The notes beneath the pieces were generated by a model. That model saw nothing but the letters and a program-made list of their open reading frames with translations. It had not been told where the DNA came from and did not search any database. 64,000 nt of DNA, from NCBI GenBank assembly GCA_900470445.1, contig UCAU01000006.1:93224-157223 (forward strand), in the 5' to 3' direction. The DNA is from Hyphomicrobiales bacterium. GTDB lineage: Bacteria > Pseudomonadota > Alphaproteobacteria > Rhizobiales > Devosiaceae. Below are positions 1 to 64,000 of the stretch, piece by piece. Every line of letters begins with the position of its first letter. Positions within the stretch are counted from its first letter, which is position 1. Both the position numbers and the translations under genes were made by a program.

Positions 1-44
1 CGGCCATTGGCCCACTCTATCTGTTTCGGAAGGTCCAATGGCCG
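1..44. repeat. Perfect 10-bp inverted repeat with 24-nt loop
   Basis: CGGCCATTGG (1-10) is the exact reverse complement of CCAATGGCCG (35-44). The pairing can be extended two more bases (CC/GG) across a one-base bulge. It lies about 100 nt beyond the stop codon of the sugar-transporter permease, so it may form a hairpin in the 3' end of that operon transcript. No T-tract follows it on the minus strand within the window, so it cannot be called an intrinsic terminator. The rest of 1-141 shows no convincing gene. Confidence 0.45.
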
Positions 45-141
45 CCCGTTACCGTATAACCGCGACGCCACACCGGCCGGGCGGCGTTTCTGCTTGGCTT
101 AGGTCGGAGGCCGGATCGCACCGCCATTGCAGCGGCGGCAG

Positions 142-1107
142 TCAGCGGCGTTTTTTGGCGGCGCTGAGGGCGACCGCGACGACGATGATGACGCCCGTGG
201 TCAGGTCCTTGAAGAAGGGATTGACGTTGAGGATGTTGAAGCCGTTGCCGATCAGGGCGAGCAGCAGCACGCCGGCAATGGAGCGCCAGACCGCGCCCGA
301 GCCGCCATAAATGCTGGTGCCGCCCAGGATGACAGCGGCGATGGCTTCGAGTTCCATGCCGGCGCCGGCCTGCGGTTGGCCCATGGAAATGCGCGAGACG
401 GCGATGATCCCGGCCAGGCCCGCCGCAAAGCCGGTCAGCCCGAAGGCGGCGATCTTGACCAGCTTGGTGCGCACGCCGGACAGGATCGCGGCTTCTTCAT
501 TGCCGCCGACGGCGATGACGCGGCGGCCGAAAGTGGTACGGTTGAGCAGGATCATCATGGCAACGGCGAACAGCGCCAGGATAATGACCGCAATGTTGAC
601 CATGCCGATGCGGCCGCGGCCGATCCAGGCAAATTCTTCCATGCGCACCGGAATCAGCGCGCCGCCAGTCACCAGCACCGCGATGCCGCGATACACCATG
701 CTGGTGGCCAGCGTGGCGAGGAAGGAGTGCACGTTGAAGCCGGTGATGATCAGGCCATTGATAATGCCCAGCACCACCCCGATCAGCGGCCCTGCCAGCA
801 TAGCCAGGACGGGATCGACATTGACCGCCAGCCACGCCGTGCAGACGCTGGCCACCCCGAAGATCGCCCCGGTGGACAGGTCAAAGCCGCCGCTGATGAT
901 GACTAGGGTCAGCGCCGCGGCGATCAAGGCCAGCGGCGCGCTCTGATTGAGGATATTGAGCAGATTGCGCGGCGTCAGGAAGGAGGGGCTGAGCAGCGAC
1001 AGGCCAATCATCAGCAGGACGATGATCAGCAGCACGCCATATTCTCGCAAGAAATCGGGCAGGGAAAACCTGGACGCGGGCGACGGTTTGGCAGGTGGTG
1101 TCGACAT
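142..1107 (-). CDS. Ribose-type (CUT2) sugar ABC transporter permease
   Basis: A 321-residue inner-membrane protein of the RbsC/AraH permease family. It has many hydrophobic helices starting at YGVLLIIVLLMIGL and family-typical stretches such as GGFDLSTGAIFG near residues 70-85 and GGTSIYGGSG near 260-270. The start is the ATG at 1107 (MSTPPAKP); an upstream in-frame extension overlaps the ATPase gene and has no family similarity. Its start lies 4 nt beyond the end of the ATPase gene, and it is the last gene of the GAF-hyuAB-ABC operon. It should form the membrane channel with the ATPase and binding protein just upstream. The substrate is unknown; CUT2 systems import monosaccharides, polyols and related small molecules. 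Confidence 0.92.
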   Translation of the reverse strand: MSTPPAKPSPASRFSLPDFLREYGVLLIIVLLMIGLSLLSPSFLTPRNLLNILNQSAPLALIAAALTLVIISGGFDLSTGAIFGVASVCTAWLAVNVDPVLAMLAGPLIGVVLGIINGLIITGFNVHSFLATLATSMVYRGIAVLVTGGALIPVRMEEFAWIGRGRIGMVNIAVIILALFAVAMMILLNRTTFGRRVIAVGGNEEAAILSGVRTKLVKIAAFGLTGFAAGLAGIIAVSRISMGQPQAGAGMELEAIAAVILGGTSIYGGSGAVWRSIAGVLLLALIGNGFNILNVNPFFKDLTTGVIIVVAVALSAAKKRR

Positions 1108-1111
1108 GAAT

Positions 1112-2662
1112 TTATCCCGCTTGAACAGGCGATTGATCAGGATGTGATGGCGATTGGCCGGCAACGTTGAACAGCCGGTAGAGCACCGCATCGACGCCGA
1201 GGTCGGTGCAATCGACCTCGCCGATGATGCGGCCCCGGCTCATCAGATAGCCGCGATGGGAGAGATTGATCACCTCCTCCAGCTCGGAAGAAATCAGGAT
1301 GACGGCGACGCCACTGGCGGCCAGTTCGACCACGAAATCATGGATGCGGCGGCGGGCGCCGATATCGACGCCGCGACTGGGCTCGTCGAGAATGACCAGC
1401 TTGGGTTCGCCATAGGCCCATTTGGACAGCAGCACTTTTTGCTGGTTGCCGCCGGAATAGTAAGCGACTTCGCCGTCGATGGCGGCCGGCACGATGCCGA
1501 AATGCTCGATCAGCTTTGCGGTCCGCGCCTTCTCGTCCGCCATGTCGAGAAAGCCGAAGCGGCTGATACGCTCGAGATGGGGCAGGCTCATATTGGGGCG
1601 CGTCTGCTGGACCAGAACCAGGCCCTGCTTGCGGCGGTCTTCGGGCACGAAGGCCATGCCGTGACGTACCGCAAGCTTGGGGCTGAGCCGGGGCAGGGGT
1701 TGGCCGTTGAAGGCAATGGCTCCCGCGCTGATGGGATCAGCACCGAAAATGGCGCGGGCCAGTTCGCTGCGGCCAGAGCCGACCAGGCCGATCAGCCCGG
1801 CAATCTCGCCGGGGCGCACGGCGATATCGATATCGGCCAGGCCGGTTTCCGTCGCGACGCCGGTAAGCTCCAGCAAGGGCGGGACAGTGGCATCGGGGCG
1901 AGGCGGGAGCGCCGGATAGGCCACCTCAACGCTTTCACCGAGCATGGCTTCGACCAGGCTTTGCTTGGTTTCTCCCGCCAGCGGTCCGGTGCGCACGATG
2001 CGGCCGTCGCGCATGATGGTGACGCGGTCGCAGACGGCCAGCACATGGTCGAGAAAATGGGTGACATAGATGATGGTGCGGCCCTCGCCGCGCAGCCAGG
2101 CGATCACCTGATGCAGGCGCTCGGCCTCGTCGGCGGTCAGCGAGGAGGTCGGCTCGTCCATGATGATGACGCGCGCATCGCGGGCAATGGCCCGCATGAT
2201 CTCGACCTTCTGCCGGTCGGCAATGGAGAGCTCGCCCAGCTTGCGGGCGGGGTTGAGGCCGAAGCCGCAGCGCTGGTCGAGCTCGGCGAAGCGCTTGTTG
2301 TCCGAACCGGTCAACAGGCCGGCCATATTGGTTTCGAGGCCCAAAAACACGTTTTGTGCCACGCTGAGCTGCGGCACCAGTTGCAGCTCCTGGTGGATCA
2401 TGGCGATGCCATGATGCAGCGCACGACGCGGCGAGGCATGGGCGAGTGCCTCGCCATTGACCTCGATCGTGCCGGCATCGGGCGTGTAATAGCCGCCGAT
2501 GATCTTGCCGACGCTGGATTTGCCCGCGCCGTTCTCCCCGATCAGCGCGTGAACCTCGCCGGGGGCGAAATCGAGCGTGATGGCATGCAGGATCTTGGCC
2601 GAGCCAAAACTCTTTTCGATGCCGGTCAGCCGGATGGCGGGGATGTGCTGCGCGTCTGTCAT
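1112..2662 (-). CDS. Ribose-type sugar ABC transporter ATP-binding protein
   Basis: A 516-residue tandem ATPase of the RbsA/MglA type. The first nucleotide-binding domain has an intact Walker A (GENGAGKSS, residues 42-50) and a Walker B ending VIIMDEPTSSL. The second has the degenerate P-loop GLVGSGRSE normal for this family, a signature YYSGGNQQKV and VILDEPSRGVD. The ATG at 2662 (MTDAQHIP) is preferred over the longer frame because GAGGTGAG sits 6 nt upstream and alignment to the family starts there. It energises uptake together with the adjacent permease and binding protein. Confidence 0.94.
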   Translation of the reverse strand: MTDAQHIPAIRLTGIEKSFGSAKILHAITLDFAPGEVHALIGENGAGKSSVGKIIGGYYTPDAGTIEVNGEALAHASPRRALHHGIAMIHQELQLVPQLSVAQNVFLGLETNMAGLLTGSDNKRFAELDQRCGFGLNPARKLGELSIADRQKVEIMRAIARDARVIIMDEPTSSLTADEAERLHQVIAWLRGEGRTIIYVTHFLDHVLAVCDRVTIMRDGRIVRTGPLAGETKQSLVEAMLGESVEVAYPALPPRPDATVPPLLELTGVATETGLADIDIAVRPGEIAGLIGLVGSGRSELARAIFGADPISAGAIAFNGQPLPRLSPKLAVRHGMAFVPEDRRKQGLVLVQQTRPNMSLPHLERISRFGFLDMADEKARTAKLIEHFGIVPAAIDGEVAYYSGGNQQKVLLSKWAYGEPKLVILDEPSRGVDIGARRRIHDFVVELAASGVAVILISSELEEVINLSHRGYLMSRGRIIGEVDCTDLGVDAVLYRLFNVAGQSPSHPDQSPVQAG

Positions 2663-2722
2663 GCTCGGCTCACCTCGATTGGAGCGAGAAGCGACCATGT
2701 GGCCGCCTCCCGTTTGGCGTGC

Positions 2723-3724
2723 TCAGCCCTGCCATTCGGCGACGAAATCGGGATGGGCGTCGAGCCATTCCTTGGTCACGATAGTCGGGGCGGCGCCCAG
2801 TGTCGTGGGGTCGATCCAGGTCGGAGCGGTCTCACCCTTGAGAGTCTGCACCACCGCACCCAAAGCCGCCTCGCCCATGCTTTGCGGATATTCGGCCAGG
2901 GTGGCATCGACGCTGCCGGCGCGGATGGCGTCCACGGTGATCTGGTTGAGACCGCCGCCGATCAGAAACACTGAGGGAACGTCGATGCCGGCATCGGCCA
3001 ACGCGATCTCGACGCCGATCAGATGCTGGTCGGCATTGGAGAGCACGGCGTCGATTTCGGGATTGGCCTGCAGGATGTCCTGCATGGCGGTGAGCGAAGC
3101 GTCGGGATCGTAATTGCCCTCGCCGGTGGCAACGATCTGGATATTTGGATGCTGACCGAGCACCTGCTTGAAGGTGTCATTGCGCAGATTGTCGAAGGGA
3201 TAGATCAGCTGGCCGACGATAACGACGACGCGGCATGGGTCCTTGTCAGCGCAGAAATCGACGACGGCTTCGGCCTGGGCGGCGGCGCCCTTGGACGGAT
3301 CGGCCGCCACTGTCGTGGTGAGGCCAGGCACCTGCGGCTCGAGATTGTTGAGTTCGGGGCCGATGGGGAAGAGGGTGCTGGCGACGGTGATGCCGGCGGC
3401 CGTGGCTTCCTCGAGCGCCGGGGCAATGCCGACCGTGTCATTGGGCGTAACGATGAAGGCGTTGAAGCGTCCACCCGCCACCAGATCTTCAACCTGGGAA
3501 TATTGCTTGGTCGAGTCAAAGGCGCCGTCGAAGATTTCGACCTCGACATTGCCGAGGTCTGCGGCGGCTTTCTGGATGCCGGCATAGATCGCCTGATTAT
3601 AGCCGTTCTGGCTCGACGAGGCCAAATAAGCGATCCGGTAGCTGTCCTGGCCCAGAGCCGGGCCGGCAGCGGCGAGCAGGGCGCCCGCGGCGAGTGTGGT
3701 GTGAAGAATGGTCTTCAGCGTCAT
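2723..3724 (-). CDS. Periplasmic sugar-binding protein of the ABC transporter
   Basis: A 333-residue periplasmic-binding protein of the RbsB/type I class. A Sec signal peptide covers about residues 1-25 (hydrophobic LAAGALLAAAGPALG, cleavage before QDSY). The mature part has the opening YRIAYLASSSQNGYNQAIYAG, the motif FIVTPNDTVG and the C-terminal half with VLSNADQHLIG and FLIGGGLNQ expected of a two-lobed receptor. The length is normal. It lies between hyuB and the ATPase gene, so its ligand may be the substrate, or a precursor, of the hydantoinase-like enzyme. That link is inferred from the operon only. Confidence 0.9.
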   Translation of the reverse strand: MTLKTILHTTLAAGALLAAAGPALGQDSYRIAYLASSSQNGYNQAIYAGIQKAAADLGNVEVEIFDGAFDSTKQYSQVEDLVAGGRFNAFIVTPNDTVGIAPALEEATAAGITVASTLFPIGPELNNLEPQVPGLTTTVAADPSKGAAAQAEAVVDFCADKDPCRVVVIVGQLIYPFDNLRNDTFKQVLGQHPNIQIVATGEGNYDPDASLTAMQDILQANPEIDAVLSNADQHLIGVEIALADAGIDVPSVFLIGGGLNQITVDAIRAGSVDATLAEYPQSMGEAALGAVVQTLKGETAPTWIDPTTLGAAPTIVTKEWLDAHPDFVAEWQG

Positions 3725-3811
3725 GGTTTGCTTCCCTTGTTGCGTCCGGCGCCGCCAGACTTGCGTTCCTCGTATGATCGGTCCGTGGCCCCTCAGCCGC
3801 GCGCCGATGGT

Positions 3812-5464
3812 CTAGCCGTAGATCGCCTTGGCGCGCTCGGCGGTCAGATAGCCATTCTTGATGTCGGATTGGACCTGGGCGGGGTCACGTTTCTTGGGAT
3901 CGCCATAGCCGCCGCCCGTGCCGGTATTGACCCGGATGATGTCGCCTCTATTGACCACCACATTGGTGGCTAGTGCATGCCGCTCCGTGGTGCCGTTGGT
4001 GCGGATCACCTGGACGAAATTGGGGCTGCCATCCTTGCCGCCATCCAGCCCCCAGGGGGGGACGACCGAGCGGGTGTAGCCGATGGAGAGAAAATTATTG
4101 TCGGCCCGTACGCGATAGTCGAGCTGGATGCCCGCGCCGCCGCGCCATTGGCCCTCGCCGCCCTCGGTGATATTGAGCGCGATGCGATCGACCTCGAGCC
4201 CATAGCGGGCCTCGGCAATTTCGGCGGGGCAATTATAGGTTTCGCCGTGGAAGGGGGAGAACATGGCGCTATTGCCGTCACGGCCGAGTGCTGCGCCCCA
4301 GCCACCGATCTGGGGTTCGACAATGGTGTAATGCCGCCCGGTATCGGGGTGTGGGCCTCCAATGACTGTGCCGCAGATGGAGGCGAACGTTCCCGCCGGC
4401 AGCACCTTGGGCAGCGACGGCGCCAGGCACCGCAGCATCAGGTCGAAGACGCGAACCTCGACTTCGAAATAATAGCCATTGGCCGCAGGTTCGAGCGCAT
4501 GGAACACCGTGCCCGGCGTGGTCAGCACCTTGAGCGGGCGGAAGGCGCCGCCATTGGCGGGCATGTCCACGTCGATGGCCGTCTTGAACGCCATCTGCGC
4601 GGCGATCAGCACGCCGTCGTAACTGGCATTTTTTGAGCCGCGCACCTGTTCGGGATTGTTGCGCAGATCGATGATGAAGGCGTCGTCAGTGATCTCGATG
4701 CCGACGTGATAGGTCGAGCCGTCATCCTGCAGTTCGGAGACTTCGAAATGGCCGCGGGGGAGGGTCTTGAGGGCTTCGAGCGATACCCGTTCTCCATAAT
4801 CCATGAAATGGGTCATGGCGGCCTGGAAGGTGGATTTGCCATATTTGGCGATCAGCTCCAGCAGGCGCCGCTCGCCGATGCGCGCCGCGGCAATCGCGGC
4901 CCACATATCACCACGCAGGAAATCGGGCAGGCGCGAATTGACCGTCATGATATCCATGACGGCCTGATTGGCCACGCCAGCATCGATCAGCTTGATCGCC
5001 GGAATGCGCAGCCCTTCCTGGAAAACCTCCACCGCATCCACCGACATGCCGCCCGGCACCATGCCGCCGACATCATTCCAATGGGCAATATTGGCTGTCC
5101 AGGCGACGATCTCGCCCTCGGAAAACACCGGCATGGCAATGATGCAGTCATTGAGATGGGTGACGCCGCCGTAATAGGGATCATTGGTAGCAAAGACGTC
5201 GCCCTGGCGGATCTGGTCTGCGGGGAATTTGGCGATCAGCGCCTTCACGGCCTTGTCAAGCACGCCGACAAAGGAGGGAATGCCGGCCCCGGACGAGGCG
5301 ATTTCGCCCTGCGCATCGGTGATGCCAGTGCCCATGTCGAGCACTTCATAGATGATGGCGCTCATCGAGGTTTTGCGCATGGCCACGAACATCTCGTCGG
5401 AAATCGCCTCAAGCGAATTCTGGATGATGTCGAGAGTGACGGGGTCGAAGGCGGTATCGGTCAT
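3812..5464 (-). CDS. Hydantoinase B/oxoprolinase family protein (HyuB)
   Basis: A 550-residue B subunit of the hydantoinase/oxoprolinase/acetone carboxylase superfamily. Diagnostic stretches are NDPYYGGVTHLNDC near residues 91-104 and the C-terminal GGYGDPKKRDP. The ATG at 5464 is favoured because GGTGAG lies 4 nt upstream. A GTG at 5473 would give a GTGA overlap with hyuA and cannot be excluded. The hyuA and hyuB genes are nearly contiguous, as is usual for the two subunits of ATP-dependent ring-opening enzymes. The exact substrate (hydantoin, 5-oxoproline, N-methylhydantoin or another lactam) cannot be read from the sequence. Confidence 0.92.
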   Translation of the reverse strand: MTDTAFDPVTLDIIQNSLEAISDEMFVAMRKTSMSAIIYEVLDMGTGITDAQGEIASSGAGIPSFVGVLDKAVKALIAKFPADQIRQGDVFATNDPYYGGVTHLNDCIIAMPVFSEGEIVAWTANIAHWNDVGGMVPGGMSVDAVEVFQEGLRIPAIKLIDAGVANQAVMDIMTVNSRLPDFLRGDMWAAIAAARIGERRLLELIAKYGKSTFQAAMTHFMDYGERVSLEALKTLPRGHFEVSELQDDGSTYHVGIEITDDAFIIDLRNNPEQVRGSKNASYDGVLIAAQMAFKTAIDVDMPANGGAFRPLKVLTTPGTVFHALEPAANGYYFEVEVRVFDLMLRCLAPSLPKVLPAGTFASICGTVIGGPHPDTGRHYTIVEPQIGGWGAALGRDGNSAMFSPFHGETYNCPAEIAEARYGLEVDRIALNITEGGEGQWRGGAGIQLDYRVRADNNFLSIGYTRSVVPPWGLDGGKDGSPNFVQVIRTNGTTERHALATNVVVNRGDIIRVNTGTGGGYGDPKKRDPAQVQSDIKNGYLTAERAKAIYG

Positions 5465-5469
5465 GTTGC

Positions 5470-7554
5470 TCACCGTGCCAGCGCGATATGGGTGTTGCCG
5501 TAGGGGTCGATGGTGACGCTGTTGCCCGGATGCACGACGATGGTGGTGCCCGGGTCTTCCAGGATGGCCGGGCCGGGGAAGGTCATGCCCGGCTCCAGTC
5601 TGGTCGCATCGTAAATCGTCGCCTGATGCACGCCTTCGGTGGCATAGTCGACCGGACGCGTGCCCTTGATGGCGTCGACAAGGCTGGCGCCGGTCACGGG
5701 GAGCGGGACGATTTCGAGCTTGCCGACTTCGGCGGACGCTACCAGGTGCAGGCCCACGATCTCGACATCGGCCGGCAGGCGATAAGTATATTCGCGCTCG
5801 TAGATCTCGTGGAAGCGCTCTGCAATATCGGCAATCGAAGCGGCATCGAGATCGCCCCCGGGCAGCGGCACCTCCACGCCATGCTCCTGGTTCTGGTAGC
5901 GGCAGCGTAGTGAAGCGACAATCTTGACCGCTTCGGGGGCGATCTGTTCGGCGCCGAATTGTTCATGCGCGCGCGCCACGGTTTCGGCCAGCAGGGCGGA
6001 AATAGCGGTGGCGGCTTCTGCATGGCCCTTGCCCAGCTCAACCAGCCGGGTGACGAAATAGTCACGGCGCAGATCGCTCATCATCATGCCCCAGGCCGAG
6101 AACACCGAGGCGCCGCGCGGCACGACGACCTTCTTGCAGCCCAGTTCGGTCGCCAAAGCCACGCCGTGCATGGCGCCGCCGCCGCCGAACACCACCAGCG
6201 TGAAATCGCGCGGATCGTGGCCGCGATTGAGCGACACCAGCTTGAGCGCATTGATCATGTTGGAATTGGCGATGCGCACGATGCCGCGTGCCGCCTCGAT
6301 CGGCGTAACCCCGAGCTTGTCGGCCACGGCACTCAGCGAGCGATCAACCGCCTCCATATCGGCGATGACCGAGCCGCCGCAGAAATAGTCGCGATTGATG
6401 CGGCCCAGTGCCAGATTGGCATCGGTTGTGGTGGCTTCAATGCCGCCACGGCCATAAGAGGCGGGGCCGGGCATGGCGCCGGCCGATTTGGGGCCAACAT
6501 GCAGCTTGCCGAAATCGTCCACCCAGGCGATGGAGCCGCCGCCATTGCCGATTTCGACCAGATCGACTACCGGCACCATGATGGGATAGCCCGCCGATTT
6601 GCGGTCCCGCTCAATCCAGTAATCGGTCATGATGCGAACCTGGCCATTTTCGATCAACGAGCATTTGGCCGTGGTGCCGCCGATATCGAGCGCCAGCACA
6701 TTGGGTTCGCCGATAATGCGGCCCAGCTCCGCCGCGCCCCAGAAGCCGGAGGCCGGCCCGGATTCCACCATGGTGATGGGGATGGCTTTGGTCGAGGCCA
6801 GGGAATCCACGCCGCAATTGGATTGCATCACATAGAGCGGCCCCTGATAGCCCTGCGCCCGCAGCCCGCCTTCGAGCTTGTCGAGATAGCGGGCGGCGAT
6901 CGGCTGCACATAGGCAGAGAGCACCGCAGTATTGGTGCGCTCATATTCGCGCCATTCGCGGGTAATCTGGTGGGAGGCGACGACGGAAACCTCCGGCCAG
7001 AGCCGGGCGATCTCGGCCGCCACGGCCTTTTCGTGGCTGGGGTCGGCATAGGAATGCAGCAGGCAGACGGCGATGGCATCGACGCCCTCGGCGCGGAAAT
7101 CGTCCAGGATGGCCGGGAGGCCTGATAGGTCCAGCGGGGTGCGTTCAACTCCGGTATAGGCAATGCGCCCAGGCACTTCGCGCCGCAGGTGACGTTCGAC
7201 GAAGGGCGTGGGCTTTTTGTACATCAGGTTGAAAAAGTCGGGCCGGTTGCCGCGCTGGATTTCCAGGATATCGCGGAAGCCTTCGGTGGTGATCAGCGCG
7301 GTGCGCGCACCCCGCCGTTCCGTCAGCGCGTTGATGACGACCGTAGTGCCATGCGCGAAGAAATCGACTTCATCGATATTGACCCGGCCTTTTTCCAGCA
7401 CATTGAGCACGCCGCGTTCGAAATCGGGCGGGGTAGTATCGGACTTTTCGGTGCGGACGGTCTGCACGCCCGTCGCCAGGTCGGTTTCAAAATAGACGAG
7501 GTCGGTGAAAGTGCCGCCGACATCGGTTGCAATACGGCTGGTCTTTTGCGTCAT
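5470..7554 (-). CDS. Hydantoinase A/oxoprolinase family protein (HyuA)
   Basis: A 694-residue A subunit with the ASKHA-type nucleotide-binding fold: IATDVGGTFTDLVYF near residues 7-21, ALDIGGTTAKCSL in the middle and FGGGGAMHG after it. It probably hydrolyses ATP to drive opening of a cyclic amide together with HyuB. The start is the ATG at 7554 (MTQKTSRI). The longer open frame upstream runs through the GAF gene in another frame and is an artefact. It begins 8 nt after the GAF stop codon, which supports one transcript. A lactam or hydantoin-like substrate is likely, but the specificity is open. Confidence 0.92.
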   Translation of the reverse strand: MTQKTSRIATDVGGTFTDLVYFETDLATGVQTVRTEKSDTTPPDFERGVLNVLEKGRVNIDEVDFFAHGTTVVINALTERRGARTALITTEGFRDILEIQRGNRPDFFNLMYKKPTPFVERHLRREVPGRIAYTGVERTPLDLSGLPAILDDFRAEGVDAIAVCLLHSYADPSHEKAVAAEIARLWPEVSVVASHQITREWREYERTNTAVLSAYVQPIAARYLDKLEGGLRAQGYQGPLYVMQSNCGVDSLASTKAIPITMVESGPASGFWGAAELGRIIGEPNVLALDIGGTTAKCSLIENGQVRIMTDYWIERDRKSAGYPIMVPVVDLVEIGNGGGSIAWVDDFGKLHVGPKSAGAMPGPASYGRGGIEATTTDANLALGRINRDYFCGGSVIADMEAVDRSLSAVADKLGVTPIEAARGIVRIANSNMINALKLVSLNRGHDPRDFTLVVFGGGGAMHGVALATELGCKKVVVPRGASVFSAWGMMMSDLRRDYFVTRLVELGKGHAEAATAISALLAETVARAHEQFGAEQIAPEAVKIVASLRCRYQNQEHGVEVPLPGGDLDAASIADIAERFHEIYEREYTYRLPADVEIVGLHLVASAEVGKLEIVPLPVTGASLVDAIKGTRPVDYATEGVHQATIYDATRLEPGMTFPGPAILEDPGTTIVVHPGNSVTIDPYGNTHIALAR

Positions 7555-7562
7555 GGCGGGTC

Positions 7563-8072
7563 TCAAACTGTCGATGCTGGTGGCGCCAGGCGCGCCGCCA
7601 GCAGGAAGGCGATAGTGGCGAAGGGAAGAAGCTCGGAGGCCCGCGCCAACCGCTCGGGCGTGTAGTATCCGGCCTCGTGCAGCAGGTTGAGCGTGCCGAT
7701 GACGGCGCCGCCGGCAATTACTGGAATATTGGCGTTGGATTCGCAGCCCAGTGACTGGATCAGCTGCCAGTCGAAGAACACCTCGGCGATATCCTCGATG
7801 CGCAGGCTGGAGAAAATCTGATGCCGCACCAGCACGGTGTCCGCCCATTTGCCGGTCGCAATGGGCTTGAAGCCGCCGACCGGGTAGGCAGTGGGATTTT
7901 CGGAAAATACCCGACGCGATTGGCCCGCTGCCATGTCGAACACCGAGGCGGTCAGCAGCTTGGTACCGATAGCCTCATGTATAAGGCCCGCCAGAGCATC
8001 GAACACCGGTTCGGCTGTGGCCGCTTCGGCGACCAGCGTCAGAAACTGAGGCCAATGTCTGTCCAAACTCAC
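7563..8072 (-). CDS. GAF domain-containing protein
   Basis: A 169-residue soluble protein made almost entirely of one GAF domain: AEAATAEPVFDALAGLIHEAIGTKLLTASVFD at the start, and IPVIAGGAVIGTLNLLHEAGYYTPE near residues 115-140. The start is a GTG at 8072 with GGGAG six nt upstream. It is the first gene of the hyuAB-ABC operon. GAF proteins of this size occur next to hydantoinase genes; they may sense a small ligand or contribute to the enzyme. There is no DNA-binding or kinase domain, so a direct regulatory role is not evident. Confidence 0.82.
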   Translation of the reverse strand: MSLDRHWPQFLTLVAEAATAEPVFDALAGLIHEAIGTKLLTASVFDMAAGQSRRVFSENPTAYPVGGFKPIATGKWADTVLVRHQIFSSLRIEDIAEVFFDWQLIQSLGCESNANIPVIAGGAVIGTLNLLHEAGYYTPERLARASELLPFATIAFLLAARLAPPASTV

Positions 8073-8116
8073 GCCGAACTCCCTTGTACTTCTGCTTACG
8101 GGGTATCGTATTCAGA

Positions 8117-8126
8117 TTGTCGACAA
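8117..8126. promoter_or_regulatory. Candidate operator TTGTCGACAA upstream of the GAF-hyu operon
   Basis: A perfect 10-bp palindrome centred about 50 nt upstream of the GTG start of the first operon gene. It is flanked by AT-rich bases, and a TACGAT hexamer lies just downstream on the minus strand. The shape resembles binding sites of FCD-type GntR repressors, which often control catabolic ABC operons. No GntR gene is visible in this window, so the regulator assignment is speculative. Confidence 0.35.
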
Positions 8127-8372
8127 GAAGTCCACTGTGAATTTGCCTCACAAAGAAGCGAGGCCCGATCTGGGCCTAAAAGAAAGGCGAAAAATGCGGA
8201 TGAGTTAGTCCACGCCCATCAGGCTCTCCTCGGGGGAGAGCCTGATAGCGCAGGGGCATTGGCTGTGCTGTACGAGAATTAGGCCGTCTCGCGCTAAACG
8301 CGCGAGCTATCAGCCACGTCCCCGGCATGATGCTTGGCGATTAGCGCGCGGAGGCCCGGATGTTGTCGCGGG
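8127..8372. other. Intergenic region with three hairpins, no gene seen
   Basis: This space lies between the hyu operon promoter and the 3' end of the organosulfur operon. It holds three inverted repeats: AGGCCC/GGGCCT at 8161-8177, a 12-bp perfect stem at 8218-8246 (arms ATCAGGCTCTCC and GGAGAGCCTGAT, 5-nt loop) and CTCGCGC/GCGCGAG at 8288-8306. None is followed by a T-tract on the minus strand. They may act as Rho-dependent or RNA-stabilising 3' structures for the operon that ends at 8373. Confidence 0.5.
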
Positions 8373-9680
8373 TTAGGCCGGGTAGGGCAGGCCGTAGCGG
8401 TCGCGGATAGTCTTGCCCTCATAGCTGCGAGGATAAACGCCGCGGTCCTGCAGGATCGGTATGACCTTTTCCACGAATTCGGCAATGTCGTCCGGCGCGC
8501 GGGGCGGCTGCAGGGTGTAGCCGTCCACCGTGCCGTCGGCCCAGAAATCGATGATCGCGTCGGCCACTTCCTCGGGCGTGCCCAGCAGCAGGCGATGGTG
8601 TCCCTCCGAGCGCCGCACGGCCTGGCGGGCGGTGAGCTTTTCGTGGGTAAGCAATTCCGACAGACCCAGACCCATGCCGACTGCCATCAGGCGGTTCTGG
8701 TCGGGGATGAAATTTGCCCCATCAAGCACCGCATCGGGATCGAAATCGGCCGGATCGATGCCGTTCTCCTTGGCGAAGCGGGCCAGCAGCCCGTCCTCGG
8801 AGCCGGCGCCGCTAAACAATTCGTGTTTGCGCAAGGCCTCCTCGCGCGTCTCGCCCAGGATAACGACGAGCCCAGGCACGATGCGGATGCCGGCGGGGTC
8901 GCGACCTAAAGCGATCGCCCGGTCCTTCACCTTCTTGCCGAAGGCACGTCCGGCTGGACGCGACAGGATGTTGCAATAGATGATCTCGCCGTGCCGGGCC
9001 GCCAGGTCGATGCCGCCCTCGGAGGCGCCGGCCTGGGCGATTACCGGATGGCCCTGCGGCCCGCGCGGCACATTGAGCGGGCCCTTGATGGTGAAATACT
9101 CGCCCTCATGATCGATGGTATGGGCGCTCGACGCATCCCAGAACCGTTCGGGCGGCACCTCGCCCTCGCGCGCCGGATCCCAACTGGCCCAGAGTTTTTT
9201 GGCCACGTCGAGGAATTCCGAAGCTCTGGCGTAGCGCGCGGCGCGCGGCGGCAGCGGTTCGCTGCCGAAATTGGCGGCGACGGCCGGATTGAACGAGGAG
9301 ACGATATTGATGATCAGTCGGCCGCCGGAAATGATGTCGGTCGACTGCGTCCGCCGCGCCAGATTGAACGGCGAATTGTAGCTCGACGACATAGTCACGA
9401 CGAAGCCGATATCGGGCACCTGCGCGGCCAGCGCCGTGCTCAGGATCAGCGGGTCGATAGTGTGGAAGGGCCGCCCGTTCGGATCGGTGGCGAGCGCCGG
9501 GTGATCGGAAAAGAATACCGCATCGAACACGCCCTGATGGGCGAGTTCGGTGAGCCGCCGGTAATAATCCGGGTCGTTGATGTCGTGCTTGGTGCCGGTC
9601 CGATATCTCCACGCATTGCCGAGATAGCCGGTAGTGTTGATGCCGACATTGAGATTGAGCCGGCGTGTCGTCGTGGTCAT
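8373..9680 (-). CDS. NtaA/SnaA/DszA-family flavin-dependent monooxygenase
   Basis: A 435-residue luciferase-like (LLM) enzyme of the NtaA/SnaA/DszA group. Typical segments are RRLNLNVGINTTGYLGNAWRY-like N-terminus, DAVFFSDHPA, TMSSSYNSPFNLARR, IINIVSSFNP and HPVIAQAGASEGG. The family uses reduced FMN supplied by a separate reductase to oxygenate compounds such as sulfones or aminopolycarboxylates; DszA itself converts a sulfone to a sulfinate. Its ATG overlaps the stop of the DszC-type gene upstream (4 bp). It is the last gene of the organosulfur operon, which also has two DszB-like genes. A DszA-like sulfone-cleaving role is inferred from this context. Confidence 0.9.
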   Translation of the reverse strand: MTTTTRRLNLNVGINTTGYLGNAWRYRTGTKHDINDPDYYRRLTELAHQGVFDAVFFSDHPALATDPNGRPFHTIDPLILSTALAAQVPDIGFVVTMSSSYNSPFNLARRTQSTDIISGGRLIINIVSSFNPAVAANFGSEPLPPRAARYARASEFLDVAKKLWASWDPAREGEVPPERFWDASSAHTIDHEGEYFTIKGPLNVPRGPQGHPVIAQAGASEGGIDLAARHGEIIYCNILSRPAGRAFGKKVKDRAIALGRDPAGIRIVPGLVVILGETREEALRKHELFSGAGSEDGLLARFAKENGIDPADFDPDAVLDGANFIPDQNRLMAVGMGLGLSELLTHEKLTARQAVRRSEGHHRLLLGTPEEVADAIIDFWADGTVDGYTLQPPRAPDDIAEFVEKVIPILQDRGVYPRSYEGKTIRDRYGLPYPA

Positions 9681-10930
9681 GCGATTGCTTTCGCTTGCTG
9701 CGTGGTATCGGCCACGCCGATGCCGCCATGCGGCGCGGGCGTGGTGCCATTGACGGCGAAGTCGCCGACAACGCGATCGTGGTAGATGCGGGGATTGTGC
9801 GAGGCGATGGTGCGTGCATTGCGCCAGTGCCGATCCAGCCCATGGCTGCGCTTGGCAGCCGAGGCGCCCAATGCGTCGAACAGGATGGTGCTGGCGTCGA
9901 GAATGAGGCTGGTGACCACCGTCACCGATTGGCTGACCTCGAGATCGGCATTGCGGTCGGCCTCGGCTTTCGCCTCGGCGTCGCCGGACTGATGGGCCTG
10001 ATAGGAGCGCTGCAGCGCATCGGCCGCCTTAAGGGTAATGGCGCCAGCGGCATAGGCCTCACCGCGCACCTTGCCGACCACTTGCAGCACCTGCGGGTCC
10101 TGGGCTGTCCGTGCAGCATTACCCCGGCCATAGACGCGCTTGCGTTCAGCCACGTGACGCGACAGGTCGCCCGCCGCTGCCCGGCCAATTCCGGCCAGGC
10201 TCGCCAGATGCACGAGTTGGAAGAAGCCGCCGGAATAGGGAAAGCGCAGGGCGGTGGGTTTCAACAGGTCATCGCTGATGGCCACGTCCTTGAACCGGGC
10301 CGTGCCGCTGGCGCTGAGCGCCTGCCCGAACCCATCCCAGTCATCGAGGATTTCGACGCCCTCAGCACCGGTCGGCACCAGCGCGCCGATAGGATTGCCC
10401 TCGCCATCGGCCGCGCCCAGCGTGATCCAGTCGGCATAGAGCGAGCCGGTTGTGTAATATTTCTCGCCATTGAGCAGCCAGCCGTCGCCGTGGCGCACCA
10501 GCCGCGTCGACCACGTGCCGATCTTGCCTTCGCCAAGCTCGGAAAAGCCGCTGCCGATAATCTCGCGGTTGCCCAGATGCTTGAGCCAGGCATCGCGCCA
10601 CGGGCTGGCGGGAGCGTTCAGCACATCCTCGGTGAAGCCGAGATGGCTGCGAAAGGCATTGGTGATGTTGGGGTCGGCTTCGGAAAGCTCGATCAGCAGG
10701 CCAAATAGTTCCGGTAGCGTGAAACCCAGGCCGCCATGCTCCACGGGCAGGCGGAGCGTTGAAAATCCGGCATCACGCAGCCAGCCGATCTCCTCGCGCG
10801 GCAGGATGCGTTCGACATCGCGCGTCACCGCCCGCTCGCGAATACGCGCGAAGATCGGGCGGAATGGCGCGGCGAGGGTTTCGAAGCGGTCGGATGGGCC
10901 GGCGCCCCAGGCTTGGCTGATATTGGTCAT
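9677..10930 (-). CDS. DszC/SfnB-type acyl-CoA dehydrogenase-family monooxygenase
   Basis: A 417-residue flavoprotein with the acyl-CoA dehydrogenase fold. It has a helical N-terminal domain (RLPVEHGGLGFTLPELFGLL), a middle beta domain (GSGFSELGEG; LNGEKYYTTGSLYADW) and a C-terminal helical domain. The end LDRHWRNARTIASHNPRIYH is the signature of the DszC/SfnB/XiaF branch, which lacks the acyl-CoA dehydrogenase catalytic base and works as an FMNH2-dependent monooxygenase. DszC oxidises thioether sulfur; SfnB-type proteins act in sulfone/sulfonate sulfur use. It is translationally coupled to the DszA-like gene. Confidence 0.88.
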   Translation of the reverse strand: MTNISQAWGAGPSDRFETLAAPFRPIFARIRERAVTRDVERILPREEIGWLRDAGFSTLRLPVEHGGLGFTLPELFGLLIELSEADPNITNAFRSHLGFTEDVLNAPASPWRDAWLKHLGNREIIGSGFSELGEGKIGTWSTRLVRHGDGWLLNGEKYYTTGSLYADWITLGAADGEGNPIGALVPTGAEGVEILDDWDGFGQALSASGTARFKDVAISDDLLKPTALRFPYSGGFFQLVHLASLAGIGRAAAGDLSRHVAERKRVYGRGNAARTAQDPQVLQVVGKVRGEAYAAGAITLKAADALQRSYQAHQSGDAEAKAEADRNADLEVSQSVTVVTSLILDASTILFDALGASAAKRSHGLDRHWRNARTIASHNPRIYHDRVVGDFAVNGTTPAPHGGIGVADTTQQAKAIA

Positions 10931-11003
10931 GGCAATGATCCGGGATGCGCCGGCGGCAAGCCGCGCGGCTGGTAAACAATGTCAGGCTTTGCGCGACGCG
11001 CGA

Positions 11004-11040
11004 GGAAGAATTCCTTTGCGCTGGGCAAAGGAATTCTTCC
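11004..11040. repeat. 15-bp-stem palindromic repeat, copy 1
   Basis: Arms GGAAGAATTCCTTTG (11004-11018) and CAAAGGAATTCTTCC (11026-11040) pair perfectly around the 7-nt loop CGCTGGG. It lies 8 nt after the stop codon of the binding-protein gene at 11049-11051 and before the DszC-type gene. No T-tract follows on the minus strand. It is nearly identical to the repeat at 12693-12730. Probably an operon-internal RNA hairpin that protects or punctuates the transcript, or a REP-like element. Confidence 0.8.
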
Positions 11041-11048
11041 CGCCTGAG

Positions 11049-12647
11049 TCAGGCGGTGAAGTGAGCGTAGGCCAGGCTCCCAGCGATGCCTTCGGCACCA
11101 GTCGTATGGTCGGCGATGCGCTTGTCGTAGAGCGTGAGGTCGGGGGAGCTGACGACGTTGATATCGGGCAGGTCTTCGATGATCTGCGCCTGGAAATCGG
11201 CGAATTGCTGGAAGCGGGTGGCCGGATCGGTTTCGATGGCGGCGGCTTCGAGCAGGGCATCGGCGGCGGGGCTATTGTAGCCGGAGCCGTTGGTGAAGGG
11301 GATGCCGGGCTTGAAGTTCTTGCTCCAATAGAGGCGCTGCACCCCCACTGTCGGATCGAACAGATTGCTCATGCCGTGATAGGTGAAGTCGAAATCGCGA
11401 TCGGTATAGACGCGCTTGATATAGGTGGCGAAATCCTGCGAGCGCAGCGAGACTTCGATGCCAACCTTGGCCAGGGCCTGCTTGATATATTCGCCGCCGC
11501 GCTTGTAGAGGTCCTGCCCGCCGAGGGGATCGAGCGTGATGCGCTGGCGAATGCCGTCGGTGCCGCGCGGGAAGCCGGCCGCGTCGAGCAGACTCTCGGC
11601 CCTGGCCGTGTCGAGGGCATAGGTCTTGAGGTTGGGGACGAAATATTTGGCCAGCGAGGGAACGATGGGCCCCTCGATCACCGAGCCATAGCCGAAATTG
11701 ACGGTCTGGTGGATGACCGATTTGTCGATGGTATGGGCGAAGGCCTGGCGAACGCGCACATCCTTGAAGAAGGGGTGTTCGAAGTTGAATTCGATGCGCG
11801 AGAGATTGTTCTTGTAGCCATAGCCGCGCCGCTCGATGGCGATATTGGGCAGGGTTTCGAAGCGGGCCAGATCGCTGAGCGGAATGGGTGTGCTGGCGCC
11901 GATATGGACCTCGCCGGTTTCCAAGGCAATGGCGCGAGCGGCCGGGTCAGTGATGAAGCGGATGATCAGGCGATCGAGATAGGGCCTTGGCGCGTCCCAA
12001 TAATTTTCGTTGCGGACGAACTCGACATGGCTGCCGCGCACCCATTCCTTGAAGATAAAGGGGCCGGTGCCGACCGGGGCATTGTTATGCGGATTTTCGT
12101 CGACTTTGGTGCCTTCGTAGAGGTGACGTGGCACGATGGGGGTTTCCGACGAACCCAGAGCGGTCAGCAGGTAAGGGGCCGGCTTGGCGAGCTTGAGGAT
12201 GACGGTCAGATCGTCGGGAGTCTGGATATCGGAGACGGCGGCGAAGGTGACGCGGCCGCGCGGGTGACCTTCCTTGATCGCGGCGAGTGAGAAGGCAACG
12301 TCGGCGGCGGTGAAGGGCTGGCCGTCATGCCATTTGACATTAGGACGCAGGCCGAATGTGTAGGTCAGCCCGTCGGGCGCGACATCCCAGCTCGTGGCCA
12401 GCAGCGGCAATGGGTTGAGATCGAAATCATAGGTCAGCAGGCCTTCGCTGTGCTTGCCGGTGAAATCGGTGACGCCGGTATGCACGATGCCGGTGAGGGT
12501 CGGCGGCTCGCTGCCGGATAGCAGCACGAGCGTGCCGCCATGCTGGGGCGATTGGGCGAGGGTGGGGCCGGCCAGCAGGCTGGCGCCGAGGGCGGCTGCG
12601 GATAGGCCGAGGAAATGGCGCCGGCTGGGTGTCCAGAGCGAGGACAT
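11049..12647 (-). CDS. Peptide-type (family 5) ABC transporter substrate-binding protein
   Basis: A 532-residue DppA/OppA-class receptor with a twin-arginine-like leader (PSRRHFLGLSAAALGASLLAGPTLA). Core family motifs are LLTYDFDLNPLPLLATSWDV, PNVKWHDGQPFTAADVAFSL, GTGPFIFKEW and VRQAFAHTIDK. The ATG at 12647 is preferred because CGGAGA lies upstream and the signal peptide starts there; the longer upstream frame overlaps a repeat and the rhodanese gene. It has no permease in its own operon. The likely partner is the divergent DppBC-DF transporter at 19.2-22.9 kb. The binding protein at 26688-28304 is its close paralogue. Confidence 0.92.
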   Translation of the reverse strand: MSSLWTPSRRHFLGLSAAALGASLLAGPTLAQSPQHGGTLVLLSGSEPPTLTGIVHTGVTDFTGKHSEGLLTYDFDLNPLPLLATSWDVAPDGLTYTFGLRPNVKWHDGQPFTAADVAFSLAAIKEGHPRGRVTFAAVSDIQTPDDLTVILKLAKPAPYLLTALGSSETPIVPRHLYEGTKVDENPHNNAPVGTGPFIFKEWVRGSHVEFVRNENYWDAPRPYLDRLIIRFITDPAARAIALETGEVHIGASTPIPLSDLARFETLPNIAIERRGYGYKNNLSRIEFNFEHPFFKDVRVRQAFAHTIDKSVIHQTVNFGYGSVIEGPIVPSLAKYFVPNLKTYALDTARAESLLDAAGFPRGTDGIRQRITLDPLGGQDLYKRGGEYIKQALAKVGIEVSLRSQDFATYIKRVYTDRDFDFTYHGMSNLFDPTVGVQRLYWSKNFKPGIPFTNGSGYNSPAADALLEAAAIETDPATRFQQFADFQAQIIEDLPDINVVSSPDLTLYDKRIADHTTGAEGIAGSLAYAHFTA

Positions 12648-12692
12648 GGGGAAATCTCCGGGAGGGACGTAAGGGTAGCGGCCGACGCGCGA

Positions 12693-12730
12693 GGAAGAAT
12701 TGCTTTGCGGTTGGGCAAAGCAATTCTTCC
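12693..12730. repeat. 15-bp-stem palindromic repeat, copy 2
   Basis: Arms GGAAGAATTGCTTTG (12693-12707) and CAAAGCAATTCTTCC (12716-12730) pair perfectly around an 8-nt loop CGGTTGGG. It lies 8 nt after the rhodanese stop codon (12739-12741), the same spacing as copy 1. Compared with copy 1, one base in each arm is changed (C to G, and G to C opposite), which keeps the stem intact. The flank GACGCGCGA before both copies is also shared. Confidence 0.8.
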
Positions 12731-12738
12731 TGCGGGGA

Positions 12739-13830
12739 TCAGGCGACAGCGCTGAGTTTGGCTTGTTCGAAATCGTGCAGCAGGATGGCGATTTCGTAGC
12801 CGCGGCGTTTGAGCCAATGGGCGACCGTCTTGGCGCGGACGCCGAGCAGGTCATCGACCAGGATGACGCGGGCGCCGCGCACGGCGATGGTGCGATAGGC
12901 GACGCCGAGCAATTGGCCGCCTTCGGAGGAAATCGAGCGCGGCAGATGGCCGGCAGCGAATTCCTCGGGGGTGCGGACATCGAGGAAGTAGGTGGTGCGG
13001 TTCTTGTCGCTCACCCAGGCGTCGGCATTGGCCTGATCGATATAGAGCAGGCTATCGTGCTTGGAGAGGGTTTCGATATGCTCGGCGGCGAATTGCTTGG
13101 CCGTGTCGCTCGCCTTGCCATAGGCGGCGGTTTTGCCGGTTTCGAGCTTGAGGCCCGCATTGGTCCAGCCCTTGGTGCCGTCATCGAGATAGGCGACGAA
13201 ATTGGGCACGCCGGCATCGATCAGCGTCTGGGCGCCGAGGATGGCGCGGGGCAGGCCGGCGCAGGAGACCAGAACTTTGGTGCTGGCCGAGGGGACCAGA
13301 TCCTTGAAGCGCAGGACCAGTTCGGCGCCGGGGACGCTGACGGCGCCGGGGACGTGCTCCCTGGTGTATTCGGGCAGCGTGCGGCTATCGAGCACGATTA
13401 CGTCTTCGCCCTTGTCGCGCAGGGCCTGGAGCTCGGTGGCGGTGACGGCCGGGGTGCCTTTTTCGTCGCGGACCTTGGTGACGAAGGGGACGCCGGGAAT
13501 GTCGAAAGTTGGCAGATTGTCGAGGCCACCTTCGATCCAGGCGGGAATGCCGCCCTCGAGGGCCTGGATATTGCTCCATCCGGCAGCGGCGAGGCGGGCG
13601 ACGGCGGCTTGGGCTGTGCCCTTGCCGTCATCGACCAGTACCGTGCGCACGACGCGGCGCGGGATGAAGCGGTCGATTTCGGCATCCAGCCGGTCGGCCG
13701 GTAGATTGGTGGCGAAAAGCGGCGAGGCGTAGCCGACATCGGCGGCGGGACGAATGTCGAGGACTGCCAATTCGGCGCCATCGCCGAGCCAGTCGATAAG
13801 GGTCTGCTTGCTGATCGTGCGATGGGTCAT
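12739..13830 (-). CDS. Triple rhodanese-domain protein (sulfurtransferase-like)
   Basis: A 363-residue protein with three rhodanese-like modules: about residues 1-110 (LAVLDIRPAADVGYASPLFA), 125-240 (VIVLDSRTLPEYTREHVPGA) and 265-360 (TYFLDVRTPEEFAAGHLPRS). Only the middle one has an active-site cysteine, in SCAGLPR. The corresponding loops of the first and third read VDDGKGTA and VDDLLGVRA and lack cysteine. Such proteins move sulfane sulfur to acceptors such as cyanide, thiols or sulfite. The start is the ATG at 13830 with AGGAG upstream. Its place in an organosulfur operon suggests handling of released sulfur. Confidence 0.88.
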   Translation of the reverse strand: MTHRTISKQTLIDWLGDGAELAVLDIRPAADVGYASPLFATNLPADRLDAEIDRFIPRRVVRTVLVDDGKGTAQAAVARLAAAGWSNIQALEGGIPAWIEGGLDNLPTFDIPGVPFVTKVRDEKGTPAVTATELQALRDKGEDVIVLDSRTLPEYTREHVPGAVSVPGAELVLRFKDLVPSASTKVLVSCAGLPRAILGAQTLIDAGVPNFVAYLDDGTKGWTNAGLKLETGKTAAYGKASDTAKQFAAEHIETLSKHDSLLYIDQANADAWVSDKNRTTYFLDVRTPEEFAAGHLPRSISSEGGQLLGVAYRTIAVRGARVILVDDLLGVRAKTVAHWLKRRGYEIAILLHDFEQAKLSAVA

Positions 13831-13988
13831 GCCGGAGCTCCTGTGGTCAAATGCTGCCTCGAGCATCCGGCTACTTGACGGAATTCAAAAGAATGATTTT
13901 CTGTCAGTCGCGGAAAGCAAGCCTTTCGGCGCAATGCGCATTTCGCCATAGACCTGGAAAGCACCGATCGATTGCGCTAGAGCTACGC

Positions 13989-14639
13989 TCAATACGCCGC
14001 GGTAAAACGCTGGCGGATGAAGGTGTTCTGCTCCAGCGCATCGAGCACGGCGATGGCGAAATCGGCTTCCGAAATCCGGCTCTCGCCGTCATCGTCGCGC
14101 AGCAATTGATCGCCGCCGAGCCGAAAGCGCCCGGTGCGCTCGCCAGGTTTGATGGTGAGCGGGGGCGACACATAGGTCCAGTCCAGGTCATGCTCGCCCC
14201 GCTTGAGGCTGTGCAGGATCTCGCGATTGCGCAAAGTATGCGCCTTGTGGCCGGCCGGGTAGAAATCGCTATCGACCACATCGACGCCCGGACTGGTCTC
14301 GAGGCTCCCCACGCCACCCACGATGATCAGTCGCTTGACGCCTGCCTGCTTGACGCCCGCGAACAGGCCGTCATGCGCCTTGCGGATCAACTCGGCCGCG
14401 TCTTCCGCAGAGTAGTTGCGCAGGCCCGGGCTATAGGCACTGATCACCGCGTCGTGGCCTGCGGCGATCTTTGCGACATCGTCGGCATTGGCGATATCGG
14501 CCGAAAGCGCCGTCAGGTTAGGCTCCGGCGCCAGCTTGGCCGAGCGGGTAACCGCGGTAACGCGATGGCTTCGCGACAACGCCTCCTTGCGGATATTGCT
14601 GCCGATATTGCCGGATGCGCCGAAGACGACGATGGACAT
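13989..14639 (-). CDS. NAD(P)-binding Rossmann oxidoreductase (atypical SDR)
   Basis: A 216-residue atypical short-chain dehydrogenase. The N-terminal nucleotide-binding motif is VVFGASGNIGSNIRKEAL (GxxGxxG), followed by ALSADIANADDVAKIAAGHDAVISAYSPG and LIIVGGVGSLE. There is no classical YxxxK pair that I can assign with confidence, as is common in this subgroup. It lies 32 nt after the NmrA-like gene in the same direction. The substrate is unknown. An isomerase/reductase role on a carbonyl or quinone made by the monooxygenases is possible but not shown. Confidence 0.82.
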   Translation of the reverse strand: MSIVVFGASGNIGSNIRKEALSRSHRVTAVTRSAKLAPEPNLTALSADIANADDVAKIAAGHDAVISAYSPGLRNYSAEDAAELIRKAHDGLFAGVKQAGVKRLIIVGGVGSLETSPGVDVVDSDFYPAGHKAHTLRNREILHSLKRGEHDLDWTYVSPPLTIKPGERTGRFRLGGDQLLRDDDGESRISEADFAIAVLDALEQNTFIRQRFTAAY

Positions 14640-14671
14640 GATGGGTCTTTCTCCAATTCGGCCGCGAAAGG

Positions 14672-15541
14672 CTAGCCTGCAAGCGCCGCCTCGGCGGCGA
14701 AATGTTCGGCGATGAAGGCTTTGACCGTGCGTGGCGCATGGCCGAGCAGTTCGGGCACTACGCGGGTGACTGTGGCCGCCCGGCCAGCGGCGATCAGCGT
14801 ACCGAACTGGGCAACGGCGCGATGCTCGAACCCATCACCCAGCAGCGGCGCGACGCTTCCCGAAGTCTCGGCAACTCCGATCGGCCGGTGCAGCACACGC
14901 GCCAGGATCCCGGCGATATCGCGGATCGAAACGGCTTCGCTGCCGGTGATGATCAGCGGCTTGTCCGCGACTCGTGGCGCCAGCAATTGATGCACGGCCA
15001 CATCGGCAATGTCGCGGGCGTCGATATAGGCAACGCGGGCTGTGCCATGTCGCGCATTGAGCACCTGGCCAGTCATGGCCTGCCTGATCGTGTTGAGGAG
15101 TGCGACCTGCATCCAGGCATTGGGACGGATGCAGACATGTTCGATATTGAGGCCGCGTAGATGCCATTCGACCGCCGCATGCGCGTCGCCCGAAATCGAG
15201 ACGCCGGGCGGATCGATGGTCCAGTCGGACCCCGAAATCTTGACGATGCGCGAGCCGCCCTCGATGGCGGCGGCGCCGGCCGCGGCGATCTGTTCCTCGA
15301 CTAGGCTCTCGCTGATCGGGGACAGCAGGAAAAGCTTGCGGGTGCCGGCCAGCGCTTTATGCAACGAATCCCGATCGGCGAAATCGCCTGGGGCAATCTC
15401 GACCCTGGCGCCGAACAAGGCCCGTGCCGTTTCGGGCCTCCGGGCGAAGACCCGGACGCGCTGGTTCTGTTCGAGCAACCTTGCGGTTACCAATTGGCCC
15501 AGCCGCCCGGTGGCCCCGGTCACCAGGATCGGGGCGCTCAT
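14672..15541 (-). CDS. NmrA-family NAD(P)-binding protein
   Basis: A 289-residue NmrA/TMR-like atypical SDR with the dinucleotide motif VTGATGRLGQLVTARLL at the N-terminus, RVRVFARRPETARALFG and GDFADRDSLHKALAGTRKLFLL. Many members are NAD(P)H-dependent quinone or azo reductases or redox sensors. The ATG overlaps the stop of the upstream desulfinase-like gene by 4 bp, so the two are probably co-translated. It might reduce an organic product left after desulfonation, or supply reducing power. No flavin reductase signature is visible. Confidence 0.84.
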   Translation of the reverse strand: MSAPILVTGATGRLGQLVTARLLEQNQRVRVFARRPETARALFGARVEIAPGDFADRDSLHKALAGTRKLFLLSPISESLVEEQIAAAGAAAIEGGSRIVKISGSDWTIDPPGVSISGDAHAAVEWHLRGLNIEHVCIRPNAWMQVALLNTIRQAMTGQVLNARHGTARVAYIDARDIADVAVHQLLAPRVADKPLIITGSEAVSIRDIAGILARVLHRPIGVAETSGSVAPLLGDGFEHRAVAQFGTLIAAGRAATVTRVVPELLGHAPRTVKAFIAEHFAAEAALAG

Positions 15542-16563
15542 GCCGCATTGCGGCGTGTAGCCGCCTCCAGGGGAGCCGGCGCGAACCAGCCTGCCACGTC
15601 GAAATCAGCCGGGATAAATCCCCATTCGAGCAGGAAGGTCTTGAAATGGGCGAAGGCCACTGCCTGCTCCTCATCCAAGGTCAGCGCAAGATGGCGATGC
15701 ACATCCGGCCCATTGGCGGCCCAGACGGCGTCCTCGCCGACACCGATCTCGTTGGCGATCAGTTGCACCGCGTCATGCGGATGGGCCTCGGCCCAGTCAG
15801 CGACGCGGCCGACAATGTCGACGAGATCAGCCACGAGGTCTGGGCGTTGCTCGAGAAAGAGCGCATCCACTGTCAGCGGACGCGGCGTGCCATTGTTGAC
15901 GCGAATGCGCGGATCGGGATGGAAGCCGAATTCGGATACGACGACTGCGCCAATCTGGTTGGCCAGCACCAGTCCCTCGGCGCCCTTGACGAAAAAGGCG
16001 TCGATCCGGCCGCTGGCCAAGGCTAGCAGCTCTTCGCCATAGGGATAGCGGCGTTTGAGACCGAGGAAGGCCGCATTGCCGGTCTCGATCAAACTGGCTT
16101 CCGGGCTGTCGAGATAGATCAGTTCCACATCGGTGTGAGACAGCCCCTCGAGCGAAAGCGCGGAGACAATGCCCTTGAGCGCGGTGGCGCGCTGGAAATC
16201 GATGCGCTCGCCCGGCTTGCGCGGCACGCCAATGCCGCGGCCCCTGAGGTCGCTGCCTTTGGCGATGCCGGAGCCGGGCAGGGCGATGATGGCCTGGAAT
16301 TCGTCGGTCGTGGTCACGCCGACGACCCGCGTCTGCCGCCCGCCCGAACGGGCCCAGAGCGGGGGAATATTGCCGCCCTGGCGGAACGAGAAATCCAGCG
16401 CGTGGGTAAAGTGGCTCTCCCGCACCGCCGGATCCTTGCTATCGCGGATCGAGCGCACGCCGACGCCTGCCTCCTTGAAGTGTTGTTCCACCCAGCCGAG
16501 CTGGTAGGCGATGGAGAGCGGGGTGGGCGCGGGGCAGCGGGTATACCAGACCGATTGGCTCAT
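15538..16563 (-). CDS. DszB-like sulfinate desulfinase, paralogue 1
   Basis: A 341-residue protein with the NMT1/SsuA-type two-lobed fold but no signal peptide (begins MSQSVWYTRCPAPTP), so it should be cytoplasmic. It keeps the residues known to be catalytic in DszB (2'-hydroxybiphenyl-2-sulfinate desulfinase: Cys27, His60, Arg70): here Cys10 in RCPAP, His51 in ESHFTH and Arg61 in FRQGGNIPPL. The His-Arg spacing of 10 is identical to DszB. The ATG at 16563 is chosen because GGAG lies 7-8 nt upstream and homology begins there. It likely releases sulfite from an organic sulfinate. A binding-protein role is the alternative but fits the missing leader poorly. Confidence 0.82.
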   Translation of the reverse strand: MSQSVWYTRCPAPTPLSIAYQLGWVEQHFKEAGVGVRSIRDSKDPAVRESHFTHALDFSFRQGGNIPPLWARSGGRQTRVVGVTTTDEFQAIIALPGSGIAKGSDLRGRGIGVPRKPGERIDFQRATALKGIVSALSLEGLSHTDVELIYLDSPEASLIETGNAAFLGLKRRYPYGEELLALASGRIDAFFVKGAEGLVLANQIGAVVVSEFGFHPDPRIRVNNGTPRPLTVDALFLEQRPDLVADLVDIVGRVADWAEAHPHDAVQLIANEIGVGEDAVWAANGPDVHRHLALTLDEEQAVAFAHFKTFLLEWGFIPADFDVAGWFAPAPLEAATRRNAA

Positions 16564-16576
16564 CAGAGGGCTCCGA

Positions 16577-17803
16577 TCACGCGCTGCCGACGACGGCGAG
16601 GCGGGGTGGCTGGTGCGTGCGCACCGGAACGGGCTCAAGCGGCGAGGTGCTTGCCGCGGCGTGCCGGCCCAATGCCGCCTTGGCCAGAATGATGCGGATC
16701 ATGTTGTTCTGCGGCGCATGCGCCTTGCCGGAGAGGGCATCGCGATGGTGGCGCTCCAGCGGATTGTCCCGGCTGATGCCGGGATTGCCGCCCAGATCGA
16801 GCGCCAGCGTCGTGGCCGCGATGGCATTCTCGATCACCACATGCTTGACCGCCGCGGCGTCGGGGCCGAATGGACGCCCGCTGTCATAATCCTCGGCAAT
16901 CGATCGCAGCAGGCGCCGGTTGGTGGTGAGCCAGACTTCGATCTGGCCCAGTCCATCCTGCATGCGGGGCAGGGTGGCTAGCGGCGCGCCCAGGCTTGCC
17001 GGGGCGCGGGTCGTGGTGAATTCGATCAGCCAGTCGCGTGCACCGCGCGCTGCGCCATCATAAATCGCCGGTACCAGCGAAAAATACCAGGCACCCTGAC
17101 GTTCATCGCGCCTGAGGCCTTCGCTGGCCGGGGCGATGTCAATAACGTCTTCAAGTGGGATCGCAACATCGTCGAGGATGAGGTCATCGCTATTGGTGGC
17201 GCGCATGCCGGTGGCATTCCAGGTCTTCTCGACGCGAATGCCATCGGCATCGGTCGGCACGAGGAACGAGCCAAGACGTGGCTCGGGCTCGTCGGTGATG
17301 GCGAGCACGGCAACCCATTTCAGCAGCGGAATGCCGGTGGCATAGGTCTTGTGGCCCGTGATGCGCCACTGATTGCCCACCTTGCGGGCGATGGTCTCGG
17401 GTGGCGAGCCATGCGAGGGCGAGCCGACGCGAGGCTCGACCTGAGCGGCATTGAGCAGCGCCACTCCGTCGCGATTGGCCTTGGTCACCCGCTCGATCAA
17501 ATGGTCCGGCCACTTGCCGGAGGCGCGGATGGAATAGTGCTGGCTGTAATGCATGGCCAGCACGAGGGCGGTGGAGGGTTCGCCTCGCGCTACCGACGAA
17601 ACCACCGCCAGCGCCTCGGTCAACCCGCCGCCCAGCCCGCCATGCTCGGTGGCGGTCACCAGACCCAGAAGGCCCGCCTCATAGAGCGCATCGAAATTGG
17701 CGAAAGGAAAATCGCCGGTTTCGTCATAATGCCGGGCGGTCAGGGCAAACCGTTTGCCCAATTGCTCGGCCTGTTCCAGGTAGGGCGCGAAATCCGTGGT
17801 CAT
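16577..17803 (-). CDS. Acyl-CoA dehydrogenase-family flavoprotein (SfnB/DszC-related)
   Basis: A 408-residue protein of the acyl-CoA dehydrogenase fold: EHGGLGGGLTEALAVVSSVARGEPSTALVLAMHYSQH in the helical domain, WRITGHKTYATGIPLLKW in the beta domain, and a C-terminus with GNPGISRDNPLERHHRDAL. It is more divergent than the DszC-type protein at 9677-10930 and lacks the HWRN signature. It sits between the two DszB-like genes, 12-13 nt from each, so co-expression is very likely. It may oxygenate or desaturate the organosulfur substrate. The precise reaction is not deducible. Confidence 0.84.
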   Translation of the reverse strand: MTTDFAPYLEQAEQLGKRFALTARHYDETGDFPFANFDALYEAGLLGLVTATEHGGLGGGLTEALAVVSSVARGEPSTALVLAMHYSQHYSIRASGKWPDHLIERVTKANRDGVALLNAAQVEPRVGSPSHGSPPETIARKVGNQWRITGHKTYATGIPLLKWVAVLAITDEPEPRLGSFLVPTDADGIRVEKTWNATGMRATNSDDLILDDVAIPLEDVIDIAPASEGLRRDERQGAWYFSLVPAIYDGAARGARDWLIEFTTTRAPASLGAPLATLPRMQDGLGQIEVWLTTNRRLLRSIAEDYDSGRPFGPDAAAVKHVVIENAIAATTLALDLGGNPGISRDNPLERHHRDALSGKAHAPQNNMIRIILAKAALGRHAAASTSPLEPVPVRTHQPPRLAVVGSA

Positions 17804-17815
17804 GGCAGACTCCGT

Positions 17816-18859
17816 TCAGGCGACAGCGCGGGCGTCGAGCGCGTCATAGGGACGGCGATCGACCCAGTCGTTGATGTCGAAATTGGCCTTGAGGAACCCC
17901 CATTCATGCAGGAAATCCTTGTAGTGGCCGATGGCGTCGATCAACTCGGGCTCAAGCCCGATGCCGAGATGGCGATGCAGTTCGGGGCCGTTGGCAGCCG
18001 CGACCACCTCTTCGGAGGCCCCAACTTCCCTAGCCACGAAGCGACGCACGTCGTCGGGATGCGTTTCAGCCCAGGCACTGGCCTGCTGCAGCGTACCAAT
18101 CAGCTTGGTGACCAGATCGGGCCGGTCCTCGGCGAGGCGCTCGTCAACAGTCAGCACCCGCGGCGAGCCGGAATTAATGCGGATTTTCGGATCGGGATGG
18201 AAACCGAACTCGGCCACGGTATGGGTGGCAAACAGGTTCGCGACGCTGATGCCCGGCGTACCCTTCACATAAATTGCATCGACCTCGCCGCGCAGCAGCG
18301 CTGCAATTTCGGCGCCATAAGCTTGGCGATTGCGCAGACCATAAAGCTGCGGCCCCTCGCGCCCGTCCAGCACGGAATCGGTCAGATGGATATCGACGAT
18401 CTCGACTTGTTTGTGCGAGAGCCCTTCCAGCGATAGCGCCGAAACCAGTCCCTTGAGCGCGGTCGCATGCATGAAATCGACAATGCCTTCGGGGCGGCGC
18501 GCCACGCCGAAGCGGCGGCCGACGAGGTCCTTCGTCGTCCTGATGCCGGTCTCAGGCAGGGTGATGATGGCCTGGAATTCGTCCGTCCAGGTGATGCCGA
18601 CCAGCCGCGTTGGGTTGCCTTCCGAGCGAGCGCGGATCGGCGGCACATTGCCGCCATGACGGAAGGAATAGTTCAGGTGGTGATCGAAATGGCTGGACCG
18701 GACGGCGCGATCCTTGCTGTCGATGATCGAGGTGAGCTTGATGCCTTCGCGCGCAAAGGTCTCATCAAGCAGACCTAGTTGCACCGCGAGTCCTACCGGA
18801 GTGGGCACCGGGCAGCGCGTGTACCAGATTTCCGAAATTGCATTCTTGAGCGTCATCAT
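17816..18859 (-). CDS. DszB-like sulfinate desulfinase, paralogue 2
   Basis: A 347-residue paralogue of the protein at 15538-16563, sharing WYTRCP-PTP near the N-terminus, SKD-AVR-SHF, SF-R/H-GGN-PP and the middle EGLSH. It has no signal peptide. Cys16, His57 and Arg67 fall on the DszB catalytic triad with the same 41- and 10-residue spacings as paralogue 1. Two adjacent ATG codons (18859 and 18856) are possible starts. It is the first gene of the minus-strand organosulfur operon. The two paralogues may differ in substrate or form a heteromer. Confidence 0.82.
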   Translation of the reverse strand: MMTLKNAISEIWYTRCPVPTPVGLAVQLGLLDETFAREGIKLTSIIDSKDRAVRSSHFDHHLNYSFRHGGNVPPIRARSEGNPTRLVGITWTDEFQAIITLPETGIRTTKDLVGRRFGVARRPEGIVDFMHATALKGLVSALSLEGLSHKQVEIVDIHLTDSVLDGREGPQLYGLRNRQAYGAEIAALLRGEVDAIYVKGTPGISVANLFATHTVAEFGFHPDPKIRINSGSPRVLTVDERLAEDRPDLVTKLIGTLQQASAWAETHPDDVRRFVAREVGASEEVVAAANGPELHRHLGIGLEPELIDAIGHYKDFLHEWGFLKANFDINDWVDRRPYDALDARAVA

Positions 18860-19184
18860 GCCTCTCCGTCGGTGATGGCCGTCGCTGCCGGCCGCTGCGT
18901 CTCAATCCAGCCGGAAGAGCATTTTCCAAGCCCTGGAGTGCAGAGAGTTGAAAATTGCTCACCCATCCTTGGATTGGCAAAAACTTGCTTACAGAAGATC
19001 ATATTCGCCTGATTGAGGAAGCTAGTTCCTGAAAAGCCGTAACGACAGGATGGATTTTCTGAAACACGTTTGACAAAGCCTATAAAATTAGTCAACAATA
19101 AAATTCAGGAGCTGCGAACCGCCCCGGCTTGTCGCAGCAACCGGCCGTTCCCGGCCATTCGAAGCACATCAAGAGAGCTTGCTT
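18860..19184. promoter_or_regulatory. Divergent promoter region of the organosulfur island
   Basis: This 325-bp spacer separates the divergent operons and is AT-rich in the middle. A TTGACA hexamer at 19070-19075 faces the transporter genes. TTGAC (19070-19074) and GTCAA (19091-19095) form an inverted repeat around TATAAAATTA, so both strands carry a -35-like box and the element could also be an operator. On the minus strand a TATGAT box lies at 18998-19003. No regulator gene is adjacent, and I see no small gene. Exact start points are not determinable. Confidence 0.4.
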
Positions 19185-20171
19185 ATGTCAGCGCTGGCCA
19201 GAACCGCCCGATCGTTGCGGCGAACGTTGTTGCAGGCGATCCCCACCGTTCTGGGGATCATCATCCTCAACTTCTTCCTGCTGCAGTTGGCCCCTGGCGA
19301 CGCGGCCGACGTGATGGCCGGGGAGGCGGGTTCTGCCACCGCAGAATCCATGGCTGCATTGCGGACCCGCTTCGGGCTCGACAATCCCGTGTTGGTCCAG
19401 CTCGCCAATTATCTCAACAATCTCGCCCATTTCAGTCTAGGGTTTTCACCGCGCTATGGCATGCCGGTCATGGACCTGATCGGCCAGCGCCTGCCGGGCA
19501 CGCTGACCCTGATGGCTATGGCGCTGGCCATCGCCATCCTGATCGGCCTCGCCCTGGGCTCGGTCATGTCCTTCTTCGCCGGTCGCCTGCCGGACCGGTT
19601 GCTGTCGATCTTCTCGCTGCTGTTCTATTCAATTCCCGGCTTCTGGATCGGGCTGATGCTGATCGTGCTGTTCTCGGTAACGCTGGGTTGGCTGCCCAGC
19701 GGCGGGGCAGGGACCATCGGCTCCAACCTCACAGGTTGGGCCGCCATTGTCGACAAGGCGCGCTATATGGTGCTGCCGGCTACTTCGCTGGCGCTGTTTT
19801 ACGTCGCCATCTACGCACGTTTGACCCGCGCCGCCATGCTGGAGGTCCGCAGCCAGGACTTCGTTCGCACCGCCTACGCCAAGGGGCTTTCGCCCGTTGC
19901 GGTGACACTGCGCCACGTGTTGCGCAACGCGCTCATTCCCATCACCACCATGGCCGGCATGCATATCGGCGGCATGCTCGGTGGCGCCGTGGTGGTGGAG
20001 ACCGTCTACAGCTGGCCCGGCCTGGGCCGGCTCGCCTTCGAGGCCGTGATGGGCCGCGACTACACGGTTCTGCTCGGCATTCTGTTGCTGTCCTCGCTGC
20101 TGGTGATCTTTGCCAATGCGGTGGTGGACCTGCTGCAGACCTGGCTCGACCCACGGATTGGAGAACACTGA
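19185..20171 (+). CDS. Peptide-type ABC transporter permease (DppB-like)
   Basis: A 328-residue inner-membrane permease. It has an N-terminal helix (TVLGIIILNFFLLQLAPGDAAD), then the DppB hallmark of GDAADVMAGE plus a long periplasmic loop, five further helices, and the EAA-type cytoplasmic loop RSQDFVRTAYAKGLSP near residues 220-235. The ATG at 19185 is preferred over a TTG at 19179 because AAGAGAG lies 7 nt upstream. It overlaps the next permease gene by one base. It should pair with DppC and the fused ATPase, and probably uses the binding proteins encoded at 11049-12647 and/or 26688-28304. Confidence 0.93.
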   Translation: MSALARTARSLRRTLLQAIPTVLGIIILNFFLLQLAPGDAADVMAGEAGSATAESMAALRTRFGLDNPVLVQLANYLNNLAHFSLGFSPRYGMPVMDLIGQRLPGTLTLMAMALAIAILIGLALGSVMSFFAGRLPDRLLSIFSLLFYSIPGFWIGLMLIVLFSVTLGWLPSGGAGTIGSNLTGWAAIVDKARYMVLPATSLALFYVAIYARLTRAAMLEVRSQDFVRTAYAKGLSPVAVTLRHVLRNALIPITTMAGMHIGGMLGGAVVVETVYSWPGLGRLAFEAVMGRDYTVLLGILLLSSLLVIFANAVVDLLQTWLDPRIGEH

Positions 20172-21139
20172 TGTCCACGACCGATCTCGGCGTCGGCGCC
20201 GTTACGGCCAGGCCGGAGGCCCCGGCCAAGCCCGAATGGCACAATCTGCGGGCCCCCGATGCACGCACTACGCTCACTGCCACCGTTACCGTCCCGGCCG
20301 GCTGGCGTGAACTGCGGCTGTTCCTCCGCAATCCCAACGCGCTATTCGGCTTGGTCTTTCTAGGCATCATGGTCGTCATCGCGCTGATTGCCCCCCTTAT
20401 CTTCCCCGGCGATCCGCTAGGCATGGTGACCAAGCCTTTCCTGTGGCCCGGACAGGACGCAGCCTATCCCCTGGGGAGCGATTCCATGGGCCGCGACGTG
20501 CTGGCCGGCATTGTCCACGGCTCGCGCATTTCCCTGTTCGTAGGCCTTGCCGCCACCGCATTGGGCCTGACCGTGGGCGTGCTGGTCGGGGCGACAGCGG
20601 GCTATTTCGGCGGCTGGGTCGATGACGTGCTGGTGCGCATCATCGAGATCTTCCAGACCCTGCCCAATTTCGTCCTGCTGGTGGTGCTGGTGGCCATCCT
20701 GCAGCCCTCCGCACTGACGGTGACCATCGCCATTGCCATCGTCAGTTGGCCCATGGTGGCGCGCCTGACCCGCGCCGAATTCCGCGCCATCCGCGAGAAG
20801 GATTACGTCATGGCCGCCCGTAGCCTGGGCTTCGGCAATGCCCGCATCATCTTCCAGGAAGTGCTGCCTAATGCCCTGCCGCCGCTGATCGTCACCGCCT
20901 CGGTCATGGTGGCAACGGCCATCCTGATGGAATCGGCGCTGAGCTTCATGGGGCTGGGTGATCCAAACGTGGTCAGTTGGGGTTCGATGATCGGCAGCGG
21001 TCGCGAGTTGATCCGCACCGCCTGGTACCTGACGTTGCTGCCGGGCCTTGCCATCGTCTTCACCGTGCTGGCGCTTAACCTGATCGGCGATGGCCTCAAC
21101 GACGCCCTCAATCCACGCTTTTCGGAGGAACGGGCATGA
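20171..21139 (+). CDS. Peptide-type ABC transporter permease (DppC-like)
   Basis: A 322-residue permease of the DppC/OppC type. It opens with a cytoplasmic N-terminal stretch, then the first helix (LFGLVFLGIMVVIALIAPLIF), the family motif LGSDSMGRDVLAGIVHGSRISL near residues 97-118 and the EAA loop REKDYVMAARSLGFGNARIIFQEVLPN. The ATG at 20171 overlaps the DppB stop (TGATG), and the end overlaps the ATPase start (ATGA), so all three genes are translationally coupled. A longer in-frame extension upstream is only the shadow of dppB. Confidence 0.93.
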   Translation: MSTTDLGVGAVTARPEAPAKPEWHNLRAPDARTTLTATVTVPAGWRELRLFLRNPNALFGLVFLGIMVVIALIAPLIFPGDPLGMVTKPFLWPGQDAAYPLGSDSMGRDVLAGIVHGSRISLFVGLAATALGLTVGVLVGATAGYFGGWVDDVLVRIIEIFQTLPNFVLLVVLVAILQPSALTVTIAIAIVSWPMVARLTRAEFRAIREKDYVMAARSLGFGNARIIFQEVLPNALPPLIVTASVMVATAILMESALSFMGLGDPNVVSWGSMIGSGRELIRTAWYLTLLPGLAIVFTVLALNLIGDGLNDALNPRFSEERA

Positions 21140-22890
21140 ACGCGATCACCCCGACACTAGCGCAATCCCGCCCGGCCAATACCAGCCGCCTGCTGGAAGT
21201 CGAAGATCTCACCATCCGTTTCGGCACAACCGATCCGGTCAAGCGGCTGAGCTTCCACATCGATCGCGGCGAAACCCTCGCCGTGGTGGGCGAGTCCGGC
21301 TCCGGCAAGTCGCTGAGCGCCCTGGCGCTGATGCGCCTGCTGCCCCGCAATGCCCGCATTCCCAATGGCCGCATCAGTTTCGAAGGCCAGGACCTGCTGG
21401 CCCTCTCCGAGCGTGACATGCGCAAGGTGCGCGGCCGCGACATCGCCATGATCTTTCAGGAGCCGATGACCTCGCTCAATCCGGTGGCGAGCATCGGCAA
21501 CCAGATCGTCGAAGTGCTGCGCCTGCATGAAAAACTGTCGCACAAGGCGGCGCGCGAACGGGCCATCGAACTGCTTGATCTGGTGAAAATCCCCGAGCCG
21601 GCCAAACGGGTCGATGACTTTCCCCACCAGCTCTCTGGTGGCCAGCGCCAGCGCGTGATGATCGCCATGGCCGTTGCGTGCAAGCCCAAGCTGCTCATCG
21701 CCGACGAGCCCACCACTGCGCTCGACGCCACGATCCAGGCGCAGATTCTCGAACTGCTCGATGAATTGCGCCACAAGCTGTCCATGGGCCTGTTGCTCAT
21801 CACTCACGATCTGGGCCTGGTGTCGCGCTGGAGCGATCGGGTCGTGGTCATGTATCACGGCGACAAGCTCGAGGAGCTGGCGACGCCCGATCTGTTCCGA
21901 CCCGGCCGGCATCCCTATACCAATGGTCTCACCCAGGCCTCCATTCGGCTCGACGAGGAAGTGCACTACTCCGCCCAGTCACTCGCCGAGGTGCGTGTGG
22001 TGCGCGGCGCCGATGGCCGCAATGTCTACGACGTGAAGCCGCCGGCAAAACGCCTGCCAACGACGCCTGCCACTGCCGAACCGCTGCTGGCTGTGCGCGA
22101 CCTCTCAGTGACCTACCAGACCAGACAGCGCGCCAATCGGGCGCTCGACAATGTCTCGCTGACCCTCGCCAAGGGCGAAACCCTCGGCATTGTGGGCGAA
22201 TCCGGCAGCGGCAAGTCGACCCTTTCCAAGGCTATCATGCGCTTGGTCAACACCCAGCAGGGCAGCATCGTCTTCCAGGGGCGGGACATTACCGCGCTTT
22301 CCCCCAATCAGTTGCAGCCGGTGCGCCGCGACCTGCAGATGATCTTCCAGGATCCGTTTGGCTCGCTCAATCCGCGCAAGACCATCCGCGACATCCTCGA
22401 GGCGCCACTGATCGTGCACGGCGTCAGGGATGCCGCCGAGCGCCGCCGCCGTCTCAACGAAACCTTCGAGCATGTCCGCCTGCCGTCAAATGTCGCCGAT
22501 CGCTATCCGCATGAATTCTCCGGCGGACAGCGCCAGCGCATTGGCATTGCTCGCGCGCTGATCCTGCGACCGTCGCTGGTCATTTGCGACGAGCCGGTCT
22601 CGGCACTCGACGTCTCGATCCAGGCGCAGATTCTCAATCTGCTAGTCGACCTCAAGACCTCGCTGGGTCTATCCTATCTCTTCATCTCGCACGATCTCGC
22701 CGTGGTCCAATACATTTCGGACCGGGTGATCGTGATGAAGGATGCCCGGATCGTCGAGGAGAGCGACCACAGGACCATCTGGCGGTCGCCGAAAACCGAC
22801 TATACCCGCGCGCTGATCGCCGCGGCCAATGACAAGGGTGGCGCCCGCGTGGCCCATCCGCGTGCAGCACGCGAACTCGCCGCCATTTAA
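21136..22890 (+). CDS. Fused DppD-DppF dual ATPase of the peptide-type ABC transporter
   Basis: A 584-residue protein with two complete ABC ATPase domains. The first has Walker A GESGSGKS near residue 52, signature LSGGQRQRV and Walker [13 protein letters not shown]. The second has GESGSGKST near 355, [15 protein letters not shown] and [11 protein letters not shown]. Each carries the C-terminal oligopeptide-transport extension (RHPYTNGL in the first). Both halves look catalytically intact. It drives the adjacent DppBC permeases. Confidence 0.94.
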
Positions 22891-22953
22891 CGGCACATTT
22901 CGCTTCTATCCCCACAAGACGCAGCCGCGTCGCTTAGCTTACGGAGAATAGCA

Positions 22954-24015
22954 ATGGTCGACTACCGTTACCTCGGGCGCAGCGCCCTCAAGGTGTCGCC
23001 AATCACCCTCGGCAGCATGATGTTTGGCAACCAGACGCCCGACGATGTTGCGTTCCGCATCATCGACAAGGCACATGACCAGGGCATCAATTTCATCGAT
23101 ACGGCCGACGTCTATCATGACGGCAAATCCGAGCAGGTCGTCGGCCAGGGCATTAAGGCCAATCGCGACGACTGGGTCGTGGCCACTAAATTCGTCAATT
23201 CGCGCAGCAAGAACCCCAACAAGGGCGGCTATTCGCGCAAATGGGTCTTCGAAACGGTCGAGAACAGCCTGCGCAATCTCAAGACCGATTATATCGACAT
23301 CATCTATTTCCACCGCGCCGTATTCGATGCCTCGCTGGAAGAGCCAGTGCGGGCGATTGCCGACCTGATCAAGGCCGGCAAGCTGCGCTATTTCGGCGTC
23401 TCGAACTTCCGCGGCTGGCGCATTGCCGAAGTGGCCCATCTGGCCGACCAGCTCGGCATCGACCGCCCGATCGCCAGCCAGCCGCTCTACAATATCGTCA
23501 ACCGCACCGCCGAGGCCGAGCAATTGCCAGCCGCTGTGGCCAATGGCCTGGGCAATGTTTCCTATAGTCCGCTGGCGCGCGGCATCCTGACCGGCAAATA
23601 TAATATCGGTGAGGCACCCGGCGCCGACACCCGTGCCGGCCGCGGCGATAAACGCATGCATGATGTGGAATTCCGCGAGGAATCCATCGCCATCGCCAAG
23701 CAGGTCGCCGCCCATGCCGAAGCCAAGGGCATCGCCGCCGCCGATTTCGCGCTGGCCTGGGTGCTGAACAACCAGCTCATCACCTCGGCCATTGCCGGTC
23801 CGCGCACCGAAGAGCAGTGGGATGGCTATATCCGCGCGCTGGACGTCAAGCTCGATGCCGAAGATGAAGCGCTGGTCGATCGCCTGGTCGCAACCGGCCA
23901 TCCCTCGACACCCGGCTTCACCGATCCGGGCCACCCCATCGAAGGCCGCGTCGCCCGCTCCGCCGCCGGCACCGCCCAGGTCATCCCCCTGAGCCGAACC
24001 CAGAAGGTCGCGTAA
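22954..24015 (+). CDS. Aldo/keto reductase
   Basis: A 353-residue (beta/alpha)8 NADPH-dependent reductase. The catalytic tetrad is visible: Asp and Tyr in INFIDTADVYHDGKSE (about residues 45-60), Lys in VVATKF and His in DIIYFHRA. The phosphate-binding SNFRGW and the C-terminal SAIAGPRTEEQWDGY fit the family. It follows the transporter genes by 63 nt in the same direction and is followed by a strong terminator, so it probably ends that operon. It may reduce an aldehyde or ketone produced when the organosulfur compound is cleaved. Confidence 0.9.
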   Translation: MVDYRYLGRSALKVSPITLGSMMFGNQTPDDVAFRIIDKAHDQGINFIDTADVYHDGKSEQVVGQGIKANRDDWVVATKFVNSRSKNPNKGGYSRKWVFETVENSLRNLKTDYIDIIYFHRAVFDASLEEPVRAIADLIKAGKLRYFGVSNFRGWRIAEVAHLADQLGIDRPIASQPLYNIVNRTAEAEQLPAAVANGLGNVSYSPLARGILTGKYNIGEAPGADTRAGRGDKRMHDVEFREESIAIAKQVAAHAEAKGIAAADFALAWVLNNQLITSAIAGPRTEEQWDGYIRALDVKLDAEDEALVDRLVATGHPSTPGFTDPGHPIEGRVARSAAGTAQVIPLSRTQKVA

Positions 24016-24035
24016 GCGCCAAACGTATGAATATG

Positions 24036-24066
24036 AAGGCCCGCGGAGCAATCCGCGGGCCTTTTT
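24036..24066 (+). terminator. Rho-independent terminator
   Basis: A perfect 12-bp stem, AAGGCCCGCGGA (24036-24047) and TCCGCGGGCCTT (24052-24063), with the tetraloop GCAA and a run of five T (24062-24066). It begins 21 nt after the aldo/keto reductase stop codon. It ends the plus-strand transporter-reductase operon just before the convergent amidohydrolase gene. Confidence 0.95.
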
Positions 24067-24106
24067 GCTATGCTGCCTTGCCGGCGCGAAACTGCGAACT
24101 ATCCGC

Positions 24107-25060
24107 TTATTCGGCGGCCTGCGCCTGCGTCTTGCGCAGGGCCAGTAGGCGCCGCGCATTGCCGCCGGCGACGAGCCGCTGCTCGGCTTCGTTCAGACCG
24201 GCTTCGGCAAGGTTCGCGCCCAGGCTTTCCGCCTGCAGCGCCGGCAGGATCGGCCAATCGGTGCCGGCTAGCACGCGCTCGGCGCCAAAGAAACCCACCA
24301 GCAGGCGCACGATGGCCGGATCGGCGCCCATCGTGTCGAAATAGATATTGGGACGCGGCTGCCGCTGCCGCTCTGTGCGACCATAGATGCCACCACGCGC
24401 CGCCTGCACGATACCGCCCAGGCCCAGCGTCGCGAACACCAGATGCAGATCGGGCAGGTCGTCGAGAATGGACGACTGGATGATGGAGAGGAATGCCACC
24501 CCATTCATCAAGCCGCGACCCAGCGAATTGCCCAGCATGCCGGCCCCGGCGATCAGCACATCGGAATTGGGATGCGCCACTGGATGCACGAAGACCGGCA
24601 CGCGGTGACGCGCCGCCACCTCGAGCGTCGGCCGGGCCGATGGGTCGGCCAGGAACTTACCCCCGCGCGAGGAGTCGATGACGAGGCCAGAGAGCCCCAG
24701 ATCGACGATGGCCCGTTCGGCTTCCCGCGCACCTGCCTCGCCCGCAAACACGTCGGTGACGGCGAAGGCCGCCAGCGACGGCTCGGTCGCGACCAGGCTG
24801 GCAAACCAGTCATTGGCCTCGGCGATAGCGCCGAAATCCACCGGGCCCTCGGCGCCGAACAGGCTTTCGATAGTCGCTGTGACCACTGCCAGCGACACCC
24901 CGGCCGCCTTGAATTCATCGACCAGCGCCGCCGGCGTCGTGATCTTGCGGTAGATCTCGGGCGAGAACGAACCGGCGGGCTTGGCATATTTACCGCCCGG
25001 GCCCCAGGCGGGTGGCCAGAGATGGGTATGGATGTCGACGATATCGAGCGGCGTGCTCAT
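24107..25060 (-). CDS. Amidohydrolase 2 family metal-dependent hydrolase
   Basis: A 317-residue TIM-barrel hydrolase/decarboxylase of the amidohydrolase-2 (ACMSD-like) group. It shows the metal-binding IVDIHTHLWPP at residues 7-17, VFVHPVAHPNSD in the middle and the late LAGTDWPI with a metal-ligand Asp near residue 270. The ATG at 25060 overlaps the SsuD-like gene stop by 4 bp; the longer upstream frame is a shadow of that gene. Members decarboxylate or hydrolyse ring-cleavage-type carboxylic acids. Its coupling to a sulfonate-type monooxygenase suggests it processes the carbon skeleton. Confidence 0.87.
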   Translation of the reverse strand: MSTPLDIVDIHTHLWPPAWGPGGKYAKPAGSFSPEIYRKITTPAALVDEFKAAGVSLAVVTATIESLFGAEGPVDFGAIAEANDWFASLVATEPSLAAFAVTDVFAGEAGAREAERAIVDLGLSGLVIDSSRGGKFLADPSARPTLEVAARHRVPVFVHPVAHPNSDVLIAGAGMLGNSLGRGLMNGVAFLSIIQSSILDDLPDLHLVFATLGLGGIVQAARGGIYGRTERQRQPRPNIYFDTMGADPAIVRLLVGFFGAERVLAGTDWPILPALQAESLGANLAEAGLNEAEQRLVAGGNARRLLALRKTQAQAAE

Positions 25061-26157
25061 TCTGCAGCAACCTTCCTTGCTTCGCGTTCGGCAATGCCGG
25101 CCTTGACCAGCGGCACGACATCGCGGCCATAGGTCACCGTGTCGGCGGTGGGATAAAAGCCGCGCACCAGGAAGTTGGAAATGCCGGCATCGTAATAGTC
25201 GAGCATGGCTTCGGCCACCTGTTCGGGGGTGCCGACCAAAGCGGTGGAATTGCCGCCGGCGCCGCTGGCTTCGGCCACTTCGGTCCATAGCCGCTTGTCG
25301 AGCACCTTGCCGCGCTTGGCCGCTTCCCGCAGGCGGACCGACCCGGCATTGGCCGGTAGCTTCTCGCCATTGCCGCCCGCCTGCCGTGCCACGCCGGCCT
25401 TTACCTTTTCGAGGATGTCGGCGGCATTGGACCAAGCCTGGTCCTCGGTTTCGGCGACAATGGTGCGGAAAGCCAGCGTGAAGCGGATGGCATTGGGATC
25501 GCGGCCATTGGCAATGGCGGCGGCGCGCACCTTGGCAATGGTTTCGCGCGTGCCATCGAGCGGTTCGCCCCATAGCGCATAGATATCGGCATGCTTGCCC
25601 GCCACCGCGATGGCCGCGTCCGACGAGCCGCCGAACGAAATCGGAATGCGCGGCTTCTGGAACGGTTTTACCTGGCTGAAAGCGCCCTTGAACTTATAGA
25701 ACCGCCCCTCATGGTCGAACGGAGCGTCGCTCTCCCAGACCTTCTTGAGCACCTCGATATATTCGTCGGTGCGGGCATAGCGGGTGTCGTGATCCTCGAA
25801 ATCGCCGTCCCGCGCCTGATCGGCATCGGAGCCGCCGGTGATGATGTGGACCCAAACCCGGCCCTCGGAAAACTGGTCCAGCGTCGCCAATTGCCGCGCA
25901 CCCAGCGTCGGCGCCATCAGGCCCGGGCGATGCGCGAGCAGGGCGCCGATCCGCTCGGTCTGGCCGAACACATAGGCGGCGATCTGGTTGTTGTCCGGCC
26001 ATTGCGCGAATTGGCCGATCAACAGCCGGTCGATACCGGCGGCCTCGGCGGCCTGCACATGGTTGCGGATATAGCTCTTGTCGATCGCCGGACCGCTCGT
26101 GGGCACGATGTCGGAGCCCTCGCGATTGGAAGTGTGACCGATGAATTCGGATGCCAT
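25057..26157 (-). CDS. SsuD-like alkanesulfonate-type flavin monooxygenase
   Basis: A 366-residue luciferase-like monooxygenase, close to the usual SsuD length. SsuD-like segments include HVQAAEAAGIDRLLIGQFAQWPD, HRPGLMAPTLGARQLATLDQFSEGRVWVHIITGG and FGGSSDAAIAVAGKHADIYALWGEP. The family uses FMNH2 and oxygen to cleave C-S bonds of sulfonates, giving an aldehyde and sulfite. The ATG at 26157 has AGGAG 7 nt upstream; the longer frame reads through the small gene ahead of it. No SsuE-type reductase is in the window. Confidence 0.88.
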   Translation of the reverse strand: MASEFIGHTSNREGSDIVPTSGPAIDKSYIRNHVQAAEAAGIDRLLIGQFAQWPDNNQIAAYVFGQTERIGALLAHRPGLMAPTLGARQLATLDQFSEGRVWVHIITGGSDADQARDGDFEDHDTRYARTDEYIEVLKKVWESDAPFDHEGRFYKFKGAFSQVKPFQKPRIPISFGGSSDAAIAVAGKHADIYALWGEPLDGTRETIAKVRAAAIANGRDPNAIRFTLAFRTIVAETEDQAWSNAADILEKVKAGVARQAGGNGEKLPANAGSVRLREAAKRGKVLDKRLWTEVAEASGAGGNSTALVGTPEQVAEAMLDYYDAGISNFLVRGFYPTADTVTYGRDVVPLVKAGIAEREARKVAAE

Positions 26158-26179
26158 TGGAAAGCTCCTGGTGATTGGC

Positions 26180-26329
26180 TCAGCCGCTGATGAAGCCGAA
26201 GGCGATGGCGAGCGCGAAGACAAAGGTCAGGCTCGTGCCGGCCAGCACCATCAGTTCGGCAGCCTTTCTGCGCATGACAATGCGGGGATTGATCGCGATG
26301 CGCGATTTGCCGGTTTCGATCACGGTCAT
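26180..26329 (-). CDS. Small hypothetical membrane protein (49 aa)
   Basis: A short gene with a strong ribosome site (GAGGTGA, 4 nt before the ATG at 26329). The product begins MTVIETGKSRIAINPRIVMR, has a basic patch RRK, and then one hydrophobic helix (AELMVLAGTSLTFVFALAIA) ending FGFISG. A single-pass membrane protein with the N-terminus inside is predicted. It is 22 nt ahead of the SsuD-like gene and in the same direction, so it is the first gene of that operon. I do not recognise the family. A role as a transporter or monooxygenase accessory factor is only a guess. Confidence 0.72.
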   Translation of the reverse strand: MTVIETGKSRIAINPRIVMRRKAAELMVLAGTSLTFVFALAIAFGFISG

Positions 26330-26687
26330 GGTTCACCTCGTGTGCGGGGTTTAAGTCTATTCAATTGATAGAGATTGTCGATTGCGTTTTCGGACGCCGT
26401 CGCGGAGCGGCATTTCGGCGCTCCGCCAGGACGCAGAAAATCTTTCGCTAAAACGGCGCGTGGTGCCTCGGGTCGCCAACCCGCCCCGGCACGCCTCGCC
26501 GCCATATTATTCTCCCCAGGTGCCGCGTCGCACCCGCGCTTTTTCTCCGGCGTGGAAACGGCAGCAATCCAGTATCTCGATTAAATTACTAGAGATTATA
26601 TGCTTTAAGCCGCCTCCCCGATTTGGGTGGCCAAGATCATCTGCGGCCCGTGCCTGAGCCAGGCCGCATCAACGGGGAATTCTTCTG
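26330..26687. promoter_or_regulatory. Divergent regulatory region with an 18-bp direct repeat
   Basis: This 358-bp gap separates the small-protein/SsuD operon (minus) from the binding-protein operon (plus). ATTCAATTGATAGAGATT (26359-26376) and ATTAAATTACTAGAGATT (26580-26597) match at 15 of 18 positions. One is 30 nt upstream of the minus start and the other 91 nt upstream of the plus start. The first also lies in an inverted repeat TCTAT-N7-ATAGA. A GC hairpin (GCGGAGCG/CGCTCCGC) sits at 26402-26426. These look like paired sites for one regulator. No gene is seen here. Confidence 0.5.
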
Positions 26688-28304
26688 ATGTCGATCCGCA
26701 ACCCGCGCATATTGCCGCTCACTCGCCGCGCGTTCCTGCTGTCCACGGCCGCCATCGCGGCGGTCACTGCCTGGTCCGGGCCGTCCTTTGCACAGAGCGA
26801 GCCCGTGCAGGGCGGCAGCATCTCCATCAATATCGGCACCGAGCCTCCCGTGCTGGTGCTCATCGCCCACAGCGCCGGCGCCGCCTATTACATCAGCGGC
26901 AAGGCCACCGAGAGCCTTTTGACCTATGACGAGGATTTCAATCCGCAGCCGCTGCTGGCCACCGAATGGACCGTCGCCGAGGATGGCCTGCGCTATTGGT
27001 TCAAGCTGCGCGAGGGCGTGAAATGGCATGATGGCGAGGATTTCACCGCCGAGGACGTCGCTTTCTCAATCCTGGCGCTCAAGGAGCACCATCCCCGCGG
27101 CCGCGCCACCTTTGCCTCGGTCGAACAGGCCAATGTGCTGGCACCCAACGAGGTCGAGCTGATCCTTTCCAAGCCCGCGCCATTCCTGCTCAGCGCCTTT
27201 GCCAGCTTCGAAGCGCCGATCGTGCCCAAGCATCTCTATGAAGGCACCAATATTCCCGAGAACCCGCACAATGCGGCGCCGATCGGCACCGGACCCTATA
27301 AATTCGTCGAGTGGGTGCGCGGCAGCCATGCCCTGTTCACCCGTAACGAGAATTATTGGGGCGCCCCCAAGCCTCATCTTGACCAGATCATCTTCCGCTT
27401 CATTATCGATCCGGCCGCTGCCGTCGCCGCCATCGAAACCGGCGAGGTCCAGGTCTCGACCACCAATATTCCGCTGACCGATGTCGAGCGCCTCAAGGCC
27501 AATCCGAACCTGGTTGTCGATACTCGCCCCGCGCCTTATTCCCCCAGTATTGCCCGCGCCGAATTCAATCTCGAAAATCCCTATCTGGCCGATATCAAGG
27601 TGCGCCACGCCATTGCCCATGCGGTGGACAAGGACTTCATCGTCAACACCATCTATCTCGGCTACGCCACCCGCCTTGATGGCCCGGTCAGCCCTGATCT
27701 CACCCGCTTCTTCACGCCCGATCTGCCCAAATACGCGTTCGATCCGGCCAAGGCCGATGCCCTGCTCGACGAGGCCGGCTATCCCAAGGGCGCCGATGGC
27801 TGGCGCTTCAAGCTGTTCATCGACCCGACCCAGCCCTCGGGCCCGCCCAAGCAGACCGCCGAATATTTCGCCCAGGCCCTCGCCAAGGTCGGCATCCAGG
27901 TCGAGCTGCGCACGCAGGATTTCGCCACCTTCGTCAAGCGCGTGTTCACCGATCGCGATTTCGACATCGCCATCGAGGGTATGAGCAATCTTTATGATCC
28001 CACCGTGGGCATCCAGCGGCTTTACTGGTCCAAGAATTTTTAGCCCGGCGTACCCTTCACCAATGGCTCGAAATATTCCAACCCCGAAGTCGATCGCCTG
28101 CTCGAAGCGGCGGCCGTCGAGGTCGATCAGGCCAAGCGCGTCGAGCTGTTCAACCAGTTCCAGCGCATCGTGGTGGAAGATCTGCCCACGCTCGATATCG
28201 TCACGCCCGCCGTGCTCACCATCTACGACAAGCGCGTGCAGAACCTGAAGGTGGGCGTCGAGGACCTATGGAGCAACGGCGCCGACATCTGGCTGCAGCA
28301 ATGA
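26688..28304 (+). pseudogene. Peptide-type ABC substrate-binding protein interrupted by an amber codon
   Basis: A family 5 receptor with a twin-arginine leader (LTRRAFLLSTAAIAAVTAW). Its conserved parts are LLTYDEDFNPQPLLATEWTV, VKWHDGEDFTAEDVAFSI, GTGPYKFVEWVRGSHA and VRHAIAHAVDK. The frame stops at TAG 28041-28043, directly after YWSKNF, then continues in the same frame as PGVPFTNGS to a natural TGA at 28302-28304. The paralogue at 11049 has lysine at this place (NFKPGIPF), so one base change, AAG to TAG, explains the stop. The remaining 86 codons are well conserved. This is either a very recent nonsense mutation or a sequencing error; without readthrough the product lacks its C-terminal lobe end. 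Confidence 0.85.
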
Positions 28305-28321
28305 TCGGGGCGCGCTGAACC

Positions 28322-29551
28322 ATGACCTCCCTCCTCAAAGAACGCCCAATCCAACCCCGGCCCTCGCGTGAGGAATTGCTGTCGCGCGTGCCGGCATTGG
28401 TGGCCGAGATCGCCAAGGGCGCGGCCCAGCGCGATCTCGACCGGCAATTGCCATTCGAGGCTTTCCGGCTGTTCCGGGAGTCGGGGCTCAGCGCGCTGCG
28501 CGTTCCGGTCGCGCTGGGCGGGCCGGGCGGCTCGGTGGTCGACTATATCGAACTGATCGCCGCCATTGGTGCGGCCGATTCCAATGTCGCCCATGCCCTG
28601 CGCTCGCATTTCAACTATGTCGAGAACGTCGTCCTCAGCGCACCCACCCAGCGGGACGCCGGGGCCATCGAGCTGATCCTGGCCGGCAAGCTGTTTGCCG
28701 GCGCCCATACCGAGCAGGGCACGGCAAGGCCGGGAGAGGTTACCACTACCATTGTTCGCCAAGGCGACAGCTTCCGCCTCAATGGCCGCAAATGGTACGC
28801 CACTGGCACGGCCTTTGCCGATTTCGCCTCGTTCAGCGCGCTCGATGAAGGCGGACAGATTGTTGGTGTGCTGCTGCCGGTCGATCGTCCAGGCATTCAG
28901 ATTCTGGACGATTGGGACGGTATGGGCCAGCGTCTCACCGCCAGTGGTGGCGTCATCCTCGACAATGTCGAAGTCTTTCCGCACGAATTCGCTCGCCGTA
29001 GCCTCGAAAATCTCGTCGGTCGTCACTGCTCGACGCTCCGCCAGCTTCACTTGGCGGCCAGCGCCGGCGGCGCCGTGCGCAATGTGCTCGCCGATGGCCT
29101 GGATTATGTGCGCAAGCAGGCCCGTTCGGCCGCCCACAGCACGGCGGAAACCGCCCGCCAAGACCATTTCGTGCAACAGGTAATCGGCGAGATTGCCGCC
29201 AATTCCCTGGCTATCGATGCCCTGCTGGCCGAAGGCGCCCGCGCCCTCGATCACACGGTCGCGGCCTTCGCGACGAATGACGAGGCCCAGATCGAAGCGT
29301 CGCTGCTCGCCAGCGCGCTCACCACGGCACGGGTGCAGATCGTATTGGGCCAGCTCGGCCCCCGCACCGCCGAGCGCATGTTCGAACTGGGGGGCGGCTC
29401 GGTCACCTCGCGCAAGTACAATTTCGATCGCCACTGGCGCAATATCCGCACCGTGCTCAATCACAATCCGCTGCTGCACAAATCCCGCATCGTCGGCGAT
29501 TACCTGCTGAACGGCACGACGACCCACCTCAAGGAAGGCAAGGTCTTCTAG
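28322..29551 (+). CDS. DszC/SfnB-type acyl-CoA dehydrogenase-family monooxygenase
   Basis: A 409-residue flavoprotein related to the enzyme at 9677-10930. It carries VPVALGGPGGSVVDYIELIAAIGAADSNVAHALRSHFN-type helical domain segments, FRLNGRKWYATGTAFADF in the beta domain, ILDDWDGMGQRLTASGG and the C-terminal FDRHWRNIRTVLNHNP that marks the DszC/SfnB branch. It follows the interrupted binding-protein gene by 17 nt, so the two are probably one operon. It is predicted to use reduced flavin to oxygenate sulfur or nitrogen in an imported compound. Confidence 0.88.
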   Translation: MTSLLKERPIQPRPSREELLSRVPALVAEIAKGAAQRDLDRQLPFEAFRLFRESGLSALRVPVALGGPGGSVVDYIELIAAIGAADSNVAHALRSHFNYVENVVLSAPTQRDAGAIELILAGKLFAGAHTEQGTARPGEVTTTIVRQGDSFRLNGRKWYATGTAFADFASFSALDEGGQIVGVLLPVDRPGIQILDDWDGMGQRLTASGGVILDNVEVFPHEFARRSLENLVGRHCSTLRQLHLAASAGGAVRNVLADGLDYVRKQARSAAHSTAETARQDHFVQQVIGEIAANSLAIDALLAEGARALDHTVAAFATNDEAQIEASLLASALTTARVQIVLGQLGPRTAERMFELGGGSVTSRKYNFDRHWRNIRTVLNHNPLLHKSRIVGDYLLNGTTTHLKEGKVF

Positions 29552-29709
29552 CGCTCATACGGATCTGGCCAGGCCGGCATGTCTTTCGCAGGGGCTTCTC
29601 CCGAACTGAGGCGAGAAAAGTGCCGCCTGCACATTGCCGCCCGGCGCCTGCAACGCTATCTGGTGCGCGACACAAGCGGTCCCTCCGCGAACACAAGGCG
29701 CATTCCGGC

Positions 29710-30642
29710 ATGATTCCAGATTTCCTCGTCACCCATTCCGGTGGCTTCCATGCCGATGAATTGCTGTCCAGCGTCATCCTGACCCGGCTTTTTCCGCAGG
29801 CGCGGCTGATCCGCAGCCGGGCGCCGGAGTGGATCACGGCCGGAGCCGATCGCGTCATTTATGATGTTGGCGGCGCCTATGATGCAGCGGCGCAGATATT
29901 CGATCACCATCAGCGCGGCGCTCCGCTACGCGAGGATGGTCAGCCCTATTCCTCGTTTGGCCTGATCTGGAAGCATTTCGGCCGCGATTATCTTGCCGCT
30001 TCAGGCCTTCCCGAGGCCCATATCGAAGTGGTGCATGCGGCGTTCGATGGCAGCTTTGTGCTGCCGATCGATCTGGTGGACAATGGTGCGTTGAGCCCAT
30101 CGGGGCCGCTGGCGGGGCTAACCTTGCCGGCCTTGCTGGAAACCCTCAAACCGGTTTTTGACGAGACTGACCCCGAGGCCGAGGATCGCAGCTTCCACGC
30201 TGCCCTGGCCATTGCCCGCAGTTTCGTTGAAGCCAGAATAGCGCGGAGTGCCGCAAAGTTGCGGGCCGAGGCGTTGGTGGAGCAGGCCATCGAGACCGCG
30301 GGGCAGGGGCGTGTACTGGAACTGCCCATGGGCATGCCGTTCCGTCCTGCTATCGTGAAGGCCGGTGCCGATCACCTGCTATTCGTCGTGCATCCGCGCG
30401 ACAAGGATTGGTGCCTGACCACGATCCGGCAGGCCGATGAAGGCTTTGAGGTGCGGGCCGATCTGCCAGCCGCCTGGGCCGGCTTGACCAATGGCGATCT
30501 GGAGGCCGCCTGCGGCGTGGCGGGCGCGAGTTTCTGCCACAATGGCCGCTTCATCGCCGCCGCCAAGACCCGTGAAGCGGCTTTGGCCATGGCCGACATT
30601 GCGGTGCGGGAGGCGGGCGCTCTGGAAGCCCTCGCCAGTTGA
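29710..30642 (+). CDS. MYG1 family protein (DHH-like hydrolase)
   Basis: A 310-residue member of the MYG1/UPF0160 family, widespread in bacteria and eukaryotes. Metal-site motifs are THSGGFHADELLSS at residues 8-21, DVGGAYD near 56 and FDHHQRGAP near 67, resembling DHH phosphoesterases; eukaryotic MYG1 is described as a 3'-5' RNA exonuclease. The ATG at 29710 is chosen because homology begins at IPDFLVTHSGG. The 158-nt spacer upstream shows no clear promoter, and the gene looks like a stand-alone housekeeping gene beyond the organosulfur island. Confidence 0.88.
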   Translation: MIPDFLVTHSGGFHADELLSSVILTRLFPQARLIRSRAPEWITAGADRVIYDVGGAYDAAAQIFDHHQRGAPLREDGQPYSSFGLIWKHFGRDYLAASGLPEAHIEVVHAAFDGSFVLPIDLVDNGALSPSGPLAGLTLPALLETLKPVFDETDPEAEDRSFHAALAIARSFVEARIARSAAKLRAEALVEQAIETAGQGRVLELPMGMPFRPAIVKAGADHLLFVVHPRDKDWCLTTIRQADEGFEVRADLPAAWAGLTNGDLEAACGVAGASFCHNGRFIAAAKTREAALAMADIAVREAGALEALAS

Positions 30643-30658
30643 GGCAGAGGGCACATCG

Positions 30659-31489
30659 CTAGGTGCCGAGGAATTCCAGCGCCTTGTTCACGAATGCCTC
30701 GTGATACTGAAAAATCGCCGTGTGCCCGCCATCCGCGTAGAGAACCAGTTCGGCATTGGGAAAGCGTTTTGCCATATCGATCGAGTTGCTGGTGGGCACC
30801 ATCCGGTCCTGATCGCCATTCACCACGAGTACGGGTTGCGTCACGCGTGACAGGTCGGCAGGCCGCTCCCGTCCGAAGGCATGCACGGCCTTGAGCTGCC
30901 GGTAGAAGGCGCCAAGCGAGATGGCTTTGTCGCGATTGGCGGTCCGCTCCTTCAAGCGCTGCAGGAACGCGCTCGCCGCCTTCTTGCCATTGGGTGTCTG
31001 GGTAAAGAACAGGTAGTTCTTGGAATCCTTGAAGGTCAATGCGGCGCGGACCATGTCGAAAATGGTGATCTGGGTCACCTTGTCGATGCCGCTGCCGCCG
31101 GCTGGCCCGGTACCGGCCAGGATGATTTTGCGGACGAGCTGCGGCTCCAGCTGCACAATCTTCTGGGAGATGAAGCCGCCCAGCGAAAGCCCCAGCAGAT
31201 CGACCTGCGTGAAGCCGAGCGCCCGGATGAAGGCGATCGCGTCGCGGGCCATAGCCTCGATCGTATCGGGAACCTTGCCCTCCGATGCGCCGACCCCCCG
31301 ATTGTCGAAGGTGATGACATGGCGCTTTGCGGCGATGCCATCGACCACCCTTGGGTCCCAGTTATCCAGAATCGCCGTCAGATGGGTGAGAAAGATCACC
31401 GGCACGCCTGTCTTGGGTCCGAGCTCCCGATAAGCGAATACCGTGCCGCCGACATTGATCGTGCTGGTTGGGATGTCCTGATGCTTCAT
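30659..31489 (-). CDS. Alpha/beta hydrolase
   Basis: A 276-residue serine hydrolase of the alpha/beta fold. It has the oxyanion region VIFLTHLTAILDNWDPR, the nucleophile elbow GLSLGG near residues 100-105, a late acidic stretch VNGDQDRMVP and a terminal catalytic His in DGGHTAIFQYHE. It overlaps the TetR gene by 4 bp, so the pair is co-transcribed and probably autoregulated. It could be an esterase, haloperoxidase-like enzyme or lactonase. The substrate is unknown. Confidence 0.9.
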   Translation of the reverse strand: MKHQDIPTSTINVGGTVFAYRELGPKTGVPVIFLTHLTAILDNWDPRVVDGIAAKRHVITFDNRGVGASEGKVPDTIEAMARDAIAFIRALGFTQVDLLGLSLGGFISQKIVQLEPQLVRKIILAGTGPAGGSGIDKVTQITIFDMVRAALTFKDSKNYLFFTQTPNGKKAASAFLQRLKERTANRDKAISLGAFYRQLKAVHAFGRERPADLSRVTQPVLVVNGDQDRMVPTSNSIDMAKRFPNAELVLYADGGHTAIFQYHEAFVNKALEFLGT

Positions 31490-32085
31490 GACGATTTCTC
31501 CTTGGCCGGTTGGCTCTGATGGGGCACGAGCATTTGCTTTGCCGCCGCCGCACCAGCGACAAGAATGCGGTCCGAGAGTTCGGCCCCGTCCACGGCGCGC
31601 GACAGCTCAAGCGCACCGATCAGGGTCGCAAAAATGCCAAAGGCAACATCTTCGCGCTCGCTGGCATCGCCTGGAAGCTGTGCCGCAACGAGGCGGATGA
31701 GCTTCAGGACGTGCTCGGTATAAACCTGGCGTGTTTCGGCGGGCTCGCGCGCGATTTCCGGCAAGAGCGCAGCCGAAGCGCATCCTGTGCCCGGATTGTC
31801 GCGGTGCTCTGTCGATAGGTAAGCGTCGATGGCCAGTGGTAGCCCGCCGGCTTCCAGCAGGTCGCGTGTCTGGTCCGACTGACCCGTGAGCGCTGCCGCG
31901 AGGGTTTCGCGCACCAGCGCCGCCTTGGACGGGAAGTGGGGATAAAACGCGCCATTGGTCAGTCCTGCCGCGTTCATGATGCCGGCAAGCCCTGATGCAG
32001 CAATGCCGTCTGAGCGGAACTTCTCCGTCGCGACGTCCATGATCCGCTGGCGCGACGCGTCTTTTCGGCCCTTCTCGTAACGCAT
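31486..32085 (-). CDS. TetR family transcriptional regulator
   Basis: A 199-residue repressor-like protein. The N-terminal helix-turn-helix domain reads RQRIMDVATEKFRSDGIAASGLAGIMNAAGLTNGAFYPHFPSKAALV, the TetR signature, followed by a ligand-binding helical domain. The ATG at 32085 is preferred over a longer frame that runs into the divergent reductase gene; AAGGAG lies 6-7 nt upstream. It probably controls itself, the hydrolase and the divergent quinone oxidoreductase through the operator at 32124-32144. Confidence 0.92.
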   Translation of the reverse strand: MRYEKGRKDASRQRIMDVATEKFRSDGIAASGLAGIMNAAGLTNGAFYPHFPSKAALVRETLAAALTGQSDQTRDLLEAGGLPLAIDAYLSTEHRDNPGTGCASAALLPEIAREPAETRQVYTEHVLKLIRLVAAQLPGDASEREDVAFGIFATLIGALELSRAVDGAELSDRILVAGAAAAKQMLVPHQSQPAKEKSS

Positions 32086-32123
32086 GGGATCTCCTTGGAT
32101 CGACTGTTGCAATATGACCATAA

Positions 32124-32144
32124 TATTACTAAATGAACGTAATA
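32124..32144. promoter_or_regulatory. Candidate TetR operator
   Basis: Inverted repeat TATTAC (32124-32129) and GTAATA (32139-32144) with a 9-nt spacer. It lies in the 108-bp gap between the divergent tetR and oxidoreductase genes, 39 nt from the TetR start and 50 nt from the oxidoreductase start. Its size and symmetry suit a TetR dimer. It is in the AT-rich core where both promoters should be. Confidence 0.5.
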
Positions 32145-32193
32145 CAATAGCGGCGAACCCGATGGGCTCGTTACATTTCGGAAAGCCAGGAAA

Positions 32194-33195
32194 ATGAAAG
32201 CCTTCATCGTCGATCGCTATGCCAAGAATGCCCCCCTCCGGCTGGGCGATGTCCCAGAGCCGCAGGTCGGGCCGAATGACGTGCTGGTGCAGGTCCATGC
32301 CGCCAGTTTGAACCAGTTGGATTCCATGCTGAGAGACGGGGAATTCAAGCTCATCGTGCCCTATAAGCCGCCCTTCACCGCCGGCCATGACGTGGCCGGG
32401 GTGATCATCCGCATCGGCGCAAAGGTTAGGAATTTCGCCGTGGGTGATGAAGTCTATGCCCGGCCGCGCGATGGGCGGATCGGCACGTTTGCCGAATATA
32501 TCGCCATGGACGAGGCGGACGTGGCGCTAAAGCCAAAAAACCTCAGCATGGAAGAGGCCGCCTCCATTCCGCTGGTGGGGCTGACGGCCTGGCAGGCACT
32601 TGTCGAGCGGGCCGGCCTTCGCAAAGGGCAGAAGGTTTTCATTCAGGCCGGTTCAGGCGGCGTTGGCACCTTCGCCATTCAATTGGCAAAGCATCTGGGC
32701 GCAACAATTGCCACCACGACCAGCGCGGCCAATGCCGATCTGGTCAAAAGCCTCGGTGCCGACATCGTCGTCGATTATCGGAAGGACGACTTCGAGCAGG
32801 TCCTGTCGAGCTATGACGTCGTCCTCAACAGCCAGGATAGCAAGGCGCTCGAAAAGTCGCTGCGAGTACTGAAGCCTGGTGGCGTCGCAGTGTCGATCTC
32901 CGGCCCGCCCGATCCCGAATTCGCCCGCGAAAAAGACCTGAACCCGTTGCTGAAACTGGTCCTGCGCCTGCTCAGCGCCGGCATCCGGCGGCGAGCCAAG
33001 CGCGCCGGCCTCCGCTATTCGTTCCTGTTCATGGCCGGCAATGGCGCCCAACTGGCTGAAATCACGGCGCTCATCGAGGCCGGCACCATCCGCCCGGTGA
33101 TCGATCGCGTCTTCCCGTTCGAACAGACCAACGAGGCGCTGGCCTATATCGAACAGGGTCGTGCCAAGGGCAAGGTGGTCATCAAGATCAGGTAG
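32194..33195 (+). CDS. NADP-dependent zinc-less quinone oxidoreductase (MDR family)
   Basis: A 333-residue medium-chain dehydrogenase/reductase. It has the N-terminal GroES-like half (VLVQVHAASLNQLDSMLRDG; AGHDVAGVI), then the nucleotide-binding IQAGSGGVGTFAIQLAKHLGA near residues 150-170 and a final KVVIK. The catalytic zinc cysteine of alcohol dehydrogenases is absent, as in quinone oxidoreductases (QOR/YhdH-like). It is divergent from the TetR-hydrolase pair and likely shares its regulation. It might detoxify quinones or reactive aldehydes. Confidence 0.9.
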   Translation: MKAFIVDRYAKNAPLRLGDVPEPQVGPNDVLVQVHAASLNQLDSMLRDGEFKLIVPYKPPFTAGHDVAGVIIRIGAKVRNFAVGDEVYARPRDGRIGTFAEYIAMDEADVALKPKNLSMEEAASIPLVGLTAWQALVERAGLRKGQKVFIQAGSGGVGTFAIQLAKHLGATIATTTSAANADLVKSLGADIVVDYRKDDFEQVLSSYDVVLNSQDSKALEKSLRVLKPGGVAVSISGPPDPEFAREKDLNPLLKLVLRLLSAGIRRRAKRAGLRYSFLFMAGNGAQLAEITALIEAGTIRPVIDRVFPFEQTNEALAYIEQGRAKGKVVIKIR

Positions 33196-33202
33196 GCGCT
33201 GC

Positions 33203-35665
33203 CTAAACCGGTAACACCGTCGAGGTTTTCCGCTCCACGCTGGCGCTCAGCGGCAGGTCGGCCGAGGATAGGCCCGCCCGCAGCGTGAATGCGCCAGCTT
33301 CCACCACCCAGTGGTGGCCGGTCTCGTTAAAATAGGCGAAACTGCGGGCGTCAAGTTTCAGGGTCACCGTGCCGGTTTCGCCCGGCGCCAGTTGCGCCTT
33401 GTGGAATGCCTTGAGTTCCTTGGCCGGGCGGGGTTCGGACGAGGCTTCATCACCGACATAAAGCTGGATGACGGCCGAGCCGCTCCGCGATCCGCTATTG
33501 GTCACGGCGAGGCTGACACTAACCTCGCCATCGCTCTCGAACCGGCTGTCGTCAACCACAAGGTCGGACAGCGTGAAACTGGTGTAGCCCAGCCCGAAGC
33601 CAAAGGGGAATAGCGGGGTGAGGCCCAGCCGGTCATAATGGCGATAGCCCACGAAGATGCCCTCCTCGTAGCGCACTTTGCCCTCGAGCCCCGGATAGAC
33701 CTCCCGATCCTGGCTATGCGCCGGATTATCGGCCCAACGAACGGGAAAGGTCTGTGGCAAGCGTCCGCCGGGCTCGGCAGTGCCAGTCAGCACATCGGCG
33801 ATGGCATTGCCGGCTTCCTGCCCAGGATACCAGGCCTGCAATACTGCCGCGACCGAACCAATCCAAGGCATTTCCACCGGTCCGCCGGTCTGCAGCACCA
33901 CGATGGTGTTTGGATTGACTTGGGCCACCGCCGCCACCAGCTCGTTCTGCCGTCCCGGCAACTCGATCGACAGCAGGTCGCTGCCTTCGGTATCCCACTC
34001 GCCGTTGCGGCCGATAAAGACCAATGCGACATCGGCATCGCGCGCCGCCAGCACTGCCTCGGCAATGGCCTCGTCGCCCAAGGGATGTCCAATGCCGCAG
34101 GCGAAGGCTGCAAGGCCCAGCGTGGCGAATGCCTTGGTGGCAAATTCGATCATCACTTCATAGCTGCGGCCGGCCTCCAGGGTCACCGAGCCGACGACTT
34201 CATCAGAGCCTTCCTCAAAGAAGGTGCGGCCTTTGCTCCAGTCGGTCCAGGCGTCAGCAATCAGCTTGCCACCGACAAACACCTTGGCGAAGCCGGCCGA
34301 ATAGGTGCCCACGCGATGCTCGCCGCTCACCTCGGGGGTGAACTGGCCCGTGATCCGCGCCGAGAAATGCAGCGGGTCCACCTTGCCGCCGCCCACATTG
34401 CCGATCCAGAAGGCCTGCGCCTCTTCCTGCGTGCCGATATGGACCGGGGTGCCCGCCAGTTTCTCGTTGTCGAAATATTCGACGGTGAAATCCCCGCGCA
34501 GCACCGGCTGAAAACGCTCATTGGTGCAGCCCTGCGCGTAGCTCAGTCGCTCTTCGCCAAGGGCCGAAACCAGCCCTTGCCAGGGCGAAATGCGATAATG
34601 CGCGTTGAGCTGGGCGCTGCCGCCGCCCATGATCTGCGCGGTCTTGGCATTGGGGCCGATCACGGCAATCTTGCCTCCACCGGCCAGTGGCAGCACACCG
34701 TTATTCTTGAGCAGCACGGCGGCCTCGGCCCCGGCCCGGCGGATGAGCGCACGGGTTTCCGGCCGGTCATCGGCGCGTTCAGCATGCGGGCGGTGATCAT
34801 CGAGCGAGCCGACGCGCTCCATCAGCCGCAGCATGGCCCGCACCCGCTGGTCCACGATCGCCGCATCGACGTTGCCGGCATTGACCGCATCCACCAGTTT
34901 CTGGCCGCGGTCGCGGGGCGGGCCGGGCATTTCCAGGTCCAGCCCGGCAATTACCGTCTCGGCCGTGGAATGGCTGCCGAACCAGTCGGACATGACGATG
35001 CCATCATAGCCCCATTCGTCGCGCAACACGGTGCCAAGCAGCCAGTTATGCTCCGAGGTATAGGTGCCGTTGAGCCGGTTATAGGAACTCATGACGCCCC
35101 AGGTTCCGGCCTTCTTCACCGCCGCCTCGAAGGGAATGAGATAGATTTCGCGCAGCGCCCGCTCGCCCACTTCGCTCGAAATGGTGGTGCGCTCGATCTC
35201 GCTTTCATTGCCCACGAAATGCTTGATCGTGGCGCCGATCCCCTGGCTCTGCAGTCCCTTGATATAGCCCACGGCCAGTTCGGCGGTAAGGAATGGATCC
35301 TCCGAATAGCATTCGAAATTGCGGCCATTGGTCACCGAGCGGTGGATGTTCACCGTAGGCGCCAGCAGCATATGCGCGCCTTTGGACTTGACCTCGCCGG
35401 CCAGCGCCGCGCCGATCTCTTCGAGCAGCGGCACATTCCACGTCGAGCCCAGGGCGATGCCCACGGGGAAACTGGCCGACTTCACCCCACCGATCAGCGA
35501 ACCGCCGCCACGCGCGCCATTGGGGCCGTCCGTCACGCGCAGCTTACCGATATTGAGGCGCTCGATGGCCGGCACGCTCCAGAAATCCTCGCCGGAAAGC
35601 AGGGAAACCTTCTCCTCCAGCGTCATGGCGGCCAGCAGCTGCTCGATCCGTTCGGAATTGCTCAA
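33203..35665 (-). CDS. Glycoside hydrolase family 3 beta-glucosidase-like enzyme
   Basis: An 820-residue GH3 enzyme without a signal peptide. The catalytic nucleophile is Asp227 in GIVMSDWFG. Upstream are the substrate-binding VTDGPNGAR and NGRNFECYSEDP. A PA14 domain is inserted in the second half (VEYFDNEKLAGTPVHIG), and a fibronectin type III-like domain ends the protein. A TTG at 35665 is the best start, with GGGGAG 8 nt before it; the next ATG is at 35626. It probably hydrolyses beta-glucosides or similar oligosaccharides in the cytoplasm. It converges on the oxidoreductase gene with a 7-bp gap and no visible terminator. Confidence 0.92.
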   Translation of the reverse strand: MSNSERIEQLLAAMTLEEKVSLLSGEDFWSVPAIERLNIGKLRVTDGPNGARGGGSLIGGVKSASFPVGIALGSTWNVPLLEEIGAALAGEVKSKGAHMLLAPTVNIHRSVTNGRNFECYSEDPFLTAELAVGYIKGLQSQGIGATIKHFVGNESEIERTTISSEVGERALREIYLIPFEAAVKKAGTWGVMSSYNRLNGTYTSEHNWLLGTVLRDEWGYDGIVMSDWFGSHSTAETVIAGLDLEMPGPPRDRGQKLVDAVNAGNVDAAIVDQRVRAMLRLMERVGSLDDHRPHAERADDRPETRALIRRAGAEAAVLLKNNGVLPLAGGGKIAVIGPNAKTAQIMGGGSAQLNAHYRISPWQGLVSALGEERLSYAQGCTNERFQPVLRGDFTVEYFDNEKLAGTPVHIGTQEEAQAFWIGNVGGGKVDPLHFSARITGQFTPEVSGEHRVGTYSAGFAKVFVGGKLIADAWTDWSKGRTFFEEGSDEVVGSVTLEAGRSYEVMIEFATKAFATLGLAAFACGIGHPLGDEAIAEAVLAARDADVALVFIGRNGEWDTEGSDLLSIELPGRQNELVAAVAQVNPNTIVVLQTGGPVEMPWIGSVAAVLQAWYPGQEAGNAIADVLTGTAEPGGRLPQTFPVRWADNPAHSQDREVYPGLEGKVRYEEGIFVGYRHYDRLGLTPLFPFGFGLGYTSFTLSDLVVDDSRFESDGEVSVSLAVTNSGSRSGSAVIQLYVGDEASSEPRPAKELKAFHKAQLAPGETGTVTLKLDARSFAYFNETGHHWVVEAGAFTLRAGLSSADLPLSASVERKTSTVLPV

Positions 35666-35861
35666 AATATTCTCCCCGACGCCTTGGGTGCATCTGCACG
35701 ATCCATCCCCGGCCTTATACTTGGCCCGCGATGCCGCCGGAAGATCGATACCAGCAACGCTTTTGCGAAGTTCCGGCAGGTTCCGGTCAGCATCGCGCGC
35801 ACTCGTCAAATGCGGCGCCAATCGTTACGACAGGCTGCATTTGTGTGGTGAGGATCGAATC

Positions 35862-37046
35862 GTGAGTGGTGGTTTCAACGACCTGGCAGGTCTGGTCGAA
35901 AAGATTGCGGCCGATGAGGGGCCGCGGCTGATCGAAATCCGGCGCGATATCCATGCCCATCCCGAGACGGCCTTCGAGGAAGTGCGCACCAGCGCGACAG
36001 TCGCGCGGGAACTGACCCGGCTGGGGATCATCCACCAGACCGGGATCGGGCGAACCGGCGTGGTCGGAGTGATCGAGGGCGGCCGGCCGGGGCCGACATT
36101 GTTGATCCGCGCCGACATGGACGCGCTGCCAATCCACGAGCAGACCGGCCTGCCTTATGCATCAACGATTGCCGGGCGTATGCATGCCTGCGGGCATGAT
36201 CTGCATACCGCCACGCTGATCGGGGTTGGCGCGGTGCTCAAGCAGATCGCGCCCCAGCTTTCGGGCCGCATCAAGCTGATGTTCCAGCCAGCCGAGGAAA
36301 CCTCGGAAAGCGGCGCGGCGGCGATGATTGCCGATGGCGTGCTGGATGGCGTCGACATGGCGCTGGGCTTTCACAATCACCCTGATGAGGCGACTGGCAC
36401 ATTCAGTTTCGTGACCGGGATCACCAATGGGTCCTCGGACGAATTCGATATCGTCATTCGCGGGTCTTCGGGCCATGCGGCGCGGCCGCATCAGACGGTG
36501 GACCCGATTGTCGCAGCGGCGCATCTGGTGTTGCAGCTCCAGACCATCGTGTCGCGCGAGGTGGACCCGATGCATCCGGCAGTACTGACCATCGGCGCGA
36601 TCCAGGCCGGTGATACCCACAATATCATTCCCGATTCCTGCATGCTGCGCGGCACGGTGCGGACCCAGGACAAGCACTCGCGCGATCTAATTGAGGCAGC
36701 GTTGCGGCGGCAATGTCAGGGGCTGGAGGCATCGCTGCGGGTCGAATGCGAGATCAGCTATGTGCGCGGCGTGCCTTCGCTGGTCAGCGATACGCATATC
36801 CTTGAAACCACCATGGCAGCGATCCGCGAGCATTATGGCGATGTGGTGCAGCAGGGTAGGGCGTCGCTGGGCGCCGAGGATTTTGCCCTGATCGGCGAGC
36901 GGGTGCCGGCCTTCCAGCTCGGCATCGGCGCGTCCCAGCAGGGGCGCGACGACAGATTGCACAATTCCGATTACCAGCCCGACGAACGCTCGATCGGGCT
37001 GGGTGTGGTGGCCTTGTCGCTGGCAGCGGCGAAGCTGCTCGCCTAG
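35862..37046 (+). CDS. M20 family amidohydrolase (hippurate hydrolase/aminoacylase-like)
   Basis: A 394-residue M20D metallopeptidase. It shows the typical N-terminus IEIRRDIHAHPETAFEE, the metal-binding GRMHACGHDLHTA near residues 105-117, FQPAEETSESGAAAMI, the dimerisation domain SSGHAARPHQTVDP and a C-terminal LHNSDY. The start is a GTG at 35862 with GAGG about 8-10 nt upstream; the longer frame lies antisense to the GH3 gene. Members remove acyl groups from N-acyl amino acids or related amides. The GH3 gene is divergent, 196 nt away. Confidence 0.9.
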   Translation: MSGGFNDLAGLVEKIAADEGPRLIEIRRDIHAHPETAFEEVRTSATVARELTRLGIIHQTGIGRTGVVGVIEGGRPGPTLLIRADMDALPIHEQTGLPYASTIAGRMHACGHDLHTATLIGVGAVLKQIAPQLSGRIKLMFQPAEETSESGAAAMIADGVLDGVDMALGFHNHPDEATGTFSFVTGITNGSSDEFDIVIRGSSGHAARPHQTVDPIVAAAHLVLQLQTIVSREVDPMHPAVLTIGAIQAGDTHNIIPDSCMLRGTVRTQDKHSRDLIEAALRRQCQGLEASLRVECEISYVRGVPSLVSDTHILETTMAAIREHYGDVVQQGRASLGAEDFALIGERVPAFQLGIGASQQGRDDRLHNSDYQPDERSIGLGVVALSLAAAKLLA

Positions 37047-37050
37047 CGCT

Positions 37051-37962
37051 TTACCAGGTGCGGTGCTTGCCCAGCGTGTGGATATGCTCGGTGCCGATGC
37101 CGCAGCAGCCGCCAATGATGCTGGCGCCGGCCTTGGCCCATTGCTGGGCCCATTGGTCATAGGCGACCGGGTTGAGGTCGTCGCGGATTTCGGTGACCAC
37201 GGCATTGGCCTCTTCGTCGTCCTGCTGGGACGGGAAGGCATTGGCGTAAACGCCGATCTGGGGATCAACACCCAGGCGGGCAAAGGTCTTGGAGGCCGCG
37301 TCGATAGCAGCGGTCATGACTTCGGGCATGCTGCAATTGAACAGCATGGCCGAGGCACCCAGCGACGCCGCGAGTTCGGCGGCGGCAACCACGGTTTCCC
37401 CGGAGCGCAATTGGGGTTCGCCCATTTCGGCGGGGGAGACGTCATCGCGCAGGGTGAAGGAGATCCAGAATGGCAGGCCGGTGCTGGCGGTCGCGGCATG
37501 GGCGGCGCGGGCTTCGGCGAGGCTGCTCTGGGTTTCGGCCAGCCAGACATCGACAAACGGGGCCATGCCGCCGACCAGCACATCGAGATAGGCGCCGGCC
37601 AATGCCGGGTTGAACAGGTCGGGCTGATAGGAGCCGAATACCGGCGGGAGCGATCCGGCGACCAGCACTTTGCGATCCTTCGCCGCGTCGGCGGCTTCTC
37701 GCGCCAGACGTCCGGCAAGCGCCGCTAGCCGCTTGCCATCGGCGGCAAAGCGCTCTTCGCCAATGTGGAACGGCACCACGGCATAGCTATTGGTGGTGAT
37801 GACATCGGCGCCAGCCGCGATATAGCTGGCATGCGCCTGGGTGACGAACTCGGGCGCTTCCATCAGGGCCAGAGCCGACCATTCGGGCTGGCGGAACGGG
37901 GCGCCGATGCGCTCCAACTCACGCCCCATGCCGCCATCGAGGAGAAGTCCGCGTCGTGTCAT
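37051..37962 (-). CDS. Homocysteine S-methyltransferase family protein
   Basis: A 303-residue zinc-dependent methyltransferase of the MmuM/YitJ-N type. The start is LLLDGGMGRELERIG, and the zinc cysteines are visible in MLFNCSMPE and the C-terminal IIGGCCGIGTEH. It transfers a methyl group from S-methylmethionine or another donor to homocysteine. The ATG at 37962 has AAGGA upstream. It converges with the M20 gene with only 4 nt between stops. It could tie into sulfur amino-acid salvage, but no operon partner shows this. Confidence 0.9.
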   Translation of the reverse strand: MTRRGLLLDGGMGRELERIGAPFRQPEWSALALMEAPEFVTQAHASYIAAGADVITTNSYAVVPFHIGEERFAADGKRLAALAGRLAREAADAAKDRKVLVAGSLPPVFGSYQPDLFNPALAGAYLDVLVGGMAPFVDVWLAETQSSLAEARAAHAATASTGLPFWISFTLRDDVSPAEMGEPQLRSGETVVAAAELAASLGASAMLFNCSMPEVMTAAIDAASKTFARLGVDPQIGVYANAFPSQQDDEEANAVVTEIRDDLNPVAYDQWAQQWAKAGASIIGGCCGIGTEHIHTLGKHRTW

Positions 37963-38046
37963 TTTTGGTGTCCTTGGAGAAGCAATGGCGTCGCGACTGC
38001 GCGGCACGCATGGAAAATGGGGATTGGATGGCGGAAAAGCAAAGGC

Positions 38047-39654
38047 TCAGCTTTCCACCCGATTGGCCATGCGCCGTTGCAACACACCGTCGAGCCAGCC
38101 GATTTTCATCTCCGGCACCGATTCGAGCAGCTGAGCGGTATAGGCGTCGAAGGGTGGTGACAGCACCTCGGCCTTGCGGCCATAGCGGACCACCCGCCCA
38201 CGATGCATCACCGCCACGCTATCGGCGATAGCCCGCACAATGGCGATGTCGTGGGTGATGAACAGGTAGGACGTGCCGGTATCGCGCTGGATCTGCATCA
38301 GCAGCGCCAGAATGCCCTCGGCCACCAGCGGATCGAGCGCCGATGTCGGCTCGTCGCAGATGATGAGGCGCGGCTTGGCGGCCAATGCTCGGGCAATGCA
38401 AACACGCTGTTTCTGACCACCCGAGAGCTGGCCGGGATAGCGGCTGAGCATGCTGGCAGGCAGTTCGATCTGGTCGAGCAATTCGGCGACACGCTGGCTC
38501 TTCTGCTTGGCGCTGAGGCCGAAATAGAAGTCCAGCGGCCGCCCGATAATGGTGCCCACGGTTTGCAGCGGGTTGAGCGCGATATCGGGCATCTGGTGGA
38601 TCATTTGCACATTGCGCAATTGCTCGCGCGTGCGCTTGGCCAGCGCGGGGGCCAGGTCAGTGCCCTCGAACGCAATGGTGCCGGAGCGCGCCGGGAGCAG
38701 GCCCATCAACACTCGCGCCAGGGTGGATTTGCCCGAACCGGATTCCCCGACCACGGCCAGGGTTTCAGCAGTGCCGACATCAAGGCTGATATCGCTGAGT
38801 ACGTCCGCGCCTGAGGCGTAGCCAGCATGGATATTGCTGACCGAGAGCAGCCGCTCGGCCGGCTGGGCGGCGATGGCCTTTTCGGCCCATTGCACCGACA
38901 TCAGGCGCTTGGTGTAGTCCTCGGTGGGGGCGGTGAACAGATGCTCGCTTGTGCCAGATTCCACCATCTTGCCGTGGCGCAGTACCAGAATGTCATCGGC
39001 AATCTGCGCCACGACGGCAAGGTCGTGCGAGATATAGAGCGCGGCAGTGTGCGTGGTGGCGATGGCATGCTTGATAGCCGCCAGCACTTCGATTTGCGTT
39101 GTGACATCGAGCGCCGTGGTGGGCTCGTCGAACACCACCAATTGCGGCTTGGGGCACAGCGCCATGGCGGTCATGGCGCGTTGCAATTGGCCGCCCGAGA
39201 CCTGATGGGGATAGCGCTGCCCGAAATGCTCGGGGTCAGGCAGGCCGAGCATGGCGAACAGGCTTTTTGCCCGCGCAATGGCTTCGGCCTTGTTCATGAT
39301 GCCGTGCCAGACGCTGGCCTCGATAACCTGGTCAATCAGCCGGTGGGCGGGGTTGAATGCGGCAGCGGCGGATTGGGCGACATAGGTCACGGCCGCGCCG
39401 CGCAGGTCGCGTGTTCCGGCTTTGCCGAGCTGGAGGATATCCTGCCCGTTGAGGACCACACGGCCCCCGGCAATGCGCACGCCCCGGCGGCCATAGCCGA
39501 GGGCGGCAAGGCCAATAGTGGATTTGCCGGCGCCCGATTCCCCGATCAGCCCGAGCACACGGCCCGGTTCGAGATCAAAGGAGACCTTGTCGACCAGAAC
39601 GGTCTCGCCCGCCGCAATGACGAGATCGCTGACGCTGAGCAGGGCATTAGCCAT
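38047..39654 (-). CDS. Fused DppD-DppF dual ATPase of a second peptide-type ABC transporter
   Basis: A 535-residue protein with two ABC ATPase domains. The first has GESGAGKST near residue 38, VSGGQLQRAMTAMAL and [12 protein letters not shown]; the second has GESGSGKST near 311, LSGGQKQRVCIARAL and IICDEPTSALD. The ATG at 39654 is chosen because GGGGAA lies 8-9 nt upstream; it overlaps the end of the permease gene by 8 bp. It is the last gene of the operon that starts with the binding protein at 44528. Confidence 0.93.
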   Translation of the reverse strand: MANALLSVSDLVIAAGETVLVDKVSFDLEPGRVLGLIGESGAGKSTIGLAALGYGRRGVRIAGGRVVLNGQDILQLGKAGTRDLRGAAVTYVAQSAAAAFNPAHRLIDQVIEASVWHGIMNKAEAIARAKSLFAMLGLPDPEHFGQRYPHQVSGGQLQRAMTAMALCPKPQLVVFDEPTTALDVTTQIEVLAAIKHAIATTHTAALYISHDLAVVAQIADDILVLRHGKMVESGTSEHLFTAPTEDYTKRLMSVQWAEKAIAAQPAERLLSVSNIHAGYASGADVLSDISLDVGTAETLAVVGESGSGKSTLARVLMGLLPARSGTIAFEGTDLAPALAKRTREQLRNVQMIHQMPDIALNPLQTVGTIIGRPLDFYFGLSAKQKSQRVAELLDQIELPASMLSRYPGQLSGGQKQRVCIARALAAKPRLIICDEPTSALDPLVAEGILALLMQIQRDTGTSYLFITHDIAIVRAIADSVAVMHRGRVVRYGRKAEVLSPPFDAYTAQLLESVPEMKIGWLDGVLQRRMANRVES

Positions 39655-40477
39655 TGCCAAGTTCCCCACGCATATGCGCCGCCCGGGTCAGCACCCAGTC
39701 CACGATAAGATTGACCGAGACGGCCAGCAGAACAATGGCGCCGCCGGGAATGAGCGCGGCGAAAATGCCGAACAGCAGGCCATCCTTGTTCTCTTTGACG
39801 AGACTTCCCCAATCGGCCACGGGCGGCTGAATACCCAAACCAAGGAAAGACAGTGTCGACAAGAACAGCACGGCAAAGGCGAAGCGCATGCCGAATTCGG
39901 CGAGGAGGGGCGCGGCTGCATTGGGCAGAATTTCGCGCAGCATGATCCAGCCCCAGCCTTCGCCGCGCATGCGGGCGACTTCGACATAGTCGAGCACGGC
40001 AATATCGGTGGCGACGGCGCGGCTGACGCGGAACACGCGCGTGGCATCGAGCGCTGCCATAACGAGGACCAGCACGACGACATTTTTGGGCAGCACCGCC
40101 AAGACGACCAGCGCAAAGATCAGCGTGGGGATAGCCATCAGCAGATCATTGCCGCGCGACAGCGCCTGATCTACCCAGCCGCGTTTCATCGCAGCCAACA
40201 GTCCCAGCGCCACGCCGACGATAAAGGCGATGAGGGTGGCGAGAGCGGCAATGCTCAGGGTGACTTGCGCACCCCAGATGATGCGCGAGAGCAGGTCACG
40301 CCCCAGATTGTCGGTGCCCAGCAGCGCTATTGACGATGGCGGCTCCCAGACGCCGCCGACCACTTTGGAAACATCATAGGGGGCGACCCATGGCGCAAAG
40401 GCTGCAATGGCGATGAAGAGTGCCAGCACGAGAAAAGCCAGCAGCACCAGCGGCGATGGACGAAACTTGCGGTTCAT
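39647..40477 (-). CDS. Peptide-type ABC transporter permease (DppC-like), second system
   Basis: A 276-residue permease with the first helix PLVLLAFLVLALFIAIAAFAPW, the DppC motif LLGTDNLGRDLLSRIIWGAQVTL, and the EAA loop YVEVARMRGEGWGWIMLREILPN. The ATG at 40477 overlaps the DppB stop by 4 bp. The upstream extension of the open frame is not conserved and overlaps dppB. It works with the neighbouring DppB and dual ATPase. Confidence 0.92.
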   Translation of the reverse strand: MNRKFRPSPLVLLAFLVLALFIAIAAFAPWVAPYDVSKVVGGVWEPPSSIALLGTDNLGRDLLSRIIWGAQVTLSIAALATLIAFIVGVALGLLAAMKRGWVDQALSRGNDLLMAIPTLIFALVVLAVLPKNVVVLVLVMAALDATRVFRVSRAVATDIAVLDYVEVARMRGEGWGWIMLREILPNAAAPLLAEFGMRFAFAVLFLSTLSFLGLGIQPPVADWGSLVKENKDGLLFGIFAALIPGGAIVLLAVSVNLIVDWVLTRAAHMRGELGNG

Positions 40478-41496
40478 CGCGGATGCCTCAGGCGCGGATT
40501 GGCGATGACGGCGGCAATGTCGGCGACCAGATTGAGCAGAATATAGACCGCCGCAAAAATCAGCCCGCACGCCTGTACCACCGGCACGTCGCGCTTGGAG
40601 ACGTGATCGACCATATATTGGCCCATGCCGGGATAGACAAAGATCACCTCGACCACCACGACCCCAACCACGAGATAGGCCATGTTGAGCGCCACCACAT
40701 TGATGATGGGCGACAGCGCGTTGGGCAAAGCGTGTTTCCAGATCACCCGCCAGGGCGACAGGCCCTTGAGCTCGGCGGTTTCGATATAGGGCGCGGACAT
40801 GACATTAAGCAGCGCTGCGCGAGTCATGCGCATCATATGGCCGAGCACGGCGATGACCAGCGTGGCGGTGGGCAGCGCAACGGCCGAAAGGCGCTGCCAC
40901 AAGCCCATACCGTCGGAAACCGTCGAGCCGCTGGGGAACCAGCCCAGCGTGATCGAGAAGAATGCGATGAGCAGATAGCCCGCGAAAAATTCGGGCAGTG
41001 AAATGGCGGCCAGCGTGACGATATTGATCACCCGATCAGCCAAAGTGCCGGCGAAGCGGGCGGCGATGAGGCCGAGCAGGATGGCCAGCGGCACGGCGAT
41101 GGCGGCGGCGACGCTCGCCAGGAACATTGTATTGGCCAGGCGCGGGGCAATGCTGGTGGCAATGTCCTGCTTATTGCTGGTGCTGCGCCCCAGATCCCCA
41201 TGCAGCACACCACCGAGCCAGGCCACGTAGCGCACGACCGGAGGGCGTTCCAGACCAAGCTCCTTGCGGATGCCTTCGACCGCTTCAGGCGTGGCCTGCT
41301 GGCCGAGCATGGCCGTGGCCACGTCGCCGGGCAGGATTTGCGTGCCGGCAAAGATCAGCGCCGAAATGGCCCAGAGCACGACGAGCCCCATCAGCACCCG
41401 CCGGATCAGCATGCAGGCCAGCCCACAGGGGCGCCGCCGCCGAACCGGGATCAAGGGCGCGCCTTGGATAGGGGCCACCGGGGGCGTGTCGGTCAT
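40474..41496 (-). CDS. Peptide-type ABC transporter permease (DppB-like), second system
   Basis: A 340-residue permease. After a basic cytoplasmic tail (PVRRRRPCGLACMLIRR) comes the helix VLMGLVVLWAISALIFAGTQILPGD, the periplasmic loop ATAMLGQQATPEAVEGIRKELGL, more helices, and the EAA loop SAPYIETAELKGLSPWRVIWKHALPN. The ATG at 41496 directly follows a GTG at 41499 that could also start translation; GAGAGAG lies upstream. It is the first permease after the oxidase gene. Confidence 0.92.
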   Translation of the reverse strand: MTDTPPVAPIQGAPLIPVRRRRPCGLACMLIRRVLMGLVVLWAISALIFAGTQILPGDVATAMLGQQATPEAVEGIRKELGLERPPVVRYVAWLGGVLHGDLGRSTSNKQDIATSIAPRLANTMFLASVAAAIAVPLAILLGLIAARFAGTLADRVINIVTLAAISLPEFFAGYLLIAFFSITLGWFPSGSTVSDGMGLWQRLSAVALPTATLVIAVLGHMMRMTRAALLNVMSAPYIETAELKGLSPWRVIWKHALPNALSPIINVVALNMAYLVVGVVVVEVIFVYPGMGQYMVDHVSKRDVPVVQACGLIFAAVYILLNLVADIAAVIANPRLRHPR

Positions 41497-41566
41497 CACT
41501 CTCTCTCAAAATCCTGGCGCATGGGCTATCAGCGTAGGTCGGGTCAAGGCAATCCCTGCCAGCCTG

Positions 41567-42886
41567 CTATTCCAGATGCACGCCGTCCTTCTCGCTGAAG
41601 CGCGAGAAGCGGAAATCATGCGGATCGACGATTGGCTCGCGCCCGCTGACCAGATCGGCCGTCAACCGCGCCGCGCCCAGGCCCAGCCCGAAGCCGTGCC
41701 CGGAATAGCCGGTCGACAGGAAAAAGCCGGGCACTTGCTCGACCGGCGAGATGACCGGAATGGCGTCGGGCGTGACATCAACGCAGCCGCCCCATTGCTC
41801 GGCAATGACAAGCCCGGCAAACATCGGCATCTGCTCGGCCATCAGCCGTGGCACGGCGGCCATGACGGCAGGATCGGGTAATGGATCGAGAATGCGTTCC
41901 TTTTCGAATGGGCTGATGCCATCGGCGCCCCAGGGCTTGAGATAGCCCAATTCCTTGAAGAACCGGCGCCCCAGCCGCAGGCTCATCGCCTTGCCCTCGC
42001 GGCGCACGGTGGGGAGATAGTCGAGCAGAAAGCGGAAACTGTCCGGCACGATATCGGCGACATATTTGCCGCCATTCTCGATAGTGTAGCCGCCATCGTC
42101 GCGCCGGCGCGAGCAAATGCCCGGCACCCAGATCGCCGCATCGGGACCAGCGGCCAGCGCCTCGGTGCGCTGCATGGACACGATCACCTTGAGCTGGGGC
42201 AGCCGCAGACCAAGCGAACGGCAGAACAGGCTCGACCAAGCGCCACCGGCCAGCACGACCTTTGGCGCAGCGATGCGCCCGCGCTCGGTCACCACGCCGC
42301 TGATCGCCCCACCGGTTTTCTCGACCGCCCGTACCGCGCAATTCTCAAGCACGGTGACGCCAAGTCGGCGCGCATAGGCGGTGATCGCCGGCACGGCCTT
42401 TTGCGGTTCGGCGCGACCATCGGTTTCGGTATAGAGGCCAATCGGATAGTCCCGCTCCAACCCCGGCGCTATTGCCGCAACACCGTCGCGATCCAGCACC
42501 TGACTCTCCAAGCCCAATGCTTTGGCTTTGGCGCCCCAGGCATCATAGCGGCTCAGTTCGGCTTCGGTGCGAAACCCATAAAGACTGCCGCATTGGCGAA
42601 ACCCGGTATCGCCGCCAATGCGCGCATCAATGCCGCGCCAGAGGGCAAGGCTCGCCATGGAGAGTGCCACTTCACGAGGATCGCGCCCCTGCTGGCGCAC
42701 CCAGCCGGCATTGCGGCTGGATTGCTCGCCCGCCACCACGCCCTTTTCGCAGACGACGACGCGCAGGTCCTGTTCGGCCAGAAACATCGCCGTCGACATG
42801 CCGATAATGCCGCCGCCAATAATGACGACATCCGCAGCCGGTGGCAGCTCCGTGTCGGTTTCGACCGGGGCGATACGAGGCGCCAT
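41567..42886 (-). CDS. FAD-dependent oxidoreductase (DAO family)
   Basis: A 439-residue flavoprotein of the DAO group. It has the FAD-binding ADVVIIGGGIIGMSTAMFLAE near residues 18-38, CEKGVVAGEQSSRNAGWVRQQGRDPRE, and the C-terminal FFLSTGYSGHGFGLGLGAARLTADLV. Members oxidise D- or L-amino acids, sarcosine, opines or polyamines. It is placed between the binding-protein gene and the permeases of the same operon, so its substrate is probably what the transporter imports. The ATG at 42886 has AGGAA six nt upstream. Confidence 0.9.
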   Translation of the reverse strand: MAPRIAPVETDTELPPAADVVIIGGGIIGMSTAMFLAEQDLRVVVCEKGVVAGEQSSRNAGWVRQQGRDPREVALSMASLALWRGIDARIGGDTGFRQCGSLYGFRTEAELSRYDAWGAKAKALGLESQVLDRDGVAAIAPGLERDYPIGLYTETDGRAEPQKAVPAITAYARRLGVTVLENCAVRAVEKTGGAISGVVTERGRIAAPKVVLAGGAWSSLFCRSLGLRLPQLKVIVSMQRTEALAAGPDAAIWVPGICSRRRDDGGYTIENGGKYVADIVPDSFRFLLDYLPTVRREGKAMSLRLGRRFFKELGYLKPWGADGISPFEKERILDPLPDPAVMAAVPRLMAEQMPMFAGLVIAEQWGGCVDVTPDAIPVISPVEQVPGFFLSTGYSGHGFGLGLGAARLTADLVSGREPIVDPHDFRFSRFSEKDGVHLE

Positions 42887-42947
42887 TTCTATTTCCTGAA
42901 TGCGAGAGAACGAAGGGCCCGGCACTTTGCGCCAGGCCCGGAACAGA

Positions 42948-44528
42948 TCAGGCTTCGAGCCAGACCTTTTCGGCAACGCGATAGCCCGAGAGATCACCGC
43001 CGCCCGGCACATTGGTGAAACCGGCTACCTTGTCGGACGCGCCGGACAGGTTATCGGCGAAGACGGGAATGATCTCGCCGCCCTCGTTCACCAGCTGAAG
43101 CTGCAGATCGTGATAGATCTGCTTGCGCTTGGTCTCGTCGAGTTCGACCCGCGCGGCCGCCAGTAGCTTGTCGAAACTCTCGTTCTTCCAGGCCGTTTCA
43201 TTCCATGGCGCGTCGGACTGGAACACCAGCGAGAGCATGGCATCAGCCGTGGGGCGCACCGACCAATTGGACGCGCAGAACGGGTGCTTGAGCCACACCT
43301 CATCCCAATAGCCATCCGAGGGCACGCGATTGACATCGATGGTGATGCCCGCTGCAGCAGCCGCGGTCTGGTAAAGCTGGGCCGCATCGGCGGAACCGGG
43401 GAAGCCATTGTCGGAAACCGACAGCGGCAGCGAGCCGGAAAAGCCCGATTTCTTGAAATGGAACGCTGCCTGCTCGGGATCATAAGCGCGCTGCGGAATA
43501 TCAGCTGCGAAATACGGATTCCACGAGGCAATCGGATTGTCATTGCCGATGGCCCCGGTGCCGACCAGCAGGCTCTGCTGGATAGCCTCTCGGTCGATGG
43601 CATATTTGAGCGCCAGCCGCAGGTCTGGATTATCGAACGGGGCGACATTGGTCAGCATGGGGAAAGTGAACATGGTGTTCTCCTTGGCCCCATGGATATT
43701 GATCCCCGGCCGCGAGGACAGCAGCCCGACCGTGCGCGGTTCGACGCGGTTGATGATGTGGGCCGAGCCACTGATGAGCGCGGCCACGCGCGCCGTCGTA
43801 TCGTTCATGGCGATGGTTTCAACCGAATCCACATTGGCGCGGTCGGGATGCCAGTAATTCGGATTGCGCTTGGTCAGCGCCCGCACGCCCGGTTGGAAAT
43901 CTTCAAGGATGAAGGCGCCGGTGCCCACGCCCTTGTCGAAATCGCCGCCATCGGGGCCGATGCCGAAGTGATAGTCGACCAGCGCATAGGGGAAGTCGGC
44001 ATTGCCGGCACTGAGCGTAATGGTGACCTCATAGGGCGCGCTGGCAACAATGTCGGTAACCGGGATCAGCTGTCCCTTGCCGCCCGAAGGATTGTCTTCG
44101 CCACGATGGTGGTTGAGCGAATAGACCACGTCGGCAGCGGTCAGCTCCTTGCCATTGTGGAACTGGATGCCCTTTTTGAGCTTGAACACCCAGGCGCTGC
44201 CATCGGGCTTGGTCGCTTCCCAGCTCTCGGCCAAGGCGCCCACGAGCTTGCCGCTTTCGTCCAGTTCCAGCACCGTATTGTAGAGCTGGAAGCCCACCGT
44301 ATAGAGGTAGGCTTCGGTGTAATAGGCCGGGTCCAGGCGATCGGAACTGGAAGCCGTGTCGAGCCCCAGGATCAGATGTCCGCCTTTTTTCGGCGTGGCC
44401 GCCTGCGCCATCGCGCTGGCCGGCAACAGCAGCCCGCTGGCCGCCGCGCCGAGCGTCAGCGCGCCGGCAGACCGCAGAAAGTCACGCCGTGTCGACGCGA
44501 ACGCGCCAGAGTCGGACCAATTCGTCAT
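42948..44528 (-). CDS. Peptide-type (family 5) ABC substrate-binding protein, second system
   Basis: A 526-residue DppA-like receptor with a clear Tat leader (STRRDFLRSAGALTLGAAASGLLLPASAMA). Core motifs are LAESWEATKPDGSAWVFKLKKGIQFHNGKELTAADVVYSL, GTGAFILEDFQPG and LRLALKYAIDREA. It heads the operon with the DAO-type oxidase and DppBC-DF genes. The ligand may be an amino-acid derivative, opine or short peptide. The oxidase makes an amine or amino acid likely, but this is inference. Confidence 0.92.
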   Translation of the reverse strand: MTNWSDSGAFASTRRDFLRSAGALTLGAAASGLLLPASAMAQAATPKKGGHLILGLDTASSSDRLDPAYYTEAYLYTVGFQLYNTVLELDESGKLVGALAESWEATKPDGSAWVFKLKKGIQFHNGKELTAADVVYSLNHHRGEDNPSGGKGQLIPVTDIVASAPYEVTITLSAGNADFPYALVDYHFGIGPDGGDFDKGVGTGAFILEDFQPGVRALTKRNPNYWHPDRANVDSVETIAMNDTTARVAALISGSAHIINRVEPRTVGLLSSRPGINIHGAKENTMFTFPMLTNVAPFDNPDLRLALKYAIDREAIQQSLLVGTGAIGNDNPIASWNPYFAADIPQRAYDPEQAAFHFKKSGFSGSLPLSVSDNGFPGSADAAQLYQTAAAAAGITIDVNRVPSDGYWDEVWLKHPFCASNWSVRPTADAMLSLVFQSDAPWNETAWKNESFDKLLAAARVELDETKRKQIYHDLQLQLVNEGGEIIPVFADNLSGASDKVAGFTNVPGGGDLSGYRVAEKVWLEA

Positions 44529-44668
44529 AAACCTATCACCCGTGGGAAAAACCGCAGCAGACCAGCGCGGACCTGGTTCCTTCTACTGTTTGTGACAGCC
44601 GGGCGCACGGAAACCCATGCTCTTTTGGCAAATGGACGTGAAAAAATGCACTTGTGGGGCAGGGTGGC

Positions 44669-45691
44669 CTACCACTCCAAAACGATCTTGCCCTTTTCGC
44701 CGCCTGCGGCCAGCTCGAACGCCTTGGCATAATCGTCCGCGCTCATGCGTCGGGTAATAACCTTGCGGACATCGAGCCCAGATTCCAGCATGGCCAGCAT
44801 CTTGTGCCAGGTCTCGAACATTTCCCGTCCATAAATGCCGCGTAGCGTGATCATGCGGAACACGATCTTGCCCAGGTCGAAGTTGAACGGCCGTGCGGGC
44901 ACGCCCAGTAGCGCAATGCGCCCGCCCATCACCATGTGGTCGATCATCTGGTCCAGCGCCGCGGGCGAGCCGCTCATCTCCAGCCCGACATCGAAGCCTT
45001 CCTTCATGCCGAGCTTGGACATCACCTCGCGCAGGTCTTCATTGGCGATATTGACCGGTACGACATCGGCCACTTCCGCCGCTAGTTTCAGCCGCTCGGG
45101 ATTGACGTCGGTGATCACGACACGACGCGCGCCCACATGGCGGGCCACGGCAGCGCCCATAATGCCGATCGGACCGGCGCCCGTCACCAGCACGTCTTCG
45201 CCCACAATGTCGAAGGCCAACGCCGTATGCACGGCATTGCCGAGCGGATCGAGAATGGCGCCCATCTCATCATCGATGCCGTCGGGCAGGGGGATGATGT
45301 TGAAGGCCGGTATCCTGACGAATTCGGCGAAGGCGCCCGGCAGGTTGACGCCGATGCCCTTGGTTTCGGGATCGAGGTGGAATTTACCCGCCCGGCTGGC
45401 GCGGCTCTTCATCCCCACCACATGGCCCTCGCCGGACACCCGCTGGCCGACTTTCAGGTTGCGCACATCGGCGCCGACCGCGGCGATTTCGCCGGCATAT
45501 TCGTGCCCGGTAATCAGGCCCAGCGGTACAGTCTTGGCCGCCCATTCATCCCAATTGTAGATATGGATGTCGGTGCCGCAGATGCCGGTCTTGTGCACCT
45601 TCACCAGCACATCCTCCGGCCCGATCTCGGGGATCGGCCGGTCTTCCATCCAGATGCCGCGTTCCGACCTGGCCTTGACGAGCGCTTTCAT
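44669..45691 (-). CDS. tdh: L-threonine 3-dehydrogenase
   Basis: A 340-residue zinc-dependent MDR enzyme that oxidises L-threonine to 2-amino-3-ketobutyrate with NAD+. Family marks are ICGTDIHIYNWDEWA with catalytic Cys38, TGHEYAGE, the NAD motif TGAGPIGIMGAAVARHVGA and LRGIYGREMFETWHKM. Unusually, the lobe between GEGH and GIGVN, which in E. coli Tdh holds four structural-zinc cysteines, reads VVGMKSRASRAGKFHLDPETK and has none. The start overlaps the kbl stop by one base, so the two enzymes are coupled. Confidence 0.95.
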   Translation of the reverse strand: MKALVKARSERGIWMEDRPIPEIGPEDVLVKVHKTGICGTDIHIYNWDEWAAKTVPLGLITGHEYAGEIAAVGADVRNLKVGQRVSGEGHVVGMKSRASRAGKFHLDPETKGIGVNLPGAFAEFVRIPAFNIIPLPDGIDDEMGAILDPLGNAVHTALAFDIVGEDVLVTGAGPIGIMGAAVARHVGARRVVITDVNPERLKLAAEVADVVPVNIANEDLREVMSKLGMKEGFDVGLEMSGSPAALDQMIDHMVMGGRIALLGVPARPFNFDLGKIVFRMITLRGIYGREMFETWHKMLAMLESGLDVRKVITRRMSADDYAKAFELAAGGEKGKIVLEW

Positions 45692-46875
45692 CAGATGATC
45701 CCCAATTCCCGTCCGGCCTCGGCAAAGGCGCCGATGGCGAAGTCCACATCGTCCTGGGTCAGCGCCGCCGACATCTGGGTGCGAATGCGCGCCTTGCCCT
45801 TGGGCACGACCGGGAAAAAGAAGCCCGCAACATAAACGCCACGCTTGTCGAGCGCCGCGGCCAGGTTCTGCGCCTTGGTGGCCTCGCCAAGCATCACCGG
45901 AATGATGGGTGTTTCGCCTTCCAGCAGGTCGAATCCGGCTGCGGCCAGTTCAGCGCGGAAGCGCCTCGTATGCGCCATCAGCGTTGCGCGCAGATCATCG
46001 GCCTTGTCGGCCAGTTCGAGCGCTTTCAACGACCCCGCCGCCACGGCCGGTGCCAACGCATTGGAGAAGAGATAGGGCCGCGCCCGCTGCCGCAGCAGGT
46101 CGATGGCCTGTTGCGGTCCGGCGATGAAACCGCCCATGGCGCCGCCCAGTGTCTTGCCGAACGTGCCGGTGATGATGTCCACCTCAGCACCCGTCAACGC
46201 ACCCGTGCCGCGGCCCTTGGGTCCGAGATGCCCGGTGGCGTGGCAATCATCGACCGCGATGATGGCGCCATATTTGTCGGCGAGCGCTCGGATTTCGGCC
46301 AGCTTGGCGATATGGCCATCCATCGAGAACACGCCATCGGTGACGATCAGGCGGAAGCGGCTGCCCTCCAACACGGCCAGCTTCAACTGGTCTTCGAGGT
46401 CGTCCATGTCGCTGCTGGCATAGCGATAGCGCTTGGCCTTGGACAGGCGCACGCCGTCGATGATCGAAGCGTGATTGAGGGCGTCCGAAATAATGGCGTC
46501 TTCCGGCCCGAGCAGGCTTTCAAACAACCCCCCATTGGCGTCAAAACACGCGGCGAAGAGGATGGAATCGTCCTTGCCAAGGAATTTAGCCGTTGCCTGC
46601 TCAAGCTCGCGATGCAGGTCCAGCGTGCCGCAGATGAAGCGCACCGACGCCATGCCAAAGCCATAGTGCCGGATGGCCTCGATAGCGGCAGTAGCGATTT
46701 CAGGGTGGTCAGCGAGGCCGAGATAATTATTGGCGCATAGATTGACCATTGTACGATCGCCCACCGCGATGCGCCCGCCCTGCGGCCCGGTGATTTGCCG
46801 CTCACGCTTGAGCATGCCGGCTTCAGCTATGCCGTCGAGTTCGCCTTGCAGATGCTTGAGAAAACCGGAATCCAA
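45691..46875 (-). CDS. kbl: Glycine C-acetyltransferase (2-amino-3-ketobutyrate CoA ligase)
   Basis: A 394-residue PLP enzyme converting 2-amino-3-ketobutyrate and CoA to glycine and acetyl-CoA, the second step of threonine degradation after Tdh. It has NNYLGLADHPE, FGMASVRFICGTLDLHRELE, FDANGGLFESLLG, SDALNHASIIDGVRLSKAKRYRY, and the PLP lysine in TGTFGKTLGGA. A TTG at 46875 is chosen as start because a full AGGAGGAGG lies 5 nt upstream and the length then matches the family; the upstream in-frame ATG falls before this site. A shared operator motif precedes it. Confidence 0.94.
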   Translation of the reverse strand: MDSGFLKHLQGELDGIAEAGMLKRERQITGPQGGRIAVGDRTMVNLCANNYLGLADHPEIATAAIEAIRHYGFGMASVRFICGTLDLHRELEQATAKFLGKDDSILFAACFDANGGLFESLLGPEDAIISDALNHASIIDGVRLSKAKRYRYASSDMDDLEDQLKLAVLEGSRFRLIVTDGVFSMDGHIAKLAEIRALADKYGAIIAVDDCHATGHLGPKGRGTGALTGAEVDIITGTFGKTLGGAMGGFIAGPQQAIDLLRQRARPYLFSNALAPAVAAGSLKALELADKADDLRATLMAHTRRFRAELAAAGFDLLEGETPIIPVMLGEATKAQNLAAALDKRGVYVAGFFFPVVPKGKARIRTQMSAALTQDDVDFAIGAFAEAGRELGII

Positions 46876-46896
46876 TGGAACCTCCTCCTGATGGAT

Positions 46897-46914
46897 ATTC
46901 CAATATAACGGAAT
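46897..46914. promoter_or_regulatory. Candidate operator upstream of kbl-tdh
   Basis: Inverted repeat ATTCC (46897-46901) and GGAAT (46910-46914). The core TTCCAATATAACGGA (46898-46912) matches 13 of 15 bases of TTCCGATATGACGGA at 47527-47541 in front of the XRE-cupin gene. It lies 22 nt upstream of the TTG start. The best candidate binder is the XRE-cupin protein encoded next door. Confidence 0.55.
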
Positions 46915-46942
46915 CAATGCCGCAACAACGGAATTCTAGGAC

Positions 46943-47509
46943 CTAGCGATAGAGCAGAACCAGCAGGCCCGTCGCGGTCTCGGTTCCGGAATTCGAAATG
47001 GTGTGCGGCACGTCAGCAGGGTAGCGCGCAGTCTCGCCGCGCTTCACGTCCGCTTCACCCCGGCCGCTCCTGATGACGATGCCGTCGGTCCAGGCCGTGA
47101 AATGTTCCACCGCACCCTTGGCGTGGGCTTCGCTGTCCAGCCGTCCACCTGCCGCGATCTCGACGGCATACCATTCCGTATGGCCTGCCAATCTTGGCGG
47201 GCTCAATATCTTGAGCCGGCACAGCCCGTCTCCGCTCTTGATTTCCGGCGTATGCGGGGCAGGCGTGACTTCAATCACGTCATGTTCATTGGCTGTGGCG
47301 CCACCCGCTATAAGGTCGGAAAATTCCAGCCCCAGCGCCTGGGTCAGGCTCCATAACACTGCAAAAGTAGGATTAGCCTCGCCCCGCTCGATCTGGCTCA
47401 GCATCGATTTCGACACCCCGGACATCCCCGCCAAAGCCTCAAGCGTCAACCGTCTGGCCTTGCGCTCGCTCTGGATGACCGGGCCGATCTTTGGGCTAGA
47501 ACTCACCAT
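46943..47509 (-). CDS. XRE-family regulator with C-terminal cupin domain
   Basis: A 188-residue two-domain regulator. Residues about 8-65 form a helix-turn-helix (ERKARRLTLEALAGMSGVSKSMLSQIERGEANPT), and residues about 105-185 a cupin sensor (AVEIAAGGRLDSEAHAKGAVEHF; VPHTISNSG). Relatives control amino-acid and polyamine catabolism. The ATG at 47509 is preferred over an adjacent GTG, with GAGGAG 5 nt upstream. It is immediately upstream of kbl-tdh on the same strand, and both share a 15-bp motif, so it likely regulates threonine breakdown and itself. Confidence 0.92.
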   Translation of the reverse strand: MVSSSPKIGPVIQSERKARRLTLEALAGMSGVSKSMLSQIERGEANPTFAVLWSLTQALGLEFSDLIAGGATANEHDVIEVTPAPHTPEIKSGDGLCRLKILSPPRLAGHTEWYAVEIAAGGRLDSEAHAKGAVEHFTAWTDGIVIRSGRGEADVKRGETARYPADVPHTISNSGTETATGLLVLLYR

Positions 47510-47526
47510 CACGCTCCTCGCTGCAT

Positions 47527-47541
47527 TTCCGATATGACGGA
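47527..47541. promoter_or_regulatory. Candidate operator upstream of the XRE-cupin gene
   Basis: TTCCGATATGACGGA, 17 nt upstream of the ATG. It matches 13 of 15 bases of the motif in front of kbl (46898-46912), at a similar distance from the start. Overlapping it is a second dyad, CGATAT/ATATCG (47530-47546). The pattern suggests autoregulation. Confidence 0.55.
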
Positions 47542-47565
47542 TATCGAGGCAGCGTGTCCACTATT

Positions 47566-47787
47566 TTAGTGCTTGGCAGGCGAGGCAGCATCCCCTTCGC
47601 GAATGAGAAAGCTCGATCGGATATGCCGATTGAAGAACCGGCCCTTTGAAAAGGCTGCTCGGAAAGCATCATAAATTTCAGCCGGTACGTCCAGATAGTC
47701 GTACCGCTTTCCATTCGTCACCAACCAGATCGAGAGCACTCGTGTCTGGGGATCGTACTGGCTCTTTTGAATGATGGTGGATGGCAT
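47566..47787 (-). CDS. KTSC domain-containing small protein
   Basis: A 73-residue protein: MPSTIIQKSQYDPQTRVLSIWLV, followed by the KTSC-type ending YDYLDVPAEIYDAFRAAFSKGRFFNRHIRSSF. KTSC domains are small beta-rich modules of unknown exact role, named after a conserved lysine-threonine-serine-cysteine set in lysyl-tRNA-synthetase-related proteins. The ATG at 47787 has AGGAG 7 nt upstream; the longer open frame runs antisense to the ligase gene. It is divergent from the ligase, 100 nt away. Confidence 0.85.
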   Translation of the reverse strand: MPSTIIQKSQYDPQTRVLSIWLVTNGKRYDYLDVPAEIYDAFRAAFSKGRFFNRHIRSSFLIREGDAASPAKH

Positions 47788-47887
47788 GGGCTGCTCCTGC
47801 AATTGCAACCGGAATGCTCCCGGAAGGTTGCAAACAGAGTGCCCCGGCGAGTGCCTGATGGTCAGCCGGCGACAAGGAGATCGGATC

Positions 47888-48919
47888 ATGCCAGCCCTCG
47901 AATTTGTCCCGCCAATGGAAGCACGGCTGGTTTCGGACCTGCCGAAGGAGGAGGGCTGGCAATTCGAGCCCAAATGGGACGGCTTTCGCTGCATTGCGGT
48001 CAAGGACGGTGGCGCGGTGGAACTCTGGGGCAAGTCGGGCAAACCGCTGGGGCGCTATTTCCCCGAGATCATAACCCTGGTCCAGGACCTGCCAGCGCAA
48101 CGCCTGATCCTCGACGGTGAACTGATCGTCCCCATCGACGACGTCGCCTCGTTCGATGCCCTGCAGCAGCGCCTGCACCCAGCCGAGAGCCGGGTGCGCA
48201 AACTCGCTGCCGCCACGCCGGCAATATTGGTGGTGTTCGATCTGCTGCATCAGGGCAGGACGCGTTGGCTGGACCGACCTTTGGCTGACCGCCGGTCGGC
48301 CCTTGAGGAGTTTGTAGCAGGCTTGCCGTCTGGCGGCAGGCTGCGCCTCTCACCCGCCACCATTGATCGTGCCGCCGCCAAACGCTGGTTCACCGAATTG
48401 ACCCATGAACTGGATGGCGTCGTGGCCAAGCGGCTGGACGAGCCCTATGCCAGCGGTGAGCGCGCAATGCTCAAGATCAAGCGCATCCGCACGGCCGATT
48501 GCGTCGTCGGCGGCTTCCGCTATGGCACCGACAGCAAGCTGGTCGGCTCACTATTGCTCGGGCTCTACAACGCCGAAGGGAAGCTCGATCATGTCGGCTT
48601 CACCTCGGCCTTCACCAATGAGGACAAACCGGCACTGACCAGAAAACTCGAAGACCTGAAAGGCGGACCCGGCTTCACCGGCAAGGCGCCCGGCGGCCCC
48701 AGCCGCTGGTCCACCGAACGATCCAGCCAATGGGAGCCATTGCAGCTCGAACTGGTTGCCGAGGTCTCCTACGACCAGATCACCGGCGACCGCTTTCGCC
48801 ACGGCACACGCTTCCTGCGCTGGCGTCCCGACAAGGCGCCGCAAAGCTGCACCTTCGACCAACTCGCCGCCCCCATCGCGCCCGACGCTCTCATCAAGGC
48901 GGCGCTGAGCGCGGCGTGA
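47888..48919 (+). CDS. Stand-alone ATP-dependent DNA ligase (LigC-like)
   Basis: A 343-residue ligase with the nucleotidyltransferase motifs in order: motif I FEPKWDGFR with catalytic Lys29, motif III ILDGELIV, motif IV HELDGVVAKRLDEPY and motif V LKIKRIRTADCVVGGFRYG, followed by an OB-fold domain. It adenylates itself and seals nicks, probably in repair or end joining. No nuclease, polymerase or Ku gene is nearby. The ATG at 47888 has AAGGAGA upstream; the upstream in-frame extension is antisense to the KTSC gene. Confidence 0.92.
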   Translation: MPALEFVPPMEARLVSDLPKEEGWQFEPKWDGFRCIAVKDGGAVELWGKSGKPLGRYFPEIITLVQDLPAQRLILDGELIVPIDDVASFDALQQRLHPAESRVRKLAAATPAILVVFDLLHQGRTRWLDRPLADRRSALEEFVAGLPSGGRLRLSPATIDRAAAKRWFTELTHELDGVVAKRLDEPYASGERAMLKIKRIRTADCVVGGFRYGTDSKLVGSLLLGLYNAEGKLDHVGFTSAFTNEDKPALTRKLEDLKGGPGFTGKAPGGPSRWSTERSSQWEPLQLELVAEVSYDQITGDRFRHGTRFLRWRPDKAPQSCTFDQLAAPIAPDALIKAALSAA

Positions 48920-49104
48920 TCATCGCCATCGCGTGAGACGATTTGGCGATTTTGGTAAGACGCTTTGACTCCGCTCGGCTGCGGCGGCGGGTTATGCTCA
49001 GTCGGGTGATTTGGCGGGGGCCGATTGCATGCACGATTGGTTGTGTTAGGCCTATTAGCCATTGCCGTTGCCTATTTTCATCTCAAGCCATTTTCCGGTG
49101 GTCC

Positions 49105-52100
49105 ATGTTTGCCAGAATTGCTGCGGGCCTGAAGCCGCTCCTTGTCATTGCCTTGGCATTTCTCGTGGCGGGCCCGGCAACAGCGGCACCTTCTGCCAGC
49201 ATTGATGTCAGCCCCAACCGATTGGCGATTGGCGACACGGCCGTGGTGACGATCAGATTTTCTGAGCCTGTCACCGGTTTCGATCTTTCGGACATGTCTG
49301 TGGCGATGGGGACGCTAGCTGCCCTGACGACCTCGGATAACATCACGTGGGTGTCGACATACACGCCGTCGGCGAGCGTGACCCAGGCGAACAACTCGAT
49401 CAGCTTGGATGATTCCAACGTTTCCTATGCCAGTGGCGATCCTGGAGTGGGGACCATCACCTCCAATGATTTTGCCATCGATACCCACCGTCCCACGGCA
49501 ACGATAGGGTTGGACAACACCGCGCTGGTTGCCGGCAGCACGTCATCGGTGACGATTACCTTTTCGGAACCCGTAACCGGACTCACCCGGAGCGACGTGA
49601 GCGCACCGAATGGCGGTCTGTCCGAGTTTTCGACTGCGGACGGGGGCATTAGCTGGACGGCGACGTTCACCCCTGATCCGGTTCTCGACACCACCAATGT
49701 AATGACATTGACAAATTCCGGTGTCGCAGACCTGGCGGGCAATACCGGCTCAGGCACAACCAATTCCGGCAACTACATGATCAATGCGGTGCGTCCCACC
49801 GCGACCATCGTGGTTGCAGACCCGACCCTGTCCATCGGCGAAACCTCGGAAGTCACGGTGACGTTCTCGGAGGCGGTGAGCGGCTTTTCCAATGCACTCC
49901 TGAGCGTCTCCAACGGCACGCTGGACAATATGGGGTCCGTAGACGGCGGGGTCACCTGGAAGGCGTTTCTCACCCCGGCCGTGGGCGTGAACGACACGTC
50001 CAATGTGATCACCCTAGACAATTCCGGGGTGATGAATGCCTTCGGCAATCATGGCATCGGGACCACGGACTCCAATAATTACGTCATCGACACCCTACGC
50101 CCGACCGCGATTATCGTGGTGAGCCCGGCGACGCTGCAGGATGGGGACACGGCGCAGGTCACCATAACCTTTTCCGAAGCGGTGAACGGCTTCGCTATAT
50201 CCGATCTCAGCGTTGCGAACGGAATGTTAAGTTCACTCGCCTCCAGCGACGGCGGCATAACCTGGACCTCGACTTTTACCCCTGCCGCAGGCGTAGTGTT
50301 CGACAACAACCAGATTAGTCTGAGCTTGACAGCGGTGGCCGATCTTTCTGGCAATGCCGGCAACGGCACGGCCATGTCTAATTTCTTTAGCCTCAACGTG
50401 CCGACCATAGTACCGGCCCCTGGCGCGCTCTCCGCCGTTGCTGGCATGCCTTTTAGCCAGACCTTCACCGGTGCAGGCGGACTGGGTGGATATGGTTTTA
50501 CACTGGTCAGTAGCACCTTGCCGGCTGAGTTGACCTTCAGCGGTGGTGTGCTATCCGGAACGCCGCTGTCACAAGGTGCCTCCACGCTCACCATCATCAT
50601 GACCGCGGCGGGCGGATATACCAGTCCTCCCTATACCTACACGCTCACGGTTGCTCCCTCGAGCTTGGCCATCACGCCGCCGGTGCTGCCTCAGCCAATG
50701 AAGGGCGTGGCCTATAACTACACCCTGAGTGCCACTGGCGGGGTCGCGCCCTACAACTATTCGCTGACCTCTGGCGAGCTGCCGGGCGGCATTGCGCTGG
50801 CGCCGTCGGGTCTTCTCTCGGGTGTGCCAACCGGCGAGGGTGCGTATGGTTTTACCATCCAGGTGACTGACACCAATGGGCAGACCGCGACCAGAAGCTA
50901 CACGGGTGTCATGGGCGCTGTGACGCTGACGCCCGAAACATTGCCCGATGGCATGGCGGGAGTGCCCTATACCCAGGCATTGACCGCCACAGGCGGCACC
51001 GCGCCCTACAGCTTCGCCGTGAGCGCCGGTGTCCTGCCAGCCGGGCTGGCTCTGTCGACTGATGGTACGCTCAGCGGCACGCCGGCCCAGAGCGGCACCT
51101 TTGCCTTTACCGCACAGGCAAGCGATGCCTTGGGTGCTCGCGGCACGCGCGGCTATTCACTGGCGATTGGCATCAACGTAGAACTGGTCCGCGAGCGCTT
51201 TGACGAGTTGGGGCAGGGCTTTGTCGAGGCCCGGATGGGTTTGCTGAGTTCGGGGATCGAGCTGCCGGGCCTCGCCGACCGCCGGAACCTGCCGGGCCGG
51301 CCGGGCACGGTGTCTGCCTCCAATAGCGGCAATACGCAGGTTCTGGCCTTTGCCACCAGTCTTGCCGAAATCAACGCTGCGGGCGGGGTCGCCGAGGCCC
51401 TGGCCGGGGACGACGGCGAACAGCTGCCGTTCAATGTCTGGCTCGATACGCAGCTGACACTGCATGCCCGAACCGAGGAAACCGAGCGCTGGGGCGAGTT
51501 CGCGCTGGTGTCGGGCGGAGCCGATTACCTGTTCGCCGACAATGTGCTGGTCGGGGCCGCGCTGTATGGCGACTGGATGAGCGATCAATCCCCTGACAGC
51601 CTGGTGGAGGGCAGGGGCTTTCTGGCTGGTCCCTATGTCTCGATCGGGCTGGCGCAGGATGTGACGTTCGATGCCAGCCTGCTCTATGGCCGCTCCTCGA
51701 ACGATATTTCTGCCCAGGTACTGGGTCTGGACTATGCCGGCCAGTTCGATACCGATCGGCTGCTGTTCAAGGCCAAGCTCGAAGGCACCTGGGCCGCCGA
51801 TGCGCTGACCATCAGGCCCAACGCCACCTTCGTGCTGATGAACGAGCGGGCCGGGGACTATGTGGTCAGCGCGCCTGGTGGGGTGAGCGTCGCCGTGCCC
51901 GGCTTTGAAAAGACCGACTATCGCATCGGCCTGGGCGCGACCTTTGAATATGCCTATCCGCTCGACAACGGGGCCGAGCTTACCCCGCAACTGGGCATCA
52001 GCCTCGCCGGTGGCAATGGCGGCGATAGCGGTGCGAGCCCGTTCAGTCAGGCCTATGGCAAACTATCGGCCGGCATGGTTCTGGCTAACGGGGCCTGGCG

Positions 52101-52185
52101 CGTGGGCGGGAAAGCCGAAATCGACCTGAGCACCCGCGGCGAGCGCGCCCTCTCTGCCAAAGGAACATTCGGGGTGGCATTCTAG
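49105..52185 (+). CDS. Autotransporter with Ig-like repeats and C-terminal beta-barrel
   Basis: A 1026-residue surface protein. Residues 1-28 are a signal peptide (LLVIALAFLVAGPATA). Residues about 29-430 hold four Ig-like repeats of about 100 aa, each with ITFSEPVTGF/ITFSEAVNGF and DGGITWTSTFTP-type cores. About 432-690 hold three putative-Ig (He_PIG-like) repeats with GVAPYNYSLTSGELPGGIAL-type cores. About 775-1026 form an autotransporter barrel ending GTFGVAF with terminal Phe. It should secrete the repeat region to the cell surface, perhaps for adhesion. The ATG at 49105 starts the leader. Its neighbours are unrelated. Confidence 0.92.
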   Translation: MFARIAAGLKPLLVIALAFLVAGPATAAPSASIDVSPNRLAIGDTAVVTIRFSEPVTGFDLSDMSVAMGTLAALTTSDNITWVSTYTPSASVTQANNSISLDDSNVSYASGDPGVGTITSNDFAIDTHRPTATIGLDNTALVAGSTSSVTITFSEPVTGLTRSDVSAPNGGLSEFSTADGGISWTATFTPDPVLDTTNVMTLTNSGVADLAGNTGSGTTNSGNYMINAVRPTATIVVADPTLSIGETSEVTVTFSEAVSGFSNALLSVSNGTLDNMGSVDGGVTWKAFLTPAVGVNDTSNVITLDNSGVMNAFGNHGIGTTDSNNYVIDTLRPTAIIVVSPATLQDGDTAQVTITFSEAVNGFAISDLSVANGMLSSLASSDGGITWTSTFTPAAGVVFDNNQISLSLTAVADLSGNAGNGTAMSNFFSLNVPTIVPAPGALSAVAGMPFSQTFTGAGGLGGYGFTLVSSTLPAELTFSGGVLSGTPLSQGASTLTIIMTAAGGYTSPPYTYTLTVAPSSLAITPPVLPQPMKGVAYNYTLSATGGVAPYNYSLTSGELPGGIALAPSGLLSGVPTGEGAYGFTIQVTDTNGQTATRSYTGVMGAVTLTPETLPDGMAGVPYTQALTATGGTAPYSFAVSAGVLPAGLALSTDGTLSGTPAQSGTFAFTAQASDALGARGTRGYSLAIGINVELVRERFDELGQGFVEARMGLLSSGIELPGLADRRNLPGRPGTVSASNSGNTQVLAFATSLAEINAAGGVAEALAGDDGEQLPFNVWLDTQLTLHARTEETERWGEFALVSGGADYLFADNVLVGAALYGDWMSDQSPDSLVEGRGFLAGPYVSIGLAQDVTFDASLLYGRSSNDISAQVLGLDYAGQFDTDRLLFKAKLEGTWAADALTIRPNATFVLMNERAGDYVVSAPGGVSVAVPGFEKTDYRIGLGATFEYAYPLDNGAELTPQLGISLAGGNGGDSGASPFSQAYGKLSAGMVLANGAWRVGGKAEIDLSTRGERALSAKGTFGVAF

Positions 52186-52198
52186 ATCACAGCGAGTG

Positions 52199-52226
52199 TT
52201 GCCATTTTGGCAATCGGTCGTACGAT
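52199..52226 (+). promoter_or_regulatory. Palindrome and putative promoter before the ferredoxin gene
   Basis: TTGCCATTTTGGCAA (52199-52213) is a perfect dyad with 6-bp arms. Its left arm TTGCCA also works as a -35 box, with TACGAT (52221-52226) as -10 at 16-nt spacing. The ferredoxin ATG is 58 nt further on. A similar dyad, TTGCCTTTTCGGCAA, lies at 55828-55842. Confidence 0.4.
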
Positions 52227-52284
52227 ATTCAGCGCTTTTATCGAACGGCTGACGTGACCATTATGGCTCGGGGAGACCTGAGCC

Positions 52285-52617
52285 ATGACCTATGTGATCA
52301 CCGAGACCTGCATCGACATCAAGGACGGCGCCTGCGCCGAAGTTTGTCCGGTGGACAGCATCTATGAGGGCGGGCGAATGTTCTACATTCACCCTGACGA
52401 GTGCATCAATTGTGGCCTGTGCCTGTCGGTTTGTCCGGTCGATGCCGTTTCGTGGGAAGGCGATATCGCCGAAACGAAGAAGGGCTATATCGCCGTAAAC
52501 CGGGACTTTTTTGGCCCTGAAGTGACCAATATGGGCTCGCCCGGCGGTTGGGAAAAGTCGCGCTCTACGGCACTCGACCACCCTGTCGTCGCCGCTCACC
52601 AGCCCCAATCGGTATAA
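52285..52617 (+). CDS. 7Fe-type ferredoxin
   Basis: A 110-residue small iron-sulfur protein. Cys9, Cys17 and Cys21 (TCIDIKDGACAEVCPVD) and Cys40, Cys43, Cys46 and Cys50 (CINCGLCLSVCPVD) give the pattern of ferredoxins with one [3Fe-4S] and one [4Fe-4S] cluster (FdxA-like). It carries electrons in the cytoplasm. Its last 22 bp overlap the 3' end of the convergent amidohydrolase gene. Confidence 0.92.
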   Translation: MTYVITETCIDIKDGACAEVCPVDSIYEGGRMFYIHPDECINCGLCLSVCPVDAVSWEGDIAETKKGYIAVNRDFFGPEVTNMGSPGGWEKSRSTALDHPVVAAHQPQSV

Positions 52618-53909
52618 TAGCGGCGGGTCGCCTCGACCAAGATCCGAACCCTGTCCCGCTCCGCTAAAAGCCGCGGCCGATCCAGTAGCGCCTGTTGCCG
52701 CAATTCACGTCGGGCCGCCTCGTAGTCCACCCGCACCAGCGCGCCATCCTCGATAACACTTTGCCCCGCCACGCTCATGGCGACCACGTGCCGCCCGGTC
52801 GCCCGTGTCAGGATCACACTGGCCGGGTCGAGGTCGTCGAACATGGCATCGGCCAGCAGCGCCGCGCTGTCCATTTCGACTTTATCGCCGTCGCCTGATA
52901 GCCCAAGCACGGTTCGACCGGCGGCAAAAACCCGATCCAGGGTTTCCTGCGGCGTCAGCTCAGGCTCAAGCCCATCGCCGTCATGCAGCAGATGGAACAG
53001 CCGCAACTCGCGCCACCAATCCTGGTCATCATCAAGCCCGGTGCCGTCGAGTCCAACCGCGACCGCAAGCCCCGCGCGCCGCGCTTCCGCCACCGGCGCA
53101 ATGCCCGAGCGCAGCCGCAGATTGGCGGATGGATTGGACACCAATTGCACGCCCCGCTCGATCATCAAGGCATATTCGGCTGGCTGCAATTGCACCCCAT
53201 GCGCGACGCTGAGGCGGGGCGAGAGAAAGCCGATTTCATCCAAAAAAGTCAGCACGCCCTGGGGAAAGCGCCGGTCGAGCCAGCGCCGCTGCCGGGGGCT
53301 TTCCAGCAGATGCATATGAATGCGCAGGCCCGTCTCCGCCGATAGGTCCGCGATCGCCTTGAGCAGTGCGTCCGAACACCATTGCGGCCCGATCGGGCCC
53401 AATTGCACATTGACCATGTCGCTCGAACAGGTCTCGACGATGGCGCGCACCGACGCAAGCTGCTCCTCGGTCGGCCGATACAGCGGCACCGTTGCGCCGA
53501 CCAGTTCCCAGTCATCCGCCGACATATGGGCCCGCAGCCGCTCCGGCCCGCCGCCATAGGCCCAGGCATCAAAATCGAGCAAAGGGCAGCTCAGCCCCAG
53601 CCTGATACCCACGTCGCCTGCCGCCCGGCACACCGCCTGCGCTTCTTCCACCAAGCGGTCGGCATTAAGCGAATTGTGGCAATGCATCGTCGCGCCCACG
53701 CCCTGTCGGGCCAGCCGGGCAAAGCCGACCAGCGCTTCGAGATAGGGATCGGTGCGCGGCCGCAACCGCATATGCGGAATCCAGGGCTCCAGCGCATCGT
53801 CCAGCGCGCCGAAGTCCAGCGTCCTGATGCCATAGCCATGGTCATGCGCATTGATGGGCGCCGGCATGATCCAGCGCCCGTTATTCCCTGGCTCGATGCG
53901 CACGGCCAT
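52596..53909 (-). CDS. Amidohydrolase (cytosine/S-adenosylhomocysteine deaminase-like)
   Basis: A 437-residue metal-dependent hydrolase of the ATZ/TRZ-cytosine deaminase group. Metal ligands are visible as APINAHDHGYG at residues 16-27, ATMHCHNS, IHMHLLES, SVAHGVQL and VGLDGTGLDDDQD. The start ATG at 53909 overlaps the upstream lyase-gene stop (TAATG), so the two are coupled. Deamination or hydrolysis of a heterocycle or amide is likely. With the Tau/Ssu-type transporter nearby, a pyrimidine- or N-heterocycle-related substrate is possible. Confidence 0.87.
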   Translation of the reverse strand: MAVRIEPGNNGRWIMPAPINAHDHGYGIRTLDFGALDDALEPWIPHMRLRPRTDPYLEALVGFARLARQGVGATMHCHNSLNADRLVEEAQAVCRAAGDVGIRLGLSCPLLDFDAWAYGGGPERLRAHMSADDWELVGATVPLYRPTEEQLASVRAIVETCSSDMVNVQLGPIGPQWCSDALLKAIADLSAETGLRIHMHLLESPRQRRWLDRRFPQGVLTFLDEIGFLSPRLSVAHGVQLQPAEYALMIERGVQLVSNPSANLRLRSGIAPVAEARRAGLAVAVGLDGTGLDDDQDWWRELRLFHLLHDGDGLEPELTPQETLDRVFAAGRTVLGLSGDGDKVEMDSAALLADAMFDDLDPASVILTRATGRHVVAMSVAGQSVIEDGALVRVDYEAARRELRQQALLDRPRLLAERDRVRILVEATRRYYTDWGW

Positions 53910-54835
53910 TATAACGCTGCACGCGGATCTTTGCGGGCCAGCCGTTGCAGCAGATACTCGATCTCGGCCTTGGCGGCGGCGGTGAGGCTGCTGCCGGGCT
54001 TGCGCTGGGCGTCGTTGGCAATGGCGCCGCGCTTCTGCAGCACATATTTGCGCACCGCCAGGCCCACGCCCTGTTGCTGCTCGTAGCGCATCAGCGGCAG
54101 ATGGGCGTCGAACAGGTCGTGCGCCGCCTCGCGCTCGCCGCGCTGCTGCATGCTGACCACATCGATCAGCATGTCCGGGAAGGCATAGCCGGTCATGGCG
54201 CCATCGGCGCCGCGTTCCATCTCGAAATCGAGGAACAGCCCGCCATTGCCACACAGGATCGAGATATCCCGCATTTCGCCGACCTTCTGGAAGCTGCGCA
54301 GCTTGCTGATTTTTTCCAGCCCGGGCCAATCCTCGTGCTTGAGCATGACGCAGGAGGCATGATTGTTGACGATGGTGCGGATGACACTGGGCGTCATCAC
54401 CACGGTCAGCGTCAGCGGATAATCCTGGATGACGAAGGGGATGTCCTCGCCAATGGCTTCGACGGCCTGTGCGTAATAGGTGACGATCTGCTCGTCGGTG
54501 CGCAGGGCAGGGGGCGGCGCAATCATGACGCCGGCCGCGCCAAGCTCCATGACATTGCGCGCCAGCGAGCGCATCGCGGCAAAGCCAGGCGCCGACACGC
54601 CAACAATGACCGGCACACCGGCCCGGCCCACCACCTGCCGGGTGATCTGCAGCGATTCCTCGGGCTCGAGCTTGGGCGCTTCGCCCATAATGCCCAGAAT
54701 GGTCAGGCCCGTTGCGCCGGACTGCACATAGAAATCGGTCAGCCTGTCGACCGAAGCGGTGTCGAGCGCGCCATCGGGGTGGAACGGCGTGGCGGCGATG
54801 GCGTAGACGCCATTGGTTTGCGGGGACAGGGACAT
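53909..54835 (-). CDS. Dihydrodipicolinate synthase-family lyase
   Basis: A 308-residue class I aldolase-type barrel. It has AIAATPFHPDGALDTASVDRLTDFYVQSGATGL, GIMGEAPKLEPEESLQITR (the family GTTGE position), IQDYPLT and the Schiff-base lysine in SCVMLKHEDWPG. The departures from the GTTGE and YNxP motifs say it is not the lysine-biosynthesis DapA, but a catabolic member (aldolase or hydratase-lyase). The ATG at 54835 has GAGGAA upstream. It is the first gene of a pair with the amidohydrolase, divergent from a LysR gene. Confidence 0.88.
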   Translation of the reverse strand: MSLSPQTNGVYAIAATPFHPDGALDTASVDRLTDFYVQSGATGLTILGIMGEAPKLEPEESLQITRQVVGRAGVPVIVGVSAPGFAAMRSLARNVMELGAAGVMIAPPPALRTDEQIVTYYAQAVEAIGEDIPFVIQDYPLTLTVVMTPSVIRTIVNNHASCVMLKHEDWPGLEKISKLRSFQKVGEMRDISILCGNGGLFLDFEMERGADGAMTGYAFPDMLIDVVSMQQRGEREAAHDLFDAHLPLMRYEQQQGVGLAVRKYVLQKRGAIANDAQRKPGSSLTAAAKAEIEYLLQRLARKDPRAAL

Positions 54836-54903
54836 GGGTATTCCTCGGATAGTGGTGCGGCGCAGTATCCACACATATCGCTGCGGGTAAAACTGTCTTC
54901 CCA

Positions 54904-54918
54904 TATCTTGAGGCGATA
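54904..54918. promoter_or_regulatory. Candidate LysR-binding dyad
   Basis: TATC (54904-54907) and GATA (54915-54918) with 7 nt between; the element contains a T-N11-A pattern (T54906, A54918), the usual core of LysR-type sites. It lies 14 nt upstream of the lysR ATG and in the divergent spacer towards the DHDPS-like gene. Confidence 0.35.
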
Positions 54919-54932
54919 GCTAATGTTTATTG

Positions 54933-55796
54933 ATGGACACGCAATTCCTTGAAACCTTCGTCTGCGTCGTGGAGCAGGGCTCAATGGCGGAGGCAGCGCG
55001 TCGCCTCGGCATCACTGCCGCTGCGGTTGGCCAGAGAATGCGTGCCCTGGAAACCGAGATCGGCGTGCCATTGGTGGCGCGGGCCGGCCGTCGCGTCAGT
55101 CCCACCAGTGCCGGCGCCGCGCTGGTCGAGCCGGCACGGCGCATCCTGGGCGAGGTCGCCAATCTGCAGATCGCGGCGCAGCCCGATCAGCCAGCCGGCC
55201 GCCTGACACTGGGCTGCATCAGCACCGCCCTGACGGGCATGATGCCCACGACGCTGCTCGGCCTGCGCCAATCGGCGCCCCGGCTCGAACTGGTCCTGGC
55301 CCCCGGCGCGAGCCCCGATCTGTTCGACCGGGTCCGCACGCGCGAGCTCGATGCGGCCATTATCGTGCAGCCGCCCTTCGTCATGCCCAAATCCATGCAG
55401 TGGCAAACCATCCGCCGCGAGCCGCTGGTGTTGCTGGCGCATCGCGAACTGGCCGCCCGCAGCATTGCCGATCTGCTGAGCACCCAGCCCTTCCTGCGCT
55501 ATAATCGGGCCAGTTGGGGCGGACGCCTTGTCGATATCTACCTTCGGCGCACCGGCATCGTGCCACGTGACCTGGTGGAACTCGACGCCCTCGAAGCCAT
55601 TGCAGTGATGGTCGATCAGGGCCTGGGCGTCGGCATCGTGCCCGATTGGCCAAAGCCCTGGCCGCATTGTCCCAATATCGTGGCCCTGCCGCTCGAAGAG
55701 ATCACTGCCAAGCGCAATGTCGGCCTGGTCTGGCGCCGCGGTACGCCGCGTCAGCGTCTCGTGCAGGCGCTGCTCGAAGCCGTGACAGCGCGCTAA
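54933..55796 (+). CDS. LysR family transcriptional regulator
   Basis: A 287-residue regulator. The N-terminal winged helix reads FLETFVCVVEQGSMAEAARRLGITAAAVGQRMRALETEIGVPLVAR, followed by a two-lobed effector domain (GRLTLGCISTALTGMMPTTL). The ATG at 54933 is used; a TTG three bases earlier is possible. It is divergent from the lyase-amidohydrolase pair and 162 nt upstream of the ABC transporter operon, so it may control either or both. Confidence 0.92.
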   Translation: MDTQFLETFVCVVEQGSMAEAARRLGITAAAVGQRMRALETEIGVPLVARAGRRVSPTSAGAALVEPARRILGEVANLQIAAQPDQPAGRLTLGCISTALTGMMPTTLLGLRQSAPRLELVLAPGASPDLFDRVRTRELDAAIIVQPPFVMPKSMQWQTIRREPLVLLAHRELAARSIADLLSTQPFLRYNRASWGGRLVDIYLRRTGIVPRDLVELDALEAIAVMVDQGLGVGIVPDWPKPWPHCPNIVALPLEEITAKRNVGLVWRRGTPRQRLVQALLEAVTAR

Positions 55797-55827
55797 TCCC
55801 CGACCAAAGCAGAAATTGCTCCGAGCG

Positions 55828-55842
55828 TTGCCTTTTCGGCAA
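55828..55842. promoter_or_regulatory. Palindrome TTGCCTTTTCGGCAA upstream of the ABC operon
   Basis: Arms TTGCC and GGCAA around TTTTC. It matches 13 of 15 bases of the dyad at 52199-52213 before the ferredoxin gene. It lies in the lysR-ABC spacer, about 117 nt before the binding-protein start. Possibly a shared operator; it follows the lysR stop by 31 nt. Confidence 0.3.
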
Positions 55843-55889
55843 TTAAAAGCACGAATTTTTGAACTTCTTGAGAACGGCTTCCTGAGCCA

Positions 55890-55910
55890 TCATCGGTGAC
55901 GTCGCGATGA
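55890..55910. promoter_or_regulatory. Inverted repeat in the leader of the ABC operon
   Basis: TCATCG (55890-55895) and CGATGA (55905-55910) with a 9-nt spacer, 48 nt before the binding-protein start. Symmetry and position suit a LysR-type or other dimeric regulator. Only a candidate. Confidence 0.3.
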
Positions 55911-55958
55911 CAACCCGGAGAGGGAAAGCCGGGGACACTGCAACAGGGAACGCAGCTC

Positions 55959-56993
55959 ATGTCCATTTTTACGATGAATCGTCGCCGTTTTATTCAGAGC
56001 ACCGCCGCGCTGGGGGGCATGGCCGCCACCCATAGCCTGATCGGCGTGCAGGCGGGTCTCGCACAGGATGTCGCCAAGGTGCGGATGCAGCTCGGTTGGC
56101 TCGCCTCCAACGGCATTCTGGGTGAAGTCGCCGCCATCAAGAAGGGTTTCTTTGCTGAGGAAGGCGTCGAGCTCGAAATCGTTCCCGGCGGTCCCAATAT
56201 CGATGGCGTTGCCGGCGTCGCTGCCGGCCAATCGCAATTGGGCCTGACCTCTTCCAGCCCTGCCATCATGCTGGCCCGCTCGGCCGGCATTCCCATCAAG
56301 GCATTCCTCGCGGGTTACCAGAAGCACCCCTTCTCCTATTTCTCGCTGGGCAAAAACCCGATCCGCACGCCGCAGGACATGATCGGCAAGACGGTCGCCA
56401 CCCAGCCCTCCGCCGTCATCCTGCTGCGCGCGCTGCTGGCCGCCAATGGCATTGCCGAGGATCAGGTCACCATCGTCAATATGGGCGCGGACATGAACCA
56501 GCTCATCACCGGCCAGGCCGATGTGGTGACCGGCTGGAACACCAATGTGGAAGCCATGCAGATCCTGGGTCCCGATGCCGTCGAGCTGATGCTGTGGGAT
56601 GCCGGGCTCCAGCTCTACGCCAATGTCTATTTCGCCACCGACGACCAGATCGACAACCATGGCGATGTGCTTGCCCGCTTCACCCGGGCTGCCGCCAAGG
56701 GCTGGGCCTATGTGCGCGACAATCACGAAGAGGCCGTGGATATGCTGGTGGAAGCCTATCCCAACATGCAGCGCGCGCCCGAATTGCTGGCCGTCGGAGC
56801 GGTGTCCAATTATTCCTTCGGTGAAACCACCAAGGCCGATGGCTGGGGCACCATGAGCCGGGCGCTCTGGGAAGCACAGATCAAGACTTATGCCGATCTG
56901 GGGCAATTCTCCGGCACTGTGCCCACGCTCGACGACATCGTCACCTTCTCGGTGCTCGACGCCACTGTCGATGCGCGCAAGGCGGTGAGCTGA
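55959..56993 (+). CDS. Tau/Ssu/NMT1-type ABC substrate-binding protein
   Basis: A 344-residue periplasmic receptor with a Tat leader (MNRRRFIQSTAALGGMAATHSLIGVQAGLA). The mature part has VRMQLGWLASNGILGEVAAIKKGFFAEEGVELEIVPGG and GVAAGQSQLGLTSSSPAIML, typical of SsuA/TauA/ThiY-like proteins that bind sulfonates, nitrate or pyrimidine precursors. An internal ATG at 55974 starts the RRRF leader and is a possible alternative start. It heads an operon with ATPase, permease and catabolic enzymes. Confidence 0.92.
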   Translation: MSIFTMNRRRFIQSTAALGGMAATHSLIGVQAGLAQDVAKVRMQLGWLASNGILGEVAAIKKGFFAEEGVELEIVPGGPNIDGVAGVAAGQSQLGLTSSSPAIMLARSAGIPIKAFLAGYQKHPFSYFSLGKNPIRTPQDMIGKTVATQPSAVILLRALLAANGIAEDQVTIVNMGADMNQLITGQADVVTGWNTNVEAMQILGPDAVELMLWDAGLQLYANVYFATDDQIDNHGDVLARFTRAAAKGWAYVRDNHEEAVDMLVEAYPNMQRAPELLAVGAVSNYSFGETTKADGWGTMSRALWEAQIKTYADLGQFSGTVPTLDDIVTFSVLDATVDARKAVS

Positions 56994-56995
56994 CC

Positions 56996-57799
56996 ATGTT
57001 GGCAGCTCTGGAACAGAATCTGGAAACGAGCGCGACCCATCCCGCAATCTCGATCCGAAACGTCTCCGTGCGGTTTGGCGAGGGCAGGGGCGAAGTCACC
57101 GCACTGTCCGACGTGTCACTCGACATTCCCGAAGGCGGCTTCGTCACCATGTTGGGGCCCTCGGGCTGTGGCAAATCCACCTTGCTGCGGGCGATAGCCG
57201 ATCTGGTGCCGACCAGCGGCGGCGATATTTCGGTGCTGGGACGCTCGCCCCGGCAAGCCCGCGAAGGCCGCGATTTCGCCTTTGTCTTCCAGGACGCCAC
57301 CTTGCTGCCCTGGCGCAGCGTCATCGACAATGTGCGGCTGCCGATCGAGGTCGGCAAGAAGGTCGGCGCCAGCTTTGATGACCCACACAAGCTGCTGGCC
57401 ATGGTGGGCCTCGCCGGTCGTGAAGACGCTTTGCCGCACGAGCTGTCGGGCGGCATGCGCCAGCGCGTCGCCATTGCCCGGGCGCTGGTGACAAGACCGC
57501 GCATCCTGCTGATGGACGAGCCATTCGGCGCGCTGGACGAAATCACCCGCGACAAGCTCAACGAAGAACTGCTGCGCATTTGGCAGGAGACGGGCACGAC
57601 CATTGTCTTCGTGACCCATTCCATCCCGGAAGCCGCGTTCCTGGGCCAGCACGTGCTGATGCTCAAGGCGCATCCGGGGCGGGTCAAGGACTTCATGAAG
57701 GTGGATTTCCCGACCGGCCGCTCGCTGGCCATTCGCGACACCGTCGAATTCATCACCGTCACCGCGCGCCTGCGCTCGATGCTGGAGGAATGTCTATGA
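56996..57799 (+). CDS. Tau/Ssu-type ABC transporter ATP-binding protein
   Basis: A 267-residue ATPase of the nitrate/sulfonate/taurine class. It shows Walker A GPSGCGKST near residue 53, the Q-loop FVFQDATLLPWRSV (typical of this class), signature LSGGMRQRVAIARAL and Walker B ILLMDEPFGALD. It begins 2 nt after the binding-protein stop codon and overlaps the permease start by 4 bp. Confidence 0.94.
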   Translation: MLAALEQNLETSATHPAISIRNVSVRFGEGRGEVTALSDVSLDIPEGGFVTMLGPSGCGKSTLLRAIADLVPTSGGDISVLGRSPRQAREGRDFAFVFQDATLLPWRSVIDNVRLPIEVGKKVGASFDDPHKLLAMVGLAGREDALPHELSGGMRQRVAIARALVTRPRILLMDEPFGALDEITRDKLNEELLRIWQETGTTIVFVTHSIPEAAFLGQHVLMLKAHPGRVKDFMKVDFPTGRSLAIRDTVEFITVTARLRSMLEECL

Positions 57800-58623
57800 C
57801 CGACGCACTCTCCAATCCCGCCGCGAGCGGCGTCGAGCCGAACGAAGGCTTCATCCATCGCTTCGGCGAAGGTCTGCAGCGCAGCATGCCGGTCATTTTC
57901 ACCGCGGCCGGCCTGCTCATCGTCTGGCAGGTGGGCGTAACCGTCTTCAACGTGCCGACCTTCATGGCGCCCAGTCCCACCGCAATTGCCGTGGCACTTT
58001 ACGAAAATGCCGGCACGCTCTGGCGCAATGTCCAACCCACCATGCTCGAAGCCGCGCTGGGCTTTGTGTTCGGCAACCTCTTTGCCATCCTGTTGGCCAT
58101 CTGGTTCGTGCATAGCCCCACGGCAGAGCGGGCGGTCTATCCGCTGGCGGTCTTCGTCAAGGCCATCCCGATCATCGCACTGGCGCCGATCCTGGTGCTC
58201 ATCTTCGGCAATGGCCTCACCCCCAAGATCATCATTGCGGCGCTGATCTGCTTTTTCCCAACGCTGGTGAACATGGTCCAGGGACTCAAGTCCGCCAGCC
58301 CAGCGATGCTGGACCTGATGCGGGTGCTGTCGGCCAGCCCCAATGAGGTCCTGTGGAAGGTGCGCATTCCGGCATCCCTGCCGTTCCTCTTCGCAGCTTT
58401 GCGCATTGCCGCCACCAGTTGTGTCATGGGCGCCATCGTCGCCGAATGGATCGGTTCCACCTATGGGCTGGGGGCGCTCATCATCGACGCCACCTTCAAT
58501 TTCCGTTCGGCATTGCTCTACGCCACCGTGGTGATCGCGGCATTGCTCGCCGTGCTCCTGTTCTCACTCGTTTCATTGGCGGAAAGCCGCATCGTCCGGT
58601 GGAAGCCGGCCGCGTCCGAATAG
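57796..58623 (+). CDS. Tau/Ssu-type ABC transporter permease
   Basis: A 275-residue permease of the SsuC/TauC class. It has about six helices, a first one at PVIFTAAGLLIVWQVGV, the conserved AFVKAIPIIALAPILVL-like region and the cytoplasmic loop VLSASPNEVLWKVRIPASLPFLFAALRIA. The ATG at 57796 gives an ATGA overlap with the ATPase gene; the longer open frame is a shadow of that gene. Only one permease gene is present, so it should dimerise. Confidence 0.93.
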   Translation: MTDALSNPAASGVEPNEGFIHRFGEGLQRSMPVIFTAAGLLIVWQVGVTVFNVPTFMAPSPTAIAVALYENAGTLWRNVQPTMLEAALGFVFGNLFAILLAIWFVHSPTAERAVYPLAVFVKAIPIIALAPILVLIFGNGLTPKIIIAALICFFPTLVNMVQGLKSASPAMLDLMRVLSASPNEVLWKVRIPASLPFLFAALRIAATSCVMGAIVAEWIGSTYGLGALIIDATFNFRSALLYATVVIAALLAVLLFSLVSLAESRIVRWKPAASE

Positions 58624-58644
58624 GCGCGAGGAGGAATTTACATC

Positions 58645-60009
58645 ATGCAATCCCCAATCGTTTTGCCGTCGCGGCAGGTCAATGTCGTGGATCGGTCGGA
58701 TGTCGTCGTCGTCGGTGGCGGCCCAGCCGGCATTTCGGCGGCCATCTCGGCAGCCCGCAACGGCGCCAGCGTGACCCTGCTGGAGCGCTATCCCTATGTC
58801 GGTGGCCTTGCCGCTGGCGGCATGGTGCTGGTGCTCGATGACATGATCAATGGCGCCGAAATCACCGTCAAAGGCATCTGCGTCGAGATGATCGAGCGCA
58901 TGGAGCGCAAGGGTCTCGCCGTGGTGCCGAGCGAGAATGATCGGACCATCGAGTTCCGGGACACGCCGGAAGCCTGGCAACGCTGGGCGCGCTGGGGCCT
59001 GTTCGACTTTCACGTCCAGAGCAATCCCAATCCGCACCCGGTCTGCTACGCCGCCGCCTTCGATCCCGACGCCTTCAAGCAGACCTCCTACGACCTGCTG
59101 ACCGACGCCAAGGTCAAGATCCGCCTCCATAGCTGGTTCTCATCCACCATTGTCGAGGACGGCCGGATCACCGGCGTGGTCTGCCAGACTAAGGCTGGGC
59201 TCGAAGCCATCATGGGCAGCGTCGTGATCGACACGACCGGCGATCTCGACGTCGCCGCCAGTGCAGGCGCCGCTCATACCAGTTCGGATTTCATCCTCAC
59301 CACTGTCTCCCGCTGGGGCGGGGTTGATACCGATGCGGCGGAGCGCTTCGAGCGCGAGGAGCCGGAGAAGTTCAAGGCACTCGATCACGAAGCCAAGCGA
59401 CTGATCGGCGGGTGCTGGTCCTTCTGGTGGCTCAAGACGCCGCTGCCGGGCATTGTCTGGCTCAACTGCCCGCATATGCCCAAGCTGAGCGGCATGAAGG
59501 TGGAAGACCTCACGACCGCCGAACTCGAGGGCAGGGCCCGTATCGGCCGTCTGCTGGATTTCGCCCGTGAGAACATGCCGGGTTTCGAAAAATCCTATGT
59601 GGTGGACTTCGCGCCGCAGACCGGCGTGCGCCAGACGCGCCTGCTCGAAGGCGCCTATGTCGTCAGCAAGGATGACGTCATGCACCGCCGGCATTTCGAG
59701 GACACGATCTGCCGCGGGCGGGATTACTACACGCCTTATCGCTCCATGCTGCCCAAGGAGATCGACCAGCTGATCGTGGCCGGCCGGCACTATTCGGCGA
59801 CGCCCCAGGCCCAGAAATCCAGCCGCGAAATCCCGCCTTGCATGGCGATGGGCGAAGCCGCCGGCGTTGCTGCCGTGGTCTCGCTCAATGCCGGCGTCAC
59901 GGCTCGAAATGCTGACATCGCCGAAATCCGCCAGCGCCTGCGCGCCCAGGGCGCCGATCCCGGCGACATTCCCTCCGCCAACGCCCTCTTTCTGGAGGCT
60001 GCAGAATGA
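58645..60009 (+). CDS. FAD-dependent oxidoreductase (FAD_oxidored family)
   Basis: A 454-residue flavoprotein. The N-terminal FAD motif is DVVVVGGGPAGISAAISAARNGASVTLLER near residues 19-48, then PYVGGLAAGGMV, and the C-terminal IVAGRHYSATPQAQKSSREIPPCMAMGEAAGVAAVV closes the FAD site. Relatives are poorly characterised oxidases or dehydrogenases often found in heterocycle or acid catabolism. It overlaps the CoA-transferase start by 4 bp. It probably acts on the imported compound or its ring-opened product. Confidence 0.88.
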   Translation: MQSPIVLPSRQVNVVDRSDVVVVGGGPAGISAAISAARNGASVTLLERYPYVGGLAAGGMVLVLDDMINGAEITVKGICVEMIERMERKGLAVVPSENDRTIEFRDTPEAWQRWARWGLFDFHVQSNPNPHPVCYAAAFDPDAFKQTSYDLLTDAKVKIRLHSWFSSTIVEDGRITGVVCQTKAGLEAIMGSVVIDTTGDLDVAASAGAAHTSSDFILTTVSRWGGVDTDAAERFEREEPEKFKALDHEAKRLIGGCWSFWWLKTPLPGIVWLNCPHMPKLSGMKVEDLTTAELEGRARIGRLLDFARENMPGFEKSYVVDFAPQTGVRQTRLLEGAYVVSKDDVMHRRHFEDTICRGRDYYTPYRSMLPKEIDQLIVAGRHYSATPQAQKSSREIPPCMAMGEAAGVAAVVSLNAGVTARNADIAEIRQRLRAQGADPGDIPSANALFLEAAE

Positions 60010-61157
60010 GTTCCCTTCCGCTCGATGGCATTCGCGTCGTGGATTTCACCCAGGTCATGCTGGGCCCGTGCTGCACCCAGATGCTGGCCGATTATGGCGC
60101 CGAGGTAATCAAGGTCGAAAAGGCCAAGATTGGCGACCTCTCGCGCTGGTCGCTGGGCTCGGACCCCGACGGGCTCAACAATCCCGTATTCACCTCGCTC
60201 AACCGCAACAAGAAGAGCCTGGCGCTGGACCTCAAGACCCCGGAAGCCCGCGCCGCCGTCCTCGAATTGCTGCGCAGCGCCGATGTCGTGGTCAACAATT
60301 TCCGGCCCGGCGTGATGGAACGCATGGGCTTCGGCTATGACGCTCTCAAAAAAATCAACAAGCGGCTGGTCTATGCAGTCGGCACCGGTTTCGGCCTCGA
60401 AGGTCCCTACCGCCACAAGGGCGGCCAGGACACCTTGGCCCAAGCCCTGACCGGGGTGATGGAGCGCAAATCCGACAATACCCACCCCACCGCCGTCTAT
60501 TCGACGACGCTGGCCGATTACTCGGCCGGCATGCATCTGGTCCAGGGCATCTTGCTGGCGCTGCTGCATCGCGACCGCACCGGCGAGGGCCAGCAGGTCG
60601 CCGTCAGCCTCTATAGCTCGCTCATCGCCATGCAGATGCAGGAAGGCACCATGCATCTGATGCGCGACAAGGAGCTGAACTGGTCGGCTTTCCCGCTGAC
60701 CGGCGTGTTTGAAACCACCGACGGCGCCCTCGTCATGGTCGGCGCCTTCAAAACCAATCCCCTGCAGGACATCTGCACCGCTTTGGGCATCGAAGACCTG
60801 TCGCAAAAGCCCGAGCACAAGGATTTCGACGCCCAAATGGCCACGCGCCCAGCGCTGCAAGCCATCTTCCGCCAACACTTCGCAACCAATACCACAGCAC
60901 ATTGGCTCAAGCGCTTGGAAGACGTGGACATTCTCTGCTCGGAAGTGCGTTCGCTCCCCGAGGCATTGGCCGACGAGCAGACCCTGATCAACAAGCTGAT
61001 CCTCGAGGTCGGTGAAACGCCGGCCGGTCCCGTGCGGGTCATCGGCTCGCCCATCGACATGTCCAATGCGCAAGTCTCCATCCGCCTCAAGCCACCCACC
61101 CTGGGTGAGCACAATGAAGCGATCCTGGCCGAACTGAAGCAGGAAGCCGCCGAATGA
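60006..61157 (+). CDS. CaiB/BaiF family III CoA transferase
   Basis: A 383-residue family III CoA transferase. It has the opening LDGIRVVDFTQVMLGPCCTQMLADYGAEVIKVE, the DLKTPEARA and VVNNFRPGVMERMG segments, and a likely catalytic Asp in the GGQDTLAQALTG region near residue 140. It moves CoA onto a carboxylic acid, activating it for the enoyl-CoA hydratase encoded next. Both neighbouring overlaps are 4 bp, showing tight coupling. Confidence 0.93.
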   Translation: MSSLPLDGIRVVDFTQVMLGPCCTQMLADYGAEVIKVEKAKIGDLSRWSLGSDPDGLNNPVFTSLNRNKKSLALDLKTPEARAAVLELLRSADVVVNNFRPGVMERMGFGYDALKKINKRLVYAVGTGFGLEGPYRHKGGQDTLAQALTGVMERKSDNTHPTAVYSTTLADYSAGMHLVQGILLALLHRDRTGEGQQVAVSLYSSLIAMQMQEGTMHLMRDKELNWSAFPLTGVFETTDGALVMVGAFKTNPLQDICTALGIEDLSQKPEHKDFDAQMATRPALQAIFRQHFATNTTAHWLKRLEDVDILCSEVRSLPEALADEQTLINKLILEVGETPAGPVRVIGSPIDMSNAQVSIRLKPPTLGEHNEAILAELKQEAAE

Positions 61158-61939
61158 GCGTTGATTATAGCGTCGCTGACCGCGTTGCCCGCGTCACGCT
61201 TAACCGGCCGGAGCGGATGAATGCGGTCGATCCGGCCACCGAAGCCGAACTCGAAAAAGTGTGGCGCGATATCGAAGCCCGCACCGACATCAGCTGCGTA
61301 GTGCTGACCGGCGCCGGTGAAAAGGCCTTCTGCGCCGGCGCCGACCTCAAAGGCGGCGACAACGGCATCGAGAAATCCGGCCTGCAATACTGGTCCCAAA
61401 GCCACCCACACGGCTTTGGCGGCATTGCCTATCGCAAGAGCATGGACGTGCCGCTGATCGCCCGGGTCAATGGTTTTGCGCTGGGCGGCGGCTTCGAGAT
61501 GGTGCTGGGCTGCGACATCGTCATCGCAGCCGACACGGCCAAGTTCGGCCTGCCTGAAGCGCGTGTCGGCCGCATGCCGCTCGAAGGCGGCATGATCCAG
61601 CTGCAGCGCAAGATACCGCATAATCTGGCCATGGGCGTCATGCTGACCGGCAAGCGCTTCACTGCCGCCGAAATCGCGGCCTATGGCCTGATCAACGAAG
61701 TGGTGCCCCTGGCCGAGCTCGACGCCGCCGTGCAGCGCTGGGTGGACGAAATCGTCGCCTGCGCGCCGCTCTCGCTCCGCGCTATCAAGCAGACCGTCAA
61801 TCGCACCGCCCACCTGTCTCCCGCCGAGGCACAGGCGCTGCGCACCCCGGCACTGATCGCCGCCTTGGTCAGCGAGGACGCCGACGAGGGCGTGCGGGCC
61901 TTCCAGGAAAAGCGCGCGCCGGTATGGCAAGGCCGGTAG
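61154..61939 (+). CDS. Enoyl-CoA hydratase/isomerase family protein
   Basis: A 261-residue crotonase. It shows the oxyanion-hole motifs CVVLTGAGEKAFCAGADLKGG near residues 50-72 and NGFALGGGFEMVLGCDIVIAA near 100-120, and GLPEARVGRMPLEGG, in which one usual catalytic acidic position may be replaced. It acts on a CoA thioester, by hydration or related chemistry, after the CoA transferase. It is the last enzyme of the operon that begins with the binding protein. Confidence 0.93.
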   Translation: MSVDYSVADRVARVTLNRPERMNAVDPATEAELEKVWRDIEARTDISCVVLTGAGEKAFCAGADLKGGDNGIEKSGLQYWSQSHPHGFGGIAYRKSMDVPLIARVNGFALGGGFEMVLGCDIVIAADTAKFGLPEARVGRMPLEGGMIQLQRKIPHNLAMGVMLTGKRFTAAEIAAYGLINEVVPLAELDAAVQRWVDEIVACAPLSLRAIKQTVNRTAHLSPAEAQALRTPALIAALVSEDADEGVRAFQEKRAPVWQGR

Positions 61940-62000
61940 CGCATTTCCCGCGCCATGCTAGGACTAGGTGAACGAAGCGATTTTTCACGACAGGCCCGCC

Positions 62001-62933
62001 ATGCATGCCAGTATCCTGCGCTACTTTGCCGAGGTGGCGCGCTCCGGTTCGATCCGCAAGGCGTCGGAGGAATTGCACGTCGCAACCTCCGCCCTGAGCC
62101 GGCAGATCAAGAAGCTCGAGGACGAATTGGGCACGCCCCTGTTCGAGCGCTTTTCCGATGGCCTGCGCCTGACCCATGCCGGGGAAATCGTGCTGCGGCA
62201 CGCCACCGAGACGCTGCGCCATTTTGATTTGATGCGGTCCGAAATCGGGGAAATGCGCGGCAAGCGCACCGGGCGGGTGCACATTGCTTGCCTCGATAGC
62301 CTGGGTATTCAGTTCCTGCCGGAATTCGTGCGGCGGTTTCACCAGCAGCATCCGGCGATAGATTTCCGTATTCGTACAGAGAGTTACAACACAATCTTCA
62401 AGCTGCTTGCCGAGGGCGATTGCGATATCGGCATCACCTTCGATCTCGCCCGGCCGCCCGATATCGACGTGGTCACCGGCGTGCGCATGCCGCTGCGCGC
62501 CATAGTGGCCTCTAGTCATCCGCTTGCCCGGCAGGCCAGCGTCACCCTGCAGGAATGCGCCCAGTTTCGCTTGCTGCTCCAGCTCGACCACGAGGTGATG
62601 AGCTCGATCATCGCCTGGGAGCTGGGTTCGCTCGATCGCGTCAGCCGCACCTTTGTGGCCACCAACAGCCAGATGATGCTGAAACCCCTCATCCTGTCCG
62701 GCGACGGCATCGCCTTTTTCACCTGCATCGGCCTGCTCAAGGAGTTGGAGGAGGGCCTGGTCAAGGCCGTCCCCATCGCCGGCCTGCGCCTCAGCCCGCT
62801 GGAAATGGCCGTGGTCACTCCCGCCCGCCGGCAATTGACCGGCGCTACTCTGCTCGTCGCCGAGCAGCTCGCCCTCGATTTGCAGCGCTTCGCCGCCCGC
62901 ATCTACGCCGTGGCCCCTGTAGAAGGCACATAG
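62001..62933 (+). CDS. LysR family transcriptional regulator
   Basis: A 310-residue regulator. Its helix-turn-helix reads LRYFAEVARSGSIRKASEELHVATSALSRQIKKLEDELGTPLFERF, followed by the effector domain starting GRVHIACLDSLGIQFLPEF. The ATG at 62001 starts where the family does. A GTG at 61968 with AGGA upstream would add 11 residues and remains possible. It follows the hydratase gene by 61 nt in the same direction and may control that operon. It meets the treY gene tail to tail. Confidence 0.92.
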   Translation: MHASILRYFAEVARSGSIRKASEELHVATSALSRQIKKLEDELGTPLFERFSDGLRLTHAGEIVLRHATETLRHFDLMRSEIGEMRGKRTGRVHIACLDSLGIQFLPEFVRRFHQQHPAIDFRIRTESYNTIFKLLAEGDCDIGITFDLARPPDIDVVTGVRMPLRAIVASSHPLARQASVTLQECAQFRLLLQLDHEVMSSIIAWELGSLDRVSRTFVATNSQMMLKPLILSGDGIAFFTCIGLLKELEEGLVKAVPIAGLRLSPLEMAVVTPARRQLTGATLLVAEQLALDLQRFAARIYAVAPVEGT

Positions 62934-62934
62934 C

Positions 62935-64000
62935 CTAGCGCTTGCTGGCCATGACCCAGACGGGACCGAGCGCCGATCCATAGATAGTCGGCAGGTCCGC
63001 AATGGTGGGAAGACCCGCGTCGTGCCTCCGGGAAAGATCGGCCAACACCACAAGCTCGTCGCCGCCGAGCCGGCGGCGGAAGGCCAACACGTCCGGGCCG
63101 TAATGCACGGCTTCATAGCGACCCTCGCTGAACAGGGCCGGCAACCGGCGGCGCAACTGCAGCAGGCTCTGCGTCAGGATCAGCTTGTCGTCCCGTCCGG
63201 GCAATGGCTGCGCCAGCCGCCGGGCCAGCGCAGCAAAATCCAGCGGCCGACGATTATCCGGGTCGACAAAGCTCTGCTCCCAATGCTCCGCGCCGCGATA
63301 GACATCGGGCACGCCCGGTATCGTCAGCTTGAGCGCCGCCTGGATCAGCGCCTTGCGCCAACCGATCTGGCGCAGCGGCGCGCTAGTCGCGTGAAAGCTG
63401 GCCAGAAAACGCTCATTGGCCAGCGCCCGTTCGACAAAGCCCGTCACTGCGGCCTCATAGACTGTGTCGTTAACACCCCAATCGCTGCGCAGCCGGGCCT
63501 CCCGCAGCGATTTGACCATGGCGCCCTGCAGGCGCGCGCAGAGATCATCGGCATCGCCCGAAACCGGCCAGCCGCCGAGCAGCAGCTGGAAGAACAGATA
63601 AAGGTCATTGGGATGGATGGCGTCGCGGCCATCGACCGCCAGCATGGCCCGCCATTCCGCTACCGCCTTGGCCCACAGGTCCGGCGCATCCGCAATGGCG
63701 GCGATGATGGCGCGGATATCCTCGCCGCGCTTGCTGTCATGCGTCGAGGTCGCCAGCATTGAGATGGGGTGACTGGCCTGCCGCCGCCGATTGCTGTCGT
63801 GGAATGCAGCGACGGACAGCGCGAACCGATCCGGATGCGCGCCCACATCATTGAGCGCAACCAGGCGGTTGTAGCGATAGAGCGCCGTATCCTCAAAACC
63901 CTTGGCGATGACAGGCCCGCAATATTGCTGGAACTTGCCGACCGCTCGCGCAATCGCCCTGGGATCATAGGCTGCGTCCAGCGTTCCAGACAGCACGGCC
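62935..64000 (-). CDS. treY: Malto-oligosyltrehalose synthase, C-terminal part
   Basis: The visible 355 or so residues are the C-terminal part of TreY; the gene continues beyond the right edge of the window. Marks include GKFQQYCGPVIAKGFEDTALYRYNRLVALNDVG, ISMLATSTHDSKRGEDIRAI, WRKALIQAALKLTIPGVPDVYRGAEHW and FVDPDNRRPLDFAAL. It turns the reducing end of a malto-oligosaccharide into a trehalose unit, which TreZ then releases. The partner genes treZ/treX are expected upstream, outside this window. Stop codon is 2 nt from the LysR stop. Confidence 0.93.
   Translation of the reverse strand, partial: AVLSGTLDAAYDPRAIARAVGKFQQYCGPVIAKGFEDTALYRYNRLVALNDVGAHPDRFALSVAAFHDSNRRRQASHPISMLATSTHDSKRGEDIRAIIAAIADAPDLWAKAVAEWRAMLAVDGRDAIHPNDLYLFFQLLLGGWPVSGDADDLCARLQGAMVKSLREARLRSDWGVNDTVYEAAVTGFVERALANERFLASFHATSAPLRQIGWRKALIQAALKLTIPGVPDVYRGAEHWEQSFVDPDNRRPLDFAALARRLAQPLPGRDDKLILTQSLLQLRRRLPALFSEGRYEAVHYGPDVLAFRRRLGGDELVVLADLSRRHDAGLPTIADLPTIYGSALGPVWVMASKR

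Follow-up and report, generated by a model that had tools for sequence, protein, structure and literature searches.

The gene P0001 is located on the minus strand at positions 15538..16563 of the window (the whole stretch of 64,000 nucleotides that was analysed), and encodes a putative DszB-type sulfinate desulfinase, the first of two paralogues. Its open frame runs from an ATG at 16563 to 15538 and specifies 341 residues; a GGAG sequence, the ribosome-binding site, is found 7 nt 5' of this start codon, and the upstream gene terminates 13 nt before it. Starting instead at a TTG at 16638 would lengthen the frame; this was considered and rejected, since the frame would then overlap the upstream gene, and the 25 added residues have, by eye, no hydrophobic stretch. 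The description of the protein as leaderless therefore stands. Neither a signal sequence nor a lipobox is visible by eye, and the only cysteine of the whole protein is Cys10. The absence of a signal peptide, as claimed in an earlier note made from the sequence alone, is thus borne out by the position of this cysteine, the ribosome-binding site and the position of the start, all judged by eye.

P0001 is part of an operon-like run with a paralogue and with flavin monooxygenases of the DszC and DszA families, opposite an importer of the Opp type. The second paralogue, which the earlier note had implied, was found on the minus strand at 17816..18859; this protein, P0002, has 347 residues, carries Cys16, His57 and Arg67, and is 50% identical to P0001. 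Between the two, 12-13 nt from each, lies a flavoprotein of the acyl-CoA-dehydrogenase fold (16577..17803, minus; Pfam ACAD domains; PDB 5z8t, E 2e-65), with acryloyl-CoA reductase (E 3e-32) and SfnB (E 5e-29) as best NCBIfam matches, both below the cut-off. On the other side of P0001, and likewise on the minus strand, are an NmrA-type NAD(P)-binding protein whose start overlaps the P0001 stop by 4 nt (14672..15541; Pfam NmrA / NAD_binding_10), an NAD(P)-binding oxidoreductase (13989..14639; Pfam NAD_binding_10), a rhodanese protein with three matched stretches (12739..13866; Pfam Rhodanese), and a family-5 (Opp/Nik-type) solute-binding protein with an N-terminus that looks signal-like by eye (11049..12647, the start being picked by eye within the frame 11049-12980; Pfam SBP_bac_5). 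These are followed by a DszC/SfnB/MsuC-family flavin monooxygenase (9677..10930), most similar in the PDB to TdsC (E 8e-32), methanesulfinate monooxygenase (E 2e-28) and DszC (E 1e-23), and in NCBIfam to SfnB (E 8e-75, below the cut-off), and by an FMN monooxygenase of the NtaA/DmoA family, to which DszA belongs (8373..9680; TIGR03860 above the cut-off). The latter is nearer to EDTA/NTA monooxygenases than to DszA in the PDB comparison (EDTA monooxygenase E 2e-92, DszA-type 5tlc E 2e-55). The NCBIfam DszC cut-off is missed in this run (109.9 versus 850 bits).

Divergently from P0002, the plus strand encodes an Opp/Nik-type permease B (19179..20171; NCBIfam Opp2B E 6e-87, NikB and GsiC, all below the cut-off), an Opp-type permease C with its Met at 20171 (20171..21139; Pfam OppC_N; NCBIfam Opp4C E 2e-81, below the cut-off), and a two-domain Opp/Dpp/Gsi-type ATPase (21136..22890; Pfam ABC_tran in 2 stretches; best NCBIfam match GsiA, E 5e-178, below the cut-off). 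No Ssu/Tau-type transporter genes adjoin P0001; the adjacent importer is of the Opp/Dpp/Gsi type. Beyond it are an aldo/keto reductase (22954..24015, plus; Pfam Aldo_ket_red), an SsuD/SfnG-like monooxygenase (25057..26190, minus; Pfam Bac_luciferase; NCBIfam SsuD E 2e-63, below the cut-off), and a second DszC/SfnB/MsuC-family flavin monooxygenase (28322..29551, plus; PDB 8cda E 2e-39, TdsC E 1e-32, methanesulfinate monooxygenase E 1e-30; NCBIfam SfnB E 1e-83, below the cut-off). The genome of this soil bacterium also has sulfite/nitrite-reductase-type domains, and an FMN reductase gave no match in it with one query, run without a positive control.

Conservation of this gene company was examined in a scan of genome contigs, in which loci were picked by a Cys-bearing motif and the best 80 were used. 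Of these, 14 were shorter than 20 kb and were left out of the count, and the remaining 66 full-size loci are interrelated. An ACAD-type gene occurs in 59/66, an LLM-type gene in 56/66 and both in 49/66, compared with 0/17 for each of the three in control stretches, all taken from a single genome (two contigs). The aldo/keto reductase is likewise conserved in the cluster (52/66 loci versus 1/17 controls). The Opp-type binding protein is found near the family gene in 63 of the 66 full-size loci, while counts for OppDF are unspecific, being obtained in 7/17 control stretches as well.

In a phmmer search of the PDB, residues 4-336 of P0001 match residues 21-361 of DszB (E 7.1e-12), which is the only protein below E 0.05, the next one having E 0.051. 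P0002 gave the same result over its full length, with DszB as sole match below E 0.05 (E 6e-13). The AlphaFold models (pLDDT 92.4 for P0001, with residues 151-170 as its low-confidence part, and 89.7 for P0002) point in the same direction. The P0001 model retrieves DszB first with Foldseek (E 1e-20 versus 1e-14 for SsuA), and the overlay on DszB that the earlier note had called for gives a VIA-align Z of 32.8 with an rmsd of 2.9 A over 316 of 341 residues, at an identity of about 25%. The protein does have the SsuA fold, as had been stated, with a Z of 25.7 to SsuA (3uif), yet DszB scores higher; for P0002 the ranking is identical (DszB Z 31.6, SsuA 25.3). SsuA and TauA, the aliphatic sulfonate binding proteins with which P0001 shares fold and domain arrangement, are exported transporter parts. 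Thi5/NMT1 pyrimidine synthase was rejected as a candidate identity, as that enzyme has a multi-cysteine iron motif and P0001 a single Cys, and the Thi5 fold reaches a Z of 17.7 versus 32.8 for DszB.

The residues proposed as catalytic in the earlier note, Cys10, His51 and Arg61, align in the phmmer match with Cys27, His60 and Arg70 of DszB, and Gly64 with Gly73. Their codons are found at 16534..16536 for Cys10, 16411..16413 for His51, which lies inside a predicted helix (45-53), and 16372..16383 for Arg61-Gln62-Gly63-Gly64, the RXGG motif corresponding to DszB Arg70 to Gly73 (all on the minus strand). The His-Arg spacing is 10 in both proteins, as had been noted, and the Cys-His spacing differs (41 in P0001 versus 33 in DszB). 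The GGN-PP motif is indeed present in P0001 as GGNIPP, but its counterpart in DszB reads GGEIPP, so that the motif is not identical. According to an excerpt of the mechanistic literature, Ser25 of DszB hydrogen-bonds His60, and the Cys sulfur and His nitrogen of DszB are about 4 A apart when the enzyme is closed (PMC6100217). The Ser25 place of this His60-Ser25 dyad would be taken in P0001 by Thr8 (codon 16540..16542, minus), a conservative replacement in the alignment, with Thr in 130/131 family rows.

An alignment of 14 proteins, with a lowest identity to P0001 of 28% and one annotated DszB included, has 17 invariant columns, among them C10, P11, H51, R61, G63 and G64. For a wider count, 55 rows (54 distinct sequences) were used that had been retrieved through their similarity to P0001, P0002, DszB or the alignment and not picked by the Cys motif, one of them being an annotated DszB that served as a yardstick. 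The Cys is present in 49/54, the His in 52/54 and the Arg in 54/54 distinct sequences, with Ser in place of Cys10 in five and His51 absent in two; R61, G63 and G64 occur in 55/55 rows. Equivalents of the Cys, His and Arg were each found in 0/8 transporter binding proteins compared, seven of which have a leader visible by eye, the eighth lying in a fused frame with its start unseen. A quick tree places DszB and the family on one side and 13 binding proteins on the other (SH-aLRT 99.9), five of these being N-terminally misaligned additions that serve the tree only. As points against the desulfinase reading, identity to DszB is low and the branch carrying the DszB pair measures 2.6 changes per column.

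These data bear on the possibility that P0001 is an ordinary SsuA/NMT1-type ABC solute-binding protein, exported by an undetected route, in which the Cys-His-Arg likeness merely marks a sulfonate-binding pocket. Such a protein would share the SsuA fold, its relatives bear a transporter label, and the Pfam NMT1 match of P0001 is above the cut-off (35.1 versus 20.5 bits). We nevertheless regard this as quite improbable: the Cys-His-Arg set is missing from the eight controls, P0001 has by eye no leader where seven of them do, and the adjoining Opp/Dpp/Gsi-type importer is already provided with family-5 binding proteins encoded in the island. Moreover, the NCBIfam SsuA_fam score of P0001 is far under its cut-off (67.5 versus 163.5 bits), and an annotated DszB that shares 65.5% identity with the Rhodococcus enzyme likewise obtains a sub-threshold SsuA_fam match, so the SsuA label is no argument against a desulfinase.

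It is very improbable, in our estimate, that P0001 and P0002 sense or carry sulfinates in the cytoplasm without catalysing a reaction, with the Ser-bearing relatives as the clear case. In 4 genomes with two genus codes (the best five candidates per genome were scored), natural Ser copies do form tandems with Cys copies, but both P0001 and P0002 keep the full residue set, neither has a second domain in Pfam, and both are encoded inside an enzyme operon.

The substrate pocket departs from that of DszB. The places of DszB Trp155 and Leu152 are opposite a gap in 131/131 family rows, Phe203 is replaced by Arg in 101/131 (Arg171 in P0001), Leu226 by Gly in 127/131 and Tyr63 by His in 127/131; of the pocket residues Phe61, Trp155 and Phe203, only Phe61 is retained in P0001, as Phe52. 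On account of the Trp155/Leu152 gap and the replacement of Phe203 and Leu226 in most rows, P0001 was rejected as DszB in the strict sense, i.e. the dibenzothiophene 4S enzyme. Much of the hydrophobic wall is gone from the pocket and an Arg has been gained, so the alignment suggests that P0001 would naturally act on a compound that is probably smaller, or else more polar, than hydroxybiphenyl sulfinate. The DszB mechanism is argued for aromatic sulfinates in the excerpt cited above (PMC6100217), and an aliphatic substrate would not fit this mechanism as it stands.

A pocket unlike that of DszB could also indicate the same fold and active site with another reaction, e.g. protonolysis of a carboxylate or cleavage of another C-S bond. 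Fold matches of P0001 include 4,5-dihydroxyphthalate decarboxylase (9jp7) and MqnD, and those of P0002 include MqnA. However, the decarboxylase and menaquinone-enzyme folds reach Z values of about 13-15, far under DszB, and the neighbouring genes encode sulfur-acquisition-type monooxygenases and a rhodanese; another reaction thus appears unlikely.

Sequence, fold, conservation and gene context favour the DszB-type desulfinase reading of the earlier note over that of a transporter binding protein. We consider it likely that P0001 is a cytoplasmic, cofactor-free putative sulfinate desulfinase that works like DszB and ends a 4S-like pathway. In such a pathway, an organosulfur compound would enter through the Opp-type importer, after which flavin monooxygenases would oxidize it and cleave one C-S bond to give a sulfinate. 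This sulfinate could be held by Arg61 and the backbone of Gly64, with Cys10 protonating its sulfur-bearing carbon, the thiolate being stabilized by His51-Thr8; a lid may shut over the substrate as in DszB, given the helical position of His51 in the model. The SO2/sulfite released would go to assimilation, and P0002 would do likewise for a second sulfinate. The DszC-family neighbours match methanesulfinate monooxygenase (E 2e-28 and 1e-30) about as closely as they match DszC-type enzymes, and could therefore consume a sulfinate by oxidation rather than produce it.

Sulfinate desulfination completes a desulfurization route that is most familiar from bacteria that desulfurize petroleum. In sulfone/sulfonate scavenging by SfnB/SfnG/MsuC/MsuD, sulfinate is oxidized to sulfonate, which is then cut by MsuD. 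The same flavin monooxygenase families are present in the P0001 island, but P0001, as a putative desulfinase, would free sulfite directly. To DszB itself, the 2'-hydroxybiphenyl-2-sulfinate desulfinase (PDB 2DE2, 2DE3), P0001 is similar in fold, length, N-terminal Cys, the Cys-His-Arg-Gly set with equal His-Arg spacing, RXGG, a hydroxyl at the Ser25 place, and gene company of DszA- and DszC-family monooxygenases. It differs in a Cys-His interval that is longer by 8 residues, in its low overall identity, and in an operon with two paralogues beside an Opp-type importer and NAD(P)-binding and rhodanese genes. A further relative by description only is BdsA of the actinobacterial benzothiophene operon bdsABC of Gordonia terrae C-6, a DszB-like desulfinase whose gene neighbours, as in the P0001 island, include a flavin monooxygenase and a gene resembling alkanesulfonate monooxygenase; the excerpted account also places transporter genes next in number to bdsABC and describes BdsA as of low homology to 4S enzymes (PMC3868597). 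DszB is described as working without a cofactor, in contrast to the other desulfinating enzymes that the same source names (PMC6100217), and as a slow step of biodesulfurization that is inhibited by its product (PMC12168087). The terms 'sulfinate', 'desulfin' and 'DszB' are absent from the text of a 2026 paper on dimethyl sulfide (PMC13352529).

The family with its Cys-His-Arg set occurs in rhizobia, Devosia, Comamonadaceae and others, and is also encoded on pSymA, the symbiotic plasmid of Sinorhizobium meliloti. We tentatively suggest that it may be a large and unrecognized group of DszB-type desulfinases that makes up a version of the 4S route for natural sulfur scavenging in plant- and soil-associated Alpha- and Betaproteobacteria, in which a polar natural sulfone or sulfinate would be taken up by an Opp-type importer, the two paralogues would act on different sulfinates, and the petroleum-type DszB would be a specialized offshoot. 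If true, these bacteria would have a direct route from organic sulfinate to sulfite that is masked by a transporter label, on pSymA among other places. Being widespread and divergent, with an unchanged catalytic set but another pocket, the family offers a natural comparison for the DszB mechanism and its engineering. The label had been anticipated in the earlier note: many plasmid relatives among the matches listed are annotated 'ABC transporter substrate-binding protein', others are annotated as hypothetical, and one Sphingobium record as a monooxygenase.

P0001 is probably a DszB-type desulfinase, the best-supported reading of this protein and the one favoured in the earlier note, and its family is a divergent, widespread variant of DszB. 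In a phmmer search against all PDB chains, P0001 matched DszB over its full length (2de2, E 7.1e-12; C27S form 2de3, E 2e-10), with the first non-DszB protein appearing only at E 0.051; for the paralogue P0002, DszB scored E 6e-13 and the next protein E 0.32. The AlphaFold model of P0001 has a mean pLDDT of 92.4 (lower over residues 151-170), and Foldseek placed three DszB chains at the top (E 1e-20), with SsuA behind (1e-14). Superposition of this model on DszB by VIA-align, as the earlier note had proposed, gave Z 32.8 with 2de3 over 316 residues at 2.9 Å, followed by SsuA-type proteins (Z 25.7 and 24.8); the P0002 model (pLDDT 89.7) likewise matched the DszB fold at 31.6 versus 25.3 for SsuA. 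A quick maximum-likelihood tree separated DszB and the family from 13 binding proteins (SH-aLRT 99.9), with DszB on a very long branch (2.61) and its placement inside the family unsure.

The proposed DszB residue set was recovered both by phmmer and in the family alignment: Cys10, His51 and Arg61 align with Cys27, His60 and Arg70, and Gly64 with Gly73. In DszB, Cys27 is the proton donor, His60 forms with Ser25 a dyad that stabilizes the transition state, and Arg70 is part of a conserved RXGG motif; activity is abolished in the C27S mutant but falls only about 17-fold in H60Q (PMC6100217). The place of Ser25 is taken by Thr in 130 of the 131 rows of the family alignment, in which one gene was entered twice. 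Loop 55-62 of DszB becomes helical upon substrate binding and carries His60 in (PMC6100217); in the P0001 model, residues 45-53, and with them His51, are predicted to be helical. P0001 has no cysteine besides Cys10, and from the motif onward just one Cys is present in 116 of the 132 family rows extracted.

An alignment of 14 proteins, including one annotated DszB and reaching down to 28% identity to P0001, has 17 invariant columns, among them C10, P11, H51, R61, G63 and G64. Scanning a genome collection with a Cys-bearing motif confirmed at least 584 relatives, of which the best 80 were kept; since this motif selects for Cys, conservation was counted only on 55 rows (54 distinct sequences) found by other means, where Cys was present in 49/54, His in 52/54 and Arg in 54/54. 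None of the three was found in any of eight solute-binding proteins, seven of which have a leader visible by eye. All five Cys-less sequences carry Ser in its place. In four cases, spread over four genomes from two genera of the same family, a Cys copy stands nearby, with 86-107 bp between the two matches, and the Ser copies in such tandem pairs are possibly pseudoenzyme partners; the fifth sequence, on a Burkholderia arboris plasmid, has also lost the His, and one Sphingobium copy has Cys without His. The tandem pairs (genome:contig positions G475:C1:2140882-2143049, G478:C1:259932-262087, G553:C1:149673-151852 and G768:C18:69334-71495) belong to loci L121-L124, L127, L128, L130 and L131, and are adjoined by an SsuD-like monooxygenase.

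The family differs from DszB in other parts of the active site. Of the further residues F61, W155 and F203 (PMC6100217), only F61 is kept in P0001 (Phe52; Phe or Tyr in 128/131 rows). W155, together with L152, falls in a gap in 131/131 rows and F203 corresponds to Arg171 (Arg in 101/131); L226 is replaced by Gly194 (Gly in 127/131) and Y63 by His54 (His in 127/131). In the loop the alignment is less certain. With W155 in a gap and F203 and L226 mostly replaced, a role of P0001 as a dibenzothiophene DszB was rejected. Between the two groups of paralogues (24 and 49 rows), 27 positions differ that are at least 90% fixed within each group; they include 12, 62, 66 and 70, near active-site residues in sequence, and suggest that the groups may act on two substrates.

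The P0001 frame (16563-15538, minus strand; 341 residues from ATG) has a GGAG 7 nt upstream. On the same strand, P0002 (17816-18859) is separated by 12 nt from the gene of an acyl-CoA-dehydrogenase-fold flavoprotein (16577-17803; nearest PDB structures two ACAD 'type 2' entries), which lies between the paralogues, 13 nt from P0001. An NmrA-type gene (14672-15541) overlaps P0001 by 4 nt, and beyond it on this strand follow genes for an NAD(P)-binding protein, a rhodanese, a family-5 binding protein, a DszC/SfnB-family monooxygenase and an NtaA-family monooxygenase. An Opp/Dpp/Gsi-type importer (two permeases and a two-domain ATPase, from 19179) and an aldo/keto reductase gene run in the opposite direction. 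As a whole, 8373-29551 resembles an organosulfur island, with two family-5 binding proteins, three ACAD-type (acyl-CoA-dehydrogenase-like) and two LLM-type (luciferase-like monooxygenase) flavoproteins, a rhodanese and an amidohydrolase.

Similar neighbours recur elsewhere. Among the 66 loci of at least 20 kb from the best 80 of at least 584 relatives, which are not independent, ACAD-type relatives occur in 59, LLM-type in 56, both together in 49, OppB in 55 and a family-5 binding protein in 63, each against 0/17 in 20-kb control stretches taken from two contigs of the P0001 genome; an aldo/keto reductase occurs in 52 (control 1/17). In the PDB, the 9677-10930 product is nearest to TdsC (8e-32), followed by the 'probable monooxygenase' 8cda (1.5e-29), methanesulfinate monooxygenase (2e-28) and DszC (1e-23), and the 28322-29551 product to 8cda (2e-39), then TdsC and methanesulfinate monooxygenase. 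The NtaA-family product of 8373-9680 is best matched by EDTA monooxygenase (2e-92), with a DszA-type enzyme at 2e-55. The DszC and DszA families are thus represented beside P0001, their reactions not necessarily so. A methanesulfinate-monooxygenase-like role of the DszC-family neighbours would compete with a desulfinase rather than supply it, and as these neighbours are equally close to that enzyme and to DszC, our confidence in the desulfinase reading is slightly lowered. Sulfite/nitrite reductase-type domains were found in the same genome.

The family occurs in 5 of 37 genomes searched of the genus, that of P0001 included, and in 0 of 24 from other families of the order. In wider samples, matches at E 1e-15 came from 12 of 397 genomes sampled from the order and 10 of 398 sampled from the phylum. 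In 5 and 3 of them the match was confined to the C-terminal part of ordinary-looking binding proteins, and removing these left 7 genomes in each set, the P0001 genome being in both. Among 72,556 plasmid records, 98 matched P0001, mainly from Sinorhizobium (47) and Rhizobium (27); the weakest matches include ordinary sulfonate-binding proteins. A distant member on a Rhizobium leguminosarum plasmid (locus L015, 7956-9122) has the same active-site residues in a different setting, preceded by two 2-hydroxyacyl-CoA dehydratase genes and followed by two activase genes, rhodanese genes and a sulfate permease.

Searches of the open-licence PMC library gave no account of the family. The divergent pSymA operons sma2085-sma2077 (five genes) and sma2087-sma2101 (eight) of S. 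meliloti were up-regulated in a pSymB deletion in a transcription study (PMC5940162). Their gene order and number fit the family cluster of the pSymA records. Their position, which we presume from interpolated numbering, fits as well. The benzothiophene operon bdsABC encodes a desulfinase of low homology, and a benzothiophene-desulfurizing Sinorhizobium strain, KT55, is cited in the same paper (PMC3868597); a search for the genes of KT55 found none. Chelatococcus peptides are reported to match actinobacterial DszB (PMC4839641) and, to judge from that paper, are not of the P0001 family.

Upstream of the island lies a 5-oxoprolinase/hydantoinase B and A pair (3812-7848); the importer ATPase scores best, below cut-off, with the glutathione importer GsiA; and a relative cluster in Variovorax (L013) contains oxoprolinase, cysteine dioxygenase and cystathionine beta-lyase genes. 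Together these hint at a substrate derived from cysteine or glutathione.
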